A DNA stretch of 64,000 nt from a virus. The stretch lies in the IMG/VR virus record IMGVR_UViG_3300033153_013547, positions 124,001 to 188,000 of that record, one strand, 5' to 3'. Shown here in pieces: positions 1 to 64,000 of this stretch (positions are counted from its first letter, which is position 1; the number at the start of each line of letters is the position of its first letter). The translations under genes were made by a program, and so were the position numbers. Under the pieces are notes generated by a model that did no database searches, had not been told where the DNA came from, and saw nothing but the letters and a program-made list of their open reading frames with translations.

Positions 1-600
1 ATTACTGACCTCAAAGAATGCATTTCTAAATTGATGGAGGAATCTAAAAAGTTAGAAAAGCAAAATGACACTAGTGATACAAGGATCACCGAGCTTGAGG
101 AGGAAAAACTCAATCTTCAGTCACAATTTGAGGAAGTAACACAGGACTTAAAAAAAATCAAGGCAGAAACAACTGCTGAATTAGACAAACTGAAGGATGA
201 GAATAGCGAATTGAGCGTAGAGGTCGATACGCTCAAGGAAAATTATTCTACACTTACAGAAGACTATCGTCAGCACTTGATTGATCAGGTTGTACATAAT
301 AGGTTATCTATTATGTCAGTATCTGGTTCCTCAGATGAAGTAAGTAAAATAGCGACACAGATTCGTGACAAATTTGCAAAAGACACCATTGAAAGTTTGA
401 AAGCGAGACTGGAAGAGCATCGTGTTGTTGTAGACAATATTGAGTTCAAGCTCAATGTTGAAAAAGATGAAATTTCTGACGACTTTCCTAGTGATCCATC
501 AATCAATGATGAAACAGAGGAAGACGCGGAAGAAACCAAAGATCCTAAGTTCTGGGACCTAGAGAAAGATATTGGGATCCAAAACGAACAATCAAAATAA
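1..600 (+). CDS. Scaffold-like coiled-coil protein, 5' partial
   Basis: The reading frame is open from the first base, so the gene begins upstream and only its last ~199 codons are visible. The visible part is strongly charged with heptad-like Leu/Ile spacing over roughly the first 75 residues, which predicts a long coiled coil. A mixed helical part follows, then a very acidic tail containing a DETEEDAEET run. It lies two genes upstream of the major capsid protein, where tailed phages usually place the capsid assembly scaffold, and its composition fits that role. No protease motif is visible in the fragment. Scaffold is an inference from position and composition only; another head-assembly coiled-coil protein is possible. 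The next gene follows after 15 bases that include its ribosome binding site. Confidence 0.6.
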   Translation: MTDLKECISKLMEESKKLEKQNDTSDTRITELEEEKLNLQSQFEEVTQDLKKIKAETTAELDKLKDENSELSVEVDTLKENYSTLTEDYRQHLIDQVVHNRLSIMSVSGSSDEVSKIATQIRDKFAKDTIESLKARLEEHRVVVDNIEFKLNVEKDEISDDFPSDPSINDETEEDAEETKDPKFWDLEKDIGIQNEQSK

Positions 601-615
601 AGGAGTGGGAAAAAC

Positions 616-1965
616 ATGCCTTTCATGCCAAGCCCAAACGAAAGATTCATTGAGCGCGATAGTGATGGAGTGCCGGTACGAACATGGTCTAAGCTTATGG
701 CTGGTGACTATCACACGCTACCTCCTAATTACATACTCGACGCTCAGGCAATTCGTCAGGATTGGGCTGGGACTGCAACATCCATCAACGGCGCAGATGG
801 CAACCCCTGGGCTTTTGTAGATCAATTTACGAATCTACATACAGACATATCTCAGGGAAGGGTCGTTGTGCCAAAGGGCTTCCCACTAATGCCCTCGGAA
901 TTCAGTCTCAGCACAAGAACAGATAGATTTGCTGGAGATACAATTGATCAACTTAACTTAAATCGCCTTAGGTTAGCTAATTATACAGAAGATTCATTAG
1001 GCAATTATACTGGTAACACCCTTGGTGTAGCAGTCAAAGACTACTACATGCCAGTTTATGCGCGTGCACTGTCAGAACCAATTGCTGTAGTTGATAGAGC
1101 GGTTATTGAAATTCCATTTTATCAAAGCGATTTGACAACAGGTGGACGTGAATTAGCAAGATTAGTAACTCGTATTACAGCTCTTGCTAAAAACGCTGGC
1201 ACTGATGCAGATATTGCCGTTGGAGATTATGTAACAGTTGGCGCAGGAGCAGACCGTGGTCGTTTCATCAATATTGGTGCTAGTAATGCTAATTCTGATG
1301 TTGTGGGACAGATTATAGCTATTGAAACCGTAGATGTTGAAGGGGGCATTCGTGGATGGATGCAAAACAAACAGTTTGATCCATTTTACATGTTCCGTGA
1401 AGGCACATGGTATACGGATTGGGACACCGCAGAGACATTTACATATCCAACAGATTACAACGCTGACTACGTAATGCCTCCGTATTCATGGTTTGGAAGA
1501 GGCCTCACCGGTCTTACTGATGGTGGTGAATACCGCTTAACAATAACAGATACGGCAACATTCACGGTGCCGAATCCCGCCGTCCAGGACTATGAACTCG
1601 ATCTAGGTGCCTATGCCGCAACATTCGGCGCAGCCAAGATCGTTCGTGCGGATGGAACAGTAGTTACAGCAACAAACGCATTTACCACTGCTGACGTTAC
1701 TATCGTGTCAGTCACCAACGATGGTGTTGACGACCTAGTAGCAGGCACGTGGACGGTATCAGCCGTAGATGACACTACGATTGATTCTGATTACGCACAG
1801 CATATAAATGTTACATTCAACCGTGGCGCCGGAAATCCCGGAGTCGGTAATGAGATCGTGGTCGAGTTCTCATTTGTAGCAAAAGGTCAGCATACTGGTC
1901 TGCCGGTAAGCCTAGATAGTGCTACTGTCGTTGGCATTGCTCAGGTCAAGCTGACGCTTTCTTAA
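616..1965 (+). CDS. Virion structural protein, probable head decoration or head fibre
   Basis: 449 aa, start preceded by AAAGGAG at good spacing. Aromatic, Gly- and Asp-rich sequence with no signal peptide or membrane segment. The C-terminal third (about residues 300-449) alternates short hydrophobic strands with T/D/G turns, like an Ig-type beta sandwich, and is visibly richer in CpG than many later genes, as if this domain had a separate history. It sits between the scaffold-like gene and the major capsid gene, so a capsid-associated role (decoration or head fibre) is likely. I do not recognise the family. It lacks the HK97 capsid features that are clear in the next gene, so I do not call it the main shell protein, but a minor capsid or vertex protein cannot be excluded. 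Confidence 0.55.
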   Translation: MPFMPSPNERFIERDSDGVPVRTWSKLMAGDYHTLPPNYILDAQAIRQDWAGTATSINGADGNPWAFVDQFTNLHTDISQGRVVVPKGFPLMPSEFSLSTRTDRFAGDTIDQLNLNRLRLANYTEDSLGNYTGNTLGVAVKDYYMPVYARALSEPIAVVDRAVIEIPFYQSDLTTGGRELARLVTRITALAKNAGTDADIAVGDYVTVGAGADRGRFINIGASNANSDVVGQIIAIETVDVEGGIRGWMQNKQFDPFYMFREGTWYTDWDTAETFTYPTDYNADYVMPPYSWFGRGLTGLTDGGEYRLTITDTATFTVPNPAVQDYELDLGAYAATFGAAKIVRADGTVVTATNAFTTADVTIVSVTNDGVDDLVAGTWTVSAVDDTTIDSDYAQHINVTFNRGAGNPGVGNEIVVEFSFVAKGQHTGLPVSLDSATVVGIAQVKLTLS

Positions 1966-1996
1966 TGCGCCAATAAATTACTAAGGAGCAATAAAA

Positions 1997-3172
1997 ATGG
2001 ATAACACAAAAATAATTGAACAAAGACTTTTGCCCAACAGTGATATCATCGAGCGCATTACACAGGCTGCCGACAGAGTGCAAAAGCTCATTGATCACTC
2101 TAAAAAAGAAGAGGCAAACAACATTCATATTAAGACCCTTTTACGAGCCGATAAAGACAAATTATACGAACTTGAAAAAGGGCGCAGAGACAAGTCGAGT
2201 AATGCATACGAAACAGTTAGCACTACCGCTCACTTACTGTTGGTTCCTCAGATTATAATGGGAGACATTATAGAATCAGAGGAAGCCCACACTGTGGCCG
2301 CCAACTATTTCGCCCCAGTACGTTTACCAGCCAAAACGGCCCAAAAAAGTATCACTTATCCAATAATCGGTACGTTTAGAGCAGGAGAGGTGCCAGAAGG
2401 TAATGCTTACCCAACAGCCACCCTTGATGTCTCAAAAGCAACTGCTCGTGAGGTCCGTGTACGCAAAATCGGTTTACAGCTCAATTTCACTGACGAAGCA
2501 ATCTCGGATTCGGCATGGGATATAATCAGGGTCTATACAGCAGAAGCCGGCAAGGCTATGGCCAGATATAAGGAATACTGGGCATTCAAAGAGTTCTCCA
2601 CATTTGGTCACACCGTATTCGACAACGACTTAGATGACCCTGACGCTCTAACAACGGGACGAAATCAGTTGGGCAACCTCAACAACACCGTTTCGTTTCA
2701 GGATATCATGGATGTATTTCAGGCCATGTATCTCAATGGCACAACTTTGACAGATCTGTTGATTCATCCTCTGTTGTGGTTCTCATGGCAACAGTCGGCA
2801 ATCTATGGCGGATTTAGCTATAACGATCCTGGAAGCGACTCATCAAAGGACGCTACGCCCTTTAGCTTCGATATCGCAAGCAAGCTTCCCCATAAGCCAA
2901 AACTCGTTTTGGCTCCTGAGCTACCATTTGACTACCACACCTTTAAGACAGATCTTTATGCTCTGGACGCAAGCAAAGTTGGAATCAACCTAATCAAGGA
3001 AGATCTCTCAACTGAAGGCTTTGACGATCCGACTAAAGACATCTTTGCTTACAAGGTACGTGAGCGTTATGCCCTCGCTGTGGTTAATGAAGGCAGAGGA
3101 ATCGCAACAGCGCGCAACGTTGTTGCAGAGCCTTCTTGGCCATACAAGATTTTATTGACAAACGAAGTATAA
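1997..3172 (+). CDS. Major capsid protein, HK97-like fold
   Basis: 391 aa, start preceded by CTAAGGAGC. Residues 1-65 are charged and helical, like an N-terminal arm or delta domain. From about residue 70 the sequence follows the HK97 capsid plan: a segment ending in VPQIIMGDII, then a beta-rich part with GTFRAGEVPEGNAYP (E-loop/P-domain style), the strand EVRVRKIGLQLNFTDEAI, then the long spine-helix-like part around WDIIRVYTAEAGKAMARYKE. The C-terminal part alternates strands and helices and ends in a short strand. It assembles into the icosahedral shell. The gene follows the scaffold-like gene and is closed by a perfect hairpin terminator, as expected for a highly expressed capsid gene. 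The family call is by sequence pattern; confidence is high that this, rather than the upstream gene, forms the shell. Confidence 0.85.
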   Translation: MDNTKIIEQRLLPNSDIIERITQAADRVQKLIDHSKKEEANNIHIKTLLRADKDKLYELEKGRRDKSSNAYETVSTTAHLLLVPQIIMGDIIESEEAHTVAANYFAPVRLPAKTAQKSITYPIIGTFRAGEVPEGNAYPTATLDVSKATAREVRVRKIGLQLNFTDEAISDSAWDIIRVYTAEAGKAMARYKEYWAFKEFSTFGHTVFDNDLDDPDALTTGRNQLGNLNNTVSFQDIMDVFQAMYLNGTTLTDLLIHPLLWFSWQQSAIYGGFSYNDPGSDSSKDATPFSFDIASKLPHKPKLVLAPELPFDYHTFKTDLYALDASKVGINLIKEDLSTEGFDDPTKDIFAYKVRERYALAVVNEGRGIATARNVVAEPSWPYKILLTNEV

Positions 3173-3213
3173 CAATAGTTTACCAATAAAATTTTGGATC
3201 ACTAAGATCACAT

Positions 3214-3254
3214 ATAGGGGCGGTAGTTCGTCAAGAACTACCGCCCCTATTTAA
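3214..3254 (+). terminator. Rho-independent terminator after the capsid gene
   Basis: A perfect 16-bp inverted repeat, ATAGGGGCGGTAGTTC at 3214-3229 and its exact complement at 3235-3250, encloses a 5-base loop (GTCAA). It is followed by TTAATAAA, so the U-tract is weak. It lies 42 bases after the capsid stop codon and 23 bases before the next ribosome binding region. It probably stabilises or partly terminates capsid mRNA; no promoter is evident between it and the next start, so some read-through is likely needed. Confidence 0.85.
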
Positions 3255-3277
3255 TAAACCCCAAAAGGAGGGGAAAA

Positions 3278-4063
3278 ATGAGTAAAAATGATAAAAAACT
3301 TGATGTTCCCAAAGGCTATAAAGGATACATAGTCTTAAACCAACGCGTTCGTGGATATAGAACAGATGTGGTTGATCCCAAAACAAGAAAACCTATCAAA
3401 TTAGACATCGCCGAACCACGCGGATATATTCCTGAAGAGTGGGGAGAAGATGAATATAAAGATATAGCATCAGCAGAACTAGCAGGAGCCATTACCGTAT
3501 ACATTAATGATCCAAAATATCAAAAAACAAAGGGCACAGTAAACAGCCCATATGCCCCCTATGCTGCTGTCCCCCCCGCCAGGCCTCGTTTTACCAAATT
3601 TACCGAAGATATTGATGGGTTAGGATTGCTTTCTCAAAAATTATCTAAAGAAGACTACGCCAAGGCAATAAGCTATAACGCTACCGATCCTGGAGAAATG
3701 CCTAATCAAGAAATTTATAGGGAAGATGCAGAAAAAATAGACTATCAAGCCAAAGAAGGCTTCCCCGATGATGATCCTAATTTTATTAACAAACATAATA
3801 TGACATATGAACCGCCATCACCCGCCTGGGAAATAGCCAGTAGCTTGACTACCACACCAGAAAAAGAAAACAGAGATGGGTGGGACTTAGGGGAAGTGAT
3901 AGATCATAGCAAAGATCTGCCAACCTCAATAAAGATAGAAAAAACTGGTGAAAGAGAAAAAACGCCACCCAATCAAGAAAAAAAAGACAACAAAAAAGAA
4001 AAAAAAAGCAGACAAGAAGACAACAGTAAAAAACAAAAAACTAAATTGATTAATGAACGTTAG
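3278..4063 (+). CDS. Hypothetical head/neck protein with Lys-rich tail
   Basis: 261 aa, start preceded by AAAAGGAGGGG, a very strong ribosome binding site. Residues 1-85 include a compact basic/aromatic part (KGYKGYIVLNQRVRGYRT). Residues 85-200 are Pro/Asp-rich and look extended. The last ~45 residues are almost all Lys, Glu, Gln, Asn and Asp, encoded by a strongly A-rich tract (3951-4050). It follows the capsid terminator and precedes the Ig-domain connector-region protein. I do not recognise a family. The basic disordered tail could bind DNA or capsid, but that is a guess. A head-tail connector accessory role is inferred from position only. Confidence 0.6.
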   Translation: MSKNDKKLDVPKGYKGYIVLNQRVRGYRTDVVDPKTRKPIKLDIAEPRGYIPEEWGEDEYKDIASAELAGAITVYINDPKYQKTKGTVNSPYAPYAAVPPARPRFTKFTEDIDGLGLLSQKLSKEDYAKAISYNATDPGEMPNQEIYREDAEKIDYQAKEGFPDDDPNFINKHNMTYEPPSPAWEIASSLTTTPEKENRDGWDLGEVIDHSKDLPTSIKIEKTGEREKTPPNQEKKDNKKEKKSRQEDNSKKQKTKLINER

Positions 4064-4110
4064 TTATTGGGTGGTTGCCTTAAAACAAATAAACAGGGAG
4101 GATCAACTAG

Positions 4111-5721
4111 ATGTCTCATCTTAGTCTATATGATTTTAGGGTAACCACCCAGGACCCCTTGCCTCATGCTGCTAATGCAGATCAATCTGGGGTATTTACT
4201 GTTAGTTTCAATTATCCAGTTAATATTAATAGTGCTACGTATGAAGTTATAACTTACACAAAAATAGCAACAGCCGACGATTTTAACCCCACTCCCGTTG
4301 AGTTTGACATTAGCTTCTCGTCAGATTCAATGACTATGATCTTGACACCTAGCGCTGTTTTAGATCCTGGCGGGGAGTATATGGTCGTTATTAGGGGTAG
4401 TGACGATCCAGATAGTCCATCACTAAAAAATAAATTGGGACACAATCTCAGATGGACATTTACTTCCAGTTTCATTACTGGAGAAATTACAATATCTCGC
4501 CCCACACTATCTGCCCCATCAGATGCATCTTCAACAAAAGCTCCAATAACTCTGTCTTGGGCAGAATCAGTCGTTACTGTTTGTAATACAGAATTAGATA
4601 CTTGTGTAGAATTAGAGCCCACCCGTTATGAAATATGCGTAGCAACAGATACCGCTTTTACAACCAAAGTATATGATGCTTATACAACAGACACAAACGT
4701 TATCATTGGTGTAGTACTACAAGAAAATGTAGACTATTTCTGGAAAGTGCGGGCTCAGTATGAAAAAGAGGTAGAGGGCGAAGATAATGTTTGGTATGCT
4801 AGTCAATGGAGTGACGTCTTTCAGTTTTATCTTGGATTTATTATTCCTGGCGAAAGTTTTACAGAAGCTCTTGGAGAAACACTTGAAGCAATCTATACCA
4901 TTCCTGACTACACAATATCTATAGCAAATGACTCAGTATTTGCCCCCACAAACTCTTCAGATCCTATAGTTATTGAATTTGAAAATGATATTGACATAGA
5001 TTCAGTAAGTGATACAGATATATCTCTTACATATAGAGTTCTCCCATTTCATAGGGGCAGGCCAGAAAGTTTGTCCTTTACCACAGATATAACTCACAAT
5101 CAACTAACTATCTCAGGCATCAATGGGGGTATGGGCTGGAGAGAAAACCTAATTTATACTCTTACACTAACAGGAATACTAGACACTGAAGGTAATCCCC
5201 TGATAGATGGCACAGATACATATACATTTGTTTATAACTTGGATCCACTATACTTTGATTGGGTATATGTTTCTGGTTATATCCAAGAAATTTTTAGCAT
5301 TGCCAATATTGATCTTGCAAAAATTACATATTCACTAATGATATGGGTTACTGAACAATATGCCAATTATTATGGCGGTGCAGAAATACCATCGTCTTTT
5401 GATAGATGGATTGAGTGTTTTATATTGTACGGAGCATTAGCAGACATTGCTGAACGTATTCTGTCAGATCAAAGCCAGTTATCCAGTGATTTTACACTTG
5501 GCGATCTCACTATAAGAGATGGAGCATCCAGCAATCTTCCTGAGCTCTTAAATAAATATGAGAGAGAAGCCAACATGTGTCTTAGCAGAATCATTCCCAA
5601 TATTCGTTACGCTGTCAAGGCATATTATAGAATATTGCCAGCAAGCTTGGCAGACAGTTCGCGCTCAAGCTACATACCCAGTGGAAGACTGGGGTGGCCA
5701 GCAAAAACGCCTTGGTTATAA
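4111..5721 (+). CDS. Ig/FN3-domain virion protein with helical C-terminus
   Basis: 536 aa, start preceded by AGGGAGGATC. Three beta domains appear in order. Residues ~1-125 look like a bacterial Ig-like (Big_5 type) domain, with GVFTVSFNYPVNI, LTPSAVLDPGGEYMVVI and a closing LRWTFTS. Residues ~135-245 look like fibronectin type III, with the YEICVATDTAF and DYFWKVRAQYE strands. Residues ~265-380 repeat the Big_5 pattern and close with TDTYTFVYNLD. Residues ~385-536 are mostly helical with a WVTEQYANYYGG segment. In phages such Ig/FN3 modules sit on exposed virion surfaces. The gene belongs to the connector/neck cluster and its stop codon overlaps the next start by one base (TAATG). A neck or collar surface protein is inferred; the helical C-terminal part is unrecognised. 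Confidence 0.6.
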   Translation: MSHLSLYDFRVTTQDPLPHAANADQSGVFTVSFNYPVNINSATYEVITYTKIATADDFNPTPVEFDISFSSDSMTMILTPSAVLDPGGEYMVVIRGSDDPDSPSLKNKLGHNLRWTFTSSFITGEITISRPTLSAPSDASSTKAPITLSWAESVVTVCNTELDTCVELEPTRYEICVATDTAFTTKVYDAYTTDTNVIIGVVLQENVDYFWKVRAQYEKEVEGEDNVWYASQWSDVFQFYLGFIIPGESFTEALGETLEAIYTIPDYTISIANDSVFAPTNSSDPIVIEFENDIDIDSVSDTDISLTYRVLPFHRGRPESLSFTTDITHNQLTISGINGGMGWRENLIYTLTLTGILDTEGNPLIDGTDTYTFVYNLDPLYFDWVYVSGYIQEIFSIANIDLAKITYSLMIWVTEQYANYYGGAEIPSSFDRWIECFILYGALADIAERILSDQSQLSSDFTLGDLTIRDGASSNLPELLNKYEREANMCLSRIIPNIRYAVKAYYRILPASLADSSRSSYIPSGRLGWPAKTPWL

Positions 5722-7178
5722 TGAGTAATAAACTAACAAAAATTAGATCTGATAATCTCAGTATCGACAAAATACAAACAGTGGGGACAGGACCCCTGAC
5801 TGAACTACTCGGTTACTCTAATAGTAGTTTTATCAATGTCAAAGATGCCAACAACATATTTGAGCTAAATATACCTTCGCCCAATGGTGAACTTAGAATT
5901 GGCCAGAAGTTCTCAGTCCCAGTATCAGATGATACAAACAATCAATATTTCACAATTGATAATGGCATAGATTCCCAAACATTTCCAGTCAATGTCTATA
6001 ATACTCTAGACAAAACAACAGTTGCAGTCACGGCCAAAAGCACCTATGAAGCAACCTTTGAATATTTAACCGTACCGCCAGCACCTAACGATTACTTTGA
6101 TTATTACTATATTGGTGGACATAACAGAACATATAATTTTCCTTCGACTGTAGCCATTGGTAATGGTGTGCCGCACAACAATCTTGTGTCTTTTCCTGAT
6201 GGAATAATGTCCATAGTCAATACTGACTGCACTTTTTCAACAATCGTCAATTCTGAGAATTTAATTCCAGTCAGAGCCTATCTTGTTATTACATTATATG
6301 ATGTAAGCAAATATTTATATTCCTCTGTATCAGACACAACATCTATCAACATTAGATGCACCAACACAGACATTTTGGGAACGAGTCAGGGCAATACATA
6401 TGTTGATTACTCTATTGATGTAACTCAAAACATCCACAGAATCCCCATAGAGTCCTTGATCAGACAGGATCTCATAACCAATACAATTACTATTACTTGT
6501 GTAGACACAGATGCTAATGCTGCTGTTTTTATAGATGATATTTCTGTTGAGATTTATCATTCTGACATAGTAAGTATCCCAACTGAATATAGATATGCAA
6601 GTAGTGATGACAATGGTGATCTATATTTTAGATCAGTAATTGATATCAACGATATTTTAGACGACATACCTTCTACAATAGTAGATATTCCAACAGACAT
6701 AAAAAAGACTCTCATACCTCTCCCCCATGGATCCTATGTTTCTAAAGTTATAGTAAGTAACAACGGAGTATTTCAATATTATTACACGCCAGAAGATATA
6801 ATTCAAGTCTGGAAATATGATGCCAATGATGTTAGCAATGAAAACAACGTTATTGGCACAGGACAACGTTTGGTATACACACGAGCAGATTTTGCAACAA
6901 ATGATGATGCCACTCTGTTAGACACAATATATGTTGATACCAACATAGATGGCACACAATACATAGATACAAGTAGGCTTGATAGTGTTTTCAATATATT
7001 GCAAGGGACATACAGACAGTATTTAAGATTTGAGAAATTCTCAAGTTATATTGTTCATAAAATAATGCTACCATTTACAAGTTCTATTGATGGCAGCAAG
7101 ATAGTTTTGACACCTATTGAGGATGGCAAACATGAAATAATATATGCCAAATCTTTGGTAGATGGTAGGATCAGATAA
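5721..7178 (+). CDS. Neck/connector-region virion protein, unrecognised family
   Basis: 485 aa from the ATG at 5721, which overlaps the previous stop as TAATG. An in-frame ATG at 5694 would lie inside the upstream gene and lacks a better ribosome site, so 5721 is preferred. The protein is rich in Asn, Thr, Ile, Asp and Tyr and is predicted mostly beta: a repeated pattern of short strands separated by DDT, NGV or SD turns, with no membrane segment or catalytic motif. Residues ~300-480 include HGSYVSKVIVSNNGVFQYYY and end with a strand-rich KIVLTPIEDGKHEIIYA. Its place between the Ig/FN3 protein and the Cys-motif protein suggests a neck, collar or whisker component. I do not recognise the family. 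Confidence 0.5.
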   Translation: MSNKLTKIRSDNLSIDKIQTVGTGPLTELLGYSNSSFINVKDANNIFELNIPSPNGELRIGQKFSVPVSDDTNNQYFTIDNGIDSQTFPVNVYNTLDKTTVAVTAKSTYEATFEYLTVPPAPNDYFDYYYIGGHNRTYNFPSTVAIGNGVPHNNLVSFPDGIMSIVNTDCTFSTIVNSENLIPVRAYLVITLYDVSKYLYSSVSDTTSINIRCTNTDILGTSQGNTYVDYSIDVTQNIHRIPIESLIRQDLITNTITITCVDTDANAAVFIDDISVEIYHSDIVSIPTEYRYASSDDNGDLYFRSVIDINDILDDIPSTIVDIPTDIKKTLIPLPHGSYVSKVIVSNNGVFQYYYTPEDIIQVWKYDANDVSNENNVIGTGQRLVYTRADFATNDDATLLDTIYVDTNIDGTQYIDTSRLDSVFNILQGTYRQYLRFEKFSSYIVHKIMLPFTSSIDGSKIVLTPIEDGKHEIIYAKSLVDGRIR

Positions 7179-7179
7179 C

Positions 7180-7716
7180 ATGACGCTTGGTGCCAATCAA
7201 ATAATTGATCATTATGGAATTAGGATAGCCTACATACGTAGTAGCACTTACTTCCGCTGCCCATATAAAGTACCCTGGTCAGGATATCACAAAACCACTG
7301 ATGGAATGGTTTGTCCTCTCTGTCTTGGCACTGGTAAAATAGTGTCCTCTGAAACCAGAATAGTACGTAAAAGTAGTACACAAGTAGAAGTTCCTGCTAA
7401 TTCTGGCATACCAAAGAGAATTGATCTTACTTGGTATTTCAAAAATAATGTCAACATCAAATCAGGAGATTATATTGTAGAATGTAGATGGCATGGAACG
7501 TTTCCTTCAATCAAACCAACTGGCATTGTAGATATTTTTAGAATAGATGACATAGACACATATACCAAAGAATTTGGAAGAGGGCTTGTATATTCAAGAG
7601 CCTTTACTACAAAAATTGTCAAATTCAATGAAGGACCATGGCCTGCATCAGATTCTGATGATGAAAGATCAATTATATTACATCAATTGACTCATGGAAT
7701 AAAGATTATAGAATAG
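7180..7716 (+). CDS. Small neck/tail protein with Cys zinc-binding motif
   Basis: 178 aa from the ATG at 7180, one base after the previous stop, with AGGA nine bases upstream; the in-frame ATG at 7162 lies inside the previous gene. Near the N-terminus is a Cys cluster: C27, then H37, then CPLC (C45 and C48) followed by GTGK, reminiscent of treble-clef or rubredoxin-like zinc knuckles and of the CxxCxGxG style. The rest is beta-rich and basic/aromatic, ending with an amphipathic helix-like LHQLTHGIKIIE. It is the third gene of a tightly coupled connector cluster and may be a small head-completion, neck or tail-adaptor protein stabilised by zinc. Function is inferred from size and place. Confidence 0.5.
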   Translation: MTLGANQIIDHYGIRIAYIRSSTYFRCPYKVPWSGYHKTTDGMVCPLCLGTGKIVSSETRIVRKSSTQVEVPANSGIPKRIDLTWYFKNNVNIKSGDYIVECRWHGTFPSIKPTGIVDIFRIDDIDTYTKEFGRGLVYSRAFTTKIVKFNEGPWPASDSDDERSIILHQLTHGIKIIE

Positions 7717-7718
7717 CA

Positions 7719-8843
7719 ATGACTACAACAACAACACAGCAAGAACATTATATGTTACAGGCTCATTTAGAAGAGCTGTCTCACTTGCCATTTGAGGGTA
7801 GAATTTTGTTTGCCTTCAAAAGAGCTGCTGCATCAAATTCAATAGTTATTGCACCTGCTCTATTGTCTGAATTCAATGCCCAACACACTTTAGACATCTC
7901 TGGGAATGTTGTTGTAGGGGCCAATGTCATCTCTCAAGACACCTATGATTTTGTTAGTCAACAATTGATAGCAATAGCAGCAGCAGAAGGAACACATAGT
8001 TTTGCCATAGCTGACTACACAACCATGCAAGATCTCTATTTTTCAGTCAATGATGTAAGGCCAGATATCTTGTGTTTAGTAAACAATTATGCTGATGAGA
8101 TAGCATCTACTGATTGGTCTACAATTATTGATGACAGCTCAAAATATAAATTAGATGATATATGTTATGGTGTCAATTGCATAGCAATAATTCCTCTAAG
8201 TAGTAATTATTTGTTCTCAGTAGCTTCGTTGGTAGAGGCACCCATAAATTCATCAAGGATTGTGTTGGCTTATGGTAAGCCTGTTTATGGAGACATGGGG
8301 ACAATAGATCTTGCACCAATTCTTGCTATGGCATTGGCCAGATCCAGACACAACAGATCATTAAATAATGTTCCTATTGTAGCTACAGATGAAACAGTTT
8401 CATTTGAGAAACACTCTCTAACCAAAGGGCAAAGTGCCTATTTGGGTGCCCTTAGAATAAATACCCTAAAATGGTCAAGACAACAGGGCAGAAACAAAAC
8501 CAAAGCACTAACTTTTTATCCAGGGTATACAACATCTAATCATGATCTTTTAGGGAAAATACACCATTCTTACCTAGTTCAGTCTATTATCAGAAACTTC
8601 AGGCTGGCCATTGGTAATCCATCAACATTTGGACTAAAAAACTCTAAACCAGTCATAGGTGAGCCAATAAATATAAATCTTCTATACAAAATAGCTTATG
8701 CTGTTCTGGACACTTATAATTTAAATGAGGTGAACGTTAAGGTAGTTAATCAATATCTTGATATTGTAGATATCGATTTTACAGTTAGGCCATATGGTGA
8801 ACTAACTGGAGTAACTTTCTCGGTTAGAATAGGAGATTCATAA
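7719..8843 (+). CDS. Sheath-related protein (second, short sheath-like paralogue)
   Basis: 374 aa, start two bases after the previous stop; its own stop overlaps the next start (TAATG at 8841-8845). The C-terminal ~130 residues run in the same order as the end of the 898-aa sheath protein encoded at 9513: a beta strand (TKALTFYPGY), a long helical region around HHSYLVQSIIRNFRLAIGN, a GEPI motif followed by a helix (GEPININLLYKIAYAVLDT), and two closing strands with DIVDIDFTVRPYG. In the sheath the equivalent part has YIGEPISRANLAALGTAISDY. The N-terminal ~240 residues are not obviously shared. Position between neck and sheath genes suggests a capping or terminating ring built on the sheath fold. 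The homology was seen by eye and is tentative. Confidence 0.5.
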   Translation: MTTTTTQQEHYMLQAHLEELSHLPFEGRILFAFKRAAASNSIVIAPALLSEFNAQHTLDISGNVVVGANVISQDTYDFVSQQLIAIAAAEGTHSFAIADYTTMQDLYFSVNDVRPDILCLVNNYADEIASTDWSTIIDDSSKYKLDDICYGVNCIAIIPLSSNYLFSVASLVEAPINSSRIVLAYGKPVYGDMGTIDLAPILAMALARSRHNRSLNNVPIVATDETVSFEKHSLTKGQSAYLGALRINTLKWSRQQGRNKTKALTFYPGYTTSNHDLLGKIHHSYLVQSIIRNFRLAIGNPSTFGLKNSKPVIGEPININLLYKIAYAVLDTYNLNEVNVKVVNQYLDIVDIDFTVRPYGELTGVTFSVRIGDS

Positions 8844-9490
8844 TGAGCGATAACGAAATTATTATAGAACGACCACAGGGAGATTCTGGGCCAACTACCA
8901 GCAGCGGACGACAGCTTCTAAGCAGGAATATAGATTACCCCGTATTTCAGAGGCTTCTAGTTTATTTAGCTGACCAAATAGCTCCCGCTCTCAAATTGTC
9001 AGCTGGCATGGGCAAGGGCTTTCCAGGCGTTCATTTTTACGTTGTGTCTTCTTCACCAGTAGAGGGAAAGGGTCCTCGTCAAAAGGGGATAACCCAAACC
9101 CCCATAACCCAAGGTGATGGCGACAGAGAGCAGCTTGTAGAAATATATGGTCAAACCTTTTTGTATAACGTCCAGTTCAATGCCTGCGCAGAAGACGCAA
9201 TGGATGCAGAAAAACTAATGGCTCAGCTGGAAGACTTCATAGAGATGGCTAAGCCTACGTTGATCGAAAATGGTGTCAAAAAAATGGTATCTGATGGTCG
9301 CAATTTTGATGCATATGTGGTCGACCTCCACAAACCCAAATCAATCACGTCAGTCAGATATTTAGTTAAGATCGACAAAATAATAATGGTGCCTGTTGCT
9401 AAATTAGCAGATATACAGGCAGAAGTACAAACACTAACACTACAAAGGATTTTTGATCTAAATGAAGATCTTAGAGGATCTATTGAATAG
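8843..9490 (+). CDS. Tail terminator/completion-like protein
   Basis: 215 aa, start overlapping the previous stop (TAATG). The N-terminal 35 residues are polar and flexible. A helix (YPVFQRLLVYLADQIAPAL) follows, then a beta-rich core with FYVVSSSPVEG, EIYGQTFLYNVQFNACA, a helix DAEKLMAQLEDFIEMA, and paired strands around YVVDLHKPKSITSVRYLVKIDKIIMVPV. This helix-sheet-helix order, with the tail at the end of the connector cluster and immediately before the sheath gene, fits the small proteins that cap the tail tube or sheath at the head side (gpU/gp15-like role). No specific family is recognised. It is followed by 22 bases containing AAGGAGG for the sheath gene. Confidence 0.5.
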   Translation: MSDNEIIIERPQGDSGPTTSSGRQLLSRNIDYPVFQRLLVYLADQIAPALKLSAGMGKGFPGVHFYVVSSSPVEGKGPRQKGITQTPITQGDGDREQLVEIYGQTFLYNVQFNACAEDAMDAEKLMAQLEDFIEMAKPTLIENGVKKMVSDGRNFDAYVVDLHKPKSITSVRYLVKIDKIIMVPVAKLADIQAEVQTLTLQRIFDLNEDLRGSIE

Positions 9491-9512
9491 ATCAAGAAGG
9501 AGGCAAATCTAA

Positions 9513-12209
9513 ATGGCAACCTATCCTGAAATGACAGTAACCTTGGAAGATGGGAATCTATTCTCTCCTCCAACGCCAAAGTTAGGCGATACCGTACTGA
9601 TTGCAGGAACTGCTACAGACGGTCCCGTTCTAACCCCCATAAGACTAACAGATGAATATGGCATGCAAGCTGGTTTTGGAACACAAACAAGTGCTCCATG
9701 TAATCTTGTTAGGGGCTTAGCCCAAATAACAAGATCTACAAATGATGTCATGGCCATAAGATTGACAGGACAGCCCTCAGAAACTGTCCTTTTGGATCTG
9801 GGTGAATTTTCTGACGGAACGGTGCTGGTAGACCCAGAGAAACTGACACTCACAGCAACTGGAGGTAGTGCCACTACCTTTGTGTTTTCAATAGCAGCCA
9901 TGGGAATATTGTCTGGGGGTTTTGGCGCAGATGATTTTGATTTAATGGGCTATGGTATAGCGATCTATAATAGCGATGGTGACTTCGTAGCTAGTCGCAG
10001 AATTACAGATTATACAATAGCTGGCGATGTCGCAACAATTACATTCGACACGTTAGATGCATTAGGCCCCGTAGCAAACGACTGGGAATGCGTTGTATTC
10101 GGAGAGGAAATTTCCAGTACAGACTTTGAGGAAACCATAACACTTGCTTATGACTATATCGCTCATGGTTATGTTTCTCACTATACAGACGAATCACCTA
10201 CACCCACATTGACTCTTCTCACAGAAAATGAGTATAACTACGATACTGACGGAACACTTAGCAACAGCGGAGACTACGCACTCAACCGTAGAGCCGGCAC
10301 AATACAATTTAATCCAGACTTTACCATTACTACCAAAATCGTCCTTGCTTTTTGGCGCTATCCATATTCCATCAAGTTGCGAAGCCTATCTGGTGGCAGC
10401 AAATATAATGGAACAGTAAGAAGTGCCACGGGGGCAGCCAAATCCAATGAAAACGCAACATGGAAAATTGAGCCAGTAGTTGATGACGCAGGAACCGTAA
10501 CGGGGAAAACCCTAACAATTACGGCACCCGCTGGCGCCATAACACCACCCATTGTAGTTCAATGGACTGCTGGCACAGCTCTAATTGATATAATAAACAA
10601 GATCAACACATTCCCTCGTACTTGGGTATTTGCTTCGTTAGCCGACGGACTCTCCACGTCTGACGTAGACGATATCGTTGGCGCAACGCTACGCCCAACC
10701 CAAGATACGGACAAAATGTCATCCCTTGCTGGTTATCAAACATGGCTGGATCTGGATCCATCACCCGATACAGAAGAAGCATCATACTTAACCAATTCGT
10801 TTGGTTATTATGTTGCTACAGCTTGGGCCAACGTTGAACATCTTCTAAAATTCAGATTTGGGGACAATGAAGACTTCGTACTTGCAAACGTTCCAGTAAC
10901 TAACGGAATATTTGAGAAGCCACTTGCTGATAGAACGGCAACGTTCTCTGGCGGAACTGATGGTGATACATATCAAATTGCATATGATTACGCAGAAACC
11001 GCCATAACATATACAGATCCCTGGGAATTTACTGTTGGAGCCGATGGCACAGCAAACGTAACCATAACTCACGCAGATGGTTTTATACCTGCCAGAATAA
11101 TTCTGGTAGCAACATCAATCGGACCAACCAATGCGGGGGAAGTTTTGACATCAGCTGCATATACAACATATGACAGCACCAGCTCATGGCATACTCAAAG
11201 ATCACTCAAGTATGATCTTTACAACAAACTATCACCAACCAGTGAATCAACAATAGCCAATGGGCTCATTCCCAAAGCTACTGGAGAACGTGGTGCATAC
11301 GACCTGATCCTTAATGTCGAAGCTGAACATGCTTTGGCAATGAATATGTATATTGATGACGAACTTTATCCACCCCAGCCAGAATCGGGTACCGTTCGAA
11401 ATTCAACAATAAACTTTGCTTCTCAGGGTGCTCGTATGGCTTACAGAGCAACTGGTAGGGGAAGACCAAGACATTTCTATTCAACATTTGCAGTTCCAAG
11501 CATTGGAATTGATTATAATGCTGATATAGAAACATGGGTATCTTATTGCATCAGCACAGCACAGGCTGCTGACTTTAGCATATACAATTCAACATTCAGT
11601 TCTTATGCTGATGCAGGCAAGTTCCTGGCACTAATTGCAGGACCAGCAGTACTAATTGATGGTCTTGTGGTTACGCCAGAAGGTGTTTTTGCAGGATCTG
11701 TAGCCAAACTGGCTCCACAACATGCTCCTACAAACAAGGTTGTGCCTGTTCAAGGACTAAAATTCAAGTTTTTTGATGACCAACTAAGAGCACTAACAAC
11801 AGAGAATTTAATCACCTTCAAGTTCAATGACGTAGGCAATGTAATCTGCACAGCTGCTGATGTATATGCTTCACCCATTTCTGCAAACCAGGAAAGTGAC
11901 TATGTACATATGGCAACTGGTAGAGTTGTATTTGCCTTTGTCAAAGCAGTAAGAGCAATTGGGGAGCAATATATTGGTGAACCAATTAGCAGAGCCAATC
12001 TAGCAGCCCTGGGCACAGCAATCTCAGATTACATCGAATATCAGAAGCAAATCGGCGTAATTCAAGGTGCTACGTTCAGAATTGACTCTTCAACTCGTGA
12101 TCAAATCACTGGTACAGTAAAAATCAAGGCCATAATCATCCCAGCCCTTGAAATGCGAAAGTTGGAGCTAAATATAGCATTACAGGCACCAGCGGCGTTG
12201 TCTGTATAA
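9513..12209 (+). CDS. Contractile tail sheath protein
   Basis: 898 aa, start preceded by AAGAAGGAGG. The N-terminus has the sheath signature: after 20 residues, LGDTVLIAGTATDGPVLTPI, matching the usual GDT-V-I-G-A-DGPV pattern that begins phage sheath proteins. The C-terminal domain (about residues 690-898) has the conserved order with GLVVTPEGVFAGSVAKLA, the strand LITFKFND, an AAVDVYASP-type loop, the helix with GEPISRANLAALGTAI, a Q-rich segment and final strands VKIKAIIIPALEMRKLELNIAL. Sheaths are usually about 400-700 aa; the extra length lies in beta-rich insertions (about residues 100-500), one of which (bases ~10480-10720) is unusually CpG-dense. Subunits form the outer tail tube that contracts at infection. 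Tube-like proteins follow directly. High confidence. Confidence 0.88.
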   Translation: MATYPEMTVTLEDGNLFSPPTPKLGDTVLIAGTATDGPVLTPIRLTDEYGMQAGFGTQTSAPCNLVRGLAQITRSTNDVMAIRLTGQPSETVLLDLGEFSDGTVLVDPEKLTLTATGGSATTFVFSIAAMGILSGGFGADDFDLMGYGIAIYNSDGDFVASRRITDYTIAGDVATITFDTLDALGPVANDWECVVFGEEISSTDFEETITLAYDYIAHGYVSHYTDESPTPTLTLLTENEYNYDTDGTLSNSGDYALNRRAGTIQFNPDFTITTKIVLAFWRYPYSIKLRSLSGGSKYNGTVRSATGAAKSNENATWKIEPVVDDAGTVTGKTLTITAPAGAITPPIVVQWTAGTALIDIINKINTFPRTWVFASLADGLSTSDVDDIVGATLRPTQDTDKMSSLAGYQTWLDLDPSPDTEEASYLTNSFGYYVATAWANVEHLLKFRFGDNEDFVLANVPVTNGIFEKPLADRTATFSGGTDGDTYQIAYDYAETAITYTDPWEFTVGADGTANVTITHADGFIPARIILVATSIGPTNAGEVLTSAAYTTYDSTSSWHTQRSLKYDLYNKLSPTSESTIANGLIPKATGERGAYDLILNVEAEHALAMNMYIDDELYPPQPESGTVRNSTINFASQGARMAYRATGRGRPRHFYSTFAVPSIGIDYNADIETWVSYCISTAQAADFSIYNSTFSSYADAGKFLALIAGPAVLIDGLVVTPEGVFAGSVAKLAPQHAPTNKVVPVQGLKFKFFDDQLRALTTENLITFKFNDVGNVICTAADVYASPISANQESDYVHMATGRVVFAFVKAVRAIGEQYIGEPISRANLAALGTAISDYIEYQKQIGVIQGATFRIDSSTRDQITGTVKIKAIIIPALEMRKLELNIALQAPAALSV

Positions 12210-12237
12210 ATTAAACACCTAAGGGAGGTGAAATAGA

Positions 12238-13101
12238 GTGGCAGAAGTAAACCAAGATCCCAATTACCTATATAACAATATATACACAGAGGGCTACGCA
12301 GACAATGGTGCTCAGAGATATCTCAATCCAGCTACGTTCAACTCATTCTCTGGCACTAACATTATAGCCATTTTCAATACTCGTGTTATCACAGAGGTTC
12401 AGGCTATAACCTATTCTGTGAAACGTGAAATAGCCCCTGTATATACCTTTGGAACAGCAGTCCCTCTGTCATTCTCTTCTGGTAAGAGAGGAATAGCAGG
12501 ATCTGTTGTAACAGTAGTATTTGACAGAGAATCTTTGCTGTCAGAAATGGTTGGTGAATGGGGGAATGACAATCCAGATGAGGTCCGCACCAAAATCTTT
12601 GGTAGCGTCACCCAGTTTGGACTAAATCAAGGCCAATATACCATCGATGCAGATGGAGTGGCCACAGCAACTCCTCCTGATATATCAAACATTGGCAACG
12701 AGTTGGTAAACGAAGGTGTCACAGATTATGGCGGAGCAGTTGCCAAGGCCATAACTAACTTTGGTGGAGTAGATCAATTCAACGCCACGTTGAATACGGC
12801 CCTTGGAGGAGACTATGGCAACCTTAATAAGCTGTATGTCAAGTCCAGAGGCTTTGGTGTTGGTGGGATGCTCTATGCTGATCAAATCCCTCCCTTCAAC
12901 ATTACAATCTCGATGCTGAACGAGACCGGCAGAGGTGCCCAATTAGACATTTTGGGTGTCAAAATAATGAACGAAGGACAGGGCTTTTCAGTTGATGACA
13001 TAACAAATGAAAAAGCCTATTCGTTTGTAGCCAGGGAAATTCTCCCGATGCGGCCTCGTGGGTTTGCGGCAGCAAGCTTTGGCGAGACGGTAAGTGCCTG
13101 A
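12238..13101 (+). CDS. Tail tube-type protein, paralogue 1 of 3
   Basis: 287 aa with a GTG start preceded by AAGGGAGGTG. The core (residues ~35-110) has the pattern GTNIIAIFNTRVITEVQAI, then YSVKREIAPVYTFG, then SGKRGIAGSVVTVVFDRESLL. This is the widespread phage structural pattern in which a strand, a YS-REK-PV-LG motif and a G-R-IAGSL-F motif follow each other. The same three-part pattern recurs in the next two genes. The C-terminal part has PPFNITISMLNETGRGAQLDI and KIMNEGQGFSVDDI, typical of tube or virion proteins of this type. Directly after the sheath gene, it is the best candidate for the main tail tube subunit, and the terminator just downstream suggests high expression. The tube assignment is inferred from order and pattern. 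Confidence 0.65.
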   Translation: MAEVNQDPNYLYNNIYTEGYADNGAQRYLNPATFNSFSGTNIIAIFNTRVITEVQAITYSVKREIAPVYTFGTAVPLSFSSGKRGIAGSVVTVVFDRESLLSEMVGEWGNDNPDEVRTKIFGSVTQFGLNQGQYTIDADGVATATPPDISNIGNELVNEGVTDYGGAVAKAITNFGGVDQFNATLNTALGGDYGNLNKLYVKSRGFGVGGMLYADQIPPFNITISMLNETGRGAQLDILGVKIMNEGQGFSVDDITNEKAYSFVAREILPMRPRGFAAASFGETVSA

Positions 13102-13123
13102 TCAACGATAATAAATAATAATC

Positions 13124-13169
13124 GGCTGGGGTTTTAGTTTTTGTACAAAAGCTCAGCCCCAGCCTTTTT
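13124..13169 (+). terminator. Rho-independent terminator after the tube-type gene
   Basis: An 8-bp GC-rich stem, GGCTGGGG at 13124-13131 with CCCCAGCC at 13157-13164, encloses a loop that can itself pair (AGTTTT with the AAAAGCT side). It is followed directly by TTTTT, the classic intrinsic terminator form. It lies 22 bases after the stop of tube-type paralogue 1 and reaches the start region of the next gene, so it probably limits expression of the downstream paralogues relative to the sheath and first tube gene. Confidence 0.88.
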
Positions 13170-13178
13170 GTGATTGAA

Positions 13179-14414
13179 ATGACAATAGATAAAGACTTTC
13201 CTGGAACCCCCGATCAACGATCATCCTATTCACAAAAACAACAATTAGTTGATCAAAGGGCCAGAGATAGATGGAACAGCACAATGTTTGAACGTGAGGC
13301 TTATGCACTCACTCAATCATTTACAGGCACAGACTGCCTGGCCTATGCTGTTATACCAGCCAGGTTTGAGCATGAGATCACACAATATAGAACTCTACTT
13401 AGCACAACACCTGCAGGAAAAGGTCCTTGGCCCCTTGGCAGCTTACAAACACTCTCATATAGCTCTCATAGACCAGTATTTGGCGTCCAAAGAGCCCATC
13501 ATGTTCGACCCGTTCATTATACAAATGCTACGAGAACCATTGGTGGCACCATGATCTTTAGTGTATTTGATGCCAATGTTCTGGTTGAAATGTACAGAAA
13601 CTTCTACGGAGACATGGAAAGCAAAAGTGCTGAGCAAATAATAGCAGACACTACAAAATCAAGCAAGCCAACAGGAAACTTTTCGGGGGCAGGTGCAGCT
13701 GTTGCAAATGTAGCATACTCAGAAACCAACAAATTTTTAGTAAATGCTGGTGTCAAAGAATTTGCAGAACTTGCAGATGAATTGCCCCCTATAGATATTC
13801 ATATAATGGGAATCAATGAAGTAGGTCACCAAACATATATGGCTCTATTCAATGTGAAATTTTTAGATGAATCAATGACAGTGTCTATCAATGATACTTT
13901 TACAGAACATGTTGTTCAGTTTGTTTGTTCGTCTGTTACTCCATTACAAACACAAACAAGAAGGATCGAGTCAAGAGACAAATTATTTAGTCTAAATGCA
14001 TTTGCCAATAATCAAGAAGAAGCCGCTGCTATAGAAGCAGAGCTTGATGGAGAGCAGCCCATTCCTCCTCCTCAAAATGGAGAGCCCATTCCTCCTCCTC
14101 AAAATGGAGAGCCCATTCCTCCTCCTCAAATTGGAGCAGGGATTGGGGCTATCCAAAAGATAGAGCAAGATCCTGAGCCCGATGCTCTTCCACTGGATCA
14201 TCATTATTATGCCTTGGGAAATGGAACAATAATCAATGTTACAGAACCAGTAGATCTCGATACAATACCATCATCAGAACGAAAAACAGTAGCAGCCAAG
14301 AGAATGAGATATATCGAAATAATTCCTGGGTACTGGAATGACCCCGCTCTTTTGACAGAGCATAACAACATTGGAACAGAAGAGTTTGGGATAGTATTTC
14401 GGGGGACGACCTAA
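13179..14414 (+). CDS. Tail tube-type protein, paralogue 2 of 3, with Pro-rich repeat
   Basis: 411 aa from ATG 13179; an in-frame GTG at 13170 abuts the terminator T-run and would add MIE. Neither start has a clear ribosome site. Residues ~45-150 repeat the pattern of the upstream gene: CLAYAVIPARFEHEITQYRT, QTLSYSSHRPVFGVQRAHHV, then RTIGGTMIFSVFDANVLVEM. The second strand-rich part (ELPPIDIHIMGINEVGHQTYMAL and FNVKFLDESMTVSI) also matches. Residues ~290-322 are a linker of three PIPPPQNGE repeats, encoded by 27-base DNA repeats, followed by a ~90-residue C-terminal extension with ALPLDHHYYALGNGTIINV. It may form a special ring of the tube (initiator or terminator) or a minor tube decoration carried on the flexible linker. 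Confidence 0.6.
   Translation: MTIDKDFPGTPDQRSSYSQKQQLVDQRARDRWNSTMFEREAYALTQSFTGTDCLAYAVIPARFEHEITQYRTLLSTTPAGKGPWPLGSLQTLSYSSHRPVFGVQRAHHVRPVHYTNATRTIGGTMIFSVFDANVLVEMYRNFYGDMESKSAEQIIADTTKSSKPTGNFSGAGAAVANVAYSETNKFLVNAGVKEFAELADELPPIDIHIMGINEVGHQTYMALFNVKFLDESMTVSINDTFTEHVVQFVCSSVTPLQTQTRRIESRDKLFSLNAFANNQEEAAAIEAELDGEQPIPPPQNGEPIPPPQNGEPIPPPQIGAGIGAIQKIEQDPEPDALPLDHHYYALGNGTIINVTEPVDLDTIPSSERKTVAAKRMRYIEIIPGYWNDPALLTEHNNIGTEEFGIVFRGTT
14058..14138 (+). repeat. 27-base tandem repeat, three copies
   Basis: Three head-to-tail units begin at 14058, 14085 and 14112. The first two are identical and the third differs near its end (AAATT for AAAAT and a changed last codon). Each unit encodes PIPPPQNGE or a near copy, giving a proline-rich flexible linker within tube-type paralogue 2. 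Identical DNA units suggest recent expansion by slippage. Confidence 0.92.
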
Positions 14415-14417
14415 TCA

Positions 14418-15512
14418 ATGACAGATACTAATGCTATAACAGGGATGAGCTCAACCAGGCTGGATGATCAGATTCGTAGACGTACAATTGAACGAATGAT
14501 CTATCCCAACCCCTATGCTTCTGGTGCTGATGCTTATCTTGTTGTTTCCAAGGGTAATCGCACGATAATTGATGTCATTGCCTTTGAATTTGTTATTGTT
14601 GAGCCAATATTATCGATTGCTGCTTATTATGATTACACCAGAACATCCAAGGCTTATGGTCAACGTAAAATACAAGGCAGCATTACTATCAATGCTACCA
14701 AGCCTGGCTATCTTATTGAATTGATAAATAGTGACATTATTCCTATAACCAATGTATCAGAAGGTGACTTGTTAGAAACAAGTGCTGATCTTGCTACTTA
14801 TAGCAAAACACTCACAGAATCAGGGAACACATTGGCTGTTGAGCTCTGGGGAGAAGCCCCTTGGGCAGGTCAAGGAGTGAGTAAAAACTTGAGGCCAGCC
14901 ATGTCACCCCTAAGCAAAGTAGGGCCTATCAATCCCAATAGTAGCACAGATCTTGTTTTAGTCTATATCCTTGGTAACACAAGGAGATATTATAAACTAA
15001 TAGATATTGACCTTTCTATTTTGAAACATGAGTTTGATCTATCAGGCAAGCCAGTGTTAGAAACCTATCAATTTGAAGCAACAGATATAGACATGAATTT
15101 AACTATGCATGAGGTTTCTAAAACAGAAGCAAGTGTCACTGAGGAAACCATAGAACAGGCAACTGAGCCTAATCCGCCGCCTAATGTCCAAAAGCCTAAT
15201 GTCAAACCTGGGACAACGGAGGGGACAACAGAGGGGGCAACAGAGGGGACAACAGAGGGGGCAACAAACGCTGCTGCCGCCGTTCAAGAGGCGGTGGACG
15301 ATAGTAATCCCATCAATCCTACGGGAATACCAATGCAAACCCTATATAATACTATAGATACTTGGGTACAAATGATGAAGGATCGTGGGCGAACCGCCGG
15401 ATCGCGGTCTAATTGGGAAACTTGTACAAACACACGACTGCGTTCATGCTACGACGATTTAACTCCGCAAGATCAGCATTTGTTATATAGACATTACCAA
15501 CAAGCATGGTAA
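14418..15512 (+). CDS. Tail tube-type protein, paralogue 3 of 3, with TTEG repeats
   Basis: 364 aa, start three bases after the previous stop. Residues ~35-130 carry the shared pattern again in a more diverged form: ADAYLVVSKGNRTIIDVIAF, an EPILSIAAYYDYTRTSKAYG stretch, and GQRKIQGSITINATKPGYLI. A second strand-rich part has DLVLVYILGNTRRYYKLIDI and LETYQFEATDIDMNL, parallel to the matching parts of paralogues 1 and 2. Residues ~250-285 are a flexible linker containing TTEG repeats. A ~65-residue C-terminal domain follows (from about IPMQTLYNTIDTWVQMMKDR to the end), and its DNA is abruptly CpG-dense, which suggests a separately acquired cap. It lies just before the chaperone genes, so a specialised tube ring is plausible; function not established. 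Confidence 0.55.
   Translation: MTDTNAITGMSSTRLDDQIRRRTIERMIYPNPYASGADAYLVVSKGNRTIIDVIAFEFVIVEPILSIAAYYDYTRTSKAYGQRKIQGSITINATKPGYLIELINSDIIPITNVSEGDLLETSADLATYSKTLTESGNTLAVELWGEAPWAGQGVSKNLRPAMSPLSKVGPINPNSSTDLVLVYILGNTRRYYKLIDIDLSILKHEFDLSGKPVLETYQFEATDIDMNLTMHEVSKTEASVTEETIEQATEPNPPPNVQKPNVKPGTTEGTTEGATEGTTEGATNAAAAVQEAVDDSNPINPTGIPMQTLYNTIDTWVQMMKDRGRTAGSRSNWETCTNTRLRSCYDDLTPQDQHLLYRHYQQAW
15213..15266 (+). repeat. 12-base tandem repeat, about 4.5 copies
   Basis: Units of 12 bases start at 15213, 15225, 15237, 15249 and 15261, alternating ACAACAGAGGGG and GCAACAGAGGGG with one early variant. They encode T/A-T-E-G repeats linking the body and C-terminal cap of tube-type paralogue 3. The alternating pattern suggests expansion of a 24-base dimer. 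Confidence 0.9.
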
Positions 15513-15540
15513 TATATAATTAAACAAAAAGGAGATAAGA

Positions 15541-16113
15541 ATGACAGAACCTGACGGAATAATTGAAGAAATCAAGGCTTTTGAGGAAGAAACGGCTGAA
15601 GAACCCGTTGAATCTCCCTCGACACCTGAGGCCGAAATTCCTTCAGCCTCAAATGAAGTGTTTTTGATCTCAGACAAGGAATGGGACAAGGAATCTGCTG
15701 AATTCCTTGAGGAACACAAAGAATTGGTAGATGAAGCCAAGAAAATCTCTCCAGTCTATGTGGTCAAATTCATAGATGGAATTGGTGAACACAAGTGTAT
15801 AATTCGTGGACTAACAAGAAAAGAATATATGCTCTCACAAAATCTATTCCATCCTATAATGAAGCACGGCCAAGAAAAGCTAGATGCCATGACAGAAACC
15901 GAGCGTCTGATCATTGGTATTGAGACCGCACAAGAACAGCAGGATTACACAATCAGAGTAGGTACCGTTTACTGTTCAACTGTTGGGGGCACAATATCAG
16001 AAAATGTACAGCTTGAATCTATTATGACAGCAGGCACAGCCACCCAGCTATATGAAAATATACTGGCAATATCTGGATTTGAAATTGAGCAAAAACAATT
16101 AAAAAAAGCCTAG
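15541..16113 (+). CDS. Tail assembly chaperone, G-like product
   Basis: 190 aa, start preceded by AAAAAGGAGA. The first ~50 residues are acidic (EEIKAFEEETAEEPVE). The folded part (residues ~70-180) includes VYVVKFIDGIGEHKCIIRGLTRKEYM, FHPIMKHGQEKLDAMTETER and a closing helix-rich IMTAGTATQLYENILAISGF. This size, acidity, the variable N-terminus and the location between tube-type genes and the giant tail genes fit the phage tail assembly chaperone G, which binds the tape measure protein during tail assembly and is absent from the virion. The last codons read TTA AAA AAA GCC TAG and contain a slippery heptamer. A fraction of ribosomes should shift -1 there and make the longer GT-type product of about 328 aa, ending at 16526. 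Confidence 0.75.
   Translation: MTEPDGIIEEIKAFEEETAEEPVESPSTPEAEIPSASNEVFLISDKEWDKESAEFLEEHKELVDEAKKISPVYVVKFIDGIGEHKCIIRGLTRKEYMLSQNLFHPIMKHGQEKLDAMTETERLIIGIETAQEQQDYTIRVGTVYCSTVGGTISENVQLESIMTAGTATQLYENILAISGFEIEQKQLKKA
16101..16107 (+). promoter_or_regulatory. -1 programmed ribosomal frameshift site A_AAA_AAA
   Basis: The heptamer sits in the correct phase: zero-frame codons are TTA AAA AAA GCC TAG, so both ribosomal tRNAs (Lys, Lys) can re-pair after slipping back one base. The new frame then reads AGC CTA GAC CTC without stop into the T-like frame ending at 16526. Only a weak nearby stem is visible (CTAGA at 16110 with TCTAG at 16130). This is the standard expression device of phage tail chaperone gene pairs. 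Confidence 0.85.
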
Positions 16114-16184
16114 ACCTCGCTCGTTTTAATCTAGAAAATGATCAGTTAGCAATTCTAGACTGTCTAATAATTGAAGCTTGCAAC

Positions 16185-16526
16185 ATGTCCCCAGAAGAAG
16201 TTGGGCAATTGACGGGCGAGGCTTATGCAAATCATGTGGCTATGGCTGAGTTCATTCTCAATGTTCTCAGAGCAGAAAATACTCCAGTAAATACAGGAAA
16301 AGCATTGGTTCCATATAGAACTAATTTTTCCATCAATCTTGATATGTTGCTTGATCCCACGAAAGCTGCACAAGTTCAGGCAGAAAGAGCAAAACAAAAC
16401 CAGAACCAACTGGATCGCAAAGGCAAGCTAAAACAGCAGCACATGAGAATAATCCAGGAAGATCTGGGGCAAGAAGTATTCAAAGATTTTGGTATTGTGG
16501 ACAATGACGAGAATCAGACAAGCTAA
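16185..16526 (+). CDS. T-like part of the frameshifted tail assembly chaperone
   Basis: This is the -1 frame partner of the upstream chaperone. The frame is open from the slip site at 16107, giving SLDLARFNLENDQLAILDCL before the first ATG at 16185, so it should be read mainly as the end of a 328-aa GT fusion (15541-16107 joined to 16107-16526). The sequence LIIEACNMSPEEVGQLTGEA is typical of T-domain beginnings, and the Gln/Lys-rich C-terminus (QAERAKQNQNQLDRKGKLKQ) fits known T parts. The ATG at 16185 has no good ribosome site, so independent translation is doubtful. The T part is expected to recruit tube subunits while the G part coats the tape measure. Confidence 0.8.
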   Translation: MSPEEVGQLTGEAYANHVAMAEFILNVLRAENTPVNTGKALVPYRTNFSINLDMLLDPTKAAQVQAERAKQNQNQLDRKGKLKQQHMRIIQEDLGQEVFKDFGIVDNDENQTS

Positions 16527-16542
16527 TAATTATTAGATAGCT

Positions 16543-19500
16543 ATGCGTGAGTATGAAAGTGATCGACTCTATGGTGGGCTAAAAAATCTTGGCATTCTTG
16601 CAAGTGTTGCTACGCTCGGCGTATGGGGATATAGATCTGGTCACGTTGCCAAAGCAGCTAGGTCACTTATACAAACCGGCTTCCCTGCCGTAAGAGCAGG
16701 ATTACAGGCCTTAAAACACACTGAAGAAGCCTATACAGCTTCACACATTGGTATTGGTGATGCTGTCAGTCAGTTTGGCATTCATTACCAGCGTGAATTC
16801 AAAAAGCTACAAAAATTTTATGCCACAAGAACTGCCACGGGCAACCCCCTTGATTCAATAATAGGTGCTGCTACACATCTTCCTTCTCTTTTAGAATCTA
16901 TACAAAGCTTTGTAACAGCCATACCACGGGCAGACTTTAGTCGAATTGGCTTTGAAGAAGCAAAAGGAGACTTAATACGTGATCTTGGCAAAATCAACCC
17001 CAACAGAGTTGTATCAGAAGAATTTGCCTATAGTGTTTATAGGATGCTTGGGCTTGAATCCCAAAAATTCACCCCCATATCTATTGGTGGACTTCATGTA
17101 AATGTAAATCAATTAAGCCAACTCACAACACACCATAAACCCCTGGACACCAGGGCAGTAAAAGCTGCATTTGATACTAGAAAAAAGAACCTCAAAGAAG
17201 ATTTTAGTAGATCTCAATTTGATGGTGGACTAACATTTATGAAGTGGCTACTGGGCGATCCCCAAGCTCGTAGAGCCACGTTATTTGATGTAAGACAAGA
17301 TCTAATCAATAGACTTGGTATTCGTGGCAAAACAGGAGCTGAAATAGACGAGAAGTTAGCAGCATATGTTGATAAAAGCTTAGACACGTTCAAACTGTCT
17401 GAAGATGCCAAAGTCATATTCAACGATCTCTTCTATGATCCCAAGGCAGCCAAAGAAATATTTTTAGATCACAATATCTTCAAAACAACAGAAGGGTTGT
17501 TAGATGCTAGATCAATAACGACATCTGTTGACGATCTTTTAGCCAGCCTCTCTAAACGTTGGAGAATTCCCCTAATCAAATGGAATCCATTTGATATGGT
17601 TCGTTCACAGCTTGCCCTAAAACAAACACAGCCATATGCAGTAGTTGTCACTGGTGATAAAATACCAATGCTGAGTGACAAGGACACAAACGTAATATAT
17701 TCCAAGATAGGTGAAAAACTATACAGATTCAAAAAGAAAGAAGCAGAAAAGTTTAGTTTTGAGCTTGTAGAAAAAATAGATTGGGGAGGTAAGAAAAGAC
17801 CATATAAAGTAATGCACCTTGATCCTTCAGCAGGCACAATGGGTGGCATTGTTGCCAAACGCCTGGGTCTCAGGGGTTATCATTCAGAAGCTCTGGACGA
17901 CATTGTGTTAGGCTGGGCAGCAAGGTTTGTTAAAGGAGGAATAGAGGGGGTTCCCGATCCCTATGTTTTTCTCAAAGAATTAGAACAGGGCAGATTGGTA
18001 GATTATGGTATTACAAGTCAGTCTCTTGAAAATCGATTAGAAAATTTTTGGAAAGGTGGCCTTCTCAATATAAATGTAGTTGCCATAGGCAAGTGGCTCG
18101 AAAAACAACTGGACAACCCCAAGATCACAGCAGAGGCAAGACAGAGCATTGCAGAATATGTTGATAGCCTCGTCTACAAACATCCTAAACAAGACAATAC
18201 ATTACACCTTGCCAGAATGATTGACAAGGCAATGGCAAAAGACACAGCATTTATGAGAATGTTCAAAGAGACAGGTGGTGTAGTCAAAGAACTGCTCAAT
18301 CTTTCTCCAGAACAACAGGAAGCCCGTATTCTTGAGATAGGAATGAAAAATGCTCTCAATATTTCTAAAAGATCTGTTGTAGAAGCAGGTGGTCAAAGAA
18401 CAATTTTAGAACGTATGGAAATGGATTTTGGAGTATGGAGTGTCTTAGAACACTTCAGACTGCTCAATAGTCCTGCCACTAGCATGAATGCCTTTATTAC
18501 TGGTGGACATATTACAGAATCTATGGCCCAGGAGATGGCAAGTCTCAAGATTCTGGATACATATTTGTATAGCATTATGAGAATGGCGCCAGCAAGAAAC
18601 AAGCTTCATTGGATGACACATGAAGGACATCAACTGGCAGCATTTGAAGCATTTAGCAAAACTCCAGATTGGGCAAGAATATTAAGAACACATTATGAAC
18701 CCTTAGACTCAATACGTATTCAAGATGCACTGATAAAGAAAAATGTTACGGCAACAGAAATTTATGAAAACCTAGCAAGGATCAACAAAGCAGCAGATAT
18801 CAGTGAAGTAGCAGGCATACTATATGACACAACCGTCGATGTAGGCGAAATGTTTCTCTCTGCGTTTGGATTCAGGGCCCAAGATTATGGAAGCTCAACC
18901 CTAATGCCACACTATTTTGCCGTAACACTATCAGAACAAATGGAGCTTCTAACGGGAATGATGGGTATTAGGCCATCAAACTCGTTGTGGGCCAAATCAC
19001 CCTTTTCTTTGGGCTTAGCATGGGCAGGTATTGAGGTGGCCTTTGGAACAGCAATCAATAGTTTCAACGCAGCAGATCTTGCCATGAGAGGCGCTGGTTT
19101 CAGGGGCCCCCGTCAATTTGCCATGGATGCTTGGGCCAACGCCAATCTACTCCTGGGTCTTGCTAGTGGCAAACTCAAAGAAACCCAGGATTATTATGCT
19201 GAGGGGGAAGAAGAAATAAGGGCCAGCAGATGGTGGTCATTAGGCAGCACCCCATGGGAAGGTGGAAGAATCAAATTCACTGTTCCCAACCTATACAGGC
19301 GTGTTGGAGTAAGAGACGTATACTACGAACAGAAATGGGGTGGAGAATTACAGGCTTTGGCCCACTCTTCATACCCATCCATACTAACACCATTTGCTCC
19401 AATAAGGCATTTCCTAACAGATAGATATTATTATGAACGTCTTCACCTGAAAGATGAACCTGTTCCACTGACTGGTGAATTGTTTGAACCCTCTGCACCA

Positions 19501-22464
19501 GGTGCTGGCTTACTCAATAACATGCTTGGTTTCATAATGAAACCACAGATAGGCATGCACACTGCAGAAATGCATCAAGCCATGAGATCTGATAGCATGC
19601 TTAGCACTGGTATTGATACAACCCCAAGAACAGGTGTGGATCAAGCAAGAATAAACACATTGTTCAGTCACAGAATAGTCACATCAGGTGCTGCTGGCCC
19701 AAGACTGGGTGCCAATAGACCAATATCTACACCTGATCGTTGGGGAACACAACTGGGAGATGATAGAAATAACAAAAATTTAGAAATGCGTGGAGCAATA
19801 ACAGCAGCCAATTTAGCATCAGGTAGCCAAGGCTCACCTTCACGTTTGGGTATAGCAGACTCTACTAGCCCATTCAATGCTCATCTAATAGACTACACAA
19901 GATCACAAATGGAATTGGCAGGTATTTGGGGTTACTATGGCCAAAACCTCACTGGACTAAACAACAGAATCTATAGAATGGAAACTGGTAGAGCAGGATA
20001 TTCCATATCAGATGCCATACAAAAAGCAAATGTAGGATCATGGTTGCCTATTCCAATGTTTGGGGAAATAATAACAGAGGTGCCAAGAAGAATTGTTGGT
20101 GGTGCCCCTAAGGATTATGTAATAAATCCTTTGAGAAATACTATGCCTACGTGGCTTCCTGACAGATTCAAATATGGGAATCAATATAACCGTTTGTCAT
20201 ATGGCCAATATAGGCTTCCGTCGCCAACTTACGAAGCACTGAACAAAGTAGATAGAGAAAGGATTGGTGGATCAACTATTGGCTTACCAATCAATGAATT
20301 GGCTGAAAAAATAGCTGGATTTGACAGAACAAAGATGGGGGCAACAGCTGTAACAGGCACTTTGATGCATAAAGCAATGTTACAAGAATTATTTCAAATG
20401 GGCAAGGTAATTGCTGTTGAAAAAGCAGTAGATGATCAGCAGCACAACATGTATGGATACATAGATGCCATAGTAGAAATAGGTGGACAACCAATGGTTG
20501 TTGATCTAAAAACTACTAATGCTATGAAGTTGCAAAGAATGAGAGAAGGAGAAATTCCTGAAGTATACAAGTCTCAGATCAATTATTATATGTGGGCTGC
20601 CAATGCCTCTATGGGTGCTTTGTATGTTGTAAATCGTGATAACCCAGCAGATAAAATGTTTTGGACAATGAAATTTGACGAAGGCAGACTACTTGACGAC
20701 TTCATCAAATTAGAAAAGGCCAGGGCAATGGTTAGAAGGCTCATTGAACAAGGCTATATTTCTCCATATGAAAGCTATAGGGACTTGGATAGGGCTAAAA
20801 TTTTGGCTGATGTTGCCCCTTATTCTGACGAATTTTCAGACACATTTGAAAGACTTTTGGCTGAGCCAGAAAAAGACATAACCAGACAAGAAGAACTTAA
20901 CAAACTAAAACTGAAAGTGAATAGGATCAAGTCAGGAGATACTTTTGACGAATATTTGTGGAGAAACCCTACAAAGGTCGTTGATGTTCAGAGCATGATG
21001 GTTGAAGATGATAATACCATAACCATGACATATAATTTCAGAGGCAAGAAAAGAACTCATACAGGTGTTCTTGCTGGGGCTATGCCAATAGAAGGTTATG
21101 AAGTGGCATTCAACAAAGCTCTCAAGCAACTAATGCCCATTGAAGCACTAGAAAACGTTAGAATAATGCCTGATGATCCTAAATCAAAAATCATCGTATT
21201 TACCAAGGGAGGTAATAGTGTAGCACAACAATTAGTGGACCTTCATCTTGGTTTGCCCGCCACAACAGGCAGACAAGAAGATAGAGAGGCTTTAATGAGA
21301 CATCAGGGATCATATGCTTGGGAATGGTTCACTCACTTAGATTCTCCTATGCACACCAAATTTGGGAAAGCAGATGCCTGGGAAGAATATAAAAGAAGAG
21401 TTGTATATGGCACAAGATATACATCTCCATTCACCCGTCCTATAAAATATACAGGACACATGTTAGAAGCCCTTGCTGGACACGACAACCCTATAGAAGC
21501 AGCCTTTGGTGGAGCCATGGTTGGAGCACTTATTGGTAGCACAGCAGGTAGATTAGCAGTGGGTGGCATGGCAAAAGGAGCAATAGCAGGTAGTATTTTG
21601 GCAGTTGCAATTTCTGGTGGACGTCAACTCATTGATCTTTTCACTGGTAAGGCTATGGTTCCACCAGAAGAAAGAAAATCAAGAGAGATAGAGGATTATG
21701 TGGACAAACTTGAATATGTCAAGTTTAAAAGGCTCTTTGAATCTACTTCCTTGATGTTAGAAAGAGCAGGAATCAATCTGTCTAAAATAGCCAATATGGT
21801 TATGTCTGGTAAGACAGTAGTTGATGAAGTAATGCAACAATTCCCTAACTATGGTCCTTTGATCAAAAGAGGGCTGTATTATAAACAAGAATATGAAAGC
21901 ACTATGTTTGCATTGAGTAGAGCCAGTGATATGAGAACTATTCTTAGAGCTTTACCCAAAAGAGAAAGACAATATTATTTGGCTTTCAAAAACTATCACC
22001 AACATAATAAAAAACAAATATTGAAACTAGCATCTCCATCACTGAGAAAGGCTCTGGCTATCACGTGGGGAGAAGACATGCCAGAGGGGGAATCTATAGA
22101 CAAATACTTCCAGTCTCATTGGCTACCAGAGCCCAGTTGGACAGGATGGCAACCAGATACATCTATCAGTGATTATAAGGTAGTTTTGGCAAGAGAAGAG
22201 GGGGTTGAATACCATGAATTGGGCATGTGGGAAGACTCAGTACAAAGAACCAGGATGTGGCAAGCTCAACCACGTATGCGTCATGGAACTGGCGTCAATA
22301 TGCAAAAAAGGATTAGAGAATTGTTAGGTAGAAACGGCCTGTCTGATATAAGTATTCAGATCTTACAGTCAACATCAGACAAAGACATTGATATAAACTT
22401 CACTATTCGGGAGGATGCATCCAGAAGTGCTGCAGTAAAATATGCGGCTAGTCTGGAAATGTAG
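16543..22464 (+). CDS. Giant virion protein 1 with RecB-like PD-(D/E)XK nuclease domain
   Basis: 1973 aa, directly after the tail chaperone pair where a tape measure gene is expected; no clear ribosome site, so translation may be coupled. The N-terminus has a hydrophobic stretch (LGILASVATLGVWGY). Residues ~1265-1400 hold a RecB/Cas4-type nuclease: GTLMH with H1276, E1293, GYIDA with D1308, VVDLKTT with D1321 and K1323, and Q1345-x3-Y1349, the QxxxY motif. All expected catalytic residues are present, so the domain should cut DNA in a metal-dependent way. A Gly/Ala-rich membrane-like segment lies at ~1655-1690 (GAMVGALIGSTAGRLAVGGM). The C-terminus ends with short beta strands (DIDINFTIRED). 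The rest, mostly helical, is unrecognised. I infer a tail-lumen protein, possibly ejected with DNA and combining tape-measure and nuclease roles. Confidence 0.75.
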   Translation: MREYESDRLYGGLKNLGILASVATLGVWGYRSGHVAKAARSLIQTGFPAVRAGLQALKHTEEAYTASHIGIGDAVSQFGIHYQREFKKLQKFYATRTATGNPLDSIIGAATHLPSLLESIQSFVTAIPRADFSRIGFEEAKGDLIRDLGKINPNRVVSEEFAYSVYRMLGLESQKFTPISIGGLHVNVNQLSQLTTHHKPLDTRAVKAAFDTRKKNLKEDFSRSQFDGGLTFMKWLLGDPQARRATLFDVRQDLINRLGIRGKTGAEIDEKLAAYVDKSLDTFKLSEDAKVIFNDLFYDPKAAKEIFLDHNIFKTTEGLLDARSITTSVDDLLASLSKRWRIPLIKWNPFDMVRSQLALKQTQPYAVVVTGDKIPMLSDKDTNVIYSKIGEKLYRFKKKEAEKFSFELVEKIDWGGKKRPYKVMHLDPSAGTMGGIVAKRLGLRGYHSEALDDIVLGWAARFVKGGIEGVPDPYVFLKELEQGRLVDYGITSQSLENRLENFWKGGLLNINVVAIGKWLEKQLDNPKITAEARQSIAEYVDSLVYKHPKQDNTLHLARMIDKAMAKDTAFMRMFKETGGVVKELLNLSPEQQEARILEIGMKNALNISKRSVVEAGGQRTILERMEMDFGVWSVLEHFRLLNSPATSMNAFITGGHITESMAQEMASLKILDTYLYSIMRMAPARNKLHWMTHEGHQLAAFEAFSKTPDWARILRTHYEPLDSIRIQDALIKKNVTATEIYENLARINKAADISEVAGILYDTTVDVGEMFLSAFGFRAQDYGSSTLMPHYFAVTLSEQMELLTGMMGIRPSNSLWAKSPFSLGLAWAGIEVAFGTAINSFNAADLAMRGAGFRGPRQFAMDAWANANLLLGLASGKLKETQDYYAEGEEEIRASRWWSLGSTPWEGGRIKFTVPNLYRRVGVRDVYYEQKWGGELQALAHSSYPSILTPFAPIRHFLTDRYYYERLHLKDEPVPLTGELFEPSAPGAGLLNNMLGFIMKPQIGMHTAEMHQAMRSDSMLSTGIDTTPRTGVDQARINTLFSHRIVTSGAAGPRLGANRPISTPDRWGTQLGDDRNNKNLEMRGAITAANLASGSQGSPSRLGIADSTSPFNAHLIDYTRSQMELAGIWGYYGQNLTGLNNRIYRMETGRAGYSISDAIQKANVGSWLPIPMFGEIITEVPRRIVGGAPKDYVINPLRNTMPTWLPDRFKYGNQYNRLSYGQYRLPSPTYEALNKVDRERIGGSTIGLPINELAEKIAGFDRTKMGATAVTGTLMHKAMLQELFQMGKVIAVEKAVDDQQHNMYGYIDAIVEIGGQPMVVDLKTTNAMKLQRMREGEIPEVYKSQINYYMWAANASMGALYVVNRDNPADKMFWTMKFDEGRLLDDFIKLEKARAMVRRLIEQGYISPYESYRDLDRAKILADVAPYSDEFSDTFERLLAEPEKDITRQEELNKLKLKVNRIKSGDTFDEYLWRNPTKVVDVQSMMVEDDNTITMTYNFRGKKRTHTGVLAGAMPIEGYEVAFNKALKQLMPIEALENVRIMPDDPKSKIIVFTKGGNSVAQQLVDLHLGLPATTGRQEDREALMRHQGSYAWEWFTHLDSPMHTKFGKADAWEEYKRRVVYGTRYTSPFTRPIKYTGHMLEALAGHDNPIEAAFGGAMVGALIGSTAGRLAVGGMAKGAIAGSILAVAISGGRQLIDLFTGKAMVPPEERKSREIEDYVDKLEYVKFKRLFESTSLMLERAGINLSKIANMVMSGKTVVDEVMQQFPNYGPLIKRGLYYKQEYESTMFALSRASDMRTILRALPKRERQYYLAFKNYHQHNKKQILKLASPSLRKALAITWGEDMPEGESIDKYFQSHWLPEPSWTGWQPDTSISDYKVVLAREEGVEYHELGMWEDSVQRTRMWQAQPRMRHGTGVNMQKRIRELLGRNGLSDISIQILQSTSDKDIDINFTIREDASRSAAVKYAASLEM

Positions 22465-22469
22465 CAATC

Positions 22470-25400
22470 ATGGCAATATACATTCCAACTTCTTCTACTG
22501 TATATGCAAGCGAAGACCTATTGCGGTTACCTGCCATGCTTGGAACAGAAGATGTTTTTGCCAAGTATCTTAGCAATATAACTGACAGAAAACATACTAT
22601 TACACTTTTTGTGATAGAAAGTGACAATCTACCACAAAAAAGGCTGGAAATTGTTTTGGAAGGAACAAAGATACGGGTTTATACAGAAACAACCACTACA
22701 CCAATCATTTTTTCCAATACAACGTTTACCAAAATGGAACCGTTTATTCGTAATGGCAAATTCGAAACCGCAGGACGTAACGTGGAAGTTAGAATACTGG
22801 CTCGTGATCTAGCCATTCTCATAGAAGAAACCAAATACCAGTCTGGTTCAGCATTCATACCTGATTCAATAGTGCAAATGGTCACAGCAGTTCAAAGAAG
22901 GACAGATCCAGAAGGAACGATAATCAACCTTATCACCGCTCTCGAAGAAAAAATGGCTCAAGTGCCCATAGGAAGAATAGGAGCCCAATTACCACGAACA
23001 CCAGGATTACAAGCGGGAGAGCATTTTATTACAGTTCTTGACGATCTAAAAAAGAGAGATGTGCTAAACGAAGGAATTAGAGAACTATCAGAAGCACGAA
23101 TCAGTGGAATAGCCAGAGGACAAACACCCGATATGGCTCAAAAAAAAACTCAAGCAGTCACTGCCATAGTTACCAAAGATTATCTGGATAGATTTTTTAG
23201 ACAAATAGTAGGTGGTGGCAAAAAAACTGTTACAGAAGAATTCGAAGAATTTGTCAAAACCAATAGGGTTGCCCAAATAATTGAAGATCTTGTAGATTGG
23301 CATGGCTGGATCACTGCCTTCTATGGTTATACAGGGCCTACTCAAGAGATTATAGAAACAGCCTTTGAAGAAGCTGCAAAGGAATACATTGGCATTGTAG
23401 GCCTACTATCTCCCGAGGAAAGAAGTAATATAAAGACCAGATTCATTGCCAAAGTAATGGATGGGATCAAAGAAAGAAAACAAGCAAATTTGCCATATGA
23501 AGTTAGTGTGCGTCTTAAGAAACTCAAATCCAGTGGGGCAGTAATAGATGTTGGCAAATTTGCCTTGTCAGCCCCAGATCAAATGACCAAATCCTTGGGA
23601 GCCAGAAATCTTAGTGATGCTTTTGGAACAACAAGAGTTCCTTCTGGGCTCAAAGAACACGTTAATCAGATTCTTGCTGCCCCACTACAGATCAGTAAGC
23701 CACTATACAGACAATACACACCTTACCAAGATCTAATATCCCTGATTGATCAACTAAAATCCATTCCTAAGTCTGGTGTTATTCCTAGAATATTAGACTT
23801 TGAGGGGTGGATTGGAGACAACATTACCCTCACAACCCAACTGGGTGTTCTGGATGTTGCTGATTGTGCCAAGAACTTCACAGAGATTACCAAAGCAGGC
23901 TCTCAGTTTATGATGTCCAGCAGACCTCATGGCATTCATGGTAAAGTAGATGAGCAAACAGCTACTTATTTGAAAGATGAGTTGCTCAAAATGTGGAGCA
24001 AAGCCAAGGCATGGTCACTTGATCCTAGAGAATCTCATTTCAACCCCAACGACAAAAACAGCAAACTGCTCATGAATCTTGGTAGAATGATTATTGCTGG
24101 TTCAGAAGATATGGAAACACAAGAACTCAGAGCTGCTACCATGGCCCAACTAAATGTTGAGGGCATTAGTGCAGACACATTATTAGACTGGTATGAAAAA
24201 GCACTTCATCAAAAAATGAGACACCACAAGTTTGAAGGCAAAGGAACAAAAGCAACACTCTCTGAATTTCAAGAGCTCATCAAAACCACATTCAAAGATG
24301 GTAGGGTTTTCATGCACAACCCAGAGGGTGCTGATATTACCCACATATACAATCTTTTAGAAAAAGGATCAGATCCTATAGCCTATGCAGAAGCCAAAAA
24401 ATTAGTGCAAAGCAAAACCACAGATAGTATTGCTATATTTCAGTATTTACAAGAATTGGCCATGGTTAGGGGGGACAAGTCTTGGGAAGATATGGCTTCA
24501 ACGTCTTTTGCCATGAACAATTTAGTCAAGAAGTATGAAAGCCTTATGGGGGGATTGACCACTGCAGATCTCCACCTGCTTGGTAAAAACGATGCTTATG
24601 CTGCAGGTCGACTCATGATTATCAGTCTGAATGCAGCAATGAACGACACCACCGCACATAGTATGGCTGATCAAGTATTTGCCAAAAGCGTTACATCTGA
24701 AACAATAACCAATAACTTACGATTTGTAGCAGAACTTTTTGATGAAAATCTTGCAAAAAACAAAAAACTCTTTACAAACATAGAAGATTGGATCAGAGTG
24801 GCCAGTGGTATTGATCCCTCAGAAGATTTGGGCTCTAAATTAGTTCATGAAGGAATTGAGGTTTATAGTATAGTAACCAAGCCTCTAAAAAGATCAGATC
24901 TTGAGCTATGGGCACAAAGATTCGATGTGACTATGGAGACCCCTGTCGGACTGGAACGACTGGAAATAAAACCACCACGAGGGCTACGTTTAGGACAAGT
25001 AGTTACTGATGATCCATCTGTATGGAGGGCGGGCACGGCGCTCAAAACACTTCTCCAAATGGACGCAAAAACCAATGAAATTCTATTTAGCTTCACAGAT
25101 ATGAATGGCATCCAGCATAAATTTAGGGCCAAAAACATATTAGCTCTAAACAACTTACTGGCTCAAGGAGGCTTTGAAACCACAACAGAAAAAGGAATGT
25201 CTAGATGGATCAACACACTCATGGACGATGCTCGAAGACTATTCGACAATCTCACTGGTTCTTTCAATGAAGATCCAAACATGATAGGACGAATAATTGA
25301 AATACATAGCAACAACATAAGAAACATTATAGATCATTCAACAAGAGACCCACAAATTGCGGGTATACTTGATAAAACATCAGAATTACTTGCTGCAATA

Positions 25401-26756
25401 AAATCTGGTGAACCACTATTTGACACAACCAATCCTCTAGGACATACTTTTATGCAGAACATGTTTGATCTACACAAGCTTGACTGGTTGGAGGGAGGCA
25501 GCAAGTCCATTGCAGAAGCAGTAATATTTGTGGCACAACACAAAAACAATCTTGAAGTTGTTGACACTATGCTAGGAAACCAGATGCTTTTACATCATCT
25601 AACCAAGAGCATGTATACTGGTGATGCTAGAAGTTTTCTAATGTATGATCAAGAATTAGCCGATAGATTAGGAAAATCAATGGAGGAAATTAGTTTTTAC
25701 AAATATAGCCCCCTGGCTGAAGGCACAGTGCTTGACAATGCTGTTTTGAGAATTGGGGACACAGATTCCTCGGTCATAGTATCAATGAATGCTCATAAAA
25801 CCCACGACGACATCAGGGCAATTTTGAGCAGAACCACAGACAAACATTCCAAGGCAGCAAGATTCTTGGCAGATGAATTTTTGGGTGAAACAATAGATCA
25901 AAAAACCTATGCACTGTCTAATAAAACAGAAAGAAAAGTGTTAGGAGACAGAATAGCAGCACAAATAATCAAGGAATCACAAGAGATCAATACCTTCAGA
26001 AGAACACATTCTGAATTGTTATACGAACCAACTATCGCTCCTGGCGTAGCCACGGGCAAAGGAAGAAGCGCCTGCGGAAGGGCTATTTTTGATGTTATCC
26101 ACGATGAAGAATTCATAGGCAGAATAGTGGGGAAAGGCCACACACTGTGGGAAGAACTCAAAATAGCTTCAGACACAGGTAGATTTAGAAACTTCCCAGA
26201 TGCCTTGATGCAATACGGTAATTCTATTATAGACACTATATCCGTGGCAGCAGAAGAAAGTGGACGTCTTAGAGACAAGACTTCAGCAGCCAACATAATT
26301 ATGGCATTCAATAATATGGGCATATTTGAACCTGCAAGTGTCGAGAATCGTTTCTTTCCACAAATGCCAAAAATACAGGCTGATATAAGTAAAACTGTTG
26401 TAAAGAACCTGGGTCGCATGGGAATGGCAGCAGCAGCAATTCCTCTAATTGCATTAGGTGCTGCTAGGCCCCCACTTAGAGGACTAGAAGAATTACCAGT
26501 AGATGAAGCATTTGATCCAGATTTTCTGCAAGGCAAAACATCAGCTGCTGGACCACCAATTGTTATTCAGAAACCACTTGGAATTACAATAAATATTGAT
26601 GCCAAGGGCACAGAAGGCAGATATGATTTGTCTAATATAATGAATAGCTTGAGACACACCATGGGAATAAACGCCGAACAGCGCGTGACAACGTCGTTTA
26701 ACAAGCTCTCTGATATTGAAATTGAGAGGCTCATGGAAATGGAGGCCATAGATTAA
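22470..26756 (+). CDS. Giant virion protein 2 with DEDD (DnaQ-like) exonuclease motifs
   Basis: 1428 aa, starting five bases after giant 1; its stop overlaps the next start (TAATG). Residues ~430-720 contain three motifs in the order of DnaQ-superfamily 3'-5' exonucleases: ILDFEGW (D443, E445), FMHNPEGADITHI (H616, N617, D622) and HLLGKNDAYAAGRLM (H702, D708), the last preceded by an amphipathic helix as in the family. Two points weaken this: motifs I and II are 179 residues apart, longer than usual, and the final H-to-D spacing is one residue longer than the standard H-x4-D. A hydrophobic segment at ~1312-1332 (MAAAAIPLIALGAA) is followed by a Pro-rich linker and a tape-measure-like tail with ITINIDAKG. 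The remaining helical regions are unrecognised. Likely packaged with its two giant neighbours. Confidence 0.7.
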   Translation: MAIYIPTSSTVYASEDLLRLPAMLGTEDVFAKYLSNITDRKHTITLFVIESDNLPQKRLEIVLEGTKIRVYTETTTTPIIFSNTTFTKMEPFIRNGKFETAGRNVEVRILARDLAILIEETKYQSGSAFIPDSIVQMVTAVQRRTDPEGTIINLITALEEKMAQVPIGRIGAQLPRTPGLQAGEHFITVLDDLKKRDVLNEGIRELSEARISGIARGQTPDMAQKKTQAVTAIVTKDYLDRFFRQIVGGGKKTVTEEFEEFVKTNRVAQIIEDLVDWHGWITAFYGYTGPTQEIIETAFEEAAKEYIGIVGLLSPEERSNIKTRFIAKVMDGIKERKQANLPYEVSVRLKKLKSSGAVIDVGKFALSAPDQMTKSLGARNLSDAFGTTRVPSGLKEHVNQILAAPLQISKPLYRQYTPYQDLISLIDQLKSIPKSGVIPRILDFEGWIGDNITLTTQLGVLDVADCAKNFTEITKAGSQFMMSSRPHGIHGKVDEQTATYLKDELLKMWSKAKAWSLDPRESHFNPNDKNSKLLMNLGRMIIAGSEDMETQELRAATMAQLNVEGISADTLLDWYEKALHQKMRHHKFEGKGTKATLSEFQELIKTTFKDGRVFMHNPEGADITHIYNLLEKGSDPIAYAEAKKLVQSKTTDSIAIFQYLQELAMVRGDKSWEDMASTSFAMNNLVKKYESLMGGLTTADLHLLGKNDAYAAGRLMIISLNAAMNDTTAHSMADQVFAKSVTSETITNNLRFVAELFDENLAKNKKLFTNIEDWIRVASGIDPSEDLGSKLVHEGIEVYSIVTKPLKRSDLELWAQRFDVTMETPVGLERLEIKPPRGLRLGQVVTDDPSVWRAGTALKTLLQMDAKTNEILFSFTDMNGIQHKFRAKNILALNNLLAQGGFETTTEKGMSRWINTLMDDARRLFDNLTGSFNEDPNMIGRIIEIHSNNIRNIIDHSTRDPQIAGILDKTSELLAAIKSGEPLFDTTNPLGHTFMQNMFDLHKLDWLEGGSKSIAEAVIFVAQHKNNLEVVDTMLGNQMLLHHLTKSMYTGDARSFLMYDQELADRLGKSMEEISFYKYSPLAEGTVLDNAVLRIGDTDSSVIVSMNAHKTHDDIRAILSRTTDKHSKAARFLADEFLGETIDQKTYALSNKTERKVLGDRIAAQIIKESQEINTFRRTHSELLYEPTIAPGVATGKGRSACGRAIFDVIHDEEFIGRIVGKGHTLWEELKIASDTGRFRNFPDALMQYGNSIIDTISVAAEESGRLRDKTSAANIIMAFNNMGIFEPASVENRFFPQMPKIQADISKTVVKNLGRMGMAAAAIPLIALGAARPPLRGLEELPVDEAFDPDFLQGKTSAAGPPIVIQKPLGITINIDAKGTEGRYDLSNIMNSLRHTMGINAEQRVTTSFNKLSDIEIERLMEMEAID

Positions 26757-29700
26757 TGACACAGACACCTTCACACATCAGTATTGAAAATCTACACAGG
26801 CAAGTAGTAGATAAAGTCATTGCACTGGATATGCATAGCATTTTACACACACTTGAAGAATCAGGAGCCATTGGGGGTGGCCTTACTCAAGAAGAACAGC
26901 TCAATACCATTCTCAATGCTGTAAAAAAGACGTCTTGGGGACAAGGCATCTCTCTTGAAAAACTATCCACATCACAAACTTCAGCATTGACGGGGCCATA
27001 TGACAGAAACAGGGTGGTTGCAGCTATTACTGCATCTGCTGAAGCATCTTCTATAATGAAGATAGTATTTAATCTCCAAAATTACAAGAGCAAAATCACA
27101 GGCAAGGAATTGTTTGATCAAGATATGATAGGGCCAAGGCTGTTGTTTTTATTAGAAAAACCACCTTCTGATGTGGAATCTATTGCCAAAACCTTTTCTA
27201 CATCTGACCAGCTGTCTAATAGAAACACTATTGCTGCAATGTTAAATACCTTCAACTACCTGGCAGCAATAGACAAAGTACATAGTGACTGGGATAAAAG
27301 GTTGGCAGAAGGGGAAACCCCCCAACAATTACAACGAACTGTCAATGATTTAGTAAATAAGATAAAAACCGACGTTAATCGAGCCAACGAATATAATCTT
27401 GATGCACAACATCTTGCAACGAGAATGCGTAAAAAAGATACATTACAGCAATCTCTGAAAGTAGTAAGTGATCCAAAACTCATCCGGCTTGAATCAGACA
27501 TTAGACAGGGCATTAAAGCAAAGCTTTCTGGAGACACCACTGGCAATGCTGTTTTGCTAATAGCTGATGTTGATGCTAAGGGCAATCAAGTAGGAATGTA
27601 TAAATCCATGAGGGAATTTTTGACCTCTTATGGATTCAATCAGCCAGAAATTATTGCAGAAGCTCTGGATATACAAATACAGCATCCACAAAACTTTGAT
27701 CAAGCAACAAAAGCACTGAAGGCTACAGATAAACTTCCTGAATTTCTTTTCAAGTTGAAAAAGGGCGACAGAGAAAGGGTGTTTAGGGGCAGGCTTGGTC
27801 CTGCTCCAGTTAGACACCCCCAAATAGACATAACGAAAGGTTTTCCCTACAATCTTGTCTTGGCTGCCCATCCTGATAGCACAATACCTGGTGGTAAAGC
27901 AGCCCAGCGAGCCACAAGTGGGATAGGAGTTAATCAGGTATACGTGAGTCTTCTAAACTTAGCCAGAATAAACGCAGACTATGATGGGGATACAATCATA
28001 AATTACATAAATACCAATCTAAAATCTGAGATACTTCAATACATAAAAGAACATGGTAAAAAAGAGAGCCCTGGGCTAGTATTAGTTGGGGCCATGGATA
28101 TGATAATTAAATCCCTGGCATTCGGTGAGGAAACCAAGAAAGAACTGATAAGTGCTGGAATGCTACGCTCCAAGCTGAGAGAACGAGTAGGCGTAATGGC
28201 TCGCCAAAGAGCAAACTTTGTATCCAAAAGAATCCTCAAAAAGTCTTATATCCCAGGACAAACAATGGTATTAGAGATTGGGGGCATCAAATATGGATTG
28301 GAAGCTAATCCTGCTCAGGGAATAAAAGAAATAGAAGTCCTCATAACTGAAACAATTATGAAGAATTTTGACAAAAACATGAATCCTGCAAAAGCATTTG
28401 TCAGAGCAGAAGAATTGATACATCAAGAGGGGGATATTTATGTTTTTGATCATCTTGCCAACAAAAAACTTTCTGGAATAGAAGTTGTAAAGTGGCAAGA
28501 GAAAAATATAAACCGTGCTCTCATTGAAGACAATCTACTGAAATGGGGATTGCACCTAAGTGATCGTGTAAAGAGACTGGGCGCAGACAATGCTCTCATA
28601 AAACAATTCATGGCAAAATTGGCAGACACAAAAGATCCAGACAATTTCTTAAGATCTATGGAAGCCATAAATGACATAGCACAAGATATTATCAGCAGAG
28701 GAGATGTTTCTGAAGAAACAGTCAGCAAAATTATAAAAGAACATGCCAGAAAAACGGGCATTGCTTTTGAAGCACACAAAATACTTAAAGGGGGAGTAGG
28801 GGAAATTGGAGTGATACAGTATGCGTTCTTTGAACACGTACACAATAACATCAAATATTTGTCCAATATTGGTGCAGAACAATTAACAGATCTCAAAAAA
28901 TTAGCTGATTTCTTTGAGGTAATGGCACAAATTCCGTTAGAAGCAAAGCACAAAACAGGTGGTTCTTTCAAAATGATAGCCCACATCCTTCGCACGGTTC
29001 TCAAGGGTGGAGGTGTCAATGTTAAGGACACGGCTCAAGACATAACAAACATTCTAATGCGTGGAAAGATGCCAGAAGTACTCGCAAGTGTCACGGCTAC
29101 TGCTTATCCGGTTGGCCAAATTTGGGAAGGCGAGGGTTTTACTCTACATCGTACAAACCTAAGAAACTGGGTAGAAGAAGCTATTCGTGTTTTGGCAAAT
29201 CCGCGTATATCCACAGCAATACAAGAACAAATTAGCAACAAATCAGCATGGACAGGGGGAGCGGGAGCAGCGGCAAGGGTTGCGGGCGGCATGGAAAGCA
29301 CTATTATTGAACTTACTGGAACCAAAGATATTACCCAAGCATTTGAGGGAGCACTAAGCATCAACCCAAAAGACCCAGGCGCCGTTGATGTTGTCAAAGA
29401 ACTTCACCAACTTAGTACTTCTAGTTTTAAAAGACGTGACTACGACAGTTTTACTCGCAAGCCCAACGAATTAGCAACCATCATTTCTGAAAAAGCAAAA
29501 AAGAATGTTTATGAAATTGCTCGTGTTACAGACAAAAGTGGCATATCTAAATTAGAACTAAGACAAATCTATGATCCTAACAAACCAGAAACCTTCGACG
29601 CCATAGCCTCGCGGCTACCTGCTGGAGTAGTTCCAGACGAAGACACAATACAATTTGTTATAAATGATAGGGTGCGAAAGCAAATACAAAATGGAAGAGC

Positions 29701-32332
29701 CGATTATCTCATGCCTGAATTTATGGAAACAGAGCTGAGAAAAAGAGGCGTAATGATAGAGGCAATGCAACGATTAGAAGGTGAAATGCTATCTCTATCT
29801 AAGGTCAGCACAATAGCAGATGAAGAAAAAGCAGCACTATCCAAGAATTTATATGCCTTTGCAATGGAATGGCATGAAAAAGTTCATGGTGGGAAAAGAG
29901 GGGCAGAGCATTCGTTTATCGAAGCATTTGGTGATTATCTAAAGAACACTGGTATTACTGCGTTAGACTTAGAAGAAAGTGGTCATATAGAACAATATGG
30001 GAAAAAAGTCATGTCTGCTATGGCAGATCTTAAAATAATATTTAGCAGCCCAACCAGTGGTCAAATAGCAAATCTACTGGGTGGTTCAATTGCATCAATA
30101 CCTGCAATAACAAATGCTGAAGAATTACAACAACTCGTAGCAACAAGAGTATTTGATCCTATGGCCAGAGTATTTGCAAAAGGCCAGTCAACAGAACTGG
30201 GAATCAACTTTATCAACGAAGGTGCCGTGCAAAATCTTGTCAACAAAGTCAGAACCATGGAAAGCCAGGGCATCAATCAGAGTGAGCTACAAAAAATATT
30301 TGCAAAAATTACTGGCTTAAATGAAGAACTAATCACAGATCCCCTTATGCAAGACATTGCAGACAAATTTCAAAAACTTCTCAATCAGTCTGAGGGTGCA
30401 ATGTGGATCCTAAATTGGCAACAAGTAGCTACAGTGCAAGAAATGAAGATCAGTGAAGAAAGTGCAAAAATCTTTAGTAAAGCTCTGCAAGGAATCTATG
30501 CTTCTGGTGAAGAAGCACTTGATGTTGTGCCAGGCACAAAACAATATGAAAGATTCTTGCAGCAATATGCTGCAGCTGAAGGAAAACACTCTCCTCAGTA
30601 TCTCAGAGATCATGGTATTCCTTTTACTGACGCCACAGGCAAACCACGCACTATTCGGCCAGAACATATGGGGCTAAACTTCCGCCCACTTATTCATGGC
30701 GATAAATATGCCATGGTGCAATGGAAAGGCTTTCAAGCAAGTCAAATCCCCTTTGCCAAGGCCCACCTATCTGGCCTTGCGTTTCCAGTAGGAAGCCTTA
30801 TGGAAGAAGTTATAGAAGAAGCGGGTAAAAAACCGGAAAACGTATACAATCGGCTTGCAGCTTTCATGATGAGTGGTGATCTAAATGCTATTGATTCATG
30901 GCTTGGGGAAGCAGAAAAAACAAATATTTTGATACCACGAAATCCCTTCAACAAATGGGCACGTGCTTTTTTAGGAGCAGCTCCTGGGTGGAACGCACAT
31001 AACGAGCGAGCAACTGCAACGGGTGTGGGACCCACCGTTGTGATAAATCTCGTAGAGGACTTGGGTCTTAGAGATGTTTTTGTTACATTGAGAGAGGGGC
31101 AATCTCCAGAATTTTCAGATATGATGACAAACATAATTGCTGAAGAAGCACCTGGTGGAAGCATAGGATTATATCGTATGGTAGAAGAATTGTCACGAAT
31201 ACGTACCAAACCACTGGTTGCACTTGAAAAACAGGGAATAATCAACCTACGTTATCTGGATCAAAACATGCTGCGTGATCCTCTGTTAGAACGAGCAACA
31301 ATGGGAGATCAAGTTAGACTGAGAAACACCATAAGACTAACAGAGCTTGGCATAGACAACACTACTAAAATTGATGAAATATTGCTCAAAAAGATCAGGG
31401 CAACTTTCCCAGCAGATGATAGCATAATTGTTGGACATAATGATTTAATCACCCAAATCCTAGCAGCAGACAAAAAACGAAATATTCTAGGCACAAAATT
31501 TGGGGCCATTGGCTACACAAAGGGAATTTATGACTATCTACAAGTAGCCATGGAAATGTTAGATGACATAATGGCTCCTGAAGATATTCCCATTGGACAG
31601 AGAAACCAGTGGGTTATAGAAAATATCCTTGCTGGATTTATCAACCCATCAGATTTACCCATAGATGAAGCAAGAGTTATAGATGCAGGCAAAAATATTT
31701 ACAAAAGGAATTTATACAATCTTGGTCAATCTTCTGAATGGATCAATAGATATGCAACAGATTATTCTGATACATTTAGAAAATCTATAGGAGCCAATGT
31801 TCATGATTTTATAACACAGGTAGGAGAAAGAAACCCAAAGATCATGGGGACACTTGGCCTCATAGCATTGGGAGTGGGAGCTTTTTCTGTGGCAAATATG
31901 CTGGATTATACCAGTCTAAAGGCTAATGAAGACAATCTTCATCAGTATTCAACTAATAAAAGATTAGCAGATTCCATGGCACATGCCAAGACATATGATC
32001 CGCGAATCATTGTTATAGATGGCATAGCCGCAAACGAAACTACTGAAGCAATAACTGGACTATCTAGTCCTCATTCAAGGGCCATGCAAAAGTTTGGCCC
32101 TATTGTGAATCGTCCCCCAAGTGGTGGCAGTAATGGACTTTTTAGAAGAGAAGGTATGGGGTATAACATACCCATATCAGAAGCCAGATCAGCAAGATCT
32201 CTACAAGAAATAAGCAGTGTTATATCTAATAGAAAGTTCAATGTAAATACTAATATAAAAGTTGTTCAAAGGGCTAATGCCGACAGTATAAAGACATATT
32301 ATAATAACTATGTAGAATATGGCAGTTTCTAA
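26756..32332 (+). CDS. Giant virion protein 3: predicted RDR/QDE-1-type RNA polymerase
   Basis: 1858 aa, start overlapping the previous stop (TAATG). Residues 406-412 are NADYDGD, the metal-binding signature of the large RNA polymerase catalytic barrel (NADFDGD in bacterial beta-prime), with D408, D410 and D412. Flanking motifs follow the order of RDR/QDE-1-like enzymes: an upstream ADVDAKGN...YKSMREF (ends at 288) resembling the end of the first barrel, RGRLGPAPVRHP at 344-355 like the R-P-HP entry of the second barrel, and KKLADFF...EAKHKTGG ending at 736 like the conserved LA-F-AVD-PKTG helix. The lysine-bearing first-barrel motif is not clear. A zincin-like HEKVH is at 1040-1044, and a hydrophobic segment at ~1696-1716 precedes a beta-type C-terminal tail. 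I infer a virion-borne polymerase that transcribes early phage genes after ejection. Confidence 0.72.
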   Translation: MTQTPSHISIENLHRQVVDKVIALDMHSILHTLEESGAIGGGLTQEEQLNTILNAVKKTSWGQGISLEKLSTSQTSALTGPYDRNRVVAAITASAEASSIMKIVFNLQNYKSKITGKELFDQDMIGPRLLFLLEKPPSDVESIAKTFSTSDQLSNRNTIAAMLNTFNYLAAIDKVHSDWDKRLAEGETPQQLQRTVNDLVNKIKTDVNRANEYNLDAQHLATRMRKKDTLQQSLKVVSDPKLIRLESDIRQGIKAKLSGDTTGNAVLLIADVDAKGNQVGMYKSMREFLTSYGFNQPEIIAEALDIQIQHPQNFDQATKALKATDKLPEFLFKLKKGDRERVFRGRLGPAPVRHPQIDITKGFPYNLVLAAHPDSTIPGGKAAQRATSGIGVNQVYVSLLNLARINADYDGDTIINYINTNLKSEILQYIKEHGKKESPGLVLVGAMDMIIKSLAFGEETKKELISAGMLRSKLRERVGVMARQRANFVSKRILKKSYIPGQTMVLEIGGIKYGLEANPAQGIKEIEVLITETIMKNFDKNMNPAKAFVRAEELIHQEGDIYVFDHLANKKLSGIEVVKWQEKNINRALIEDNLLKWGLHLSDRVKRLGADNALIKQFMAKLADTKDPDNFLRSMEAINDIAQDIISRGDVSEETVSKIIKEHARKTGIAFEAHKILKGGVGEIGVIQYAFFEHVHNNIKYLSNIGAEQLTDLKKLADFFEVMAQIPLEAKHKTGGSFKMIAHILRTVLKGGGVNVKDTAQDITNILMRGKMPEVLASVTATAYPVGQIWEGEGFTLHRTNLRNWVEEAIRVLANPRISTAIQEQISNKSAWTGGAGAAARVAGGMESTIIELTGTKDITQAFEGALSINPKDPGAVDVVKELHQLSTSSFKRRDYDSFTRKPNELATIISEKAKKNVYEIARVTDKSGISKLELRQIYDPNKPETFDAIASRLPAGVVPDEDTIQFVINDRVRKQIQNGRADYLMPEFMETELRKRGVMIEAMQRLEGEMLSLSKVSTIADEEKAALSKNLYAFAMEWHEKVHGGKRGAEHSFIEAFGDYLKNTGITALDLEESGHIEQYGKKVMSAMADLKIIFSSPTSGQIANLLGGSIASIPAITNAEELQQLVATRVFDPMARVFAKGQSTELGINFINEGAVQNLVNKVRTMESQGINQSELQKIFAKITGLNEELITDPLMQDIADKFQKLLNQSEGAMWILNWQQVATVQEMKISEESAKIFSKALQGIYASGEEALDVVPGTKQYERFLQQYAAAEGKHSPQYLRDHGIPFTDATGKPRTIRPEHMGLNFRPLIHGDKYAMVQWKGFQASQIPFAKAHLSGLAFPVGSLMEEVIEEAGKKPENVYNRLAAFMMSGDLNAIDSWLGEAEKTNILIPRNPFNKWARAFLGAAPGWNAHNERATATGVGPTVVINLVEDLGLRDVFVTLREGQSPEFSDMMTNIIAEEAPGGSIGLYRMVEELSRIRTKPLVALEKQGIINLRYLDQNMLRDPLLERATMGDQVRLRNTIRLTELGIDNTTKIDEILLKKIRATFPADDSIIVGHNDLITQILAADKKRNILGTKFGAIGYTKGIYDYLQVAMEMLDDIMAPEDIPIGQRNQWVIENILAGFINPSDLPIDEARVIDAGKNIYKRNLYNLGQSSEWINRYATDYSDTFRKSIGANVHDFITQVGERNPKIMGTLGLIALGVGAFSVANMLDYTSLKANEDNLHQYSTNKRLADSMAHAKTYDPRIIVIDGIAANETTEAITGLSSPHSRAMQKFGPIVNRPPSGGSNGLFRREGMGYNIPISEARSARSLQEISSVISNRKFNVNTNIKVVQRANADSIKTYYNNYVEYGSF

Positions 32333-35300
32333 CAATTACACAGAGACCGTAAATCTTGGTGGCGTGACGTTCAATGTCCCCATAACTAACATCAAAACAT
32401 CTGTCCAGAGTAACATAACGTCTTCCAATTCAATTAGAGAATCTGGATCTGCTAAATTACAAACAGATCAGATTGTAGAATTGCTGGAAATAACGTTTTA
32501 TGCCTTTGATCAAAATGGGCTGAAAACTGCTGCAAGCCTCATGCAACTCTATAAAAATATACCCTTTGTATGGGTTGCTTCTCCATATATCAATGCTGGG
32601 CTCAATATATGTGATGTAGCACTGCATAGTGTTACTATTTCTAGTGTTCCTGGGTTCCCCAATACATATAAAATAGACTTGGTTCTTGCCCCCTTTGACT
32701 CGTTTGCTATAACCAACTGGCCCACCCTATTATCTGGCACAAATCTTGAGCTGTATTATACATATCAAACATATGTAGCAAACAAGACTGCAAAAAGACT
32801 TGGCTCAACCAAACAATATGGTGTTATGTTACCTACTGATCCTCCTGGGCAACCAAATCCCTTTGACATTTTTGTGCCATCTGATGACTTTTTGGAAGAG
32901 ACCAAAATGGCCATGGACATGATTGATAATGCCCTAAAGAATGCTATTACATTTTCCAATAAAAACGAAGATGGATTGTATGCAGTAATCACACGCGACA
33001 TAGGAACAGACAATACTCCAGAAGAAATGTCTAAGAAACTGGCTGATCAACTCAAAGGATATTTATTAAATGCTGTGGCCAAAGATGCAGACGGCAATGA
33101 AATTAGTTTATTTACCAAAAACAAAAATGGAGACATTGTGCCAGCCCCATGGGACAAATGGCAACAGTGCAGAATATTTGATGTTTATGATCCTGACACA
33201 GGCAAAATACTTACTGGTGCATCTGCAGAAAGCAAGTTCCTAAATCTTTTTGAAGCCATAGAAGAAGCCATTGGGCAAAACTCTCTTGAAGAATACATAA
33301 GAAGAATAGATGCAAATCAATCTTTAGCAACCTTTCTCAATTCTTTTGCCAGTATTGCCAAAAATACAGATCTATACACACATGCAGCTACAGCACTCCA
33401 AATCAACGCAGTAGATATAAATTTAATTAGGCAAGTAATAACAGGAGAAAATCTTCAACTCAAAGTCAAGTTGCCTAATTATTCCTACGGACAGGAGGGT
33501 GCAGCAATAAACAGGGGATATTGGGATTATCTTCTGATGGGTGTAAATATAGATGTAAATATTGGAGGAAATTTCAAAGCCCAAGCTCCTACAACAACCA
33601 ATCAAACAGTCCCAGATCACTTAGATTTATTTGTTGAAGACATTGACTCACTAAAAAGACCAGGTTTCCTTGGTTTACTTTATGACATATATCTAGGAGC
33701 CAGAGGCTTTCAAAATATATTGTCTGGAGCCACAGAATCACTTGCAAAATTGTTTGATAGAGACAGATATAGAGAAAGTGGATATATTCCAGCAGGACTA
33801 ACCCAATTTTCCCCACAGCAGGTTGTTGTTTCATTCAACAACAAATTTTCTACTGGATATTTGCAAAATGCTCTGACTGTAAGACCCATATATTCCTATG
33901 TTGGATCAGGAGACTTCACAATACAAATACTAAATACTGTTACAGATCCTGACCATAGTGAACTGAAAAAATTTACAGATACAATAGATTTGGCTTTCTT
34001 ACAAAACAAAAAGTTCCAGGGAGAATTGCCTGCAGGATTTATTGCTATTAGAGACCCATTGGTTCAGTCAATGGGTATTTTTGAGTGTCTGATAATTGGT
34101 TATTCTGTTACTCCTATGCCAGAATATCCCAATGTTTTTCATGTAGAACTTACTACAACTGATTTCAATTTACAGAAACGCACAGAATACATGATCAACC
34201 GCATTGATCCTTATGGAAAAATACATGGTGGCGATGACAAAAGCACTGCTGCCGCAACAGCACTATCTTCTTCATTGCTTGATCCTGTTTTTGATCCTGC
34301 GTCACAATTTTCATCGCAAGAACCGAGAACACTTGAGACGGCGTTTGGAGAGCAACAAATACAATACGATCCAGAATATAAGCCACCCACAACCAGCAAT
34401 AGTGCCTCTGGTAGCGAAGCCTACTATGATTATGAAAACATAGATGGTGGAGATATATTATGCGTCAAAGAATTATATCAAGACTGGTTCAGAGCCAAGT
34501 ATTCACTCAGACAGTATAATTGTTACCCAGATATTATTTTACCAACACTACACGAGGCACAAATTATATTTGGTGATTTTGACAAGCCCATATCCATTGC
34601 TACTGGTGCAACCAATATTGACAACCCCTCCACTGCTGAAAACAAAACAGAAGTTCATGTGCTAAAAGACTTCAAAGCATACTATGAATGGCGTCAGGCA
34701 GGGCTGATCAACGGAGAAAGAACAGATCCATTCATGGACTATGGGGGAGATATCAATGTTACTAAATTAGATTGGACTGAAACTGGTGAATATGTAGTGC
34801 CCTATTTTTTCTTCTATCCATCAAGGATTGAAGTAATCAGTGATGCAAATGCAAATGTCAATCAATATGACACTCCACTTATAGGAGGAGATGATCAACT
34901 AAACCGAGGAGATAATCAACTAAACCTCAGTAGTTTCAATATAGACGGAGATATCAACGGAACAACAGAACAACCAGATGGCTCCTCTGCCATTACCGAA
35001 AAAGAAAAAATATACGAATCTCCATTTGGTGCCGCTGCGCGGGTGTTTGGGCTGGCGCCTGTGGCGCCGCCCCCTACAGCACCAGCTGGATCCATAACTG
35101 ATGTTACAGAAGACATTGCAGAAAATTCGGAGTCAGGCACGCCTGCAACAACAAAAGAAAAAAGCACGATGCAGGAGAAGATGGTTGGAAAGAAACGTAT
35201 CAAGAAAATTAAGGAAATACAAAAACACCAGGCAGAACACCCCACTACAGATGATGAAGTCGGCACGGAAGACACAGCATTTACAATGCCTCTTGGTGAA

Positions 35301-38300
35301 TTCCCATTAGAATTCTACTGGATAGAAGAAGAAAGATATAACAAAAGAGGGGACATAGCTCAACTATTTCCAACCTTTCATATTATGATCATAGATGAAT
35401 TTCCCTGGCAATTTGGTTGGAAAATGAAAGATTTTCTTTATCAATCAGTCAGGGTTGAAAGAATAAAAACATATGGGGCATCTGATGATCTAAAAGAGTT
35501 TGCATTTGTTGATGTGGCAAATACTTATGGAGACCTTACCAAGGAAGAGATGAACCCAAGTCTTCTGGTAAGCTATGCCTTTGCACTCAAGAAACCACCA
35601 AGTCTTGAGGAAAGACTTTTTGATGATTACAGAAATTTCTTTAGCAATCTTGCAAATATGCTGGATCGAACAGATGATATAGAAACATACTTTGCAGTCA
35701 AGTCTGCTATTTCTAATGTTTCTGGTGCTCTGTTTTTGAAACAGGGTGTGCGTGTTCAGATTAGAATGGGTTATGAATCTAACCCCCTGAGACTAAAACT
35801 AGAGTTTATGGGCAAAATTCAAACTTTAGGAACAGGTGAATCTTTTCAAATTGTGTGTGTTTCTGATGGGGTAGAATTTGATACGCCCATCAATAACAGA
35901 ATAGATACCAAGGGGACAATGTGGAATAATATTACCACATTCTTTGACAAGCCTGCTGATGTCTATGGGGTTATAAACAATTTTATGAATGAACGTGGAG
36001 GAGCAGGAATCTTTGGCAACCTTGGTGATTCAGTCAAAACCTGGTTGGGCAAAGCTGGTGATTGGGGATTTGATAGATTGGTATACGAATCTCCTTATGG
36101 GATAGAACACTTTGGATACAGAAACAAGGCTGTTCCAGGCAGGTTTACCAGAACTGATTGGGATTTTAAGTCAACCAAGGAAGTTCTGAAAAAGCTCAGC
36201 TCAGATTCTACTGAAAATTCTGATCTCAAAGATATTTTCTCTAATTTGATGGCCTACAAAGACGAAGGCCAGATACAAAAAAACATAGAAGCATACGAAG
36301 AAGCACTAGAAGCAGCAGCCAAAGCAATCGAAGAAAAGGCAAAAGAGCTTAAGGCAGGAAAGGCTTGTCTATTTAGTCCCACTGAATGTCTTAAAATGCC
36401 TAAATCCTTACAGATTCCAACTGACCCCGATAATGGCACAATGACACTAAATTGGAACATTCTGCAAAGCAACACGAAGATCAAAGCCAATATACTCAAA
36501 GGTAATTTTATAGACCATTGGTCAGATCTCAGACTACGCTCACAAGGATTAGAAGAGCCCCTTAGCACCATCATCAAAATGATGAATGATATTGCTGGAA
36601 TTGATGAATTTATATCAATATTTGATCCTTTTACACCATTTTTTCCACGATATCAATTGTTTGGTGGAGACAAATATTATCAGCTATTTGGGACAATTAG
36701 TGGGCTACAAAAAGACTTGAAAGATAAAGATTTTAATCCAGAAGAAGGGTTAGAAACAGCCAAAGCACTAGATGAATTAGTCTATTTTATTCTCAATGAA
36801 TTGAGAAAACTATATGGGACTTACTCAAATTATTTCAGACCGACAAACATAGCAGAATTTGACATAGACATAGACAATATTTTGGGAGATGCCAGTATAC
36901 TACTCAAAGAACTAGAAATAACAAGAGGATCAGTCACAGCAATAGGGAATAAATCTGATAGTTCTCTAGATCTATTATTTAGATCAATGAGACTAAATAC
37001 TGGGCTTGCTCAATCTCATGGTAGAGCAAGCACACAAGCATCTCTTACGAAAAATGATATAATAACCAAAATCCTTGTCAATAAAGTTGGACTAAATAAA
37101 GAAACAATAACTCTTTATTCTAGGGGCAACAAAACACTTCTAAGCCTTCCCAACGAAGAAGCGATGATCTTGGGAGAATGGTTGCTAACCATAATCAATG
37201 CTGGTAGATCTGAAGAAGAGCAACAAACCATAGATCCATTGATCCGAGCCCTAGACGTGGCACAAGATACTCCATTAGATGTCTTTGGCATAGATATTGG
37301 TCACATTCTTTTTGCTGGTGAAACTATGATGAACATCCATCAGCCTGCCCATGCATTTAGTAAGGCAGGCAGTGAGATAAATCAGTTTGGAGGAACAGGA
37401 GCAGGAGACTTTGGCAGTGGCACAACCTATGATGAAGAAGGACTATCAACCAAAAACGACCACAGAGACGTAGGAAACACACAATTAATAACAAGTGATG
37501 GTGACAAGTTCAAATTTAGTTCCAAATTTATTAGATGGATAAAACTAACAGAAAACGGGGGGCTTCATGAATCTGTTATCAAAGGAGGAACAATAAAACC
37601 ATATGATGATGGACCACAATGGTCTATTGGATACGGAAATTTTGCTGGGGAAAAGCAACGGGACATAATAGATCTCACGCTTCACCCCCCAATCTACAAA
37701 TCGATCCCAGAATCTCTTGCAGATCAATTGCTTGTTGATGAACTAAATAAGTTTAGAAAGCAAGTTTTACGAATACTTGGAGATAGTGCTAATTTGCTGA
37801 ACCAATCACAAATTGAGGCACTAACAAGCATGACCTACAACACTGGCGCAGGCAATACAAAAACTAAAAGAGTTTATGCTGCCATCAAAGAAGGCAATTT
37901 ATCAGATGTGCCCAGACTAATTAGAGAGGGAGAAAATCGCATAAGAGGCAAAGGAGTCGATCCAGGCCTTACCAGACGCAGAAAAGATGAATCAATTATA
38001 TGGTCATGGCAAGACGCTACTATATCATCTAAAAATATAATCAATCCATTGAGCAATCCGTTTACCGAACCATCTCCCTCTTCACAATGGGACCCTGAAA
38101 CGGTATTCAATCCCTTTCCATATGAGAAAGATCTTCCTACACCCAATACTCGCATTCCAGTTAAATCATTTCTCGACGAAATAAAGCCTGCCTTCGAGGA
38201 CAGTGTGAACGCGGCACTTGGGCGACCACCCGGGAAAGAAATCCGAATCACATCGACAACAGGTGGCACCCACGCCGAGAACAGCATGCATTATAGGAGA

Positions 38301-40244
38301 TATTGTAATGGCAAATATAAGGGGCTTGCCTTCGACGTTGGTGCCGCAAGAGAGCGGTGGACAGATGCGCAAGTTGCAATAATGCGTGATATTGGCGAAC
38401 AATATGGATTATGGATGCTTGACGAACGGCATAAAGCAAGTAAGAACTGGACAGGCTCTCATTTGCACTTTCAAGCCGACAAAGACCTTTATAAAGCACT
38501 AGACAATGGAACAGCCACAATTCCTTCTACCATCACGACTCCTTCCGGTACCATCACGACTCCTTCCAGTACTATCCCTGCTTCTTCTCCTTCTGGCATC
38601 GGCATCACAGGTGGAGTCAGCGCGCCAATATCTGGCGAAGATCTTCCACCAAACGAAGCCCTTGATATAAGCACAAAAGACATGTCCTTTGGAGATCTCT
38701 TCTCAATATACCAAATGGCTTGTGCTGACTTCATAGTCAAAGCCATTCCATTTGAAAACAGAAGCACCATATTCTTTGGTAGACCAAGATTTGGGGTGGT
38801 TGATGGATATGTTGACATGGCAAATACAATAATTCCTGACCCAGCCAAAAACCTGGCAACCTGGCAGTTTGATATCAGCAAACCACTTGTCAAACCATTT
38901 ATGCAAAATCATGTGATCAATAGCAAGAATATAATTGCCAATGGTGTTGTGGCAACAGACAAATATATTGCTAATGTAGCAATCCCAACATACCATACAG
39001 GAAATCCAGTGGGAGTCAATGTTTTTGTAGATCACTTTATTCCTGCTTCAGAACGTAAAGCATCAGAAGTAAATACAAGAATTATGGCAGCAGGACAATC
39101 CCAGATTGCCAAGTTCCTGGGTATTGCAGAGGATTACTCTCGTGGAGATGCCATAGCAATTGCTCGTGGATACCTCAAGAACAAAATGAGAGAAATGTAT
39201 CAAGGTTACATAATAACCATGGGAATGCCTGGTATCAAACCATTTGATATGGTACATTTATATGACCATATAACAGAAATGAATGGAGCATTTGAGGCTG
39301 GTGTAGTGATCAATGAATTGAGCCAAGAAACTGGGTATATTACTTCTATCAAGCCTAACTTGATAAGCACCATTATGGACGCCAAATTTATTTATATTTA
39401 CCAGAAACTTTGTGAAATGGCTGGCATATATCAATCTATTCAGTCTGCCAATGACCTGATGAATTCTGAAACAGCAGTAATCTGGAAGCAGCTGGGACAC
39501 TCTGATCCCAGTGCAACTCAAGAAGCACTGATGCCACCAAGTGTTGGTAAATCTGACAATGTAGTAACCATTCCTGGTGTTCGTGTAGCAGCTACTGCTG
39601 GTGTGTTATGGTGGGCATCAGCAACTGTGGTACATTGTATTATCCATGGCAATCCCATTAGCTTGGTGTCTGGACTAAAAAGAGTCGCAAGAGCATTTGA
39701 AGGAGCAGAAAAATTCGGTTGGTTAGCATCTCCTGCCAAAAAATCAGCTCACACACTAATCAAGCTTACCCGAGCCACAAAGAGCCTTCCGCTAATGCAA
39801 CGATTCCTCAAACCAGCAGGAATATCAGTTAAACTAGGAACAAAAGCCAATGTTATCACTCTTGTAGCAACAGTAGTAATTAGTGCCATTGTTGGATCAA
39901 TGGTAAGATCACTAATAAATTCTGTTAGTAATCTACAGTCTCTATGTATGATGCCAATGAAAATAGGTTGTGCAGAATTCTCTGCTGGCATCAATGGACA
40001 TTTGGGTTCAGTCATTGGGGATCCATCTGATCCAATAATTAGTGCACTTGATAAATTTATGGGTTCAACCAGTGGTCAAATAGCAAGCATTGCAGCATCA
40101 CTATTTACTGCTGTCCCAGGAGATTTGGGTAACATAACATATAAGATGCCTTTTAAATTTGTTTCACCATGTCAAGTTGATCAATTAATCAGTGCTCCTA
40201 AAACTGAAGCCAAGAAAGAAGAGAAGGAGGAAACAACAGAATAA
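32319..40244 (+). CDS. Baseplate hub protein with GH24 lysozyme and M15-like peptidase
   Basis: 2641 aa, start 14 bases inside the previous gene. An N-terminal tail-type beta domain (~30-135, VTISSVPGFPNTYKIDL) appears again at ~500-625 (YSVTPMPEYPNVFHVEL), an internal duplication. At ~1140-1185, GVRVQIRMGYESNPLRLKLE resembles gp27/gpD hub barrels. At ~1738-1900 is a T4-type lysozyme (GH24): E1745, YDDG then SIGYGN, QIEALTSMTYNTGAG and GLTRRRKDE. At ~1950-2055 is an M15/DD-peptidase-like domain with H1985, SMH (H1991), GLAFD (D2006) and HLH (2048-2050). A second hub-like part (~2095-2400) has FENRSTIFFGRP and GYITSIKPNLI. Two hydrophobic segments follow near 2430 and 2530. It should sit at the tail tip and cut both glycan and peptide parts of the cell wall to let the tube through. 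Confidence 0.8.
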   Translation: MAVSNNYTETVNLGGVTFNVPITNIKTSVQSNITSSNSIRESGSAKLQTDQIVELLEITFYAFDQNGLKTAASLMQLYKNIPFVWVASPYINAGLNICDVALHSVTISSVPGFPNTYKIDLVLAPFDSFAITNWPTLLSGTNLELYYTYQTYVANKTAKRLGSTKQYGVMLPTDPPGQPNPFDIFVPSDDFLEETKMAMDMIDNALKNAITFSNKNEDGLYAVITRDIGTDNTPEEMSKKLADQLKGYLLNAVAKDADGNEISLFTKNKNGDIVPAPWDKWQQCRIFDVYDPDTGKILTGASAESKFLNLFEAIEEAIGQNSLEEYIRRIDANQSLATFLNSFASIAKNTDLYTHAATALQINAVDINLIRQVITGENLQLKVKLPNYSYGQEGAAINRGYWDYLLMGVNIDVNIGGNFKAQAPTTTNQTVPDHLDLFVEDIDSLKRPGFLGLLYDIYLGARGFQNILSGATESLAKLFDRDRYRESGYIPAGLTQFSPQQVVVSFNNKFSTGYLQNALTVRPIYSYVGSGDFTIQILNTVTDPDHSELKKFTDTIDLAFLQNKKFQGELPAGFIAIRDPLVQSMGIFECLIIGYSVTPMPEYPNVFHVELTTTDFNLQKRTEYMINRIDPYGKIHGGDDKSTAAATALSSSLLDPVFDPASQFSSQEPRTLETAFGEQQIQYDPEYKPPTTSNSASGSEAYYDYENIDGGDILCVKELYQDWFRAKYSLRQYNCYPDIILPTLHEAQIIFGDFDKPISIATGATNIDNPSTAENKTEVHVLKDFKAYYEWRQAGLINGERTDPFMDYGGDINVTKLDWTETGEYVVPYFFFYPSRIEVISDANANVNQYDTPLIGGDDQLNRGDNQLNLSSFNIDGDINGTTEQPDGSSAITEKEKIYESPFGAAARVFGLAPVAPPPTAPAGSITDVTEDIAENSESGTPATTKEKSTMQEKMVGKKRIKKIKEIQKHQAEHPTTDDEVGTEDTAFTMPLGEFPLEFYWIEEERYNKRGDIAQLFPTFHIMIIDEFPWQFGWKMKDFLYQSVRVERIKTYGASDDLKEFAFVDVANTYGDLTKEEMNPSLLVSYAFALKKPPSLEERLFDDYRNFFSNLANMLDRTDDIETYFAVKSAISNVSGALFLKQGVRVQIRMGYESNPLRLKLEFMGKIQTLGTGESFQIVCVSDGVEFDTPINNRIDTKGTMWNNITTFFDKPADVYGVINNFMNERGGAGIFGNLGDSVKTWLGKAGDWGFDRLVYESPYGIEHFGYRNKAVPGRFTRTDWDFKSTKEVLKKLSSDSTENSDLKDIFSNLMAYKDEGQIQKNIEAYEEALEAAAKAIEEKAKELKAGKACLFSPTECLKMPKSLQIPTDPDNGTMTLNWNILQSNTKIKANILKGNFIDHWSDLRLRSQGLEEPLSTIIKMMNDIAGIDEFISIFDPFTPFFPRYQLFGGDKYYQLFGTISGLQKDLKDKDFNPEEGLETAKALDELVYFILNELRKLYGTYSNYFRPTNIAEFDIDIDNILGDASILLKELEITRGSVTAIGNKSDSSLDLLFRSMRLNTGLAQSHGRASTQASLTKNDIITKILVNKVGLNKETITLYSRGNKTLLSLPNEEAMILGEWLLTIINAGRSEEEQQTIDPLIRALDVAQDTPLDVFGIDIGHILFAGETMMNIHQPAHAFSKAGSEINQFGGTGAGDFGSGTTYDEEGLSTKNDHRDVGNTQLITSDGDKFKFSSKFIRWIKLTENGGLHESVIKGGTIKPYDDGPQWSIGYGNFAGEKQRDIIDLTLHPPIYKSIPESLADQLLVDELNKFRKQVLRILGDSANLLNQSQIEALTSMTYNTGAGNTKTKRVYAAIKEGNLSDVPRLIREGENRIRGKGVDPGLTRRRKDESIIWSWQDATISSKNIINPLSNPFTEPSPSSQWDPETVFNPFPYEKDLPTPNTRIPVKSFLDEIKPAFEDSVNAALGRPPGKEIRITSTTGGTHAENSMHYRRYCNGKYKGLAFDVGAARERWTDAQVAIMRDIGEQYGLWMLDERHKASKNWTGSHLHFQADKDLYKALDNGTATIPSTITTPSGTITTPSSTIPASSPSGIGITGGVSAPISGEDLPPNEALDISTKDMSFGDLFSIYQMACADFIVKAIPFENRSTIFFGRPRFGVVDGYVDMANTIIPDPAKNLATWQFDISKPLVKPFMQNHVINSKNIIANGVVATDKYIANVAIPTYHTGNPVGVNVFVDHFIPASERKASEVNTRIMAAGQSQIAKFLGIAEDYSRGDAIAIARGYLKNKMREMYQGYIITMGMPGIKPFDMVHLYDHITEMNGAFEAGVVINELSQETGYITSIKPNLISTIMDAKFIYIYQKLCEMAGIYQSIQSANDLMNSETAVIWKQLGHSDPSATQEALMPPSVGKSDNVVTIPGVRVAATAGVLWWASATVVHCIIHGNPISLVSGLKRVARAFEGAEKFGWLASPAKKSAHTLIKLTRATKSLPLMQRFLKPAGISVKLGTKANVITLVATVVISAIVGSMVRSLINSVSNLQSLCMMPMKIGCAEFSAGINGHLGSVIGDPSDPIISALDKFMGSTSGQIASIAASLFTAVPGDLGNITYKMPFKFVSPCQVDQLISAPKTEAKKEEKEETTE
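38529..38570 (+). repeat. 21-base tandem repeat in hub linker
   Basis: Two 21-base copies, at 38529-38549 and 38550-38570, differ at one base and are preceded and followed by partial copies. They encode TITTPSG and TITTPSS in a Thr/Ser/Pro linker just after the M15-like domain of the hub protein. The linker probably keeps the peptidase domain flexible. Confidence 0.85.
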
Positions 40245-42019
40245 TGCCTCCAAAACCCAAAAACTTTTTGATTCCTTCTGGGCCCCAACAAATAACCAAG
40301 TCTATAATAGGACTTGCTGTTCCAACCAGCAATCCTACTGTATCTCATGATGGCCCCAGAGGTTCAACCAAAACCAGTGATGTAAATGTAATTATCTTTG
40401 ACAGATCTGGGCAAAAGAAAATGATCAACAACCTCAGGTGGCCATTTGATAATATTGATTATGAAATGGCAGCAGGTATGGCACCAGACAACCCTGGTGA
40501 AACCATAGATCAATTTGACAAGAGATATAGAGAGGCGTTTGAAGCCATATCAAAAACAGATCAGTCACTATCTACTCTGGCTCAAATATATCAACTTGGC
40601 ATAATCAAACAACAAATACCAACCATGCCTGGTCGTCTTGTTATTGTCAAAATTGAAGACGGAAGTCGTTTTAGGATCGATAAATTGTTTGACTCAGGCA
40701 TGCCCCCTCGGATTGACATGACCCAAGGGGGTTCTCTAACAGGAACTACTGGATCCGTAACATCCACCATTCCTGCTGGTAGATCACACATAAAACAAAT
40801 ATCTATTGAAGAAAGATTGGCAAAAATGAAAAGAAATGCACTTTCTGATAGAGACAATCACATCAAAGAATTACTAACAGATCCATCTCCTACTGCTACA
40901 ATTAAGGATATTGATGTTATCAGAGGTAGTAGCAATGAGTTTATCATCATGGAAGATGGCATCATCAGAATAGGCAAAGATGGCACAGGTGTTGTCATTG
41001 ACACAAACAAAAGAGAAATTACCATGAGAGCCCAGGGTGGCACTATTGATCTCAATACTGACAAACTAAGGTGGCAAGAAGCCCCTTTCAATGACAACCT
41101 TGTTAGCACAGATTTAGCTACCACTGACTATCATATTAGTAATTTAGTAGAAAAACATGAGTTGTTTGCCAGACAAGAAGCTGTTGGTGGTGGTGGTATA
41201 GGCTTACTGCCCCCTCCATATACTCCACTTACAACAAAGTTGTGGATGGGAATGGCCTCTTTTGGTCTTTCTGGTGTAGTCCAAACAGGTTATACACTAA
41301 ATACTGTTATAGCAGCAATGGGATCCATGGAATCTGCTCCTTTTGATGATATAACAGCCAAAATGTCTTACATAGCTACTGATAGAAGGCTGCATCCTCC
41401 ACATGTTAGTTCTCTTCCTCTTTCTCTGAGCTTATCTGTAAAGGCCATAGCAGAATCTATGACAGTAGATGCTGCTTTTCTTGTGCCAAATGTTATAGAC
41501 GAGCTAATAGCAACCCAATCCCAAACAACAAGATCTCTATTGGCAACTCCTCCTACTGACTGGATACCTGATATGTTGGACAGTCCACCTGCCTGTTTCC
41601 CACCTGTGCCTTATGCATATAGTCTGATGACACCAAATGTATCATTGTTGTCTAGTGTTTTTCTGAACCCAGAAATAACAATGATGGATTCTAAGACTAC
41701 AATGGCCAAATTGTGGAGTGAGGCTGCAACAGAAGTAGCAGCATTTGGTGCACACACACACCCTGTGCCTGATGGAGTTACTGGCATTCCTGTGCCTTTT
41801 GAGTTGCCCAAACTAGAAGCATGGATGTTTGCAATTACTGATCAATTTATGGGGCATACTCACATTTGCCATCAAGCATATGAATATCATATTGCTCCTC
41901 GGCTATACCGAACATACCCTTTACAAGAAATTTTCAAATCGAGGACATTAGATCGCATACGAACCATATACAAAACAGTAAAAGACATGGCCATTGGAGC
42001 CAAAATGATCAAAGTTTAG
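40244..42019 (+). CDS. Baseplate spike-like protein with paired HxH motifs
   Basis: 591 aa, start overlapping the previous stop (TAATG). Residues ~215-270 show short regular strands (FIIMEDGIIRIGKDGTGVVI, REITMRAQGGTIDLNTDK) like a beta-helical or triple-stranded spike shaft. Near the C-terminus are GAHTHPVPDG (H504, H506) and MGHTHICH (H538, H540, H543). HTH(P) motifs of this kind occur in phage central spike proteins such as P2 gpV and Mu gp45, where histidines from three subunits bind iron at the tip. It follows the hub gene, as spike genes do. Unlike the known short spikes, it has a long helical/loop section (~300-490) between shaft and motifs and ~45 further residues after the last motif, so a different role on the hub remains possible. 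Its DNA is almost free of CpG. Confidence 0.55.
   Translation: MPPKPKNFLIPSGPQQITKSIIGLAVPTSNPTVSHDGPRGSTKTSDVNVIIFDRSGQKKMINNLRWPFDNIDYEMAAGMAPDNPGETIDQFDKRYREAFEAISKTDQSLSTLAQIYQLGIIKQQIPTMPGRLVIVKIEDGSRFRIDKLFDSGMPPRIDMTQGGSLTGTTGSVTSTIPAGRSHIKQISIEERLAKMKRNALSDRDNHIKELLTDPSPTATIKDIDVIRGSSNEFIIMEDGIIRIGKDGTGVVIDTNKREITMRAQGGTIDLNTDKLRWQEAPFNDNLVSTDLATTDYHISNLVEKHELFARQEAVGGGGIGLLPPPYTPLTTKLWMGMASFGLSGVVQTGYTLNTVIAAMGSMESAPFDDITAKMSYIATDRRLHPPHVSSLPLSLSLSVKAIAESMTVDAAFLVPNVIDELIATQSQTTRSLLATPPTDWIPDMLDSPPACFPPVPYAYSLMTPNVSLLSSVFLNPEITMMDSKTTMAKLWSEAATEVAAFGAHTHPVPDGVTGIPVPFELPKLEAWMFAITDQFMGHTHICHQAYEYHIAPRLYRTYPLQEIFKSRTLDRIRTIYKTVKDMAIGAKMIKV
40758..41899. other. CpG-free tract (one CpG in 1142 bases)
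   Basis: Reading every base from 40758 to 41899 shows a single CG dinucleotide (41500-41501), although C, G and the reverse order GC are common. The tract is inside the spike-like gene. A similar tract, 33490-34178, contains none in 689 bases, and 38656-39053 none in 398. Confidence 0.92.
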
Positions 42020-42160
42020 TGCTAATAATAACTAATAATAGAGAGTAAACATATGAGAAAAATAACAGATCTAAACTGGGAAAAGATTTGGTAGATTGAC
42101 TGTGATTGAAGATATGTGAATCATTTCACACTGCTATATTTTTTGGAGATTGGACATAAT
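42020..42160. other. Intergenic gap, possible 13-codon leader ORF
   Basis: A 141-base gap, the longest non-coding gap in the window apart from the capsid terminator region. It begins with AT-rich repeats of CTAATAATAA type. It contains GAGAG, then ATG at 42053 opening a 13-codon frame (MRKITDLNWEKIW) ending TAG at 42094, and the ribosome site GGAG for the following gene. No convincing promoter or hairpin was seen. The mini-ORF may be chance. Confidence 0.35.
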
Positions 42161-42625
42161 ATGACAAATGACTTAGCACTTGATTCAAATGGTGATATTT
42201 ATCTAACTAATAATAGACAAATGGTGGATTGCTCCAACTATCCAGCTGCCAAACCCTACTACGATCCAAGATACAGGAATCTCATCCAAAACATCTTTAT
42301 TTCTTTACAAACTTTGAGGGGAGAGTGGCCATCCAGTAGCCTCATAGGAAATTCTTCTGAAAATTTTTTGGGCAGACTCTATACTTATGATCTTCATAAG
42401 GCTATTGTCAATGATATTACATCTGCCATCACTAATATACTTCCATCTAATGCTACTGCAGAGATCAAGGCAGTGCCAACCAGTGCAAATGCCTGTAATA
42501 TAACCATCAAAATTGTTGTTAATAACACAAGAATTGTTTGCATGCAATTTCCTTTTAACTTAGTAGATGGACTTGTAATCACAGGAGAAGGATCTTCAAT
42601 GTTCACACATGGTGATATTTCATGA
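42161..42625 (+). CDS. gp25-like baseplate wedge protein
   Basis: 154 aa from ATG 42161, with GGAG 12 bases upstream; the longer in-frame start at 42116 would add a hydrophobic leader with no ribosome site. The beginning, NDLALDSNGDIYLTNNRQMV, a Gln-rich helix (LIQNIFISLQTLRGEW) and the following G...NFLGRLYTY fit the gp25/W family of small baseplate proteins, in which a strand pair leads to an LxTxxGEW helix. These form the inner wedge ring and help start sheath polymerisation. Its stop overlaps the next start as ATGA, and that neighbour is gpJ-like, reproducing the W-J order of P2- and Mu-type baseplates. Confidence is good from context and pattern. Confidence 0.7.
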   Translation: MTNDLALDSNGDIYLTNNRQMVDCSNYPAAKPYYDPRYRNLIQNIFISLQTLRGEWPSSSLIGNSSENFLGRLYTYDLHKAIVNDITSAITNILPSNATAEIKAVPTSANACNITIKIVVNNTRIVCMQFPFNLVDGLVITGEGSSMFTHGDIS

Positions 42626-43407
42626 TAGTAAAAGAAAGCACCACAGATTTCATAAATCGTATGATGACAAAACTAGAGGATGCTGGTATTGACACAACTA
42701 ATTCACATGTAGCTAATGCCCTGACTTCAATTGTTGCTGCAGAACTTGCTGACGCCAATGATAAGTTGTTTGAGGCTGATAGAGAAAGCAAGGCAGATAC
42801 AGCTACAACACTTGATTCTCTAACAAAAATAGCCAATCAGTTTGGAATAATCACACTACCCACTGATACTACAGATACTTTGAGATATAAAATCAAAAAT
42901 CATCGTAGAGAACAGTCTTATGGAAGTTTATTTAGCATACGTAGAGCAGCTCTCAGTGTCCCTGGTGTTTCTAACGTCAATGTAGTATCTCAGTTCTTTG
43001 GTCCAGCAACTGTGGGGGTTTTTGTAGAAGCACAGAATCACACAATTCCTTCTGCAGATCTATTAGCACAAGTCAAGGAAATTGTGTCTGCAGCAGATGG
43101 TGGAGTACATATAGAAGTTAGTGCCCCAGAATATATTGAGGTTTTAGTACGTTGTACAATAAAGGATTTGATAGATGTATCTAATATCACAGCAATTGTG
43201 AATAAAACTATCACAGAATCTAACATTGGGGACACAATAAATCTTACAAGAATGTTGTCAAATATTAGTAGCAGTATTGTTGTTGATAGTGTTTACCTAA
43301 ATGGCAGAAAAACCAGGAGCAAGATAATTCAGTTAAAAGAGAATGAGAAAGCCATCATTGATCGTACGAAAGATACATCTATAGAGATTCGTGTGACGGC
43401 GGGATAG
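42622..43407 (+). CDS. Baseplate J-like wedge protein
   Basis: 261 aa, start overlapping the previous stop (ATGA). The order is typical for gpJ-like proteins: an N-terminal helical part (residues 1-75), then IITLPTDTTDTLRYKIKNHR, then a helix and SLFSIRRAALSVPGVSNVNVVS, a strand part with TVGVFVEAQNHTIPSADLLA, and a ferredoxin-like repeat with HIEVSAPEYIEVLVRCTIKD. In baseplates this protein bridges wedge and sheath-initiating ring. It is shorter than P2 gpJ (~300 aa) and far shorter than T4 gp6. It forms a coupled pair with the gp25-like gene. After it, AAGAGGAGTC begins the next unit. Confidence 0.78.
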   Translation: MIVKESTTDFINRMMTKLEDAGIDTTNSHVANALTSIVAAELADANDKLFEADRESKADTATTLDSLTKIANQFGIITLPTDTTDTLRYKIKNHRREQSYGSLFSIRRAALSVPGVSNVNVVSQFFGPATVGVFVEAQNHTIPSADLLAQVKEIVSAADGGVHIEVSAPEYIEVLVRCTIKDLIDVSNITAIVNKTITESNIGDTINLTRMLSNISSSIVVDSVYLNGRKTRSKIIQLKENEKAIIDRTKDTSIEIRVTAG

Positions 43408-43430
43408 GCTAAAAGAGGAGTCAAAACACC

Positions 43431-44561
43431 ATGGCTAATAATGTGATACTGAACATATATGAGATAATATCGGATTTACCAGTAGCCGTAGATCTTCCGT
43501 TGGAATTCGGGAATGCCAGTGGGTATGTAATAGGTGGCGGGACCAGCACAACACGAAACTTTAGAATCGTAAATTCAGCAGAAGATGATTCGGGAGATGA
43601 GAACAATATTGCGATAAACAGTGTAATCAACGTCTACCCCGTAAATGAGCAAAACGTCGCATGCGATCCTGGAGACGGCTCGTTTGACCCAGCAACACAA
43701 ATTGGCAATGGCGATCAAGTTGCTTTTCATCGTTGGCTTAACGTCAAATGCACTACCTTACAAAGAATTGCCGAAAATGAGGTGTTCGAGGGGCCTGGCG
43801 CCACCTTCACGACATCTAATGCTATAGCACAAGACGGCTTAGGCAATTATTTATCTATCGTGCGTAAGAGTGTTGAAATACTTGAGCAGGCAGTAACAGT
43901 TACAGATATGGGGGGTGGCACATATATTGTTGCACTAACAAATACTTCTGTTACTAAATATAGTTCTTCAGTTATAGATGGTTCGCCAATACCCATATTA
44001 TACGTAACGCAACTGCTTGACGAATCGTCTACGCCTGTAGACATAAGTGAAGCAACAATAGTTTATAACATAGACTCTATCACTATTACTGGCGTTGTTT
44101 TAGACGCAGGTGCTGGTAATTATACAATGTCTTATTACATACTAGAAAACATGGTAGAAGGCGTAGGCATAGATCAATATTCAATAACAGAAGATAGTGA
44201 AGAGACCAGCATAGTTCTTGGGGCAGCTCTTGTGGATACAGAATTTGTGGAGGTCAATTACATAACTGACTATTCAGATTTAGAATATGTAGCAGTTGGC
44301 AGGAGATATTTTCCTTCTTCACCCACTATTGAAGACATCACTGCTTATATTGGCAGTGCTCCAGACACATCTGACATTGATCTAAACTATATTGAAGATG
44401 ATCCAAACGGATTGTATGAGAAAAATGCTGACATAAGGATTTTCAACACCATAAAACCTAACAATGGATATGCAGATGTGTCTATGTATTTAGATGCAAC
44501 GGGTTCAACCATTTTGGAGGGCCCCGATAATTTCGAGATTATTCTTGGATATCAATACTAG
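43431..44561 (+). CDS. Baseplate/tail structural protein, unrecognised family
   Basis: 376 aa, start preceded by AGAGGAG. Entirely beta-like composition (Gly, Ser, Thr, Asp, Val, Ile), no membrane segment. Residues 1-150 contain VDLPLEFGNASGYVIGGG and a compact part with two Cys (C78, C106). Residues ~150-300 carry regular strands such as DSITITGVVLDAGAGNYTMS. The first ~430 bases of the gene are CpG-dense (about 25 CG), in clear contrast with the flanking baseplate genes, suggesting that the N-terminal domain was exchanged recently. It follows the gpJ-like gene, so a wedge-attached or fibre-connecting protein is likely. I do not recognise the family. Confidence 0.5.
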   Translation: MANNVILNIYEIISDLPVAVDLPLEFGNASGYVIGGGTSTTRNFRIVNSAEDDSGDENNIAINSVINVYPVNEQNVACDPGDGSFDPATQIGNGDQVAFHRWLNVKCTTLQRIAENEVFEGPGATFTTSNAIAQDGLGNYLSIVRKSVEILEQAVTVTDMGGGTYIVALTNTSVTKYSSSVIDGSPIPILYVTQLLDESSTPVDISEATIVYNIDSITITGVVLDAGAGNYTMSYYILENMVEGVGIDQYSITEDSEETSIVLGAALVDTEFVEVNYITDYSDLEYVAVGRRYFPSSPTIEDITAYIGSAPDTSDIDLNYIEDDPNGLYEKNADIRIFNTIKPNNGYADVSMYLDATGSTILEGPDNFEIILGYQY

Positions 44562-44573
44562 AACTAGCTAATC

Positions 44574-45575
44574 ATGGCAGAATTCCGTATAATTTCAACC
44601 GTTAAAGTAGATAGCAGCCAAGAATGGAGACTTGCTGCTGGAACCACAGTAATGGGCACAGCTAATCACTATGTAGATTCTAGTGTATTTATTGCTATTC
44701 TAAATGAAGTGGGGCAACCAATAGTTCCCACAACATATCAAATAATTGAAAATACTCATGATGTTTTGAACTATAAATATCTTGATACTGTGGGAATGCC
44801 ACCTTGGATGAAGGGTGCTTGGAGTCCTGTGTCTAATATGCAGAGATATTTTTCTTCTATACAAGATTCAATCAATGTTTACTTGGATGATATTGACAGA
44901 TATTATAATAGTAAATTTGTTAATACAGCCACAGGTTTTGCTAATTGTTTTGGGATTATAAATGAAAAGTTTGCAAGCAATGTATTGATCACAGATTCTA
45001 CTTTTGTTGAAATAGAAAAAACTGATAATTCTATAGACCTATTTTTAGAAGATCCTTTTCTTGAAAACAAGTGTTTGATCAAAAGCCAATACACTATCAT
45101 AAGATATGCTGGACCTATAGAGACTGTGGCTTATGTAAATGGACAACCATACGAGGTTATACCACTGAACATTACAGATGACTTAGACTCATGGGGGTAT
45201 TTGTTAGATCTTTACAGACATAATAAAGAATCTGACGGGGAATACTCAACAAGATTGAACTATGAGTTTGGCACCACCACACTGGCTGATGAAGAGGTGC
45301 TTCGATATGCTAATAGCACAGACTTTGGGCTTCGAGCACAACTAGCAAGATTCACGGGAGAAGATATCAACGATATTACTGTGCAAAGCGTAATAGACTA
45401 TACCAATTTGTTTATGGATAATTATGACTATCCAGATATTGCCACTATGCAATATTTGAAGAATAAATATGATTGGGGTTCTTTTATTTATAATAGAATC
45501 ACATGGTGGGACAACGTAGACCTCAATCGTTCGTTGTATTTGATACACACCAAGGCCGACAGTGACCTATTATGA
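44574..45575 (+). CDS. Baseplate/tail fibre connector-like protein
   Basis: 333 aa, start 12 bases after the previous stop; its own stop overlaps the next start (ATGA at 45572). The middle, MPPWMKGAWSPVSNMQRYFS followed by SINVYLDDIDRYYN, is helical and aromatic. The second half is acidic and rich in Tyr/Asp (TLADEEVLRYANSTDFGLRA, YDYPDIATMQYLKNKYDWGS). In contractile tails the protein after gpJ is often gpI-like, linking baseplate and fibres. Position fits such a role, but no specific gpI pattern could be confirmed. It is translationally coupled to the large surface protein gene downstream. Confidence 0.45.
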   Translation: MAEFRIISTVKVDSSQEWRLAAGTTVMGTANHYVDSSVFIAILNEVGQPIVPTTYQIIENTHDVLNYKYLDTVGMPPWMKGAWSPVSNMQRYFSSIQDSINVYLDDIDRYYNSKFVNTATGFANCFGIINEKFASNVLITDSTFVEIEKTDNSIDLFLEDPFLENKCLIKSQYTIIRYAGPIETVAYVNGQPYEVIPLNITDDLDSWGYLLDLYRHNKESDGEYSTRLNYEFGTTTLADEEVLRYANSTDFGLRAQLARFTGEDINDITVQSVIDYTNLFMDNYDYPDIATMQYLKNKYDWGSFIYNRITWWDNVDLNRSLYLIHTKADSDLL

Positions 45576-48544
45576 CATTTACTAAACCAGGAATTGGAGA
45601 CAACACAGATCTCAGGCTCTATAATCCTGAGCCAGCAGATGTTGATGTGTCTGTGGTGCTGGGCAGAAAATCAATGACAGAGAGACATATCTATTCTGGT
45701 TATTCTCCCAAGCAATTTATGTATAATATGACATATAATGGAATATTACACAATATGTTGCACTGCAGCACACAAATGGAAATCCCCATATATGCTCCAG
45801 ATCAGTTCTCTGATCCTGACTCACTATACTTTCCGTTCAGTGCAAGTAATCCAGCCTGGGACATCTATTATTGGACAATTACTACTGACATTGATCCCAC
45901 CTACGAAACAAGACCATTTGGATCAAGAAACGTTAGATTTGCCAAAATATATGGGGAGGCCACTATTGAATCAGACTACTTAATATCAGAAGCCTTACCT
46001 GATAAAACACAAATGTTATTTAGCTTCTATTTTAGAAAAATACAATCCATAGATGTTCCAAGACCTGAGGTTGGTTACATAACTATCACAATCAAAGATT
46101 CACTGAACTCTGCTATTCTTGGGATGTCTACATATAATATTGCAGACAATAATTTATACTTGTTTGATCAGGTTTTGTATACTCACTTTCAATATGATAC
46201 CACCAAGATGGCATCAAGCAGAGTTATCGTTACTATTAGTGTGTCTGGCCAGACAAATGAACGTCCTTGTTATACAATAGGTGGCCCACAAATTACGCCA
46301 CTACTATTTGTAGAAACAAATTTAGATACTGACAATACACTTTACTCATTTGGTAACAACCTATACATAGCTCCGTATTACAGCCCAATATACAACAACG
46401 TAATCGATATAGTAGACAACAACTATGATACGACAAGTCCTAATACTCAACTGAAACCCTATATTGGTGGCATTCAATCTCCAAGGCTTGACGCGTTTAT
46501 CAACGAATGCAACGAGTCCAACGCTCGTCCAACAATTTCTTCACAACAACAAGTTATTCCTATAATAAATGCCCAAAATACGGGTAATGGTCCATCTAAT
46601 GGTATCTCTCCAGTAATCCCACCTGATATGATATCAAAAAAACAATATGGATCTGATATAAATAGTTTTGCTTATATGTATTTTGACAATATCATCAAAG
46701 GACCTGGGGTTCATATTTTAGATCTATTGTCTTCTCACTTTATTCCAAATTTTCAGAATGTATGGGACAGATGTTATGTAAGCAATGGTAAATATTATCT
46801 AAAAATAGATGGCACTGCAACAGAAATAGACATAGATTCTGATTATACTTTTGTTGACTTGGCATATGAATCAGAAGGAAACCAGGCATCATATAGAATA
46901 CAAACAATAGATGATCTTGATCATAAGATATATGTAGAACGATGGGTAAAAATCAGTGGAGAAGACATTTATAAAGCAGACAGAGAAACAAAATTCACAA
47001 TATATTTGTTTGGGGATTATAACAATATTCAACCACCATCAACTGATAACTACAATGCAACAAGTTTGCTTTCTGCTTGGGAAGATCTGGCATCATATAA
47101 AATAACAATAGGAGAAGGAGAAACAGACAATAATAAAAACATTGTTCTGTGCTCCAATGATGCTAAAAGACTATGGATAGGAATACATATCAAAACCAAA
47201 TTCCATGCTGCTCTTGCTGGCTATGATGTTGCTGCCTTTGATAAAAAAGAAGTGGAATTTGATGGCTTAGAATCTAGGCCATTGTTTTATTTTGGCAAAG
47301 GAGATGGGCATGACACAAGTGCCAACACAAGTTATTCAATAGCCCCAATTTTCCCCAATGATATCACTTTATATGACATAGGCTTCATAAAAAAGAGATT
47401 CAAAACAGATAATTATGCAACACAAACTCCCGTGTGTATTTCCAATGGAGAAACATACAAATGGGAGCTTCTTGGGCTAGACTTTGCTGCAGCAGTGCCT
47501 TGGTATCAAATACCAACTATAATTTTTGTTACAAAAACTATTGGCAAAAAAACAATAATAGATGTTTCGGCTTCGTCTGGGTTTACACTTGATACAGATA
47601 TAGCCTTTACACTCACAAGCAAGACCAAGCAGGCACATGTGAATTGGCCTAATTATGAATCTGCAGGAGAATATAGCCCATATAGATCTGGGATCAATGA
47701 AATATTCAACGAACATGATGCCAATATTATTAGGCAAACATGGGCAGATTCTTACATAGACGGAATTAATCCATTTACCATAACCGATCTTAGGCTCCAT
47801 GAGGGTTACGTATTAGATCGATTCAATATAACAGACAACAACGATCAACTATATCTAACAGGTGGAGACGGGGATTATCAGGCCGGTCCTCCTGAGCGTT
47901 TCTTTCAGTATTGCACAGAAGCAATATGGCCCACTATTGCTGGCTATGTATCTGGCTATCCTCCTACATTTGCTGATCCAGATGATGTAGAAATTTATTC
48001 AATGACCAGACTACCAGCAACCCATCCTGATTATGGACGTCCAAGGGTGGTTTTACCAAGTCTTAGCAACAATTATGTGCTAACTATCAGGAGTGATTAC
48101 AGCACCACCTGGTGTCCTGATATAAGTGTTGGCTATGCATCTCTATATGGATTTGCTAATTATGCAGATTATGTAGGAAGTCCAGATGACTATGAAGGTG
48201 ATGATTATTATGGATTGATCACAGATAATTATTCCAAATACATACCAGGCAGTGGTGTTGTCAAACACTTATTACAACATGCTGGCATGGAATATACCAG
48301 CAACTGGTGTTTGGCAGCCAAGATCAAAACAACTATATTAAATGGCTCTAAATTATTTGAGCATACAGTTAGCCCAGCAGAAGTATTGAGATTTATTATT
48401 GATGATGAATTGACAGACAACTGGTTCAATGGCATCATTGATCCACAAATAGGCACAACAGTCAGTTGGCTTGATGCTGATTTCAATGACAAAATAAGCA
48501 CAATACTACCACACTGTAATGTGATGGTAGTTGACGTGGAGTAG
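45572..48544 (+). CDS. Large tail surface protein, probable adhesin
   Basis: 990 aa, start overlapping the previous stop (ATGA). Tyr/Asp/Asn/Pro-rich with many short predicted strands and no membrane segment. Residues ~75-235 resemble a carbohydrate-binding-like beta sandwich (AKIYGEATIESDYLISEALP, FYFRKIQSIDVPRPEVGYI, SSRVIVTISVSG). Another sandwich-like part occurs at ~400-560. The C-terminal region has many D, Y and W residues and ends around ILPHCNVMVVDVE. No catalytic motif is recognisable. It is the first of seven large consecutive beta-rich genes after the baseplate, together likely to form the elaborate tail-tip or fibre structures that contact the host. Role inferred from context. 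Confidence 0.5.
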   Translation: MTFTKPGIGDNTDLRLYNPEPADVDVSVVLGRKSMTERHIYSGYSPKQFMYNMTYNGILHNMLHCSTQMEIPIYAPDQFSDPDSLYFPFSASNPAWDIYYWTITTDIDPTYETRPFGSRNVRFAKIYGEATIESDYLISEALPDKTQMLFSFYFRKIQSIDVPRPEVGYITITIKDSLNSAILGMSTYNIADNNLYLFDQVLYTHFQYDTTKMASSRVIVTISVSGQTNERPCYTIGGPQITPLLFVETNLDTDNTLYSFGNNLYIAPYYSPIYNNVIDIVDNNYDTTSPNTQLKPYIGGIQSPRLDAFINECNESNARPTISSQQQVIPIINAQNTGNGPSNGISPVIPPDMISKKQYGSDINSFAYMYFDNIIKGPGVHILDLLSSHFIPNFQNVWDRCYVSNGKYYLKIDGTATEIDIDSDYTFVDLAYESEGNQASYRIQTIDDLDHKIYVERWVKISGEDIYKADRETKFTIYLFGDYNNIQPPSTDNYNATSLLSAWEDLASYKITIGEGETDNNKNIVLCSNDAKRLWIGIHIKTKFHAALAGYDVAAFDKKEVEFDGLESRPLFYFGKGDGHDTSANTSYSIAPIFPNDITLYDIGFIKKRFKTDNYATQTPVCISNGETYKWELLGLDFAAAVPWYQIPTIIFVTKTIGKKTIIDVSASSGFTLDTDIAFTLTSKTKQAHVNWPNYESAGEYSPYRSGINEIFNEHDANIIRQTWADSYIDGINPFTITDLRLHEGYVLDRFNITDNNDQLYLTGGDGDYQAGPPERFFQYCTEAIWPTIAGYVSGYPPTFADPDDVEIYSMTRLPATHPDYGRPRVVLPSLSNNYVLTIRSDYSTTWCPDISVGYASLYGFANYADYVGSPDDYEGDDYYGLITDNYSKYIPGSGVVKHLLQHAGMEYTSNWCLAAKIKTTILNGSKLFEHTVSPAEVLRFIIDDELTDNWFNGIIDPQIGTTVSWLDADFNDKISTILPHCNVMVVDVE

Positions 48545-48548
48545 CACA

Positions 48549-50849
48549 GTGTATAGAGAAATAGATTATCATATTAAAGACAATTCAGACAGGATTGTAA
48601 CAAAACTCAATCCTTATGAAGCACTCACCATTCTATTTGAGAGAAAAGATAGGGGCAATGATGCTAATGATCCAATAGAACTATTACTTGAAAACACACC
48701 ACCTGGTCTTTTTACAGAATCAACAGTAGTAGCATACTGCTCAATAGATGAAATTCCTGAATTAGATTATAATAAAATATACAAACCCATTGGCATAACC
48801 ACAGATGATATAGATGGCATTGTCAAACTTAATAGATATGACAAAACTCAAACCAACAATTATTGGGATTACTATCCCAAAACAAAAACCATTAAACTTG
48901 TGCTTGCATCAACTGCTCCTGACATTGTGGCTGTTATTATCTATAAACCCACAGCTATTACTGTTTATCAAGATCTGACCCCAAGATGGAGTCCTTATGT
49001 TGAGTCTGGATTCTATTTGTTTGACAATGATTATTATTTTTATCCACTACCTACTGTTCAAGATGAAGGGGTTATACTGACAGACAATGAGATAACATTA
49101 CACAATCTCAATATGTTGAAATTCTTCAATCCAAATATTTATGGATCAAGCAATTTTGCAAATTTGTTTGACAATATAGTAGATACCACACAAGAATTTA
49201 CCTTATTAGGAAACAACATTAATACACAAAAGCCTATTAATATTATTGTGGGTAACCAGTGGGAATTTGATGAATTTGTAGAGGATCTGGAAATAACCAT
49301 TGCAGACATAATAGATATTTTTACATACAATGATGAATTGAGGTTCGTCAAGGCAAACAATATCATCTCTGATGTTAATAACAATACTCTATTCACAATC
49401 GATGCGGGAGCAGGATGGGAAATAACTTCTGCTGAATATCGACATAATCAATTATACTATTCTGCAGAAAACCTACCAAATTACAAGGTGTCTATTGTTG
49501 ACTTCGATGCCGTTGGCAATCAGATCGCACAATGGCAATCATCAAGAATTGAATACCCAACGACAGATCAAATACATTCCACTGGTCTAATTAATAATAG
49601 TTCGTTTGCCTTTGTAGATGGTGAAGTTAGAATACTAAATAATATTCCTGATGGATTAGTTATAGACAAAACCTATGATTTACAAAACTTTGAACAGTTT
49701 GATACATCTTTGGAAGTGTCCAGTGGAACCTTTCATGTTTTTTATGATACCACTATTGAAGATGTCTGTTATTACAAAGATTCTTTATTTGTTCTTGTCA
49801 AGTGTTACCATCAACCCAGTGCAGGCATTCCTCATGCCAATACAGATGCTCCCAACATATGTTTCGTAGCAGAATTTCATAATCAAGATGGCACCTTCAT
49901 CAATGTAGGTTGTCAGATTTTAGAAGAACTCATAACAGCCACGAGGTTTACCATCTTCAATGACACAATGTATGTTGTGGGCACTGGCATTGTTGAATCA
50001 TCTGTTTCAAGTGTCATTGCCAAATATTCTATCACAATCAATAAGCATAGACTATTTCAAACAGGAGAATTCTGCATCAAAGAGACAATAGATATAGAAA
50101 AAAAGATAGGAAAATTAAGTTTCTTGAATACAGATTTACTATACACAGAACCATCTGTTGGTTTTGATCATATAGAAGACAACATATATCACTTTAATTA
50201 CATTGGTAGTGATCCTATTGATGTATATTATAAAATAAAAGATGCTTTCAAAATTATCAAAAACACAGACAACATAGGAAATAACAGTTTTGATCTTGTG
50301 TTTAGCAATCCTCAAACAATTTTTGGAGCCATATATGACAGTAGTGGTGAAAAAAGTACCAATATGAGAACAGATCCTTTGCTAACAGGATCAAGGTATT
50401 TGTATGTTGCTGGATCTAACAGCACCCTTCCAGTAACCCATATTGGACTAAGTGCTAATAGCAATACTCTTGGTGATGACATAATAATTAGTGGTAGACT
50501 TACGCATAACGATACATTTATTTCTGATCGTAATGTGGCTATCAGCATATACCAAATATCTGCTATTGAAGTCATTGAAAATTCAGAAGTTACTGGATAT
50601 CAATATATTTTTACAGAACTTGATCCATCAAATCCCAATGTTGTGCTCAAAGATCTAAGTGGTGAATCTAATGAACATGGATCATTTTCTTTTGTTGTAG
50701 AAACAACACTATTGAGCACAGATTATCACTATATGGTAGTTGTATCAATAGACAATGTCAATGCTTACGAACTAATAATTAGTAGCAGTCAAGTGGCCCC
50801 TATTATTGCAACTTCACTCTATGATGCTATTGCTGAGTTATTGATGTAA
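48549..50849 (+). CDS. Large tail surface protein with C-terminal Ig-like domain
   Basis: 766 aa from GTG 48549, which has GGAG seven bases upstream, an ideal spacing. An in-frame TTG at 48531 would add six residues inside the previous gene without a ribosome site, so GTG is preferred. The N-terminal ~150 residues include ITVYQDLTPRWSPYVESGFY. The centre is repetitive beta, with propeller-like strands such as ELRFVKANNIISDVNNNTLF and ARFAFVDG-style loops. The last ~130 residues look like an Ig-like sandwich: THIGLSANSNTLGDDIIISG, RNVAISIYQI, NEHGSFSFVVETTLLS and HYMVVVSI. Part of the tail surface cluster; probable fibre or adhesin. Family not recognised beyond the Ig-like end. Confidence 0.55.
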   Translation: MYREIDYHIKDNSDRIVTKLNPYEALTILFERKDRGNDANDPIELLLENTPPGLFTESTVVAYCSIDEIPELDYNKIYKPIGITTDDIDGIVKLNRYDKTQTNNYWDYYPKTKTIKLVLASTAPDIVAVIIYKPTAITVYQDLTPRWSPYVESGFYLFDNDYYFYPLPTVQDEGVILTDNEITLHNLNMLKFFNPNIYGSSNFANLFDNIVDTTQEFTLLGNNINTQKPINIIVGNQWEFDEFVEDLEITIADIIDIFTYNDELRFVKANNIISDVNNNTLFTIDAGAGWEITSAEYRHNQLYYSAENLPNYKVSIVDFDAVGNQIAQWQSSRIEYPTTDQIHSTGLINNSSFAFVDGEVRILNNIPDGLVIDKTYDLQNFEQFDTSLEVSSGTFHVFYDTTIEDVCYYKDSLFVLVKCYHQPSAGIPHANTDAPNICFVAEFHNQDGTFINVGCQILEELITATRFTIFNDTMYVVGTGIVESSVSSVIAKYSITINKHRLFQTGEFCIKETIDIEKKIGKLSFLNTDLLYTEPSVGFDHIEDNIYHFNYIGSDPIDVYYKIKDAFKIIKNTDNIGNNSFDLVFSNPQTIFGAIYDSSGEKSTNMRTDPLLTGSRYLYVAGSNSTLPVTHIGLSANSNTLGDDIIISGRLTHNDTFISDRNVAISIYQISAIEVIENSEVTGYQYIFTELDPSNPNVVLKDLSGESNEHGSFSFVVETTLLSTDYHYMVVVSIDNVNAYELIISSSQVAPIIATSLYDAIAELLM

Positions 50850-50852
50850 ATT

Positions 50853-53552
50853 ATGTCACATCCATTCAACAACAATATTATCTTGAAATATGCTGGTCAA
50901 GGAACAACCAGTAATATTGTACCACAGCAAAACATAGTTACTTTTGATGATGTCAATATTGATAATCAACTATCAGAACTATTGGTAAATACTTCTGTTG
51001 TCAACCTCATAGTAGATGGACAATATGCTGTGTGTCATTTTAGCAATACTACAGAAGCAAATGATAACAACACTATAGATTATGATAACTCATATAATTC
51101 TACCCTGCTGTTCTCTCCAGCTCTGTCAATAGACAACACCAAACAGATCAATCTGGGTGTTAGTGTTTATAACGATTGTTCTATTGACAAAAACCTAATT
51201 ATAGCAAATACACTTCAAACAGAAGCTGCTATAAAAGATATATTGTATAAGCAAACACACAGACTCATTGAGGGTACACCAGTGGGAGAAACTGATTGGG
51301 CTACTCGATACACTTCTATTCAATTTCATGGTGAAAGAGCGTTTTTGCCTGATGATCCCATCCCGTTTTTCTATCAGTTCCCACTTACTTACTCACACAT
51401 GGGCATCATAGATACTGGTATTGCTTATTACAGAGCGTCTAAGAACGATCCAGGTGGTATTGCCTATGATTCATCCGAACTATTTTACATAGGTAACGAT
51501 CTCAAGGTATTTGATGAACAAGGAAGGCTGTTGATCAATGGACTTGACTATATTGCTCTGATAACGGATCTATTGAGTGAAACTACAACGGTAATAGACA
51601 ATGCCTTTGATATTACCCTCTATCTTAACAAACAACCACATGAAATATGGACAGTGGAATATGATAAATGCAATACTTCTGCTGGCAAAATGACAGGATA
51701 TGAAAACAATTTTTCAGAATACATAGTGGCAACACCCGTAGATCTTGACACATCGATTTATCCAAGAGCCGTGAAAAACGGTAAGCCCATTTATACAACC
51801 CTTGATAATGATATCTCTGTTAGCAAATCCTCAGCCCTAACACCTTATGATCCATGGAACATCAGAATACACAGGGGCAACATAACCCAAATAATTAGAT
51901 TTGACAGATTTGTACATACTTCTGCTGTTAATGAAGTGTCACCTGTCCAAGCAGTTTTGTTCAATGCTGTTTCATACAAAGGGGATATTATTACACTGAG
52001 TTCAGATCTCACTGGTAACATAATTCCCAAGATACAGACAGTGTTGCAAAGTGCTGGGCTTACTATAACAGCAGATGGCCATGTTACTAAGGACAATGTC
52101 AATCAAGAAATCAAATTAGGCTTGACATACAGAGTCAATGTAGCAGAAGAAGATATTGCCAATAATAGCAATAGTATTATCTTTGAAGCCCTTGAAGAGG
52201 CTACACCCTTTACCAACACCAAGATTAGAGTAAGCAACACTCCAATTTTTATGGGTGGAAATGTAACAGATCCAGACACCAACACAACAGGGCATATAAT
52301 AGTAACCATTGGTGATGAAATCTATACTCCTGATGACTACAATATGACAATAGACTCCTATGGTGGTACTATTGATCTTGGTATAGATCTTAGTAGAAGA
52401 CTCAAAACAGATAGAATATACGTTCGTTATCTATATGTAAAAGATTATTATTTGGTCAAAGAATTAGAAATAGCAGATGGCACCAAGTATCTGCTGGACT
52501 TTAATCCAGCCACTGGTCACTATTGTTCTGTTGAATCTGTAATAGAAGAAATGTCATCCCATGAATCAGGGCAATACTATACAGATTTTGTAGATCTAGT
52601 CTTTGACACAAGAGACTATCCTAAATCTATTGGAGATTATGATCTTTCTGCTGATTTGGATGCCATATTATATGATGGCACAACGTTAGCCAGCAGCAAT
52701 GAAATAAGCTATCCCAGGATCAATAGCCAAGCCTACAATTCTGTTCAGTTGCTTGATTTCTATTCTAAATATATGCCTTCATATACTTTACTAAAACGCA
52801 ATTTACATGTTTATTTATTACCAACAACAATAGATCTGAGAGTTCCAGAAATTGGTGGGTATGATAAGATATATCCAATCGTTAATTTGGGGTATCTTGA
52901 TAATGTGCGAATAAGTTTCGATGACAACATATTTAACCCAGATTCACCTTCATATAATGGATTGCTTCTACGGCTTTGTATCATAAATATGCTTTCAAAT
53001 AATAGATTTAATATTATTGATTCAAGAACCAGGGGTGGTGAGATTGCCCTTCCTTATTTTGATGTAGGACCACAAGATGTGGTGGCACCAGGAAATCTTG
53101 TTATAACTTTACCTGCATCTGTTCAATCCTCTATACAAAATGGCAAATTTAGTGAGCAAGAGCTAGCTGAAGCTATAGACAACTATATTAGGGCAGGATT
53201 TGGCTATATTGTAAAATATGATAAAAGTGCACCATTGAAACTAACCGTATCTGCCAAACTATGTGAGACTTCTGGATCAATGTTGTTGAGAGGAGAGTCA
53301 CCTCTCTGTGTCCAATTTTTTGCAGAAGCTGTAGGAACAGATCCTATCACAATAGTGTGGTCATTTGGAGATCAATTTACAAGTAATGACCCCAATCCTG
53401 TTCATATGTATATTAATGAATCAAGTGATGTAAAGATTTTTAGTGCTATTGCAACTGCATATGATAGCTCAGGCAATATGATCTCTAAGTATGTTGGTCC
53501 CATTACTGTTGTTCCACCAATGAACATTGAAATTGATGGAGAGGTAGATTAA
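50853..53552 (+). CDS. Large tail surface protein with C-terminal PKD-like domain
   Basis: 899 aa, start three bases after the previous stop. The main body is beta-rich with Asp/Asn/Thr turns. It includes FHGERAFLPDDPIPFFYQFP near residue 155, DYIALITDLLSETTTVID around 230, and a strand section near 460-560 (HIIVTIGDEIYTPDDYNM). Residues ~799-886 look like a PKD domain: a leading LCVQFFAEAVGTDPITIVWS, then FGDQFTSNDPNPVHMY, then ATAYDSSGNMISKYVG. PKD modules are Ig-like spacers or carbohydrate-contact domains on exposed surfaces. The next gene also has PKD domains, so the two may form one fibre assembly. No enzyme motif seen. Confidence 0.6.
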   Translation: MSHPFNNNIILKYAGQGTTSNIVPQQNIVTFDDVNIDNQLSELLVNTSVVNLIVDGQYAVCHFSNTTEANDNNTIDYDNSYNSTLLFSPALSIDNTKQINLGVSVYNDCSIDKNLIIANTLQTEAAIKDILYKQTHRLIEGTPVGETDWATRYTSIQFHGERAFLPDDPIPFFYQFPLTYSHMGIIDTGIAYYRASKNDPGGIAYDSSELFYIGNDLKVFDEQGRLLINGLDYIALITDLLSETTTVIDNAFDITLYLNKQPHEIWTVEYDKCNTSAGKMTGYENNFSEYIVATPVDLDTSIYPRAVKNGKPIYTTLDNDISVSKSSALTPYDPWNIRIHRGNITQIIRFDRFVHTSAVNEVSPVQAVLFNAVSYKGDIITLSSDLTGNIIPKIQTVLQSAGLTITADGHVTKDNVNQEIKLGLTYRVNVAEEDIANNSNSIIFEALEEATPFTNTKIRVSNTPIFMGGNVTDPDTNTTGHIIVTIGDEIYTPDDYNMTIDSYGGTIDLGIDLSRRLKTDRIYVRYLYVKDYYLVKELEIADGTKYLLDFNPATGHYCSVESVIEEMSSHESGQYYTDFVDLVFDTRDYPKSIGDYDLSADLDAILYDGTTLASSNEISYPRINSQAYNSVQLLDFYSKYMPSYTLLKRNLHVYLLPTTIDLRVPEIGGYDKIYPIVNLGYLDNVRISFDDNIFNPDSPSYNGLLLRLCIINMLSNNRFNIIDSRTRGGEIALPYFDVGPQDVVAPGNLVITLPASVQSSIQNGKFSEQELAEAIDNYIRAGFGYIVKYDKSAPLKLTVSAKLCETSGSMLLRGESPLCVQFFAEAVGTDPITIVWSFGDQFTSNDPNPVHMYINESSDVKIFSAIATAYDSSGNMISKYVGPITVVPPMNIEIDGEVD

Positions 53553-53559
53553 TTATCAA

Positions 53560-56500
53560 ATGACAAGTAGAATCATTAAAAACTATCAATTCCACAATCT
53601 CCTCGGCACTCCACCTGCTTTAGGATCGGTAACACTCGATTTAGAACCATGGATATCTGGAGGACTTGCTCCGTTCACATATTTGTGGACATTCGATTGT
53701 CTTGGTACTACATCAACAGACAAATATCCCTCTGTTGTTTATACAACACATGGTACCTTCATGACCGACAACATATCTGAAGCCATGGCAACCAGCACAT
53801 GGCGTTCATATAATTTTAATGATCCTTCAATTAACTTGTTTGAAATAGTAGATGGAAAACTCCTCAGAAGATATGGCGGTGCTCGTGATATAGGAAAATA
53901 CTATGAAAAACTTGCTGGTGGCACCCGTATTAACCCCTCTGCGTGTGAAGGATATTATCCAACACCTGTAGAATCCACTGTTCCTGTGGGATCATCATCT
54001 GTTGGTTCCAGTTGTGAACTATTAAGTGTGGGGCCCTATTGTCTCCCCATTTGTTCTGGTAGTGAGCATGATTGTGTAAATGGAGCTACTACTTTTGAAT
54101 TTGGTTTGTTTGGATCTGTTCAATTAGATGGCACCAATCCTGGTACTGATATAGACCTTGTTCTAAGTGGTCCTTACAGGCTAACTGATGGCACAGATAC
54201 TATACACACTGCTCTGTCTTATTTCTACTTAGACTTAGGCATACCTGCCACAACATGGGGGGCACCAGGTGGTCACCCAACCCTTGGTGGGAGTAGTGTT
54301 GTCCTTCCTTATAGCAAGTCATACATATATTTCAATAATTGTCCAAGGTTTTATTTACTAAAAGGGGAATGGTTGATAGAAAACTACTTCACCAGTGCTA
54401 CAAATAAATGGTTCTATGAATTTGATGCTACTATTTCTATCAACAATAGTCTTAGCTCAACCTTCAATAATGTAACTGGCAACAAAGATACTACTGATCC
54501 TTATGATATCTTGGGCTATGAGGGGGGTGGAGCTGCCCCCATAACAGCCCAACGAGTAGCATGGAATGCTGGAACCGGTGCTTGTGTATCTGTAAATCTT
54601 AGCTCTAAAAGACTAAGACCAAATGAACGAAGCTTTGTAGACATTGATATCATAGATAACGACGGAACATGCCTCAAAGACGGAATGAAAATATGGATCT
54701 CTCCAATAATGTATGTGGGTGCCGGTGCTCCGGATCCTGCTGTTGACTTGAACAACATCAATATGACCACCATAAATTATAGCAGTTTGTTAGATCCTCA
54801 TATGAACATACTGCCAAATGATGCGGCACCAATCATAACAACAGGAGGAAACCTAACGACCAGTGAGTATTCATTTGGACATCCAATTCTGCCTCCTGCA
54901 ACCCCTATAGGCACTCCAGCATGGACAACATCAGACAATTTGGGTGTCAACTTCTCCATAACTGCTGATGCAGATGCTGCTACTACCATAACATGTAGAC
55001 TCAATCTTGATATACAAAATAACATGGATGGAATAAGATATGTTCTTGTAAGAATCACTAATTGTGATGCCTGCGACGGGGGAGAAGATGCAGGAAAAAT
55101 AGAACTCGGAGAAGATGGAGGGGCCAGCAAAGGGTGTTCTAATTATATTGTTTTTCTTGGTTGGTCTGATGAAACCTCATATTTCAACGAATTTGGACAT
55201 AGAGCAGTTATTAGATATTATGATCCATCAGATCCAACCAATATTGATGCCAACAATCTCAGTTTGATAGCATCAACACTAAATAGCTATTTAGTGGTTG
55301 ACATTACAGACACCAATGTAGAAACCCTAGAAGCTACTATTACATACGACAGAGGATATGGTGGCATCCCCCCAGGACTTCAACTACTAAACACAAGCAT
55401 TGATGGCAAATTCTTTGCCTATGAGCACCCAGTAAGAGACACAACAATGATATGGATCCCATGGATAGAATCGGGGGCAGCTGAGTTGGAAACAACTTAC
55501 AGACATTACAATGTTATTGATGGTATTACCTATCCAGAATTCTCCTGTCTCAATAATGATATGCCATATTTTATGGTATATGGAACACCCCCAACATATA
55601 CTAATGAGGCAGCCCCATCTTTTACCGAGTATATTCAATCAAATCCTTCAGACCCCATAATCAACAGTGACACAGAGGAGGAGCTTTTGTGTATAACTGG
55701 TTGGCCACTTCTTGAATTCTACTCAACACCTCTTGGGTCTACAACTGACCCATGTGTTGGTTTCTTTATATGGAATTTGGCAGTGGGTGAATGTTGCTGG
55801 GGCAGTTCATCTGATTCTGATGATGGAAGCAGTGTTTCTGTCCCAGCAACCTTTTTTGGTTATACAACCAAACTTGGGACCATATATCAATCTCTGCCTA
55901 TGCTAATTGGAGAATATTCTGTATTATCTACAGAATGGATCCCACCATGGCTTGGTGTATTTATCAGAGAGGGGACATACATCCCCACTACAGCACTGAC
56001 TGATTATACAACTGGATTTACTTATCAATATTATTCTCTTTGTAATATTGGTTTGTCTGTTACTGATGACATGGGCACTGTTAAAACTGATACTACACAG
56101 GTTGCTTTATTATATGACATAACCAGTGCACAGATCAACTTGAGTGCTGCTGATTATACTTTTGAGGACAGAAACATATATTTTGTTGGCAGCAACATAA
56201 CATTTACAGCAACAACAAATAATCCATTACCTGCAGCCATAATTACCTATGCATGGGATTTTGGTGATACTACTACATCAGCAGCCAACCCAGCTACTCA
56301 TACATATACAGCACAAGGCAATTATCTTGTAACAGTTGTTGCTACTGATAACAATGGCAACACATGGTCAACAACTCATATTGTGGAAATTAGAGATCCA
56401 TTTAAGGTTTCTGTCAACCCATCTACGACAAAAATTATGCCCAATACTATTGGTGATTTTAGCATATTGGCTTACCACAATATACCCATGGACATATCCA

Positions 56501-57102
56501 ACCCACCATATACATATACATTCAGTCTTGCAAGTGGCACCACAGTAGATTCAGAGAATGTAGAATACTATCACAAATCTAGGTGTTATTCTATGTTTGT
56601 AAACAGTGATCCAACAGGAGTGGATTTCTGCTATAAAGATGTTGACGAAACATTGGTTCTTCAAACCATGCATGATAATAGATTCAAACGTTCCACTGTT
56701 ACCTATGGCATCAATGATGGAACAGAATTTATATCAGATATGGTATACATTAGTTTGGCAGATGATTATAACTACGACAATTCACTTCTCTTAGGCAAAA
56801 TGATTTTTGAGTCTAACGATGAAGAAGCACTTATATTAGCAAATAACACCAATGATTTGAGCACAGGATATGCTGAAGTTTATTTAGATAGATATGTAAG
56901 TGTTAGTACCACAGATACATTTTACATAAAAATTGAAAGAATTTTTGGAAGCAATCAAGGAGTCTATGCTGTTGGATATAATCATATGTATTTAGACCAA
57001 CCATCCATCAGTCCACCTGAAGACTATTTGGTGGTTTCTTGTGTAGATGCAGATGGCTTTGCGTTAGAACCATCTGATCCATTGACTATAAAGTGGCTAT
57101 AA
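53560..57102 (+). CDS. Large PKD-domain tail surface protein
   Basis: 1180 aa, start seven bases after the previous stop. The N-terminus opens with a PKD-like fragment (APFTYLWTFDCLGTT). Residues ~130-180 hold a Cys-rich patch (SSCELLSVGPYCLPICSGSE) that may form disulphides or bind metal, unusual among the neighbours. Residues ~500-530 have another (NCDACDGGEDAGK). A well-formed PKD domain lies at ~868-947: FVGSNITFTATTNN, ITYAWDFGDTTTSAANPATH and YLVTVVATDNNGNT. The remainder is Thr/Ser/Gly/Pro-rich beta sequence. Surface-exposed, probably a long fibre or curly appendage of the tail; host receptor binding is possible but not shown. Confidence 0.6.
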   Translation: MTSRIIKNYQFHNLLGTPPALGSVTLDLEPWISGGLAPFTYLWTFDCLGTTSTDKYPSVVYTTHGTFMTDNISEAMATSTWRSYNFNDPSINLFEIVDGKLLRRYGGARDIGKYYEKLAGGTRINPSACEGYYPTPVESTVPVGSSSVGSSCELLSVGPYCLPICSGSEHDCVNGATTFEFGLFGSVQLDGTNPGTDIDLVLSGPYRLTDGTDTIHTALSYFYLDLGIPATTWGAPGGHPTLGGSSVVLPYSKSYIYFNNCPRFYLLKGEWLIENYFTSATNKWFYEFDATISINNSLSSTFNNVTGNKDTTDPYDILGYEGGGAAPITAQRVAWNAGTGACVSVNLSSKRLRPNERSFVDIDIIDNDGTCLKDGMKIWISPIMYVGAGAPDPAVDLNNINMTTINYSSLLDPHMNILPNDAAPIITTGGNLTTSEYSFGHPILPPATPIGTPAWTTSDNLGVNFSITADADAATTITCRLNLDIQNNMDGIRYVLVRITNCDACDGGEDAGKIELGEDGGASKGCSNYIVFLGWSDETSYFNEFGHRAVIRYYDPSDPTNIDANNLSLIASTLNSYLVVDITDTNVETLEATITYDRGYGGIPPGLQLLNTSIDGKFFAYEHPVRDTTMIWIPWIESGAAELETTYRHYNVIDGITYPEFSCLNNDMPYFMVYGTPPTYTNEAAPSFTEYIQSNPSDPIINSDTEEELLCITGWPLLEFYSTPLGSTTDPCVGFFIWNLAVGECCWGSSSDSDDGSSVSVPATFFGYTTKLGTIYQSLPMLIGEYSVLSTEWIPPWLGVFIREGTYIPTTALTDYTTGFTYQYYSLCNIGLSVTDDMGTVKTDTTQVALLYDITSAQINLSAADYTFEDRNIYFVGSNITFTATTNNPLPAAIITYAWDFGDTTTSAANPATHTYTAQGNYLVTVVATDNNGNTWSTTHIVEIRDPFKVSVNPSTTKIMPNTIGDFSILAYHNIPMDISNPPYTYTFSLASGTTVDSENVEYYHKSRCYSMFVNSDPTGVDFCYKDVDETLVLQTMHDNRFKRSTVTYGINDGTEFISDMVYISLADDYNYDNSLLLGKMIFESNDEEALILANNTNDLSTGYAEVYLDRYVSVSTTDTFYIKIERIFGSNQGVYAVGYNHMYLDQPSISPPEDYLVVSCVDADGFALEPSDPLTIKWL

Positions 57103-57103
57103 T

Positions 57104-60100
57104 ATGAAAATATTTCGTGGACAATCGTTTGAAGAATACATAAATGGACTGGTAACCATTGTAGAAAACTCCACAAACACTGCTGATTCATTAGATAGAC
57201 TAGCACAGACATTTAATTGGAAGGCAGAATCAATGCTGAACGCTGCCAGACAAGCCTATGCAGATGCCACCAAATCTTCAGGGCGTTTATTTGCTGATTT
57301 TGGGATAACCAATCCATTAGAAACAGATCCAAAATTTTACATTCCGCAAGAAACGAGTTCCATTATTCAAGTGCCCCGCACCATGGTCTATGAATCTGGC
57401 GTTCTCAAAAACGCACCATTGACATCTGTTAGTAGAACTCATATAGGGGATCAAATAACAGCCAGTGCAACGGTCTTATCGTCTACAGGCAATATTTCTT
57501 ACCTAACCAACCCAGACGAAATGTTTTTAGAGAATCTTTGGGTGGGAGAAATATTTAGTAACGAAGAAATAACCATAGAACCATCATGGTTGCCCGAAGG
57601 AATATACCAAGAAAAATCCGTTTCTGGTGCTATCATAGCGTTACACATTAGTTTATCAAATATAACTAACTTCAATGAAATATATTTGAATCCATTTACA
57701 TCCATGGTGTTGATCGACATTGTCTTACACGGAAACAATGGCAAATCCGTAAGCATTCTTGATAGAAGTGAATTTATTGAACTCAATGGTCCTACAACTA
57801 TAAACATACCAAGAACTTCTGTAAGCACTATCGACGATATAACGAGCTCATATGGTATAATAGGCAATGATGGAGCAATAGCACATTCAATTACTCTATA
57901 TTTGTCTCAACCTAATTATTCTGTTGTAACCACAGCACTTGCTGCAAATGATCAGATTAGCAACATCAATCTTACCAATCTACTATATGAAATGCTCAAC
58001 TACAAGCCAACTAGCAATCTTGTTTTTGATCATTCCAAGCCATGGTCAGAGCCAATTGAAAGATTTGATGCCGATATCAAACAACATGTTACGGAATTGG
58101 GAGACACATCTGGAGCCACCCTAAAAAGAGCCATTGATAATGCAATAACCAAGTCTGGAGATAATCAATTAAAATATCAGTTTGGGTTTTACAGCATAGA
58201 TGTAAAAAACTCAATAAGAACAGCCTCTGGAGCAGCCCTACTAAAACCAATTGCTTATGAAGAAAACATTAGATATATGAATCCAATCTTTGATTTTGAT
58301 TGCTATGACGGGCTGACATATAATATTGGATCCATGACCCAAGAACTGAAAGATGAATTAGATAGGGCATTTACCATTAAATCTACTTCATATTTTGGCA
58401 ATGATCTGGTCTTAATAAAAACAGTCAAACCAATAACCAAATCAGTTGTTAGTAATCTCTCTGTGCAGCCTATAGATGTAAAATATACAACAGATTACAT
58501 TTCCACTTTTATTTCTGTTGATGACAATACATTTGGAAACAAGATAGATCCTTCGCATGACATTTTTATTTTTTCAGAAGCATCTATTCGCAGTAATCCA
58601 AAACTAGTCAATTTCCTGTTAGAGGATGGATCATTCAATACCGTTTATAACAACCACCTTACAGAATGCTTGGTAGATTTTGAATACATGGTTACAGATG
58701 CAGATGGTCTTGGGATCTCTCCCAAAAACTTTGCTTATCAACTTGTATCAGACGATCTAGGGCAAGATTTTCACTGCACTATAAAATACATGCCAGACCG
58801 TGGGCTTTCTTCCGTTAGAAATTTCGTAACCAGCACGTATAAAACAGCAAGCAAAACAAAATATCTTGAAGTTCAATTTATGTTGAATTACATGATGGGA
58901 AGTTCTGTGAGAATTAGATTATTCAACATAGGCTACAATGGCAAATCATATGAGATTCCTTGTAACACAACATCTGACAACAAACTAATTCGTTTGTTGG
59001 CTGATATTACCAATACTGACATAAACAAAATATACGTAACAATTGACTATTTAGACGAAGATAAACGCACGCTCTATACAATAAAGACCAAAACAACGTC
59101 ATCCTTTGGGGCATTATACGAAATTGAATTATTTGTTCCCAAAGAAAATAAAAGAGTGATAAGTCAATTTAGGTGTGAAACAGGCAGAAGATTCAAATTC
59201 ACCTGTTCTAAATTTGGTAATCATATTTTTGTATATGTAAATGATCAATCAGTGTCTGGATATTACTTCAATAGTCTAGAAGATAGAGTAATCAATCCTG
59301 TTGATACAAATAAACAACCTAATAGCGCGGCAGTTCTAAACGATGCAACAGCAGCCTTGGCAACTGATGATGGAGTTCTGTCTTCGATCAAATATACGGA
59401 TACAAATATTATTACAATATCGTCATTAACACCTAATCGAACTGAAATATTTGATAAGTTAGATGACGATAACACAATTACGCTTGGTAGCCCAGTATTT
59501 GTTGATCACGATTTATTGGCATCTACCAAGCTCAATCCAAATGAGTTGGTTGATGGTAAAATACCTCACCCCCTCGTTGTCGAATTTATTGACAATACGG
59601 CAGACAACACAACTATTGTCATGGCAGATCATCATGCAGAAGAATATTATTCAGAAGCCATTAACAAATCAATCCCAAGCAACAAGACAATATCACTAAT
59701 AAAGCTGTCAGCCAACTCATTTCAGTTTCCTCATTCTAAGATTGGGAAGGGAAATATAATAATTAATGTATCTGTAGGCAAACAATCTGCTACCATTGAA
59801 CAAAGCACTATTTCTAATCTGCCAGCAAGTAATATACCAAATGAACAGGGCAACACGTTTGTAACAATACGTGGTGGGGGAATTATTGAAATGGATCCTT
59901 ATTCTGTCAATTATAGCATCAATTTCAATAATAGCACCATTACATTCACAGATTATTTTATCAGTAAAGTAGAGTCCATTGTCACAGTAGATGCTTCCTA
60001 TACTTATAGTGATAGTAAGGCAATAACTATTCAAAGACAGACTCCTTATACCAGGAATATTACTCATTATTTTGACAAAACACAAACTACACTGAAGCCC

Positions 60101-60307
60101 TATAGCACAGATTATCCTGTTTATGAATACCTGCACTTTGGACAAACCATAAAGTTTGCCCAACCTTTGCCACCTAATATCAAGGTAAAGGTGCTGTATC
60201 CTTCTTATGGCAATAACGTAAGGCTGGGTTTTATTACCCACGATAGAAATGCATCTATTAGCTCAGTAGATGCTCTTGTTGTTACAGAAAAGAAGCACAA
60301 GATGTAA
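57104..60307 (+). CDS. Large tail surface protein, unrecognised family
   Basis: 1067 aa, start one base after the previous stop. Residues 1-70 are helical (FEEYINGLVTIVENSTNTAD, LNAARQAYADATKSSG), which may be an attachment or trimerisation part. From ~75 onward it is beta-rich, with IIALHISLSNITNFNEIYLN, a long middle part, and a jelly-roll-like segment near 590-720 (KYLEVQFMLNYMMGSSVRIR, RFKFTCSKFGNHIFVYVND) typical of laminin/concanavalin-like carbohydrate-binding domains. The C-terminus (HFGQTIKFAQPLPPNIKVKV) is strand-rich. No membrane or catalytic motif. Placed among adhesin-like genes; function inferred as tail surface or fibre component. Confidence 0.55.
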   Translation: MKIFRGQSFEEYINGLVTIVENSTNTADSLDRLAQTFNWKAESMLNAARQAYADATKSSGRLFADFGITNPLETDPKFYIPQETSSIIQVPRTMVYESGVLKNAPLTSVSRTHIGDQITASATVLSSTGNISYLTNPDEMFLENLWVGEIFSNEEITIEPSWLPEGIYQEKSVSGAIIALHISLSNITNFNEIYLNPFTSMVLIDIVLHGNNGKSVSILDRSEFIELNGPTTINIPRTSVSTIDDITSSYGIIGNDGAIAHSITLYLSQPNYSVVTTALAANDQISNINLTNLLYEMLNYKPTSNLVFDHSKPWSEPIERFDADIKQHVTELGDTSGATLKRAIDNAITKSGDNQLKYQFGFYSIDVKNSIRTASGAALLKPIAYEENIRYMNPIFDFDCYDGLTYNIGSMTQELKDELDRAFTIKSTSYFGNDLVLIKTVKPITKSVVSNLSVQPIDVKYTTDYISTFISVDDNTFGNKIDPSHDIFIFSEASIRSNPKLVNFLLEDGSFNTVYNNHLTECLVDFEYMVTDADGLGISPKNFAYQLVSDDLGQDFHCTIKYMPDRGLSSVRNFVTSTYKTASKTKYLEVQFMLNYMMGSSVRIRLFNIGYNGKSYEIPCNTTSDNKLIRLLADITNTDINKIYVTIDYLDEDKRTLYTIKTKTTSSFGALYEIELFVPKENKRVISQFRCETGRRFKFTCSKFGNHIFVYVNDQSVSGYYFNSLEDRVINPVDTNKQPNSAAVLNDATAALATDDGVLSSIKYTDTNIITISSLTPNRTEIFDKLDDDNTITLGSPVFVDHDLLASTKLNPNELVDGKIPHPLVVEFIDNTADNTTIVMADHHAEEYYSEAINKSIPSNKTISLIKLSANSFQFPHSKIGKGNIIINVSVGKQSATIEQSTISNLPASNIPNEQGNTFVTIRGGGIIEMDPYSVNYSINFNNSTITFTDYFISKVESIVTVDASYTYSDSKAITIQRQTPYTRNITHYFDKTQTTLKPYSTDYPVYEYLHFGQTIKFAQPLPPNIKVKVLYPSYGNNVRLGFITHDRNASISSVDALVVTEKKHKM

Positions 60308-60312
60308 CTAAC

Positions 60313-62151
60313 ATGATTGAATATAAATTATTATATCAGATACTCAACAATATAAAGTCTTCTATTACAGAAGATCAAGCAATGCCAGCTACAATACAAA
60401 ATGATCTAACCAGTTTTGTTAGCAAACTATGTGATAATCAGGCTATTTTTGATGGTGTTCATTATGGCGAATTACCAACAATAGGTCCACTAACAACTAC
60501 CAGTGATGGACTGAACGGCAACTATAATTCAATACAATTGTTAGATGCAAATAGTAAAGAAATTGCATCATCTGGTGTTTTAGATGGCATGTTATCTAAT
60601 ATCAGGCAAATTGCCCAAAATATCATAGATGCAAACACTCTTATTATAGAAGACAGCAATGAGATACAAATCAGTTTACATAGCTGGCAAATGATAGAAG
60701 CAGACTTGAGCAAAGGATATAGCCAAACAGCAACAGGCTGTTGTCTTGGTCATTTAGATGAATATGTTCTGAAGGGCATGTCCTCTATTTCTGAGTTTCA
60801 GATATCAGGCAATGGTGATCCAGGTAATTGTAGAGAATTGATCAATAACAAATATATCGGCAACGTTTGGGACGATCCACTGGTTCTATTTGACGATAAT
60901 TATGATACAATATTCTCATACGAATTGTGCAAATTAGATGAACACATCAATGTGTCAACCAAGTCCTCTACAACATTTAGTGGTAATATTGTTGGTACCA
61001 ATTCACTATTAGGCAAGTACGAAATATCTGAAAATGGCAGACCAATCAAACTAACAGATTTTGTGGGTAAAACAGGGGGATTTGCCAATGGCACCAAATA
61101 TTCTGGACTCAATCTGTCTTGGTCCAGAAATCCATCAAAGAATTCCCGTGATTTGATCGGTAACATTGTCGGCACGACCAAGGATGATGGGCTCTATCTT
61201 ACCATAGAATGTCAACTCCGTAATGCCACTCGTGCTGAGAATCTTGTGATAACTGGCGTTTTAGTTAGAGAACTCCAATGTATTCCAGAACTATATGACG
61301 TGGAAATCAATGGATTCAAAATTTCTTTATCCAATATTCAATATCAATTGACTAATCAAGATGTAGGGCCCGATGTATGGGCCATCAGCATTCCTGTCTC
61401 TCTAAATACCCAAGAACCAATTGGCCGCTTCAAAATCACTTTTGTCCAAAAATATTCATACCAATCACAATTGGCTTATGCCTATTTGCGCGGCGATTAT
61501 TCAATGCAAATAGGATCAGAATTGGATAAATCTAATCCTAGCAAGGGACTTAGATTCTCCGTATATTACGACAATAAATTTAATCAATATGGCCGTAGAG
61601 CAACATTTCAGAATGCGCCTGATGTTGACTATTTTGCCACAGAACTGGGGTCATATATGGACGACATAACAACACTTGGCACAGAAGACGCAAGATTCGC
61701 CGTTGATTTCAATATGCAGAAATCTACATATTCTTCAGGAATTATGCCCCTTCCTGGCACAAAACATTCTATTATTCTTAGTGAAATTCAGTTGATCAAT
61801 AGAAGATATGTAGAAAAAGCACTAATCACCACCATACCTGTAGATGTTTCATCTTACAAGGAAATATCTATCAATGTTGATGACCATATACCATCAGAAA
61901 TTGTAGGCAACATACAGCACCCCATTAAATATTACATCAAATCAGATGCTAACATTTACCCAATATTACCAATAAATAGGAGCTATTCATATAGGGGTAA
62001 GCAAAGATATGCTGTTGGACAAGGACTCATGGGAGATATCAATCCTTCTGATGGTACAATATCTATAGTTATTGAAATACAAAGACCCAGTGGGACGTCT
62101 TTTGCTACTTATAGTCCATATGTAAAGTATGTAACTATTGGAGGATTTTAG
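60313..62151 (+). CDS. Large tail surface protein, unrecognised family
   Basis: 612 aa, start five bases after the previous stop. Residues 1-45 and 85-130 are helical, the latter with ILNNIKSS- and NIRQIAQNIIDANTLI-type pattern. The rest is beta, with a CCLGHLDEYVLKG patch, YLTIECQLRNATRAENLVIT, and a closing strand region (GTISIVIEIQRPSGTSFATY, YVKYVTIGG). The helical start followed by a beta body resembles the preceding and following genes in general layout, which could reflect ancient duplication, but no residue-level match could be established by eye. Likely a component of the same tail-surface assembly. Confidence 0.5.
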   Translation: MIEYKLLYQILNNIKSSITEDQAMPATIQNDLTSFVSKLCDNQAIFDGVHYGELPTIGPLTTTSDGLNGNYNSIQLLDANSKEIASSGVLDGMLSNIRQIAQNIIDANTLIIEDSNEIQISLHSWQMIEADLSKGYSQTATGCCLGHLDEYVLKGMSSISEFQISGNGDPGNCRELINNKYIGNVWDDPLVLFDDNYDTIFSYELCKLDEHINVSTKSSTTFSGNIVGTNSLLGKYEISENGRPIKLTDFVGKTGGFANGTKYSGLNLSWSRNPSKNSRDLIGNIVGTTKDDGLYLTIECQLRNATRAENLVITGVLVRELQCIPELYDVEINGFKISLSNIQYQLTNQDVGPDVWAISIPVSLNTQEPIGRFKITFVQKYSYQSQLAYAYLRGDYSMQIGSELDKSNPSKGLRFSVYYDNKFNQYGRRATFQNAPDVDYFATELGSYMDDITTLGTEDARFAVDFNMQKSTYSSGIMPLPGTKHSIILSEIQLINRRYVEKALITTIPVDVSSYKEISINVDDHIPSEIVGNIQHPIKYYIKSDANIYPILPINRSYSYRGKQRYAVGQGLMGDINPSDGTISIVIEIQRPSGTSFATYSPYVKYVTIGGF

Positions 62152-62157
62152 CAGCCA

Positions 62158-64000
62158 ATGGGTGAAAGAGATAAGCATGCCAATTTTCTATTACGTAAAT
62201 CTGCAGAACTTGGTGCAACCCTTGATCTTGACAATATGTTTGACAAAGAACCTGCAGATAATCTTGCAGACACACTGCCTTCTATAAAATCCAATGAACA
62301 ATCCTCTCCTGAAAAAATAAATACCATACTGCATAAATTGTGTCGTAGATCCTCAGATGTCCACTTTGATTCCAAAGAATCATATAGATCTATTCTCATG
62401 ACCTTTTTGCGCACACAATATGTGTTGAATTCGATTACTGACAAACTTTCTAGTCTAGCTGTTCAAACATCTAATGTTACAACGGTAGATTTCCCATCAT
62501 ATGGCACGGAAATTGCGTCTAATGGCATAATAAGCCATAATAAAAAACTAATAATGTCAGGATATGATGTTATATATAGAGACACCCCAATCTTGTCAAA
62601 TATAAAGCCAATCATTGGCAACGTGACATCCAGTGATATTGGCTCTGGTTATTTTACCACAACACTAAGCTCCACCATACAAACCAGGCTTGCTGGATCA
62701 GTTAGCATAACAACACATAAGCCAATCAATTATTTAGAAATTGAGCTGATCAATCCAGATGTGTCAGTAAGCATATCTGATTCTACAGGCCATCCAATAG
62801 AATTCGTAAAATCAGGATACCATATTTTTTGCTTAAACATATTGGATGCAGGAACATATTCAATGACCATTCAGTGTTCTCCCACCAAAATGAGAAATGA
62901 ATATGTAGGCATTATAGGCATAAAAAATATCAAAACATCCATGGTCAAATATGACAAAACCAATTCATTTGACTTTTGGATACTCAACAACAACTCTGGC
63001 ATCTATGCCTCCTCAATTACAATACTGAATGAAGGTGTTGTTTCTAATAATAACAATAGCATTCTCATAAATATTCATTTGCCAGATATAGTAGATGAAG
63101 ATATAGTAGCATTACCTAATCAAACCATTAAATTGTATCACAATATTGGATATGAACCCACAATAACTTTAGACACAGACATATACAATTCCAAATACAA
63201 TGTTAATACATTTAGTAACAAGCAAGATATATACAGACACCAGTGGTCTTTGCCTGCAGATTATCCTACTGGATATCCAGCAATAGAATTTACAAAGATC
63301 ATCCCAAGCAGTGGTAGGTGTCTGACTACCCACATGCAAAGCGAAACGGCTGTTGATTTTGATCCTACTTCGATAGATTGGTCAGATGATTCTATTGAAT
63401 CTCGAAGCTTGTTCGGTCATATTCGACAAGAATTCAAATCAGACGATAAGCTCTTTGGTGACGCTGTATTATTTTACATACATAGCCCTTCAGAAGAGTA
63501 TATCAGTTCAAATATCATTGTAACCAATTGTTCTTGTAATGTGTATATCAACGATGAACTAACATCTAGTGCATCATGCAATGATACAACCATTCCAATG
63601 AGTATTGCTGCCAGGATGAAAAAAGACACAATGAACAAGGTTATTATTATGACATCCTATAACTCTACAACTCCTGGAACATCAGAAGTCGACATAAGTG
63701 ACTTCATCAAAATATTTACGGATGATGACAAATATATTGTATCATCACAGCCAGATTTTATCAAACCAATTCCTTTTTACGAATTCATAATCAATACTTA
63801 TCAAGATTCTACTAAATATTGTGGATACAAGATCACAGATGATCGCAAGTTGCAACTATTCTTTAGGCCCGACAGCCTAATTGCTACGAAGCTTCGCATT
63901 GCTTATTATAAGCACCCAATAAAAACAGCAACCATCAATATCGTTATGGACAAAACGTCAAAAGATATTGGCTACGATGATCAATTAAGCAACAACACTG
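62158..64000 (+). CDS. Large tail surface protein, 3' partial
   Basis: ATG at 62158, six bases after the previous stop, opens a frame that stays open for 614 codons to the end of the window, so the gene continues beyond it. Residues 1-105 are charged and helical (GERDKHANFLLRKSAELGAT, ESYRSILMTFLRTQYVLNSI), then the sequence becomes beta-rich with Asn/Ser/Thr/Ile: YFTTTLSSTIQTRLAGSVSI, YLEIELINPDVSVSISDS, AGTYSMTIQCS. Two closely placed Cys occur in VTNCSCNVYINDE. The layout (helical start, beta body) matches the two preceding genes. No catalytic motif in the visible part; a fibre or adhesin role is inferred from the cluster. Confidence 0.6.
   Translation, partial: MGERDKHANFLLRKSAELGATLDLDNMFDKEPADNLADTLPSIKSNEQSSPEKINTILHKLCRRSSDVHFDSKESYRSILMTFLRTQYVLNSITDKLSSLAVQTSNVTTVDFPSYGTEIASNGIISHNKKLIMSGYDVIYRDTPILSNIKPIIGNVTSSDIGSGYFTTTLSSTIQTRLAGSVSITTHKPINYLEIELINPDVSVSISDSTGHPIEFVKSGYHIFCLNILDAGTYSMTIQCSPTKMRNEYVGIIGIKNIKTSMVKYDKTNSFDFWILNNNSGIYASSITILNEGVVSNNNNSILINIHLPDIVDEDIVALPNQTIKLYHNIGYEPTITLDTDIYNSKYNVNTFSNKQDIYRHQWSLPADYPTGYPAIEFTKIIPSSGRCLTTHMQSETAVDFDPTSIDWSDDSIESRSLFGHIRQEFKSDDKLFGDAVLFYIHSPSEEYISSNIIVTNCSCNVYINDELTSSASCNDTTIPMSIAARMKKDTMNKVIIMTSYNSTTPGTSEVDISDFIKIFTDDDKYIVSSQPDFIKPIPFYEFIINTYQDSTKYCGYKITDDRKLQLFFRPDSLIATKLRIAYYKHPIKTATINIVMDKTSKDIGYDDQLSNNT

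Follow-up and report, generated by a model that had tools for sequence, protein, structure and literature searches.

Three consecutive giant proteins, designated P1, P2 and P3, fill the tape-measure slot of a jumbo phage genome, and we estimate at roughly 75% the probability that they are tail-lumen proteins of a contractile phage of the 0305phi8-36 type that also deliver enzymes, namely a virion RNA polymerase (RNAP) and nucleases. The genes lie in a window of 64,000 bases (positions 124001-188000) of a 261,124-base IMG/VR virus record, and the record, with its head genes, probable non-virion RNAP (nvRNAP), ribonucleotide reductase and terminase, represents a full jumbo phage genome. An earlier, sequence-only reading of the window had proposed that enzyme-bearing proteins stored in the tail tube share the functions of ruler and membrane channel. 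The enzyme-bearing part of this proposal is supported and extended here by a nuclease domain in P1, a probable exonuclease triad in P2 and an RNAP motif in P3, the polymerase having been missing from that reading.

The three giant ORFs are real, lie on the same strand and are nearly contiguous, as an ORF check of the window confirmed (Table 1). They are located between two small genes in the position of tail assembly chaperones and the gene for a baseplate hub protein, whose baseplate hub region is accompanied by a phage lysozyme domain (residues 1758-1891) and by hydrophobic segments near the C-terminus. The position of the two small genes fits the chaperone G/GT pair that had been proposed, but neither is recognised by any profile and their identity is positional. 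The description of P1-P3 as something other than simple coiled-coil rulers agrees with their composition, since the longest stretch free of proline and glycine is at most 66 residues in each. The noted total of 5259 aa is correct but not unusual, for at locus L027 of a related virus the P1 homologue and the second giant sum to 2142+3119 = 5261 aa. Three giants in the slot are likewise true of this phage but are not the norm of its lineage, in which the slot holds two. It is the three-way division, not the total size, that is the unusual feature of the window. At 0.15 nm per residue, a calculation from residue counts gives about 296 nm for P1, 214 nm for P2 and 279 nm for P3, 789 nm in sum. A conventional tape measure gene elsewhere in the genome would have spoken against the proposal; the tape-measure family profile PhageMin_Tail matches neither P1, P2 and P3 nor any other part of the 261-kb record, and no tape measure could be recognised among the other large ORFs that were scanned. 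The phage is taken to be contractile because a sheath gene is present.

Table 1. Features of the tape-measure slot and of the split RNAP genes. Positions refer to the window unless marked as record positions.
Feature	Position	Strand	Evidence
RNAP beta-type subunit	record 24087-25763	-	Rpb2_6 E 1.9e-14
RNAP beta-prime-type subunit	record 25723-27390	-	Rpb1_2 E 4.6e-8; PDB E 1.8e-9
Tail sheath protein (contractile tail)	9513..12209	+	phrog_16991 tail sheath E 1.5e-47
Two small tail-assembly-chaperone-position genes, 190 aa and 113 aa	15541-16113, 16185-16526	+	position only, no profile match
P1, conserved tape-measure-slot protein, 1973 aa	16543..22464	+	homologues in same gene order
P1 aa 1265-1403, predicted inserted PD-(D/E)XK (RecB/Cas4-like) nuclease	20335..20751	+	phrog_1706 E 7.8e-13; PDDEXK_1
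P1 aa 1672-1690, Gly/Ala-rich hydrophobic segment, glycine-zipper-like	21556..21612	+	best hydrophobic 19-mer
P2 (1428 aa), probably the half of the relatives' second giant that bears the exonuclease	22470..26756	+	triad, tail module, Gly/Ala segment
P2 aa 443-708, probable DEDD-type triad	23796..24593	+	D443-x-E445, N617-x4-D622, H702...D708
P2 aa 1314-1332, Gly/Ala-rich hydrophobic segment, 115 aa from C-end	26409..26465	+	best hydrophobic 19-mer
P2 C-terminal beta-alpha-beta-alpha tail module	26565..26753	+	family tail profile 10.3 bits
P3, 1858 aa, catalytic beta-prime-type barrel motif of predicted virion RNAP	26756..32332	+	motifs, alignment
P3 aa 350-732, predicted RNAP beta-prime core	27803..28951	+	R353-x-P355 ... 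N405/A/D408-Y-D410-G-D412 ... Q725-x2-L-x2-K731-H732
P3 aa 1696-1714, Gly-rich hydrophobic segment	31841..31897	+	best hydrophobic 19-mer
P3 C-terminal beta-alpha-beta-alpha tail module	32168..32329	+	family tail profile 7.9 bits
Lysozyme-bearing baseplate hub protein (2641 aa) that bounds the slot	32319..40244	+	Phage_lysozyme E 2.5e-14; phrog_20474 E 5.9e-71

A profile scan of IMG/VR viral contigs yielded 42 loci in total with related gene blocks, and tblastn with P1 identified Moorella phage MTATph1, Bacillus phage KLEB27-3 and Acinetobacter phage ME3, which share the gene order. Both the hub and P1 match MTATph1 and KLEB27-3; ME3 is matched by P1. Single-sequence scans of viral contigs found no direct relatives of P1, P2, P3 or the hub, and tblastn of P3 against phages and plasmids gave no match. 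The structural genes of ME3 are annotated as homologous to those of Bacillus thuringiensis phage 0305phi8-36, and through this annotation the homologous P1, hub and sheath, together with the conserved gene order, place the phage in the 0305phi8-36-like myovirus structural lineage. In the relatives the slot is occupied by a P1 homologue, mostly of 1940-2200 aa, followed by a second giant of 2250-3100 aa, or of 1400-1950 aa in more distant loci, and in about 30 loci this second giant sits between the chaperone-position genes and the hub. Its homologue in KLEB27-3, gp034, which corresponds to the RNAP-bearing giant, is annotated as a structural protein. According to the 0305phi8-36 genome description, the tape measure was assigned, mainly by length, to orf146, directly upstream of hub orf147 (PMC2147016), which is the position of the RNAP-bearing giant. 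In MTATph1 (L002:23321-30677) an IS21-like element encoding a transposase and IstB lies between an exonuclease-bearing giant, which has no visible RNAP motif, and the hub.

A Gly/Ala-rich hydrophobic segment and a short beta-type tail had been noted near the C-terminus of each giant. Both elements are present where they were described; the best hydrophobic 19-mers fall within these segments (Table 1), and the tails are found at residues 1948 (P1), 1372 (P2) and 1829 (P3). These features go beyond chance because they recur in relatives. The Gly-rich hydrophobic segment lies 108-133 residues before the C-terminus in 22 relatives of the second giant, compared with 115 residues in P2 and 163 in P3, and almost every second giant ends in a tail of the P2/P3 type. 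A beta-alpha-beta-alpha tail profile built from the last 75 residues of the relatives matches P2 and P3 with scores that none of 100 shuffles reached. The same profile does not match the tail of P1, which is of a different type and is visibly conserved among P1 homologues; in the P1 homologue of locus L010 the segment equivalent to that of P1 matches the Glycine zipper 2TM model weakly, below the cut-off. What the relatives have once, at the C-terminus of their second giant, is found on both P2 and P3, and this suggests that the two arose by the splitting of one such giant with duplication of its tail.

The relatives' second giants point to an RNAP. Nearly all contain one DxDxD motif in the context RYPT-x(~35-45)-ADxDGD, which corresponds to NRAPTLHR...NADFDGD of the RNAP beta-prime subunit, and within the aligned region of the best-covered set of 14 sequences a downstream G-x3-I-G ... 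Q-x2-I-x2-K is also kept. Upstream, the lysines of a GEKxT...KH motif are conserved, K247 being invariant and K284 nearly so. A DxDxD-containing giant was absent from the slot in L010, L030 and MTATph1. When compared with PDB, a 31-row profile that includes P3 matched the beta-prime chain of the AR9 nvRNAP best (E 8.7e-6), followed by phiKZ (E 2.4e-5) and by dozens of cellular beta-prime/Rpb1 chains, while for a 14-row profile without P3 the best match was the phiKZ RNAP (E 0.019). Two relatives matched RNA_pol_Rpb1_2 over the motif stretch (E 0.006). The AlphaFold model of the relative at locus L036 (pLDDT 70.4, pTM 0.64) was assigned by Foldseek with a probability of 1.00 to the largest RNAP subunits (beta-prime/Rpb1); it gave 243 PDB matches at E<=0.001, and the best 50 of these 243 are all RNAPs. 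Profile and structure searches thus show that the second giant of the relatives bears an RNAP region of the multisubunit type, with an RNAP fold. At their N-termini the same giants carry a DnaQ-type exonuclease, in which DxE, N-x4-D and H-x4-D are invariant (PDB match, E 3.7e-5).

In a library of viral structures (BFVD) the L036 model also matched A0A8S5SD80, A0A7R7G2L5 and A0A172Q0S6, which comprise a siphovirus 'minor tail protein' and other phage proteins, and from these matches tail-associated RNAPs may be more widespread. An ME3 protein is likewise found among the BFVD matches, and so is a second protein of the same phage.

P3 contains within residues 352-413 the sequence VRHP...NADYDGDT, in which R353-H-P355 precedes D408, D410 and D412, and P355 and the three aspartates are invariant across 31 aligned sequences, P3 included. 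Across 2.9 million viral contigs, DNA encoding NADYDGDT was found in 38 stretches, 33 of which are clearly RNAP beta-prime, four are not (two duplicated cases) and one is ambiguous, a specificity for RNAP in viral contigs of about 87%. An NRAP motif lies upstream in all but one of the 33, and the exception is clipped by a contig end. Further downstream, Q725-I-P-L-E-A-K-H of P3 resembles Q-x2-I-S-S-K-H-G of the relatives and SQTNLHSKHG of the phage's own non-virion RNAP, and P3 alone among the four giants of the window contains Q-x2-[ILVM]-x2-K-H. With a core profile built without P3, no other ORF of the record and none of 200 shuffles scored as high as P3, whose own score was weak (7.2 bits); a wide profile in the same jackknife test did not single it out. 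AlphaFold modelling of residues 1-900 with 30 relatives gave a pLDDT of 50 and a pTM of 0.27, with no meaningful Foldseek match. Single-sequence searches with P3 returned nothing significant (phmmer matches at E 0.2-0.5 were dismissed as chance), nor did hhalign of single P2 and P3 sequences against the relatives, and the assignment of P3 is therefore founded on motifs, their spacing and gene position. Segment profiles did not reveal the beta-type second barrel, with its two catalytic lysines, in either P2 or P3. The metal-binding DxDxD and the NRxPT-like motif upstream of it agree with the beta-prime-type double-psi barrel of two-barrel RNAPs, for P3 itself by motif and alignment. Taken together, these comparisons support the prediction that P3 carries the catalytic motif of an RNAP beta-prime subunit, inside a family of RNAP fold.

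P2 probably carries the triad of a DEDD (DnaQ-type) 3'-5' exonuclease, as judged from the arrangement of its motifs. The spacing of motifs I and II equals that of the relatives (174 aa), and motif III is H-x5-D, one residue longer than the usual H-x4-D. The combined triad pattern occurs in 15 of 21 relatives and in 20 of 5000 shuffles of P2; it was found in no unrelated large protein, the two matches among 123 both being duplicates of family members. No profile search recognised the DEDD domain of P2. With a probable exonuclease triad in one and an RNAP motif in the other, P2 and P3 look like the two halves of the relatives' single giant, and this division forms part of the best explanation of the slot.

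Among the three giants, P1 shows the strongest conservation across relatives. Its PD-(D/E)XK domain, scanned alone, scored 26.6 bits against PDDEXK_1 (cut-off 22) and belongs to this nuclease family by its profile match and by the motifs GTxxH, D, D-x-K and Q-x2-Y, with H1276, D1308, D1321-x-K1323 and Q1345-x2-Y1348 as the expected residues. A distance of 224 aa separates the conserved motifs that flank the domain in P1, against 61-64 aa in all relatives in which the two motifs could be found, and none of the relatives checked has the nuclease DxK motif. By this comparison, the predicted nuclease domain is an insertion absent from all relatives checked. P1-homologue genes have been invaded repeatedly (L011:7145-14377, L003:17106-24259, L041:4169-12070, L042:9794-17026): the gene of L011 is split by a LAGLIDADG ORF, those of L041 and L042 contain inteins, and that of KLEB27-3 is split by an unidentified ORF near the site of the nuclease insertion in the present phage. 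At the interrupted sites of L011 and KLEB27-3, a search for a group I intron found nothing above the Rfam gathering score.

Elsewhere in the record, a second RNAP of the multisubunit type is split over two genes (Table 1) that are adjoined by a gene for a SNF2-type helicase; this enzyme is probably the nvRNAP. Locus L048 is listed with record 24087-27390 for a split RNAP next to a SNF2-type helicase. A 919-aa ORF containing CDATDNDGDHV (record 69556-72315, minus strand; L050:12556-15312) was considered as a third two-barrel RNAP and rejected, having no profile or PDB support. Inteins are present in the genes for the ribonucleotide reductase and the terminase large subunit (record 103225-106446 and 115323-118220).

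By analogy with gp96 of Thermus phage P23-45, we infer a virion location, injection, channel formation, promoter use and activity for P1-P3. The proteins would be stored in the tail tube, with their C-terminal tails docked at the hub or tail tip. On contraction the slot proteins would exit first, and their Gly-rich segments would insert into the envelope as part of a DNA channel. At its inner face the RNAP, formed by P3 alone or with P2, would transcribe pre-early genes while the DNA arrives; these would include the genes for the separate non-virion RNAP, which would then take over. Possible tasks of the nucleases are the degradation of host DNA and the processing of the DNA ends that enter. 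A broader and more tentative proposal, which we place a little short of an even chance, is that throughout this ancient contractile jumbo lineage the protein assigned as tape measure is a virion RNAP to which an exonuclease is fused. In the present phage P2 and P3 would be separate tail-lumen chains derived from that protein, each retaining a membrane segment and a docking tail, and would jointly constitute a split virion RNAP where the DNA channel opens on its inner side.

Several other explanations bear on these proteins. The one that deserves most attention, doubtful as we hold it to be, is that P1 alone is the tape measure and P2 and P3 are ejected cargo without a role in determining length; the conservation of P1 and the narrow size range of its homologues are what it would predict. 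It conflicts with the assignment by length of the 0305phi8-36 ruler to the hub-adjoining gene (PMC2147016) and with the recurrence of the P2/P3-type tail in nearly all second giants. That P1-P3 are purely structural rulers or channel proteins whose enzyme-like motifs are decayed or coincidental is unlikely. The slot and the C-terminal tails are tape-measure-like and single-sequence searches detect the motifs of P2 and P3 only weakly, but extremely diverged relatives conserve the RNAP fold and catalytic triad, the NADYDGDT motif is largely specific for RNAP in viral contigs, and the P1 nuclease retains all expected catalytic residues.

It is similarly improbable that P3 is an RNAP without being part of the tail. 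In phiKZ and AR9 the virion RNAP is packaged in the head, and P3 could be head-packaged in the same manner or be non-virion. Jumbo-phage literature describes injection of a virion-packaged RNAP by phiKZ-type phages, which lends this alternative some weight. Against it stand the place of the gene, which in about 30 loci follows the chaperone-position genes and precedes the hub, the membrane-type segment and tail module of the protein, the assignment of the equivalent 0305phi8-36 gene as tape measure (PMC2147016) and the structural annotation of the KLEB27-3 homologue. Finally, nucleases and giant multidomain proteins within a contractile apparatus might recall effectors aimed at rival cells and not a machinery of infection, and contractile-injection effectors related to tape measures exist (PMC13277306). 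Such a role is very improbable for P1-P3, for the record is a full jumbo phage genome and an RNAP would be of little use in that role. The preferred reading thus remains that of enzyme-delivering tail-lumen proteins.

An RNAP in the tape-measure slot would apparently be the rule in a broad contractile jumbo lineage, where it has stood under hypothetical or structural annotations; a full-text literature search found no report of it in this lineage, with a listing possible in the supplementary survey of PMC10770324. Coupling of genome entry to transcription is testable in the cultured members KLEB27-3 and ME3, for which pre-early transcription independent of the host RNAP is predicted. The P1 nuclease indicates in addition that a tape-measure-slot protein can accept catalytic insertions. 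Phage 0305phi8-36 itself has a long contractile tail of 486 nm (PMC1817643). Its gene order (gp145, tape measure gp146, hub gp147; PMC2147016) is as found here, its two-gene chaperonin is the analogue of the two small genes in the chaperone position, and the last 60 residues of the tape measure, the only part alignable with a relative, resemble the present tail module. The RNAP noted for that phage is orf99, of the YonO/RdRP type, and the passages on gp146 report none; a 2021 survey of jumbo phages likewise lists 0305phi8-36 with a YonO-like RNAP only.

The pairing of a virion and a non-virion RNAP inferred for this phage matches phiKZ, AR9 and P23-45. The nvRNAP beta-prime chains of phiKZ and AR9 are among the best profile and fold matches obtained here, whereas their virion RNAPs are split over several subunits and lack tape-measure features. 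Phage N4 has a giant virion RNAP that is injected, as proposed here, but it is an unrelated T7-like palm-fold polymerase. Judged by description, the giant proteins of crAss-like phages (phi14:2 gp66) are also similar in having a virion RNAP fused into giant polypeptides proposed to be injected with the DNA, although these phages are short-tailed and of different architecture. The closest parallel by description is P23-45 gp96, a two-barrel RNAP in the tape-measure slot with a DFDGD-type motif and a membrane segment, encoded in a genome that also has a second, non-virion RNAP (PMC10770324). The same paper shows that the N-terminal RNAP of gp96 transcribes pre-early genes, and the tape-measure pore is its proposed site of action; the association of RNAP with tape measure is called unusual and previously unsuspected. 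P23-45 is non-contractile and its gp96 is one polypeptide of 5,002 aa (PMC10770324), whereas the present virus is a contractile jumbo phage in which the predicted RNAP is placed on a separate protein, split from the one that probably bears an exonuclease, and in which the multisubunit type, with split genes, is seen for the probable non-virion RNAP.

Follow-up and report, generated by a model that had tools for sequence, protein, structure and literature searches.

A candidate two-barrel RNA polymerase encoded in the presumed tape-measure slot of a contractile-tailed jumbo phage

Sequence comparisons suggest that a giant 1858-aa protein in the tail block of this phage (26756..32332, + strand) rather probably carries the catalytic barrel (DPBB-A, approximately aa 340-430) of a DNA-dependent RNA polymerase of the two-barrel kind, divergent and nearest to the beta'-like barrels of jumbo-phage polymerases, and that it would act as a virion polymerase, placed in the presumed tape-measure slot, ejected and used for early transcription. 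In this model, the virion or its tail tube would contain the candidate polymerase; by analogy with gp96 of Thermus phage P23-45, it would reach the cell together with the first DNA and would transcribe the early genes, including the genes for a second polymerase at 24-28 kb of the record; transcription by the ejected protein would start before this second polymerase is made. The window analysed here, 64,000 nucleotides in length, comprises bases 124001-188000 of a 261124-bp jumbo phage record, and coordinates refer to the window unless they are given as positions of the record.

The ORF is intact and, as the earlier note reported for this tail-region protein, contains NADYDGD at aa 406-412 (27971..27991, +), the predicted Mg-binding motif with D408, D410 and D412. 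The upstream element named in the same note, RGRLGPAPVRHP, is likewise present at aa 344-355 (27785..27820, +), approximately 52 aa ahead of NADYDGD, and possibly represents the R-x-P element of the DPBB-A barrel; MAFFT aligns it with RYPTI of the KLEB27-3 protein family described below. Because 16% of positions in the 1858-aa protein have an R-x-P 30-75 aa ahead of them, this element is weak evidence. In the whole phage proteome, exact NADYDGD is expected 2e-4 times and [NGK]AD[YF]DGD 1.4e-3 times, and each is observed once. The former expectation speaks against the alternative, which we regard as unlikely, that NADYDGD is a chance occurrence, or a metal-binding turn without polymerase function, in what is simply a tape-measure protein or an ejected structural protein. 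What lends this alternative weight is that NADYDGD and ADFDGD exist in non-polymerase phage proteins, that the similarity of the flanks is weak and that a second barrel was not found. Indeed, a DxDGD-type motif by itself can mislead, as it recurs in phage proteins other than polymerases: roughly ten of the approximately 75 NADYDGD matches in IMG/VR are in non-polymerase proteins. Separately, ARxxADFDGD or HIKARLxADFDGD was repeatedly observed in a family of phage proteins that show no polymerase features (eight loci).

The profile evidence for the polymerase barrel is concentrated at the motif. A catalytic-barrel (DPBB-A) HMM was made from 71 phage polymerase segments, with the 1858-aa protein left out, and searched against all 319 ORFs of the genome, among which this protein ranks second with E 5e-5 in a match that covers only the motif and the strands next to it; the top rank is held by the ORF at 25723-27390 of the record (E 4e-11). 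Of 3000 full shuffles of the 1858-aa protein, none scored as high. When the seven motif residues were kept, 61 of 3000 shuffles did, and the flanks add only p ~0.02, which argues that nearly all the evidence lies in the motif and its immediate strands; the likeness to polymerases spans only about 25 residues around NADYDGD. Custom jumbo-phage beta' HMMs match the protein in the motif region only, with E 2.5e-5 and 1.9e-4, and in the case of the former only KLEB27-3-type proteins score above it. Judged by these comparisons, the closest profiles to the 1858-aa protein are those of multisubunit-type beta' barrels of jumbo phages. Searches of Pfam (RdRP included, up to E 1) gave no match to the protein, those of PHROG gave no meaningful match and none to an RNA polymerase family, those of PDB sequences gave no meaningful match, and direct homologues were not found in IMG/VR or phage records. 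The AlphaFold model is nearly all helix, as a structural protein might be, with a pLDDT (36.3 for aa 1-860; 34.9 for the core of a homologue) that is too low for the fold to be read reliably.

The second barrel (DPBB-B), which contributes two basic residues, was not detected in the 1858-aa protein, in its 1428-aa neighbour or in gp034 of phage KLEB27-3 by a beta-type HMM that also misses the proven polymerase gp96; the DPBB-B HMM matched only the other polymerase of the phage. We suggest that the present phage may even have its two barrels on separate, adjacent giant proteins.

The position of the gene is informative. The region between the tail-tube and baseplate-hub genes is where tape measure and ejected proteins lie, and the 1858-aa ORF is one of several giant ORFs in a row, flanked by sheath and tube-like genes on one side and a hub gene on the other, all on the + strand. 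The tail sheath gene (9513..12209; phrog_16991, E 1.5e-47) bears out the earlier claim that the phage is contractile. It is followed by a tail-tube-like gene (12238..13101; phrog_9206, E 7e-41), for which the PHROG label is major head protein and the KLEB27-3 proteins in its place are annotated as tail tube, and by a second tail-tube-like gene (13170..14414; phrog_9206, E 1.3e-18). A 1973-aa protein (16543..22464) is the homologue of KLEB27-3 gp031 and gp033 and of CDS0026 of a Moorella phage (BLASTP E 1e-41 to 1e-46); a PD-(D/E)XK or Cas4-like nuclease-like domain (phrog_1706, E 7.8e-13) lies at about aa 1265-1403 inside this giant protein, ahead of the slot. Directly upstream of the 1858-aa protein lies a 1428-aa protein (22470..26756), placed by gene order, for which no profile match was found; by gene order the two together fill the slot of KLEB27-3 gp034. 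A by-eye likeness between the 1428-aa protein and the region of gp034 around KFVSDAGHR was dropped, as profile searches did not support it. Downstream, a 2641-aa baseplate-hub-type protein with a lysozyme domain (32319..40244; phrog_20474, E 5.9e-71) is the homologue of KLEB27-3 gp035, a 'putative baseplate protein' (BLASTP E 1e-28).

Moorella phage MTATph1 and Bacillus phage vB_BauM_KLEB27-3 were identified through the sheath and hub proteins, and their tail blocks are syntenic with that of the window. KLEB27-3 gp034 (15004-22308 of that genome), annotated as 'structural protein' without a stated basis, has 2434 aa, is encoded directly before the hub and contains FVNRYPTI...ARLKADYDGD, with the motif at aa 1934; the annotation is indirect evidence for a place in the virion. 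Pattern searches retrieved two further distinct versions of gp034 from jumbo contigs in IMG/VR, in the same slot and of approximately 2430 aa. All three proteins match PF00623 (E 3e-5 to 4e-4) and the jumbo-phage beta' HMM (E 1e-8 to 1e-12), and one gp034-type homologue matches phrog_2987, 'RNA polymerase beta subunit' (E 1.6e-6). Thus, in three phages the syntenic protein of a sheath-bearing jumbo phage, giant and located before the hub, has an R-x-P followed by ADYDGD inside a well-supported beta' barrel, and this counts against a purely structural role for the 1858-aa protein. The arrangements differ: gp034 is one protein of about 2430 aa with the barrel near its C end and an N part that resembles a DnaQ-like exonuclease, whereas in the window two genes make up the slot and the barrel lies towards the N end of the second product, and overall similarity is not significant. 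Because the direct comparison of the 1858-aa protein with gp034 is weak and centred on the motif (BLASTP E 0.30, hhalign E 0.023), their homology rests on position and motif. Synteny with the gp034-type proteins is the best support for reading the 1858-aa protein as a polymerase.

The slot before the hub is modular across these phages. In Moorella phage MTATph1 it holds a DnaQ-like exonuclease (CDS0027) and its proteins lack DxDGD; the N-terminal part of gp034 (about aa 68-300) matches the DnaQ-like exonuclease region of CDS0027 (hhalign E 1.9e-7), which suggests that one virion protein may combine an exonuclease with a polymerase barrel. In the same phage, the sequence of the giant tail-slot protein contains, at 24539-27869, genes for a transposase and a DnaC-like ATPase (an IS21-like pair), and the pieces flanking this pair match the two ends of gp034. 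Modularity of the slot, the Moorella proteins without DxDGD and the presence of another polymerase in the phage would fit a decayed polymerase barrel that is no longer catalytic and now serves the tail in a structural or DNA-guiding role; we regard this as very improbable, given that the three catalytic aspartates and the NAD-DGD context, the early loss of which is expected in decay, are intact. Returning to an active polymerase, we propose as a tentative generalization, to which we give somewhat less than an even chance, that a family of contractile jumbo phages has a modular two-barrel polymerase in the tape-measure or ejection slot, which some members would have as a fusion with a DnaQ-like exonuclease and beside the PD-(D/E)XK protein. 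It would pass through the tail tube before the DNA or together with it and would represent a contractile counterpart of gp96 with a beta'-type barrel of independent origin.

The earlier note had assigned the protein to the RDR/QDE-1 type. The reading of the tail-region giant protein as a two-barrel RNA polymerase stands as the best one, on the strength of the catalytic-barrel match and of syntenic homologues with RNA polymerase profile matches; the assignment to this type is not supported. We consider a single-chain RDR/QDE-1/YonO-type polymerase improbable. By eye, YonO shows RSPHL...VYTS...DNDGD...IDFAKT, in the same order as in the 1858-aa protein, and a Bacillus phage with a contractile tail is known to have a polymerase of the RDR family (PMC2147016). 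Against this, Pfam RdRP does not match the protein, and the profile comparison with RDR and YonO that had been proposed, made with a YonO/RDR HMM, gives no match either, a comparison of low power because the same HMM misses the proven gp96; moreover, the KLEB27-3 family matches the jumbo beta' profiles and not the YonO profile. The segment KKLADFF...KHKTGG does exist at aa 714-736 (KKLADFF, aa 714-720, 28895-28915; KHKTGG, aa 731-736, 28946-28963; both +), but it is without statistical support as a polymerase motif: with a PSSM built from twelve polymerases, which leave-one-out shows to be weak itself, the KTG motif that had been taken for the RDR element LA-F-AVD-PKTG ranks 3046 of 77751 positions.

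The 1858-aa protein may be compared with several known systems. The crAss-like phage phi14:2 is a podovirus. Its virion contains gp66, one giant protein with a DxDxD barrel, but the motif is DFDID at aa 1361 rather than DxDGD and no similarity to the 1858-aa protein was found. Phages of the phiKZ type (phrog_2986/2987) share with the present phage a contractile tail, jumbo size and the closest motif profile and, on the reading proposed here, a beta'-like barrel and a virion and non-virion pair of polymerases; they have several beta and beta' genes, whereas the motif here lies in one giant tail-slot ORF and is not split over stand-alone subunit genes. These contractile phages package a two-barrel polymerase (PMC7824862). 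In phage 0305phi8-36, also a contractile-tailed jumbo phage, the two-barrel polymerase gene orf99, published in 2007 (PMC2147016), belongs to the RDR family end to end and lies in the right arm of the genome, not in the tail block. Thus, to call a polymerase of this kind in the tail module of a sheath-bearing phage a notable extension, as had been done, was overstated, since the phiKZ type (PMC7824862) and 0305phi8-36 (PMC2147016) were already known.

The nearest functional parallel is P23-45 gp96, which joins a virion RNA polymerase and the tape measure in one protein and was found only by its DFDGD; it is proposed to enter with the contents of the tail tube and transcribes pre-early genes (PMC10770324). 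As is proposed for the 1858-aa protein, gp96 is a giant tail protein that is encoded in the tape-measure region and has a D-x-D-G-D barrel, in a phage with a separate non-virion two-barrel polymerase; it differs in that the tail of P23-45 is long and non-contractile, and a gp96/gp64 HMM showed no significant similarity to the 1858-aa protein (E 3.1). Tape-fused polymerases are already known in siphophages, and our literature search found no description of contractile-tailed phages in which the tape-measure slot contains a polymerase barrel; the contractile version would be new. If the model is correct, a polymerase that is fused to or parked in the tail slot is not peculiar to one group of Thermus siphophages and arose in contractile tails too, and this would explain how some jumbo phages begin transcription without the host enzyme. 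KLEB27-3, an isolated phage grown on Bacillus australimaris, allows a direct test.

The phage probably has a second, ordinary non-virion two-barrel RNA polymerase, encoded outside the window, because a beta'-like gene stands beside a clear beta gene. The beta-like gene (558 aa, with GDKLSNRSGQKG; record 24087-25763) matches PF00562 with E 1.9e-15, and the beta'-like gene (555 aa, with LRNPVLHRDS...ACDFDGD; record 25723-27390), which heads the DPBB-A search, matches PF00623 with E 3.7e-9. Pairs of virion and non-virion polymerases are the pattern in phiKZ-like phages and P23-45, and a separate polymerase is frequent in phages that have one in the virion (PMC7824862, PMC10770324); its presence here favours the proposed model. 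A record of Enterococcus phage Efs 1-1-1 (OR846602.1) was rejected as a source of homologues of this second polymerase: the contig is bacterial rpoBC, and a phage-labelled record that holds bacterial rpoB and rpoC looks like host contamination. The two polymerase genes adjoin a helicase gene (record 22433-24094) and a peptide deformylase gene.

Elsewhere in the record, a 919-aa protein without a family match (record 69556-72315) has the motif DATDNDGDHVLFVP, which recalls DNDGD of YonO; it was not outstanding in the barrel HMM searches. Inteins are present in a ribonucleotide reductase (record 103225-106446), here with a LAGLIDADG domain, and in another protein (record 115323-118220), which has a weak match to the terminase large subunit. 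Finally, a scan for promoter motifs gave a weak lead: 8 of the 95 regions upstream of genes contain AACTAATA, compared with 0.5 expected (e.g. at record positions 86966+, 87437+, 102424+, 166031+ and 205691-), and it is possibly a promoter-like element.
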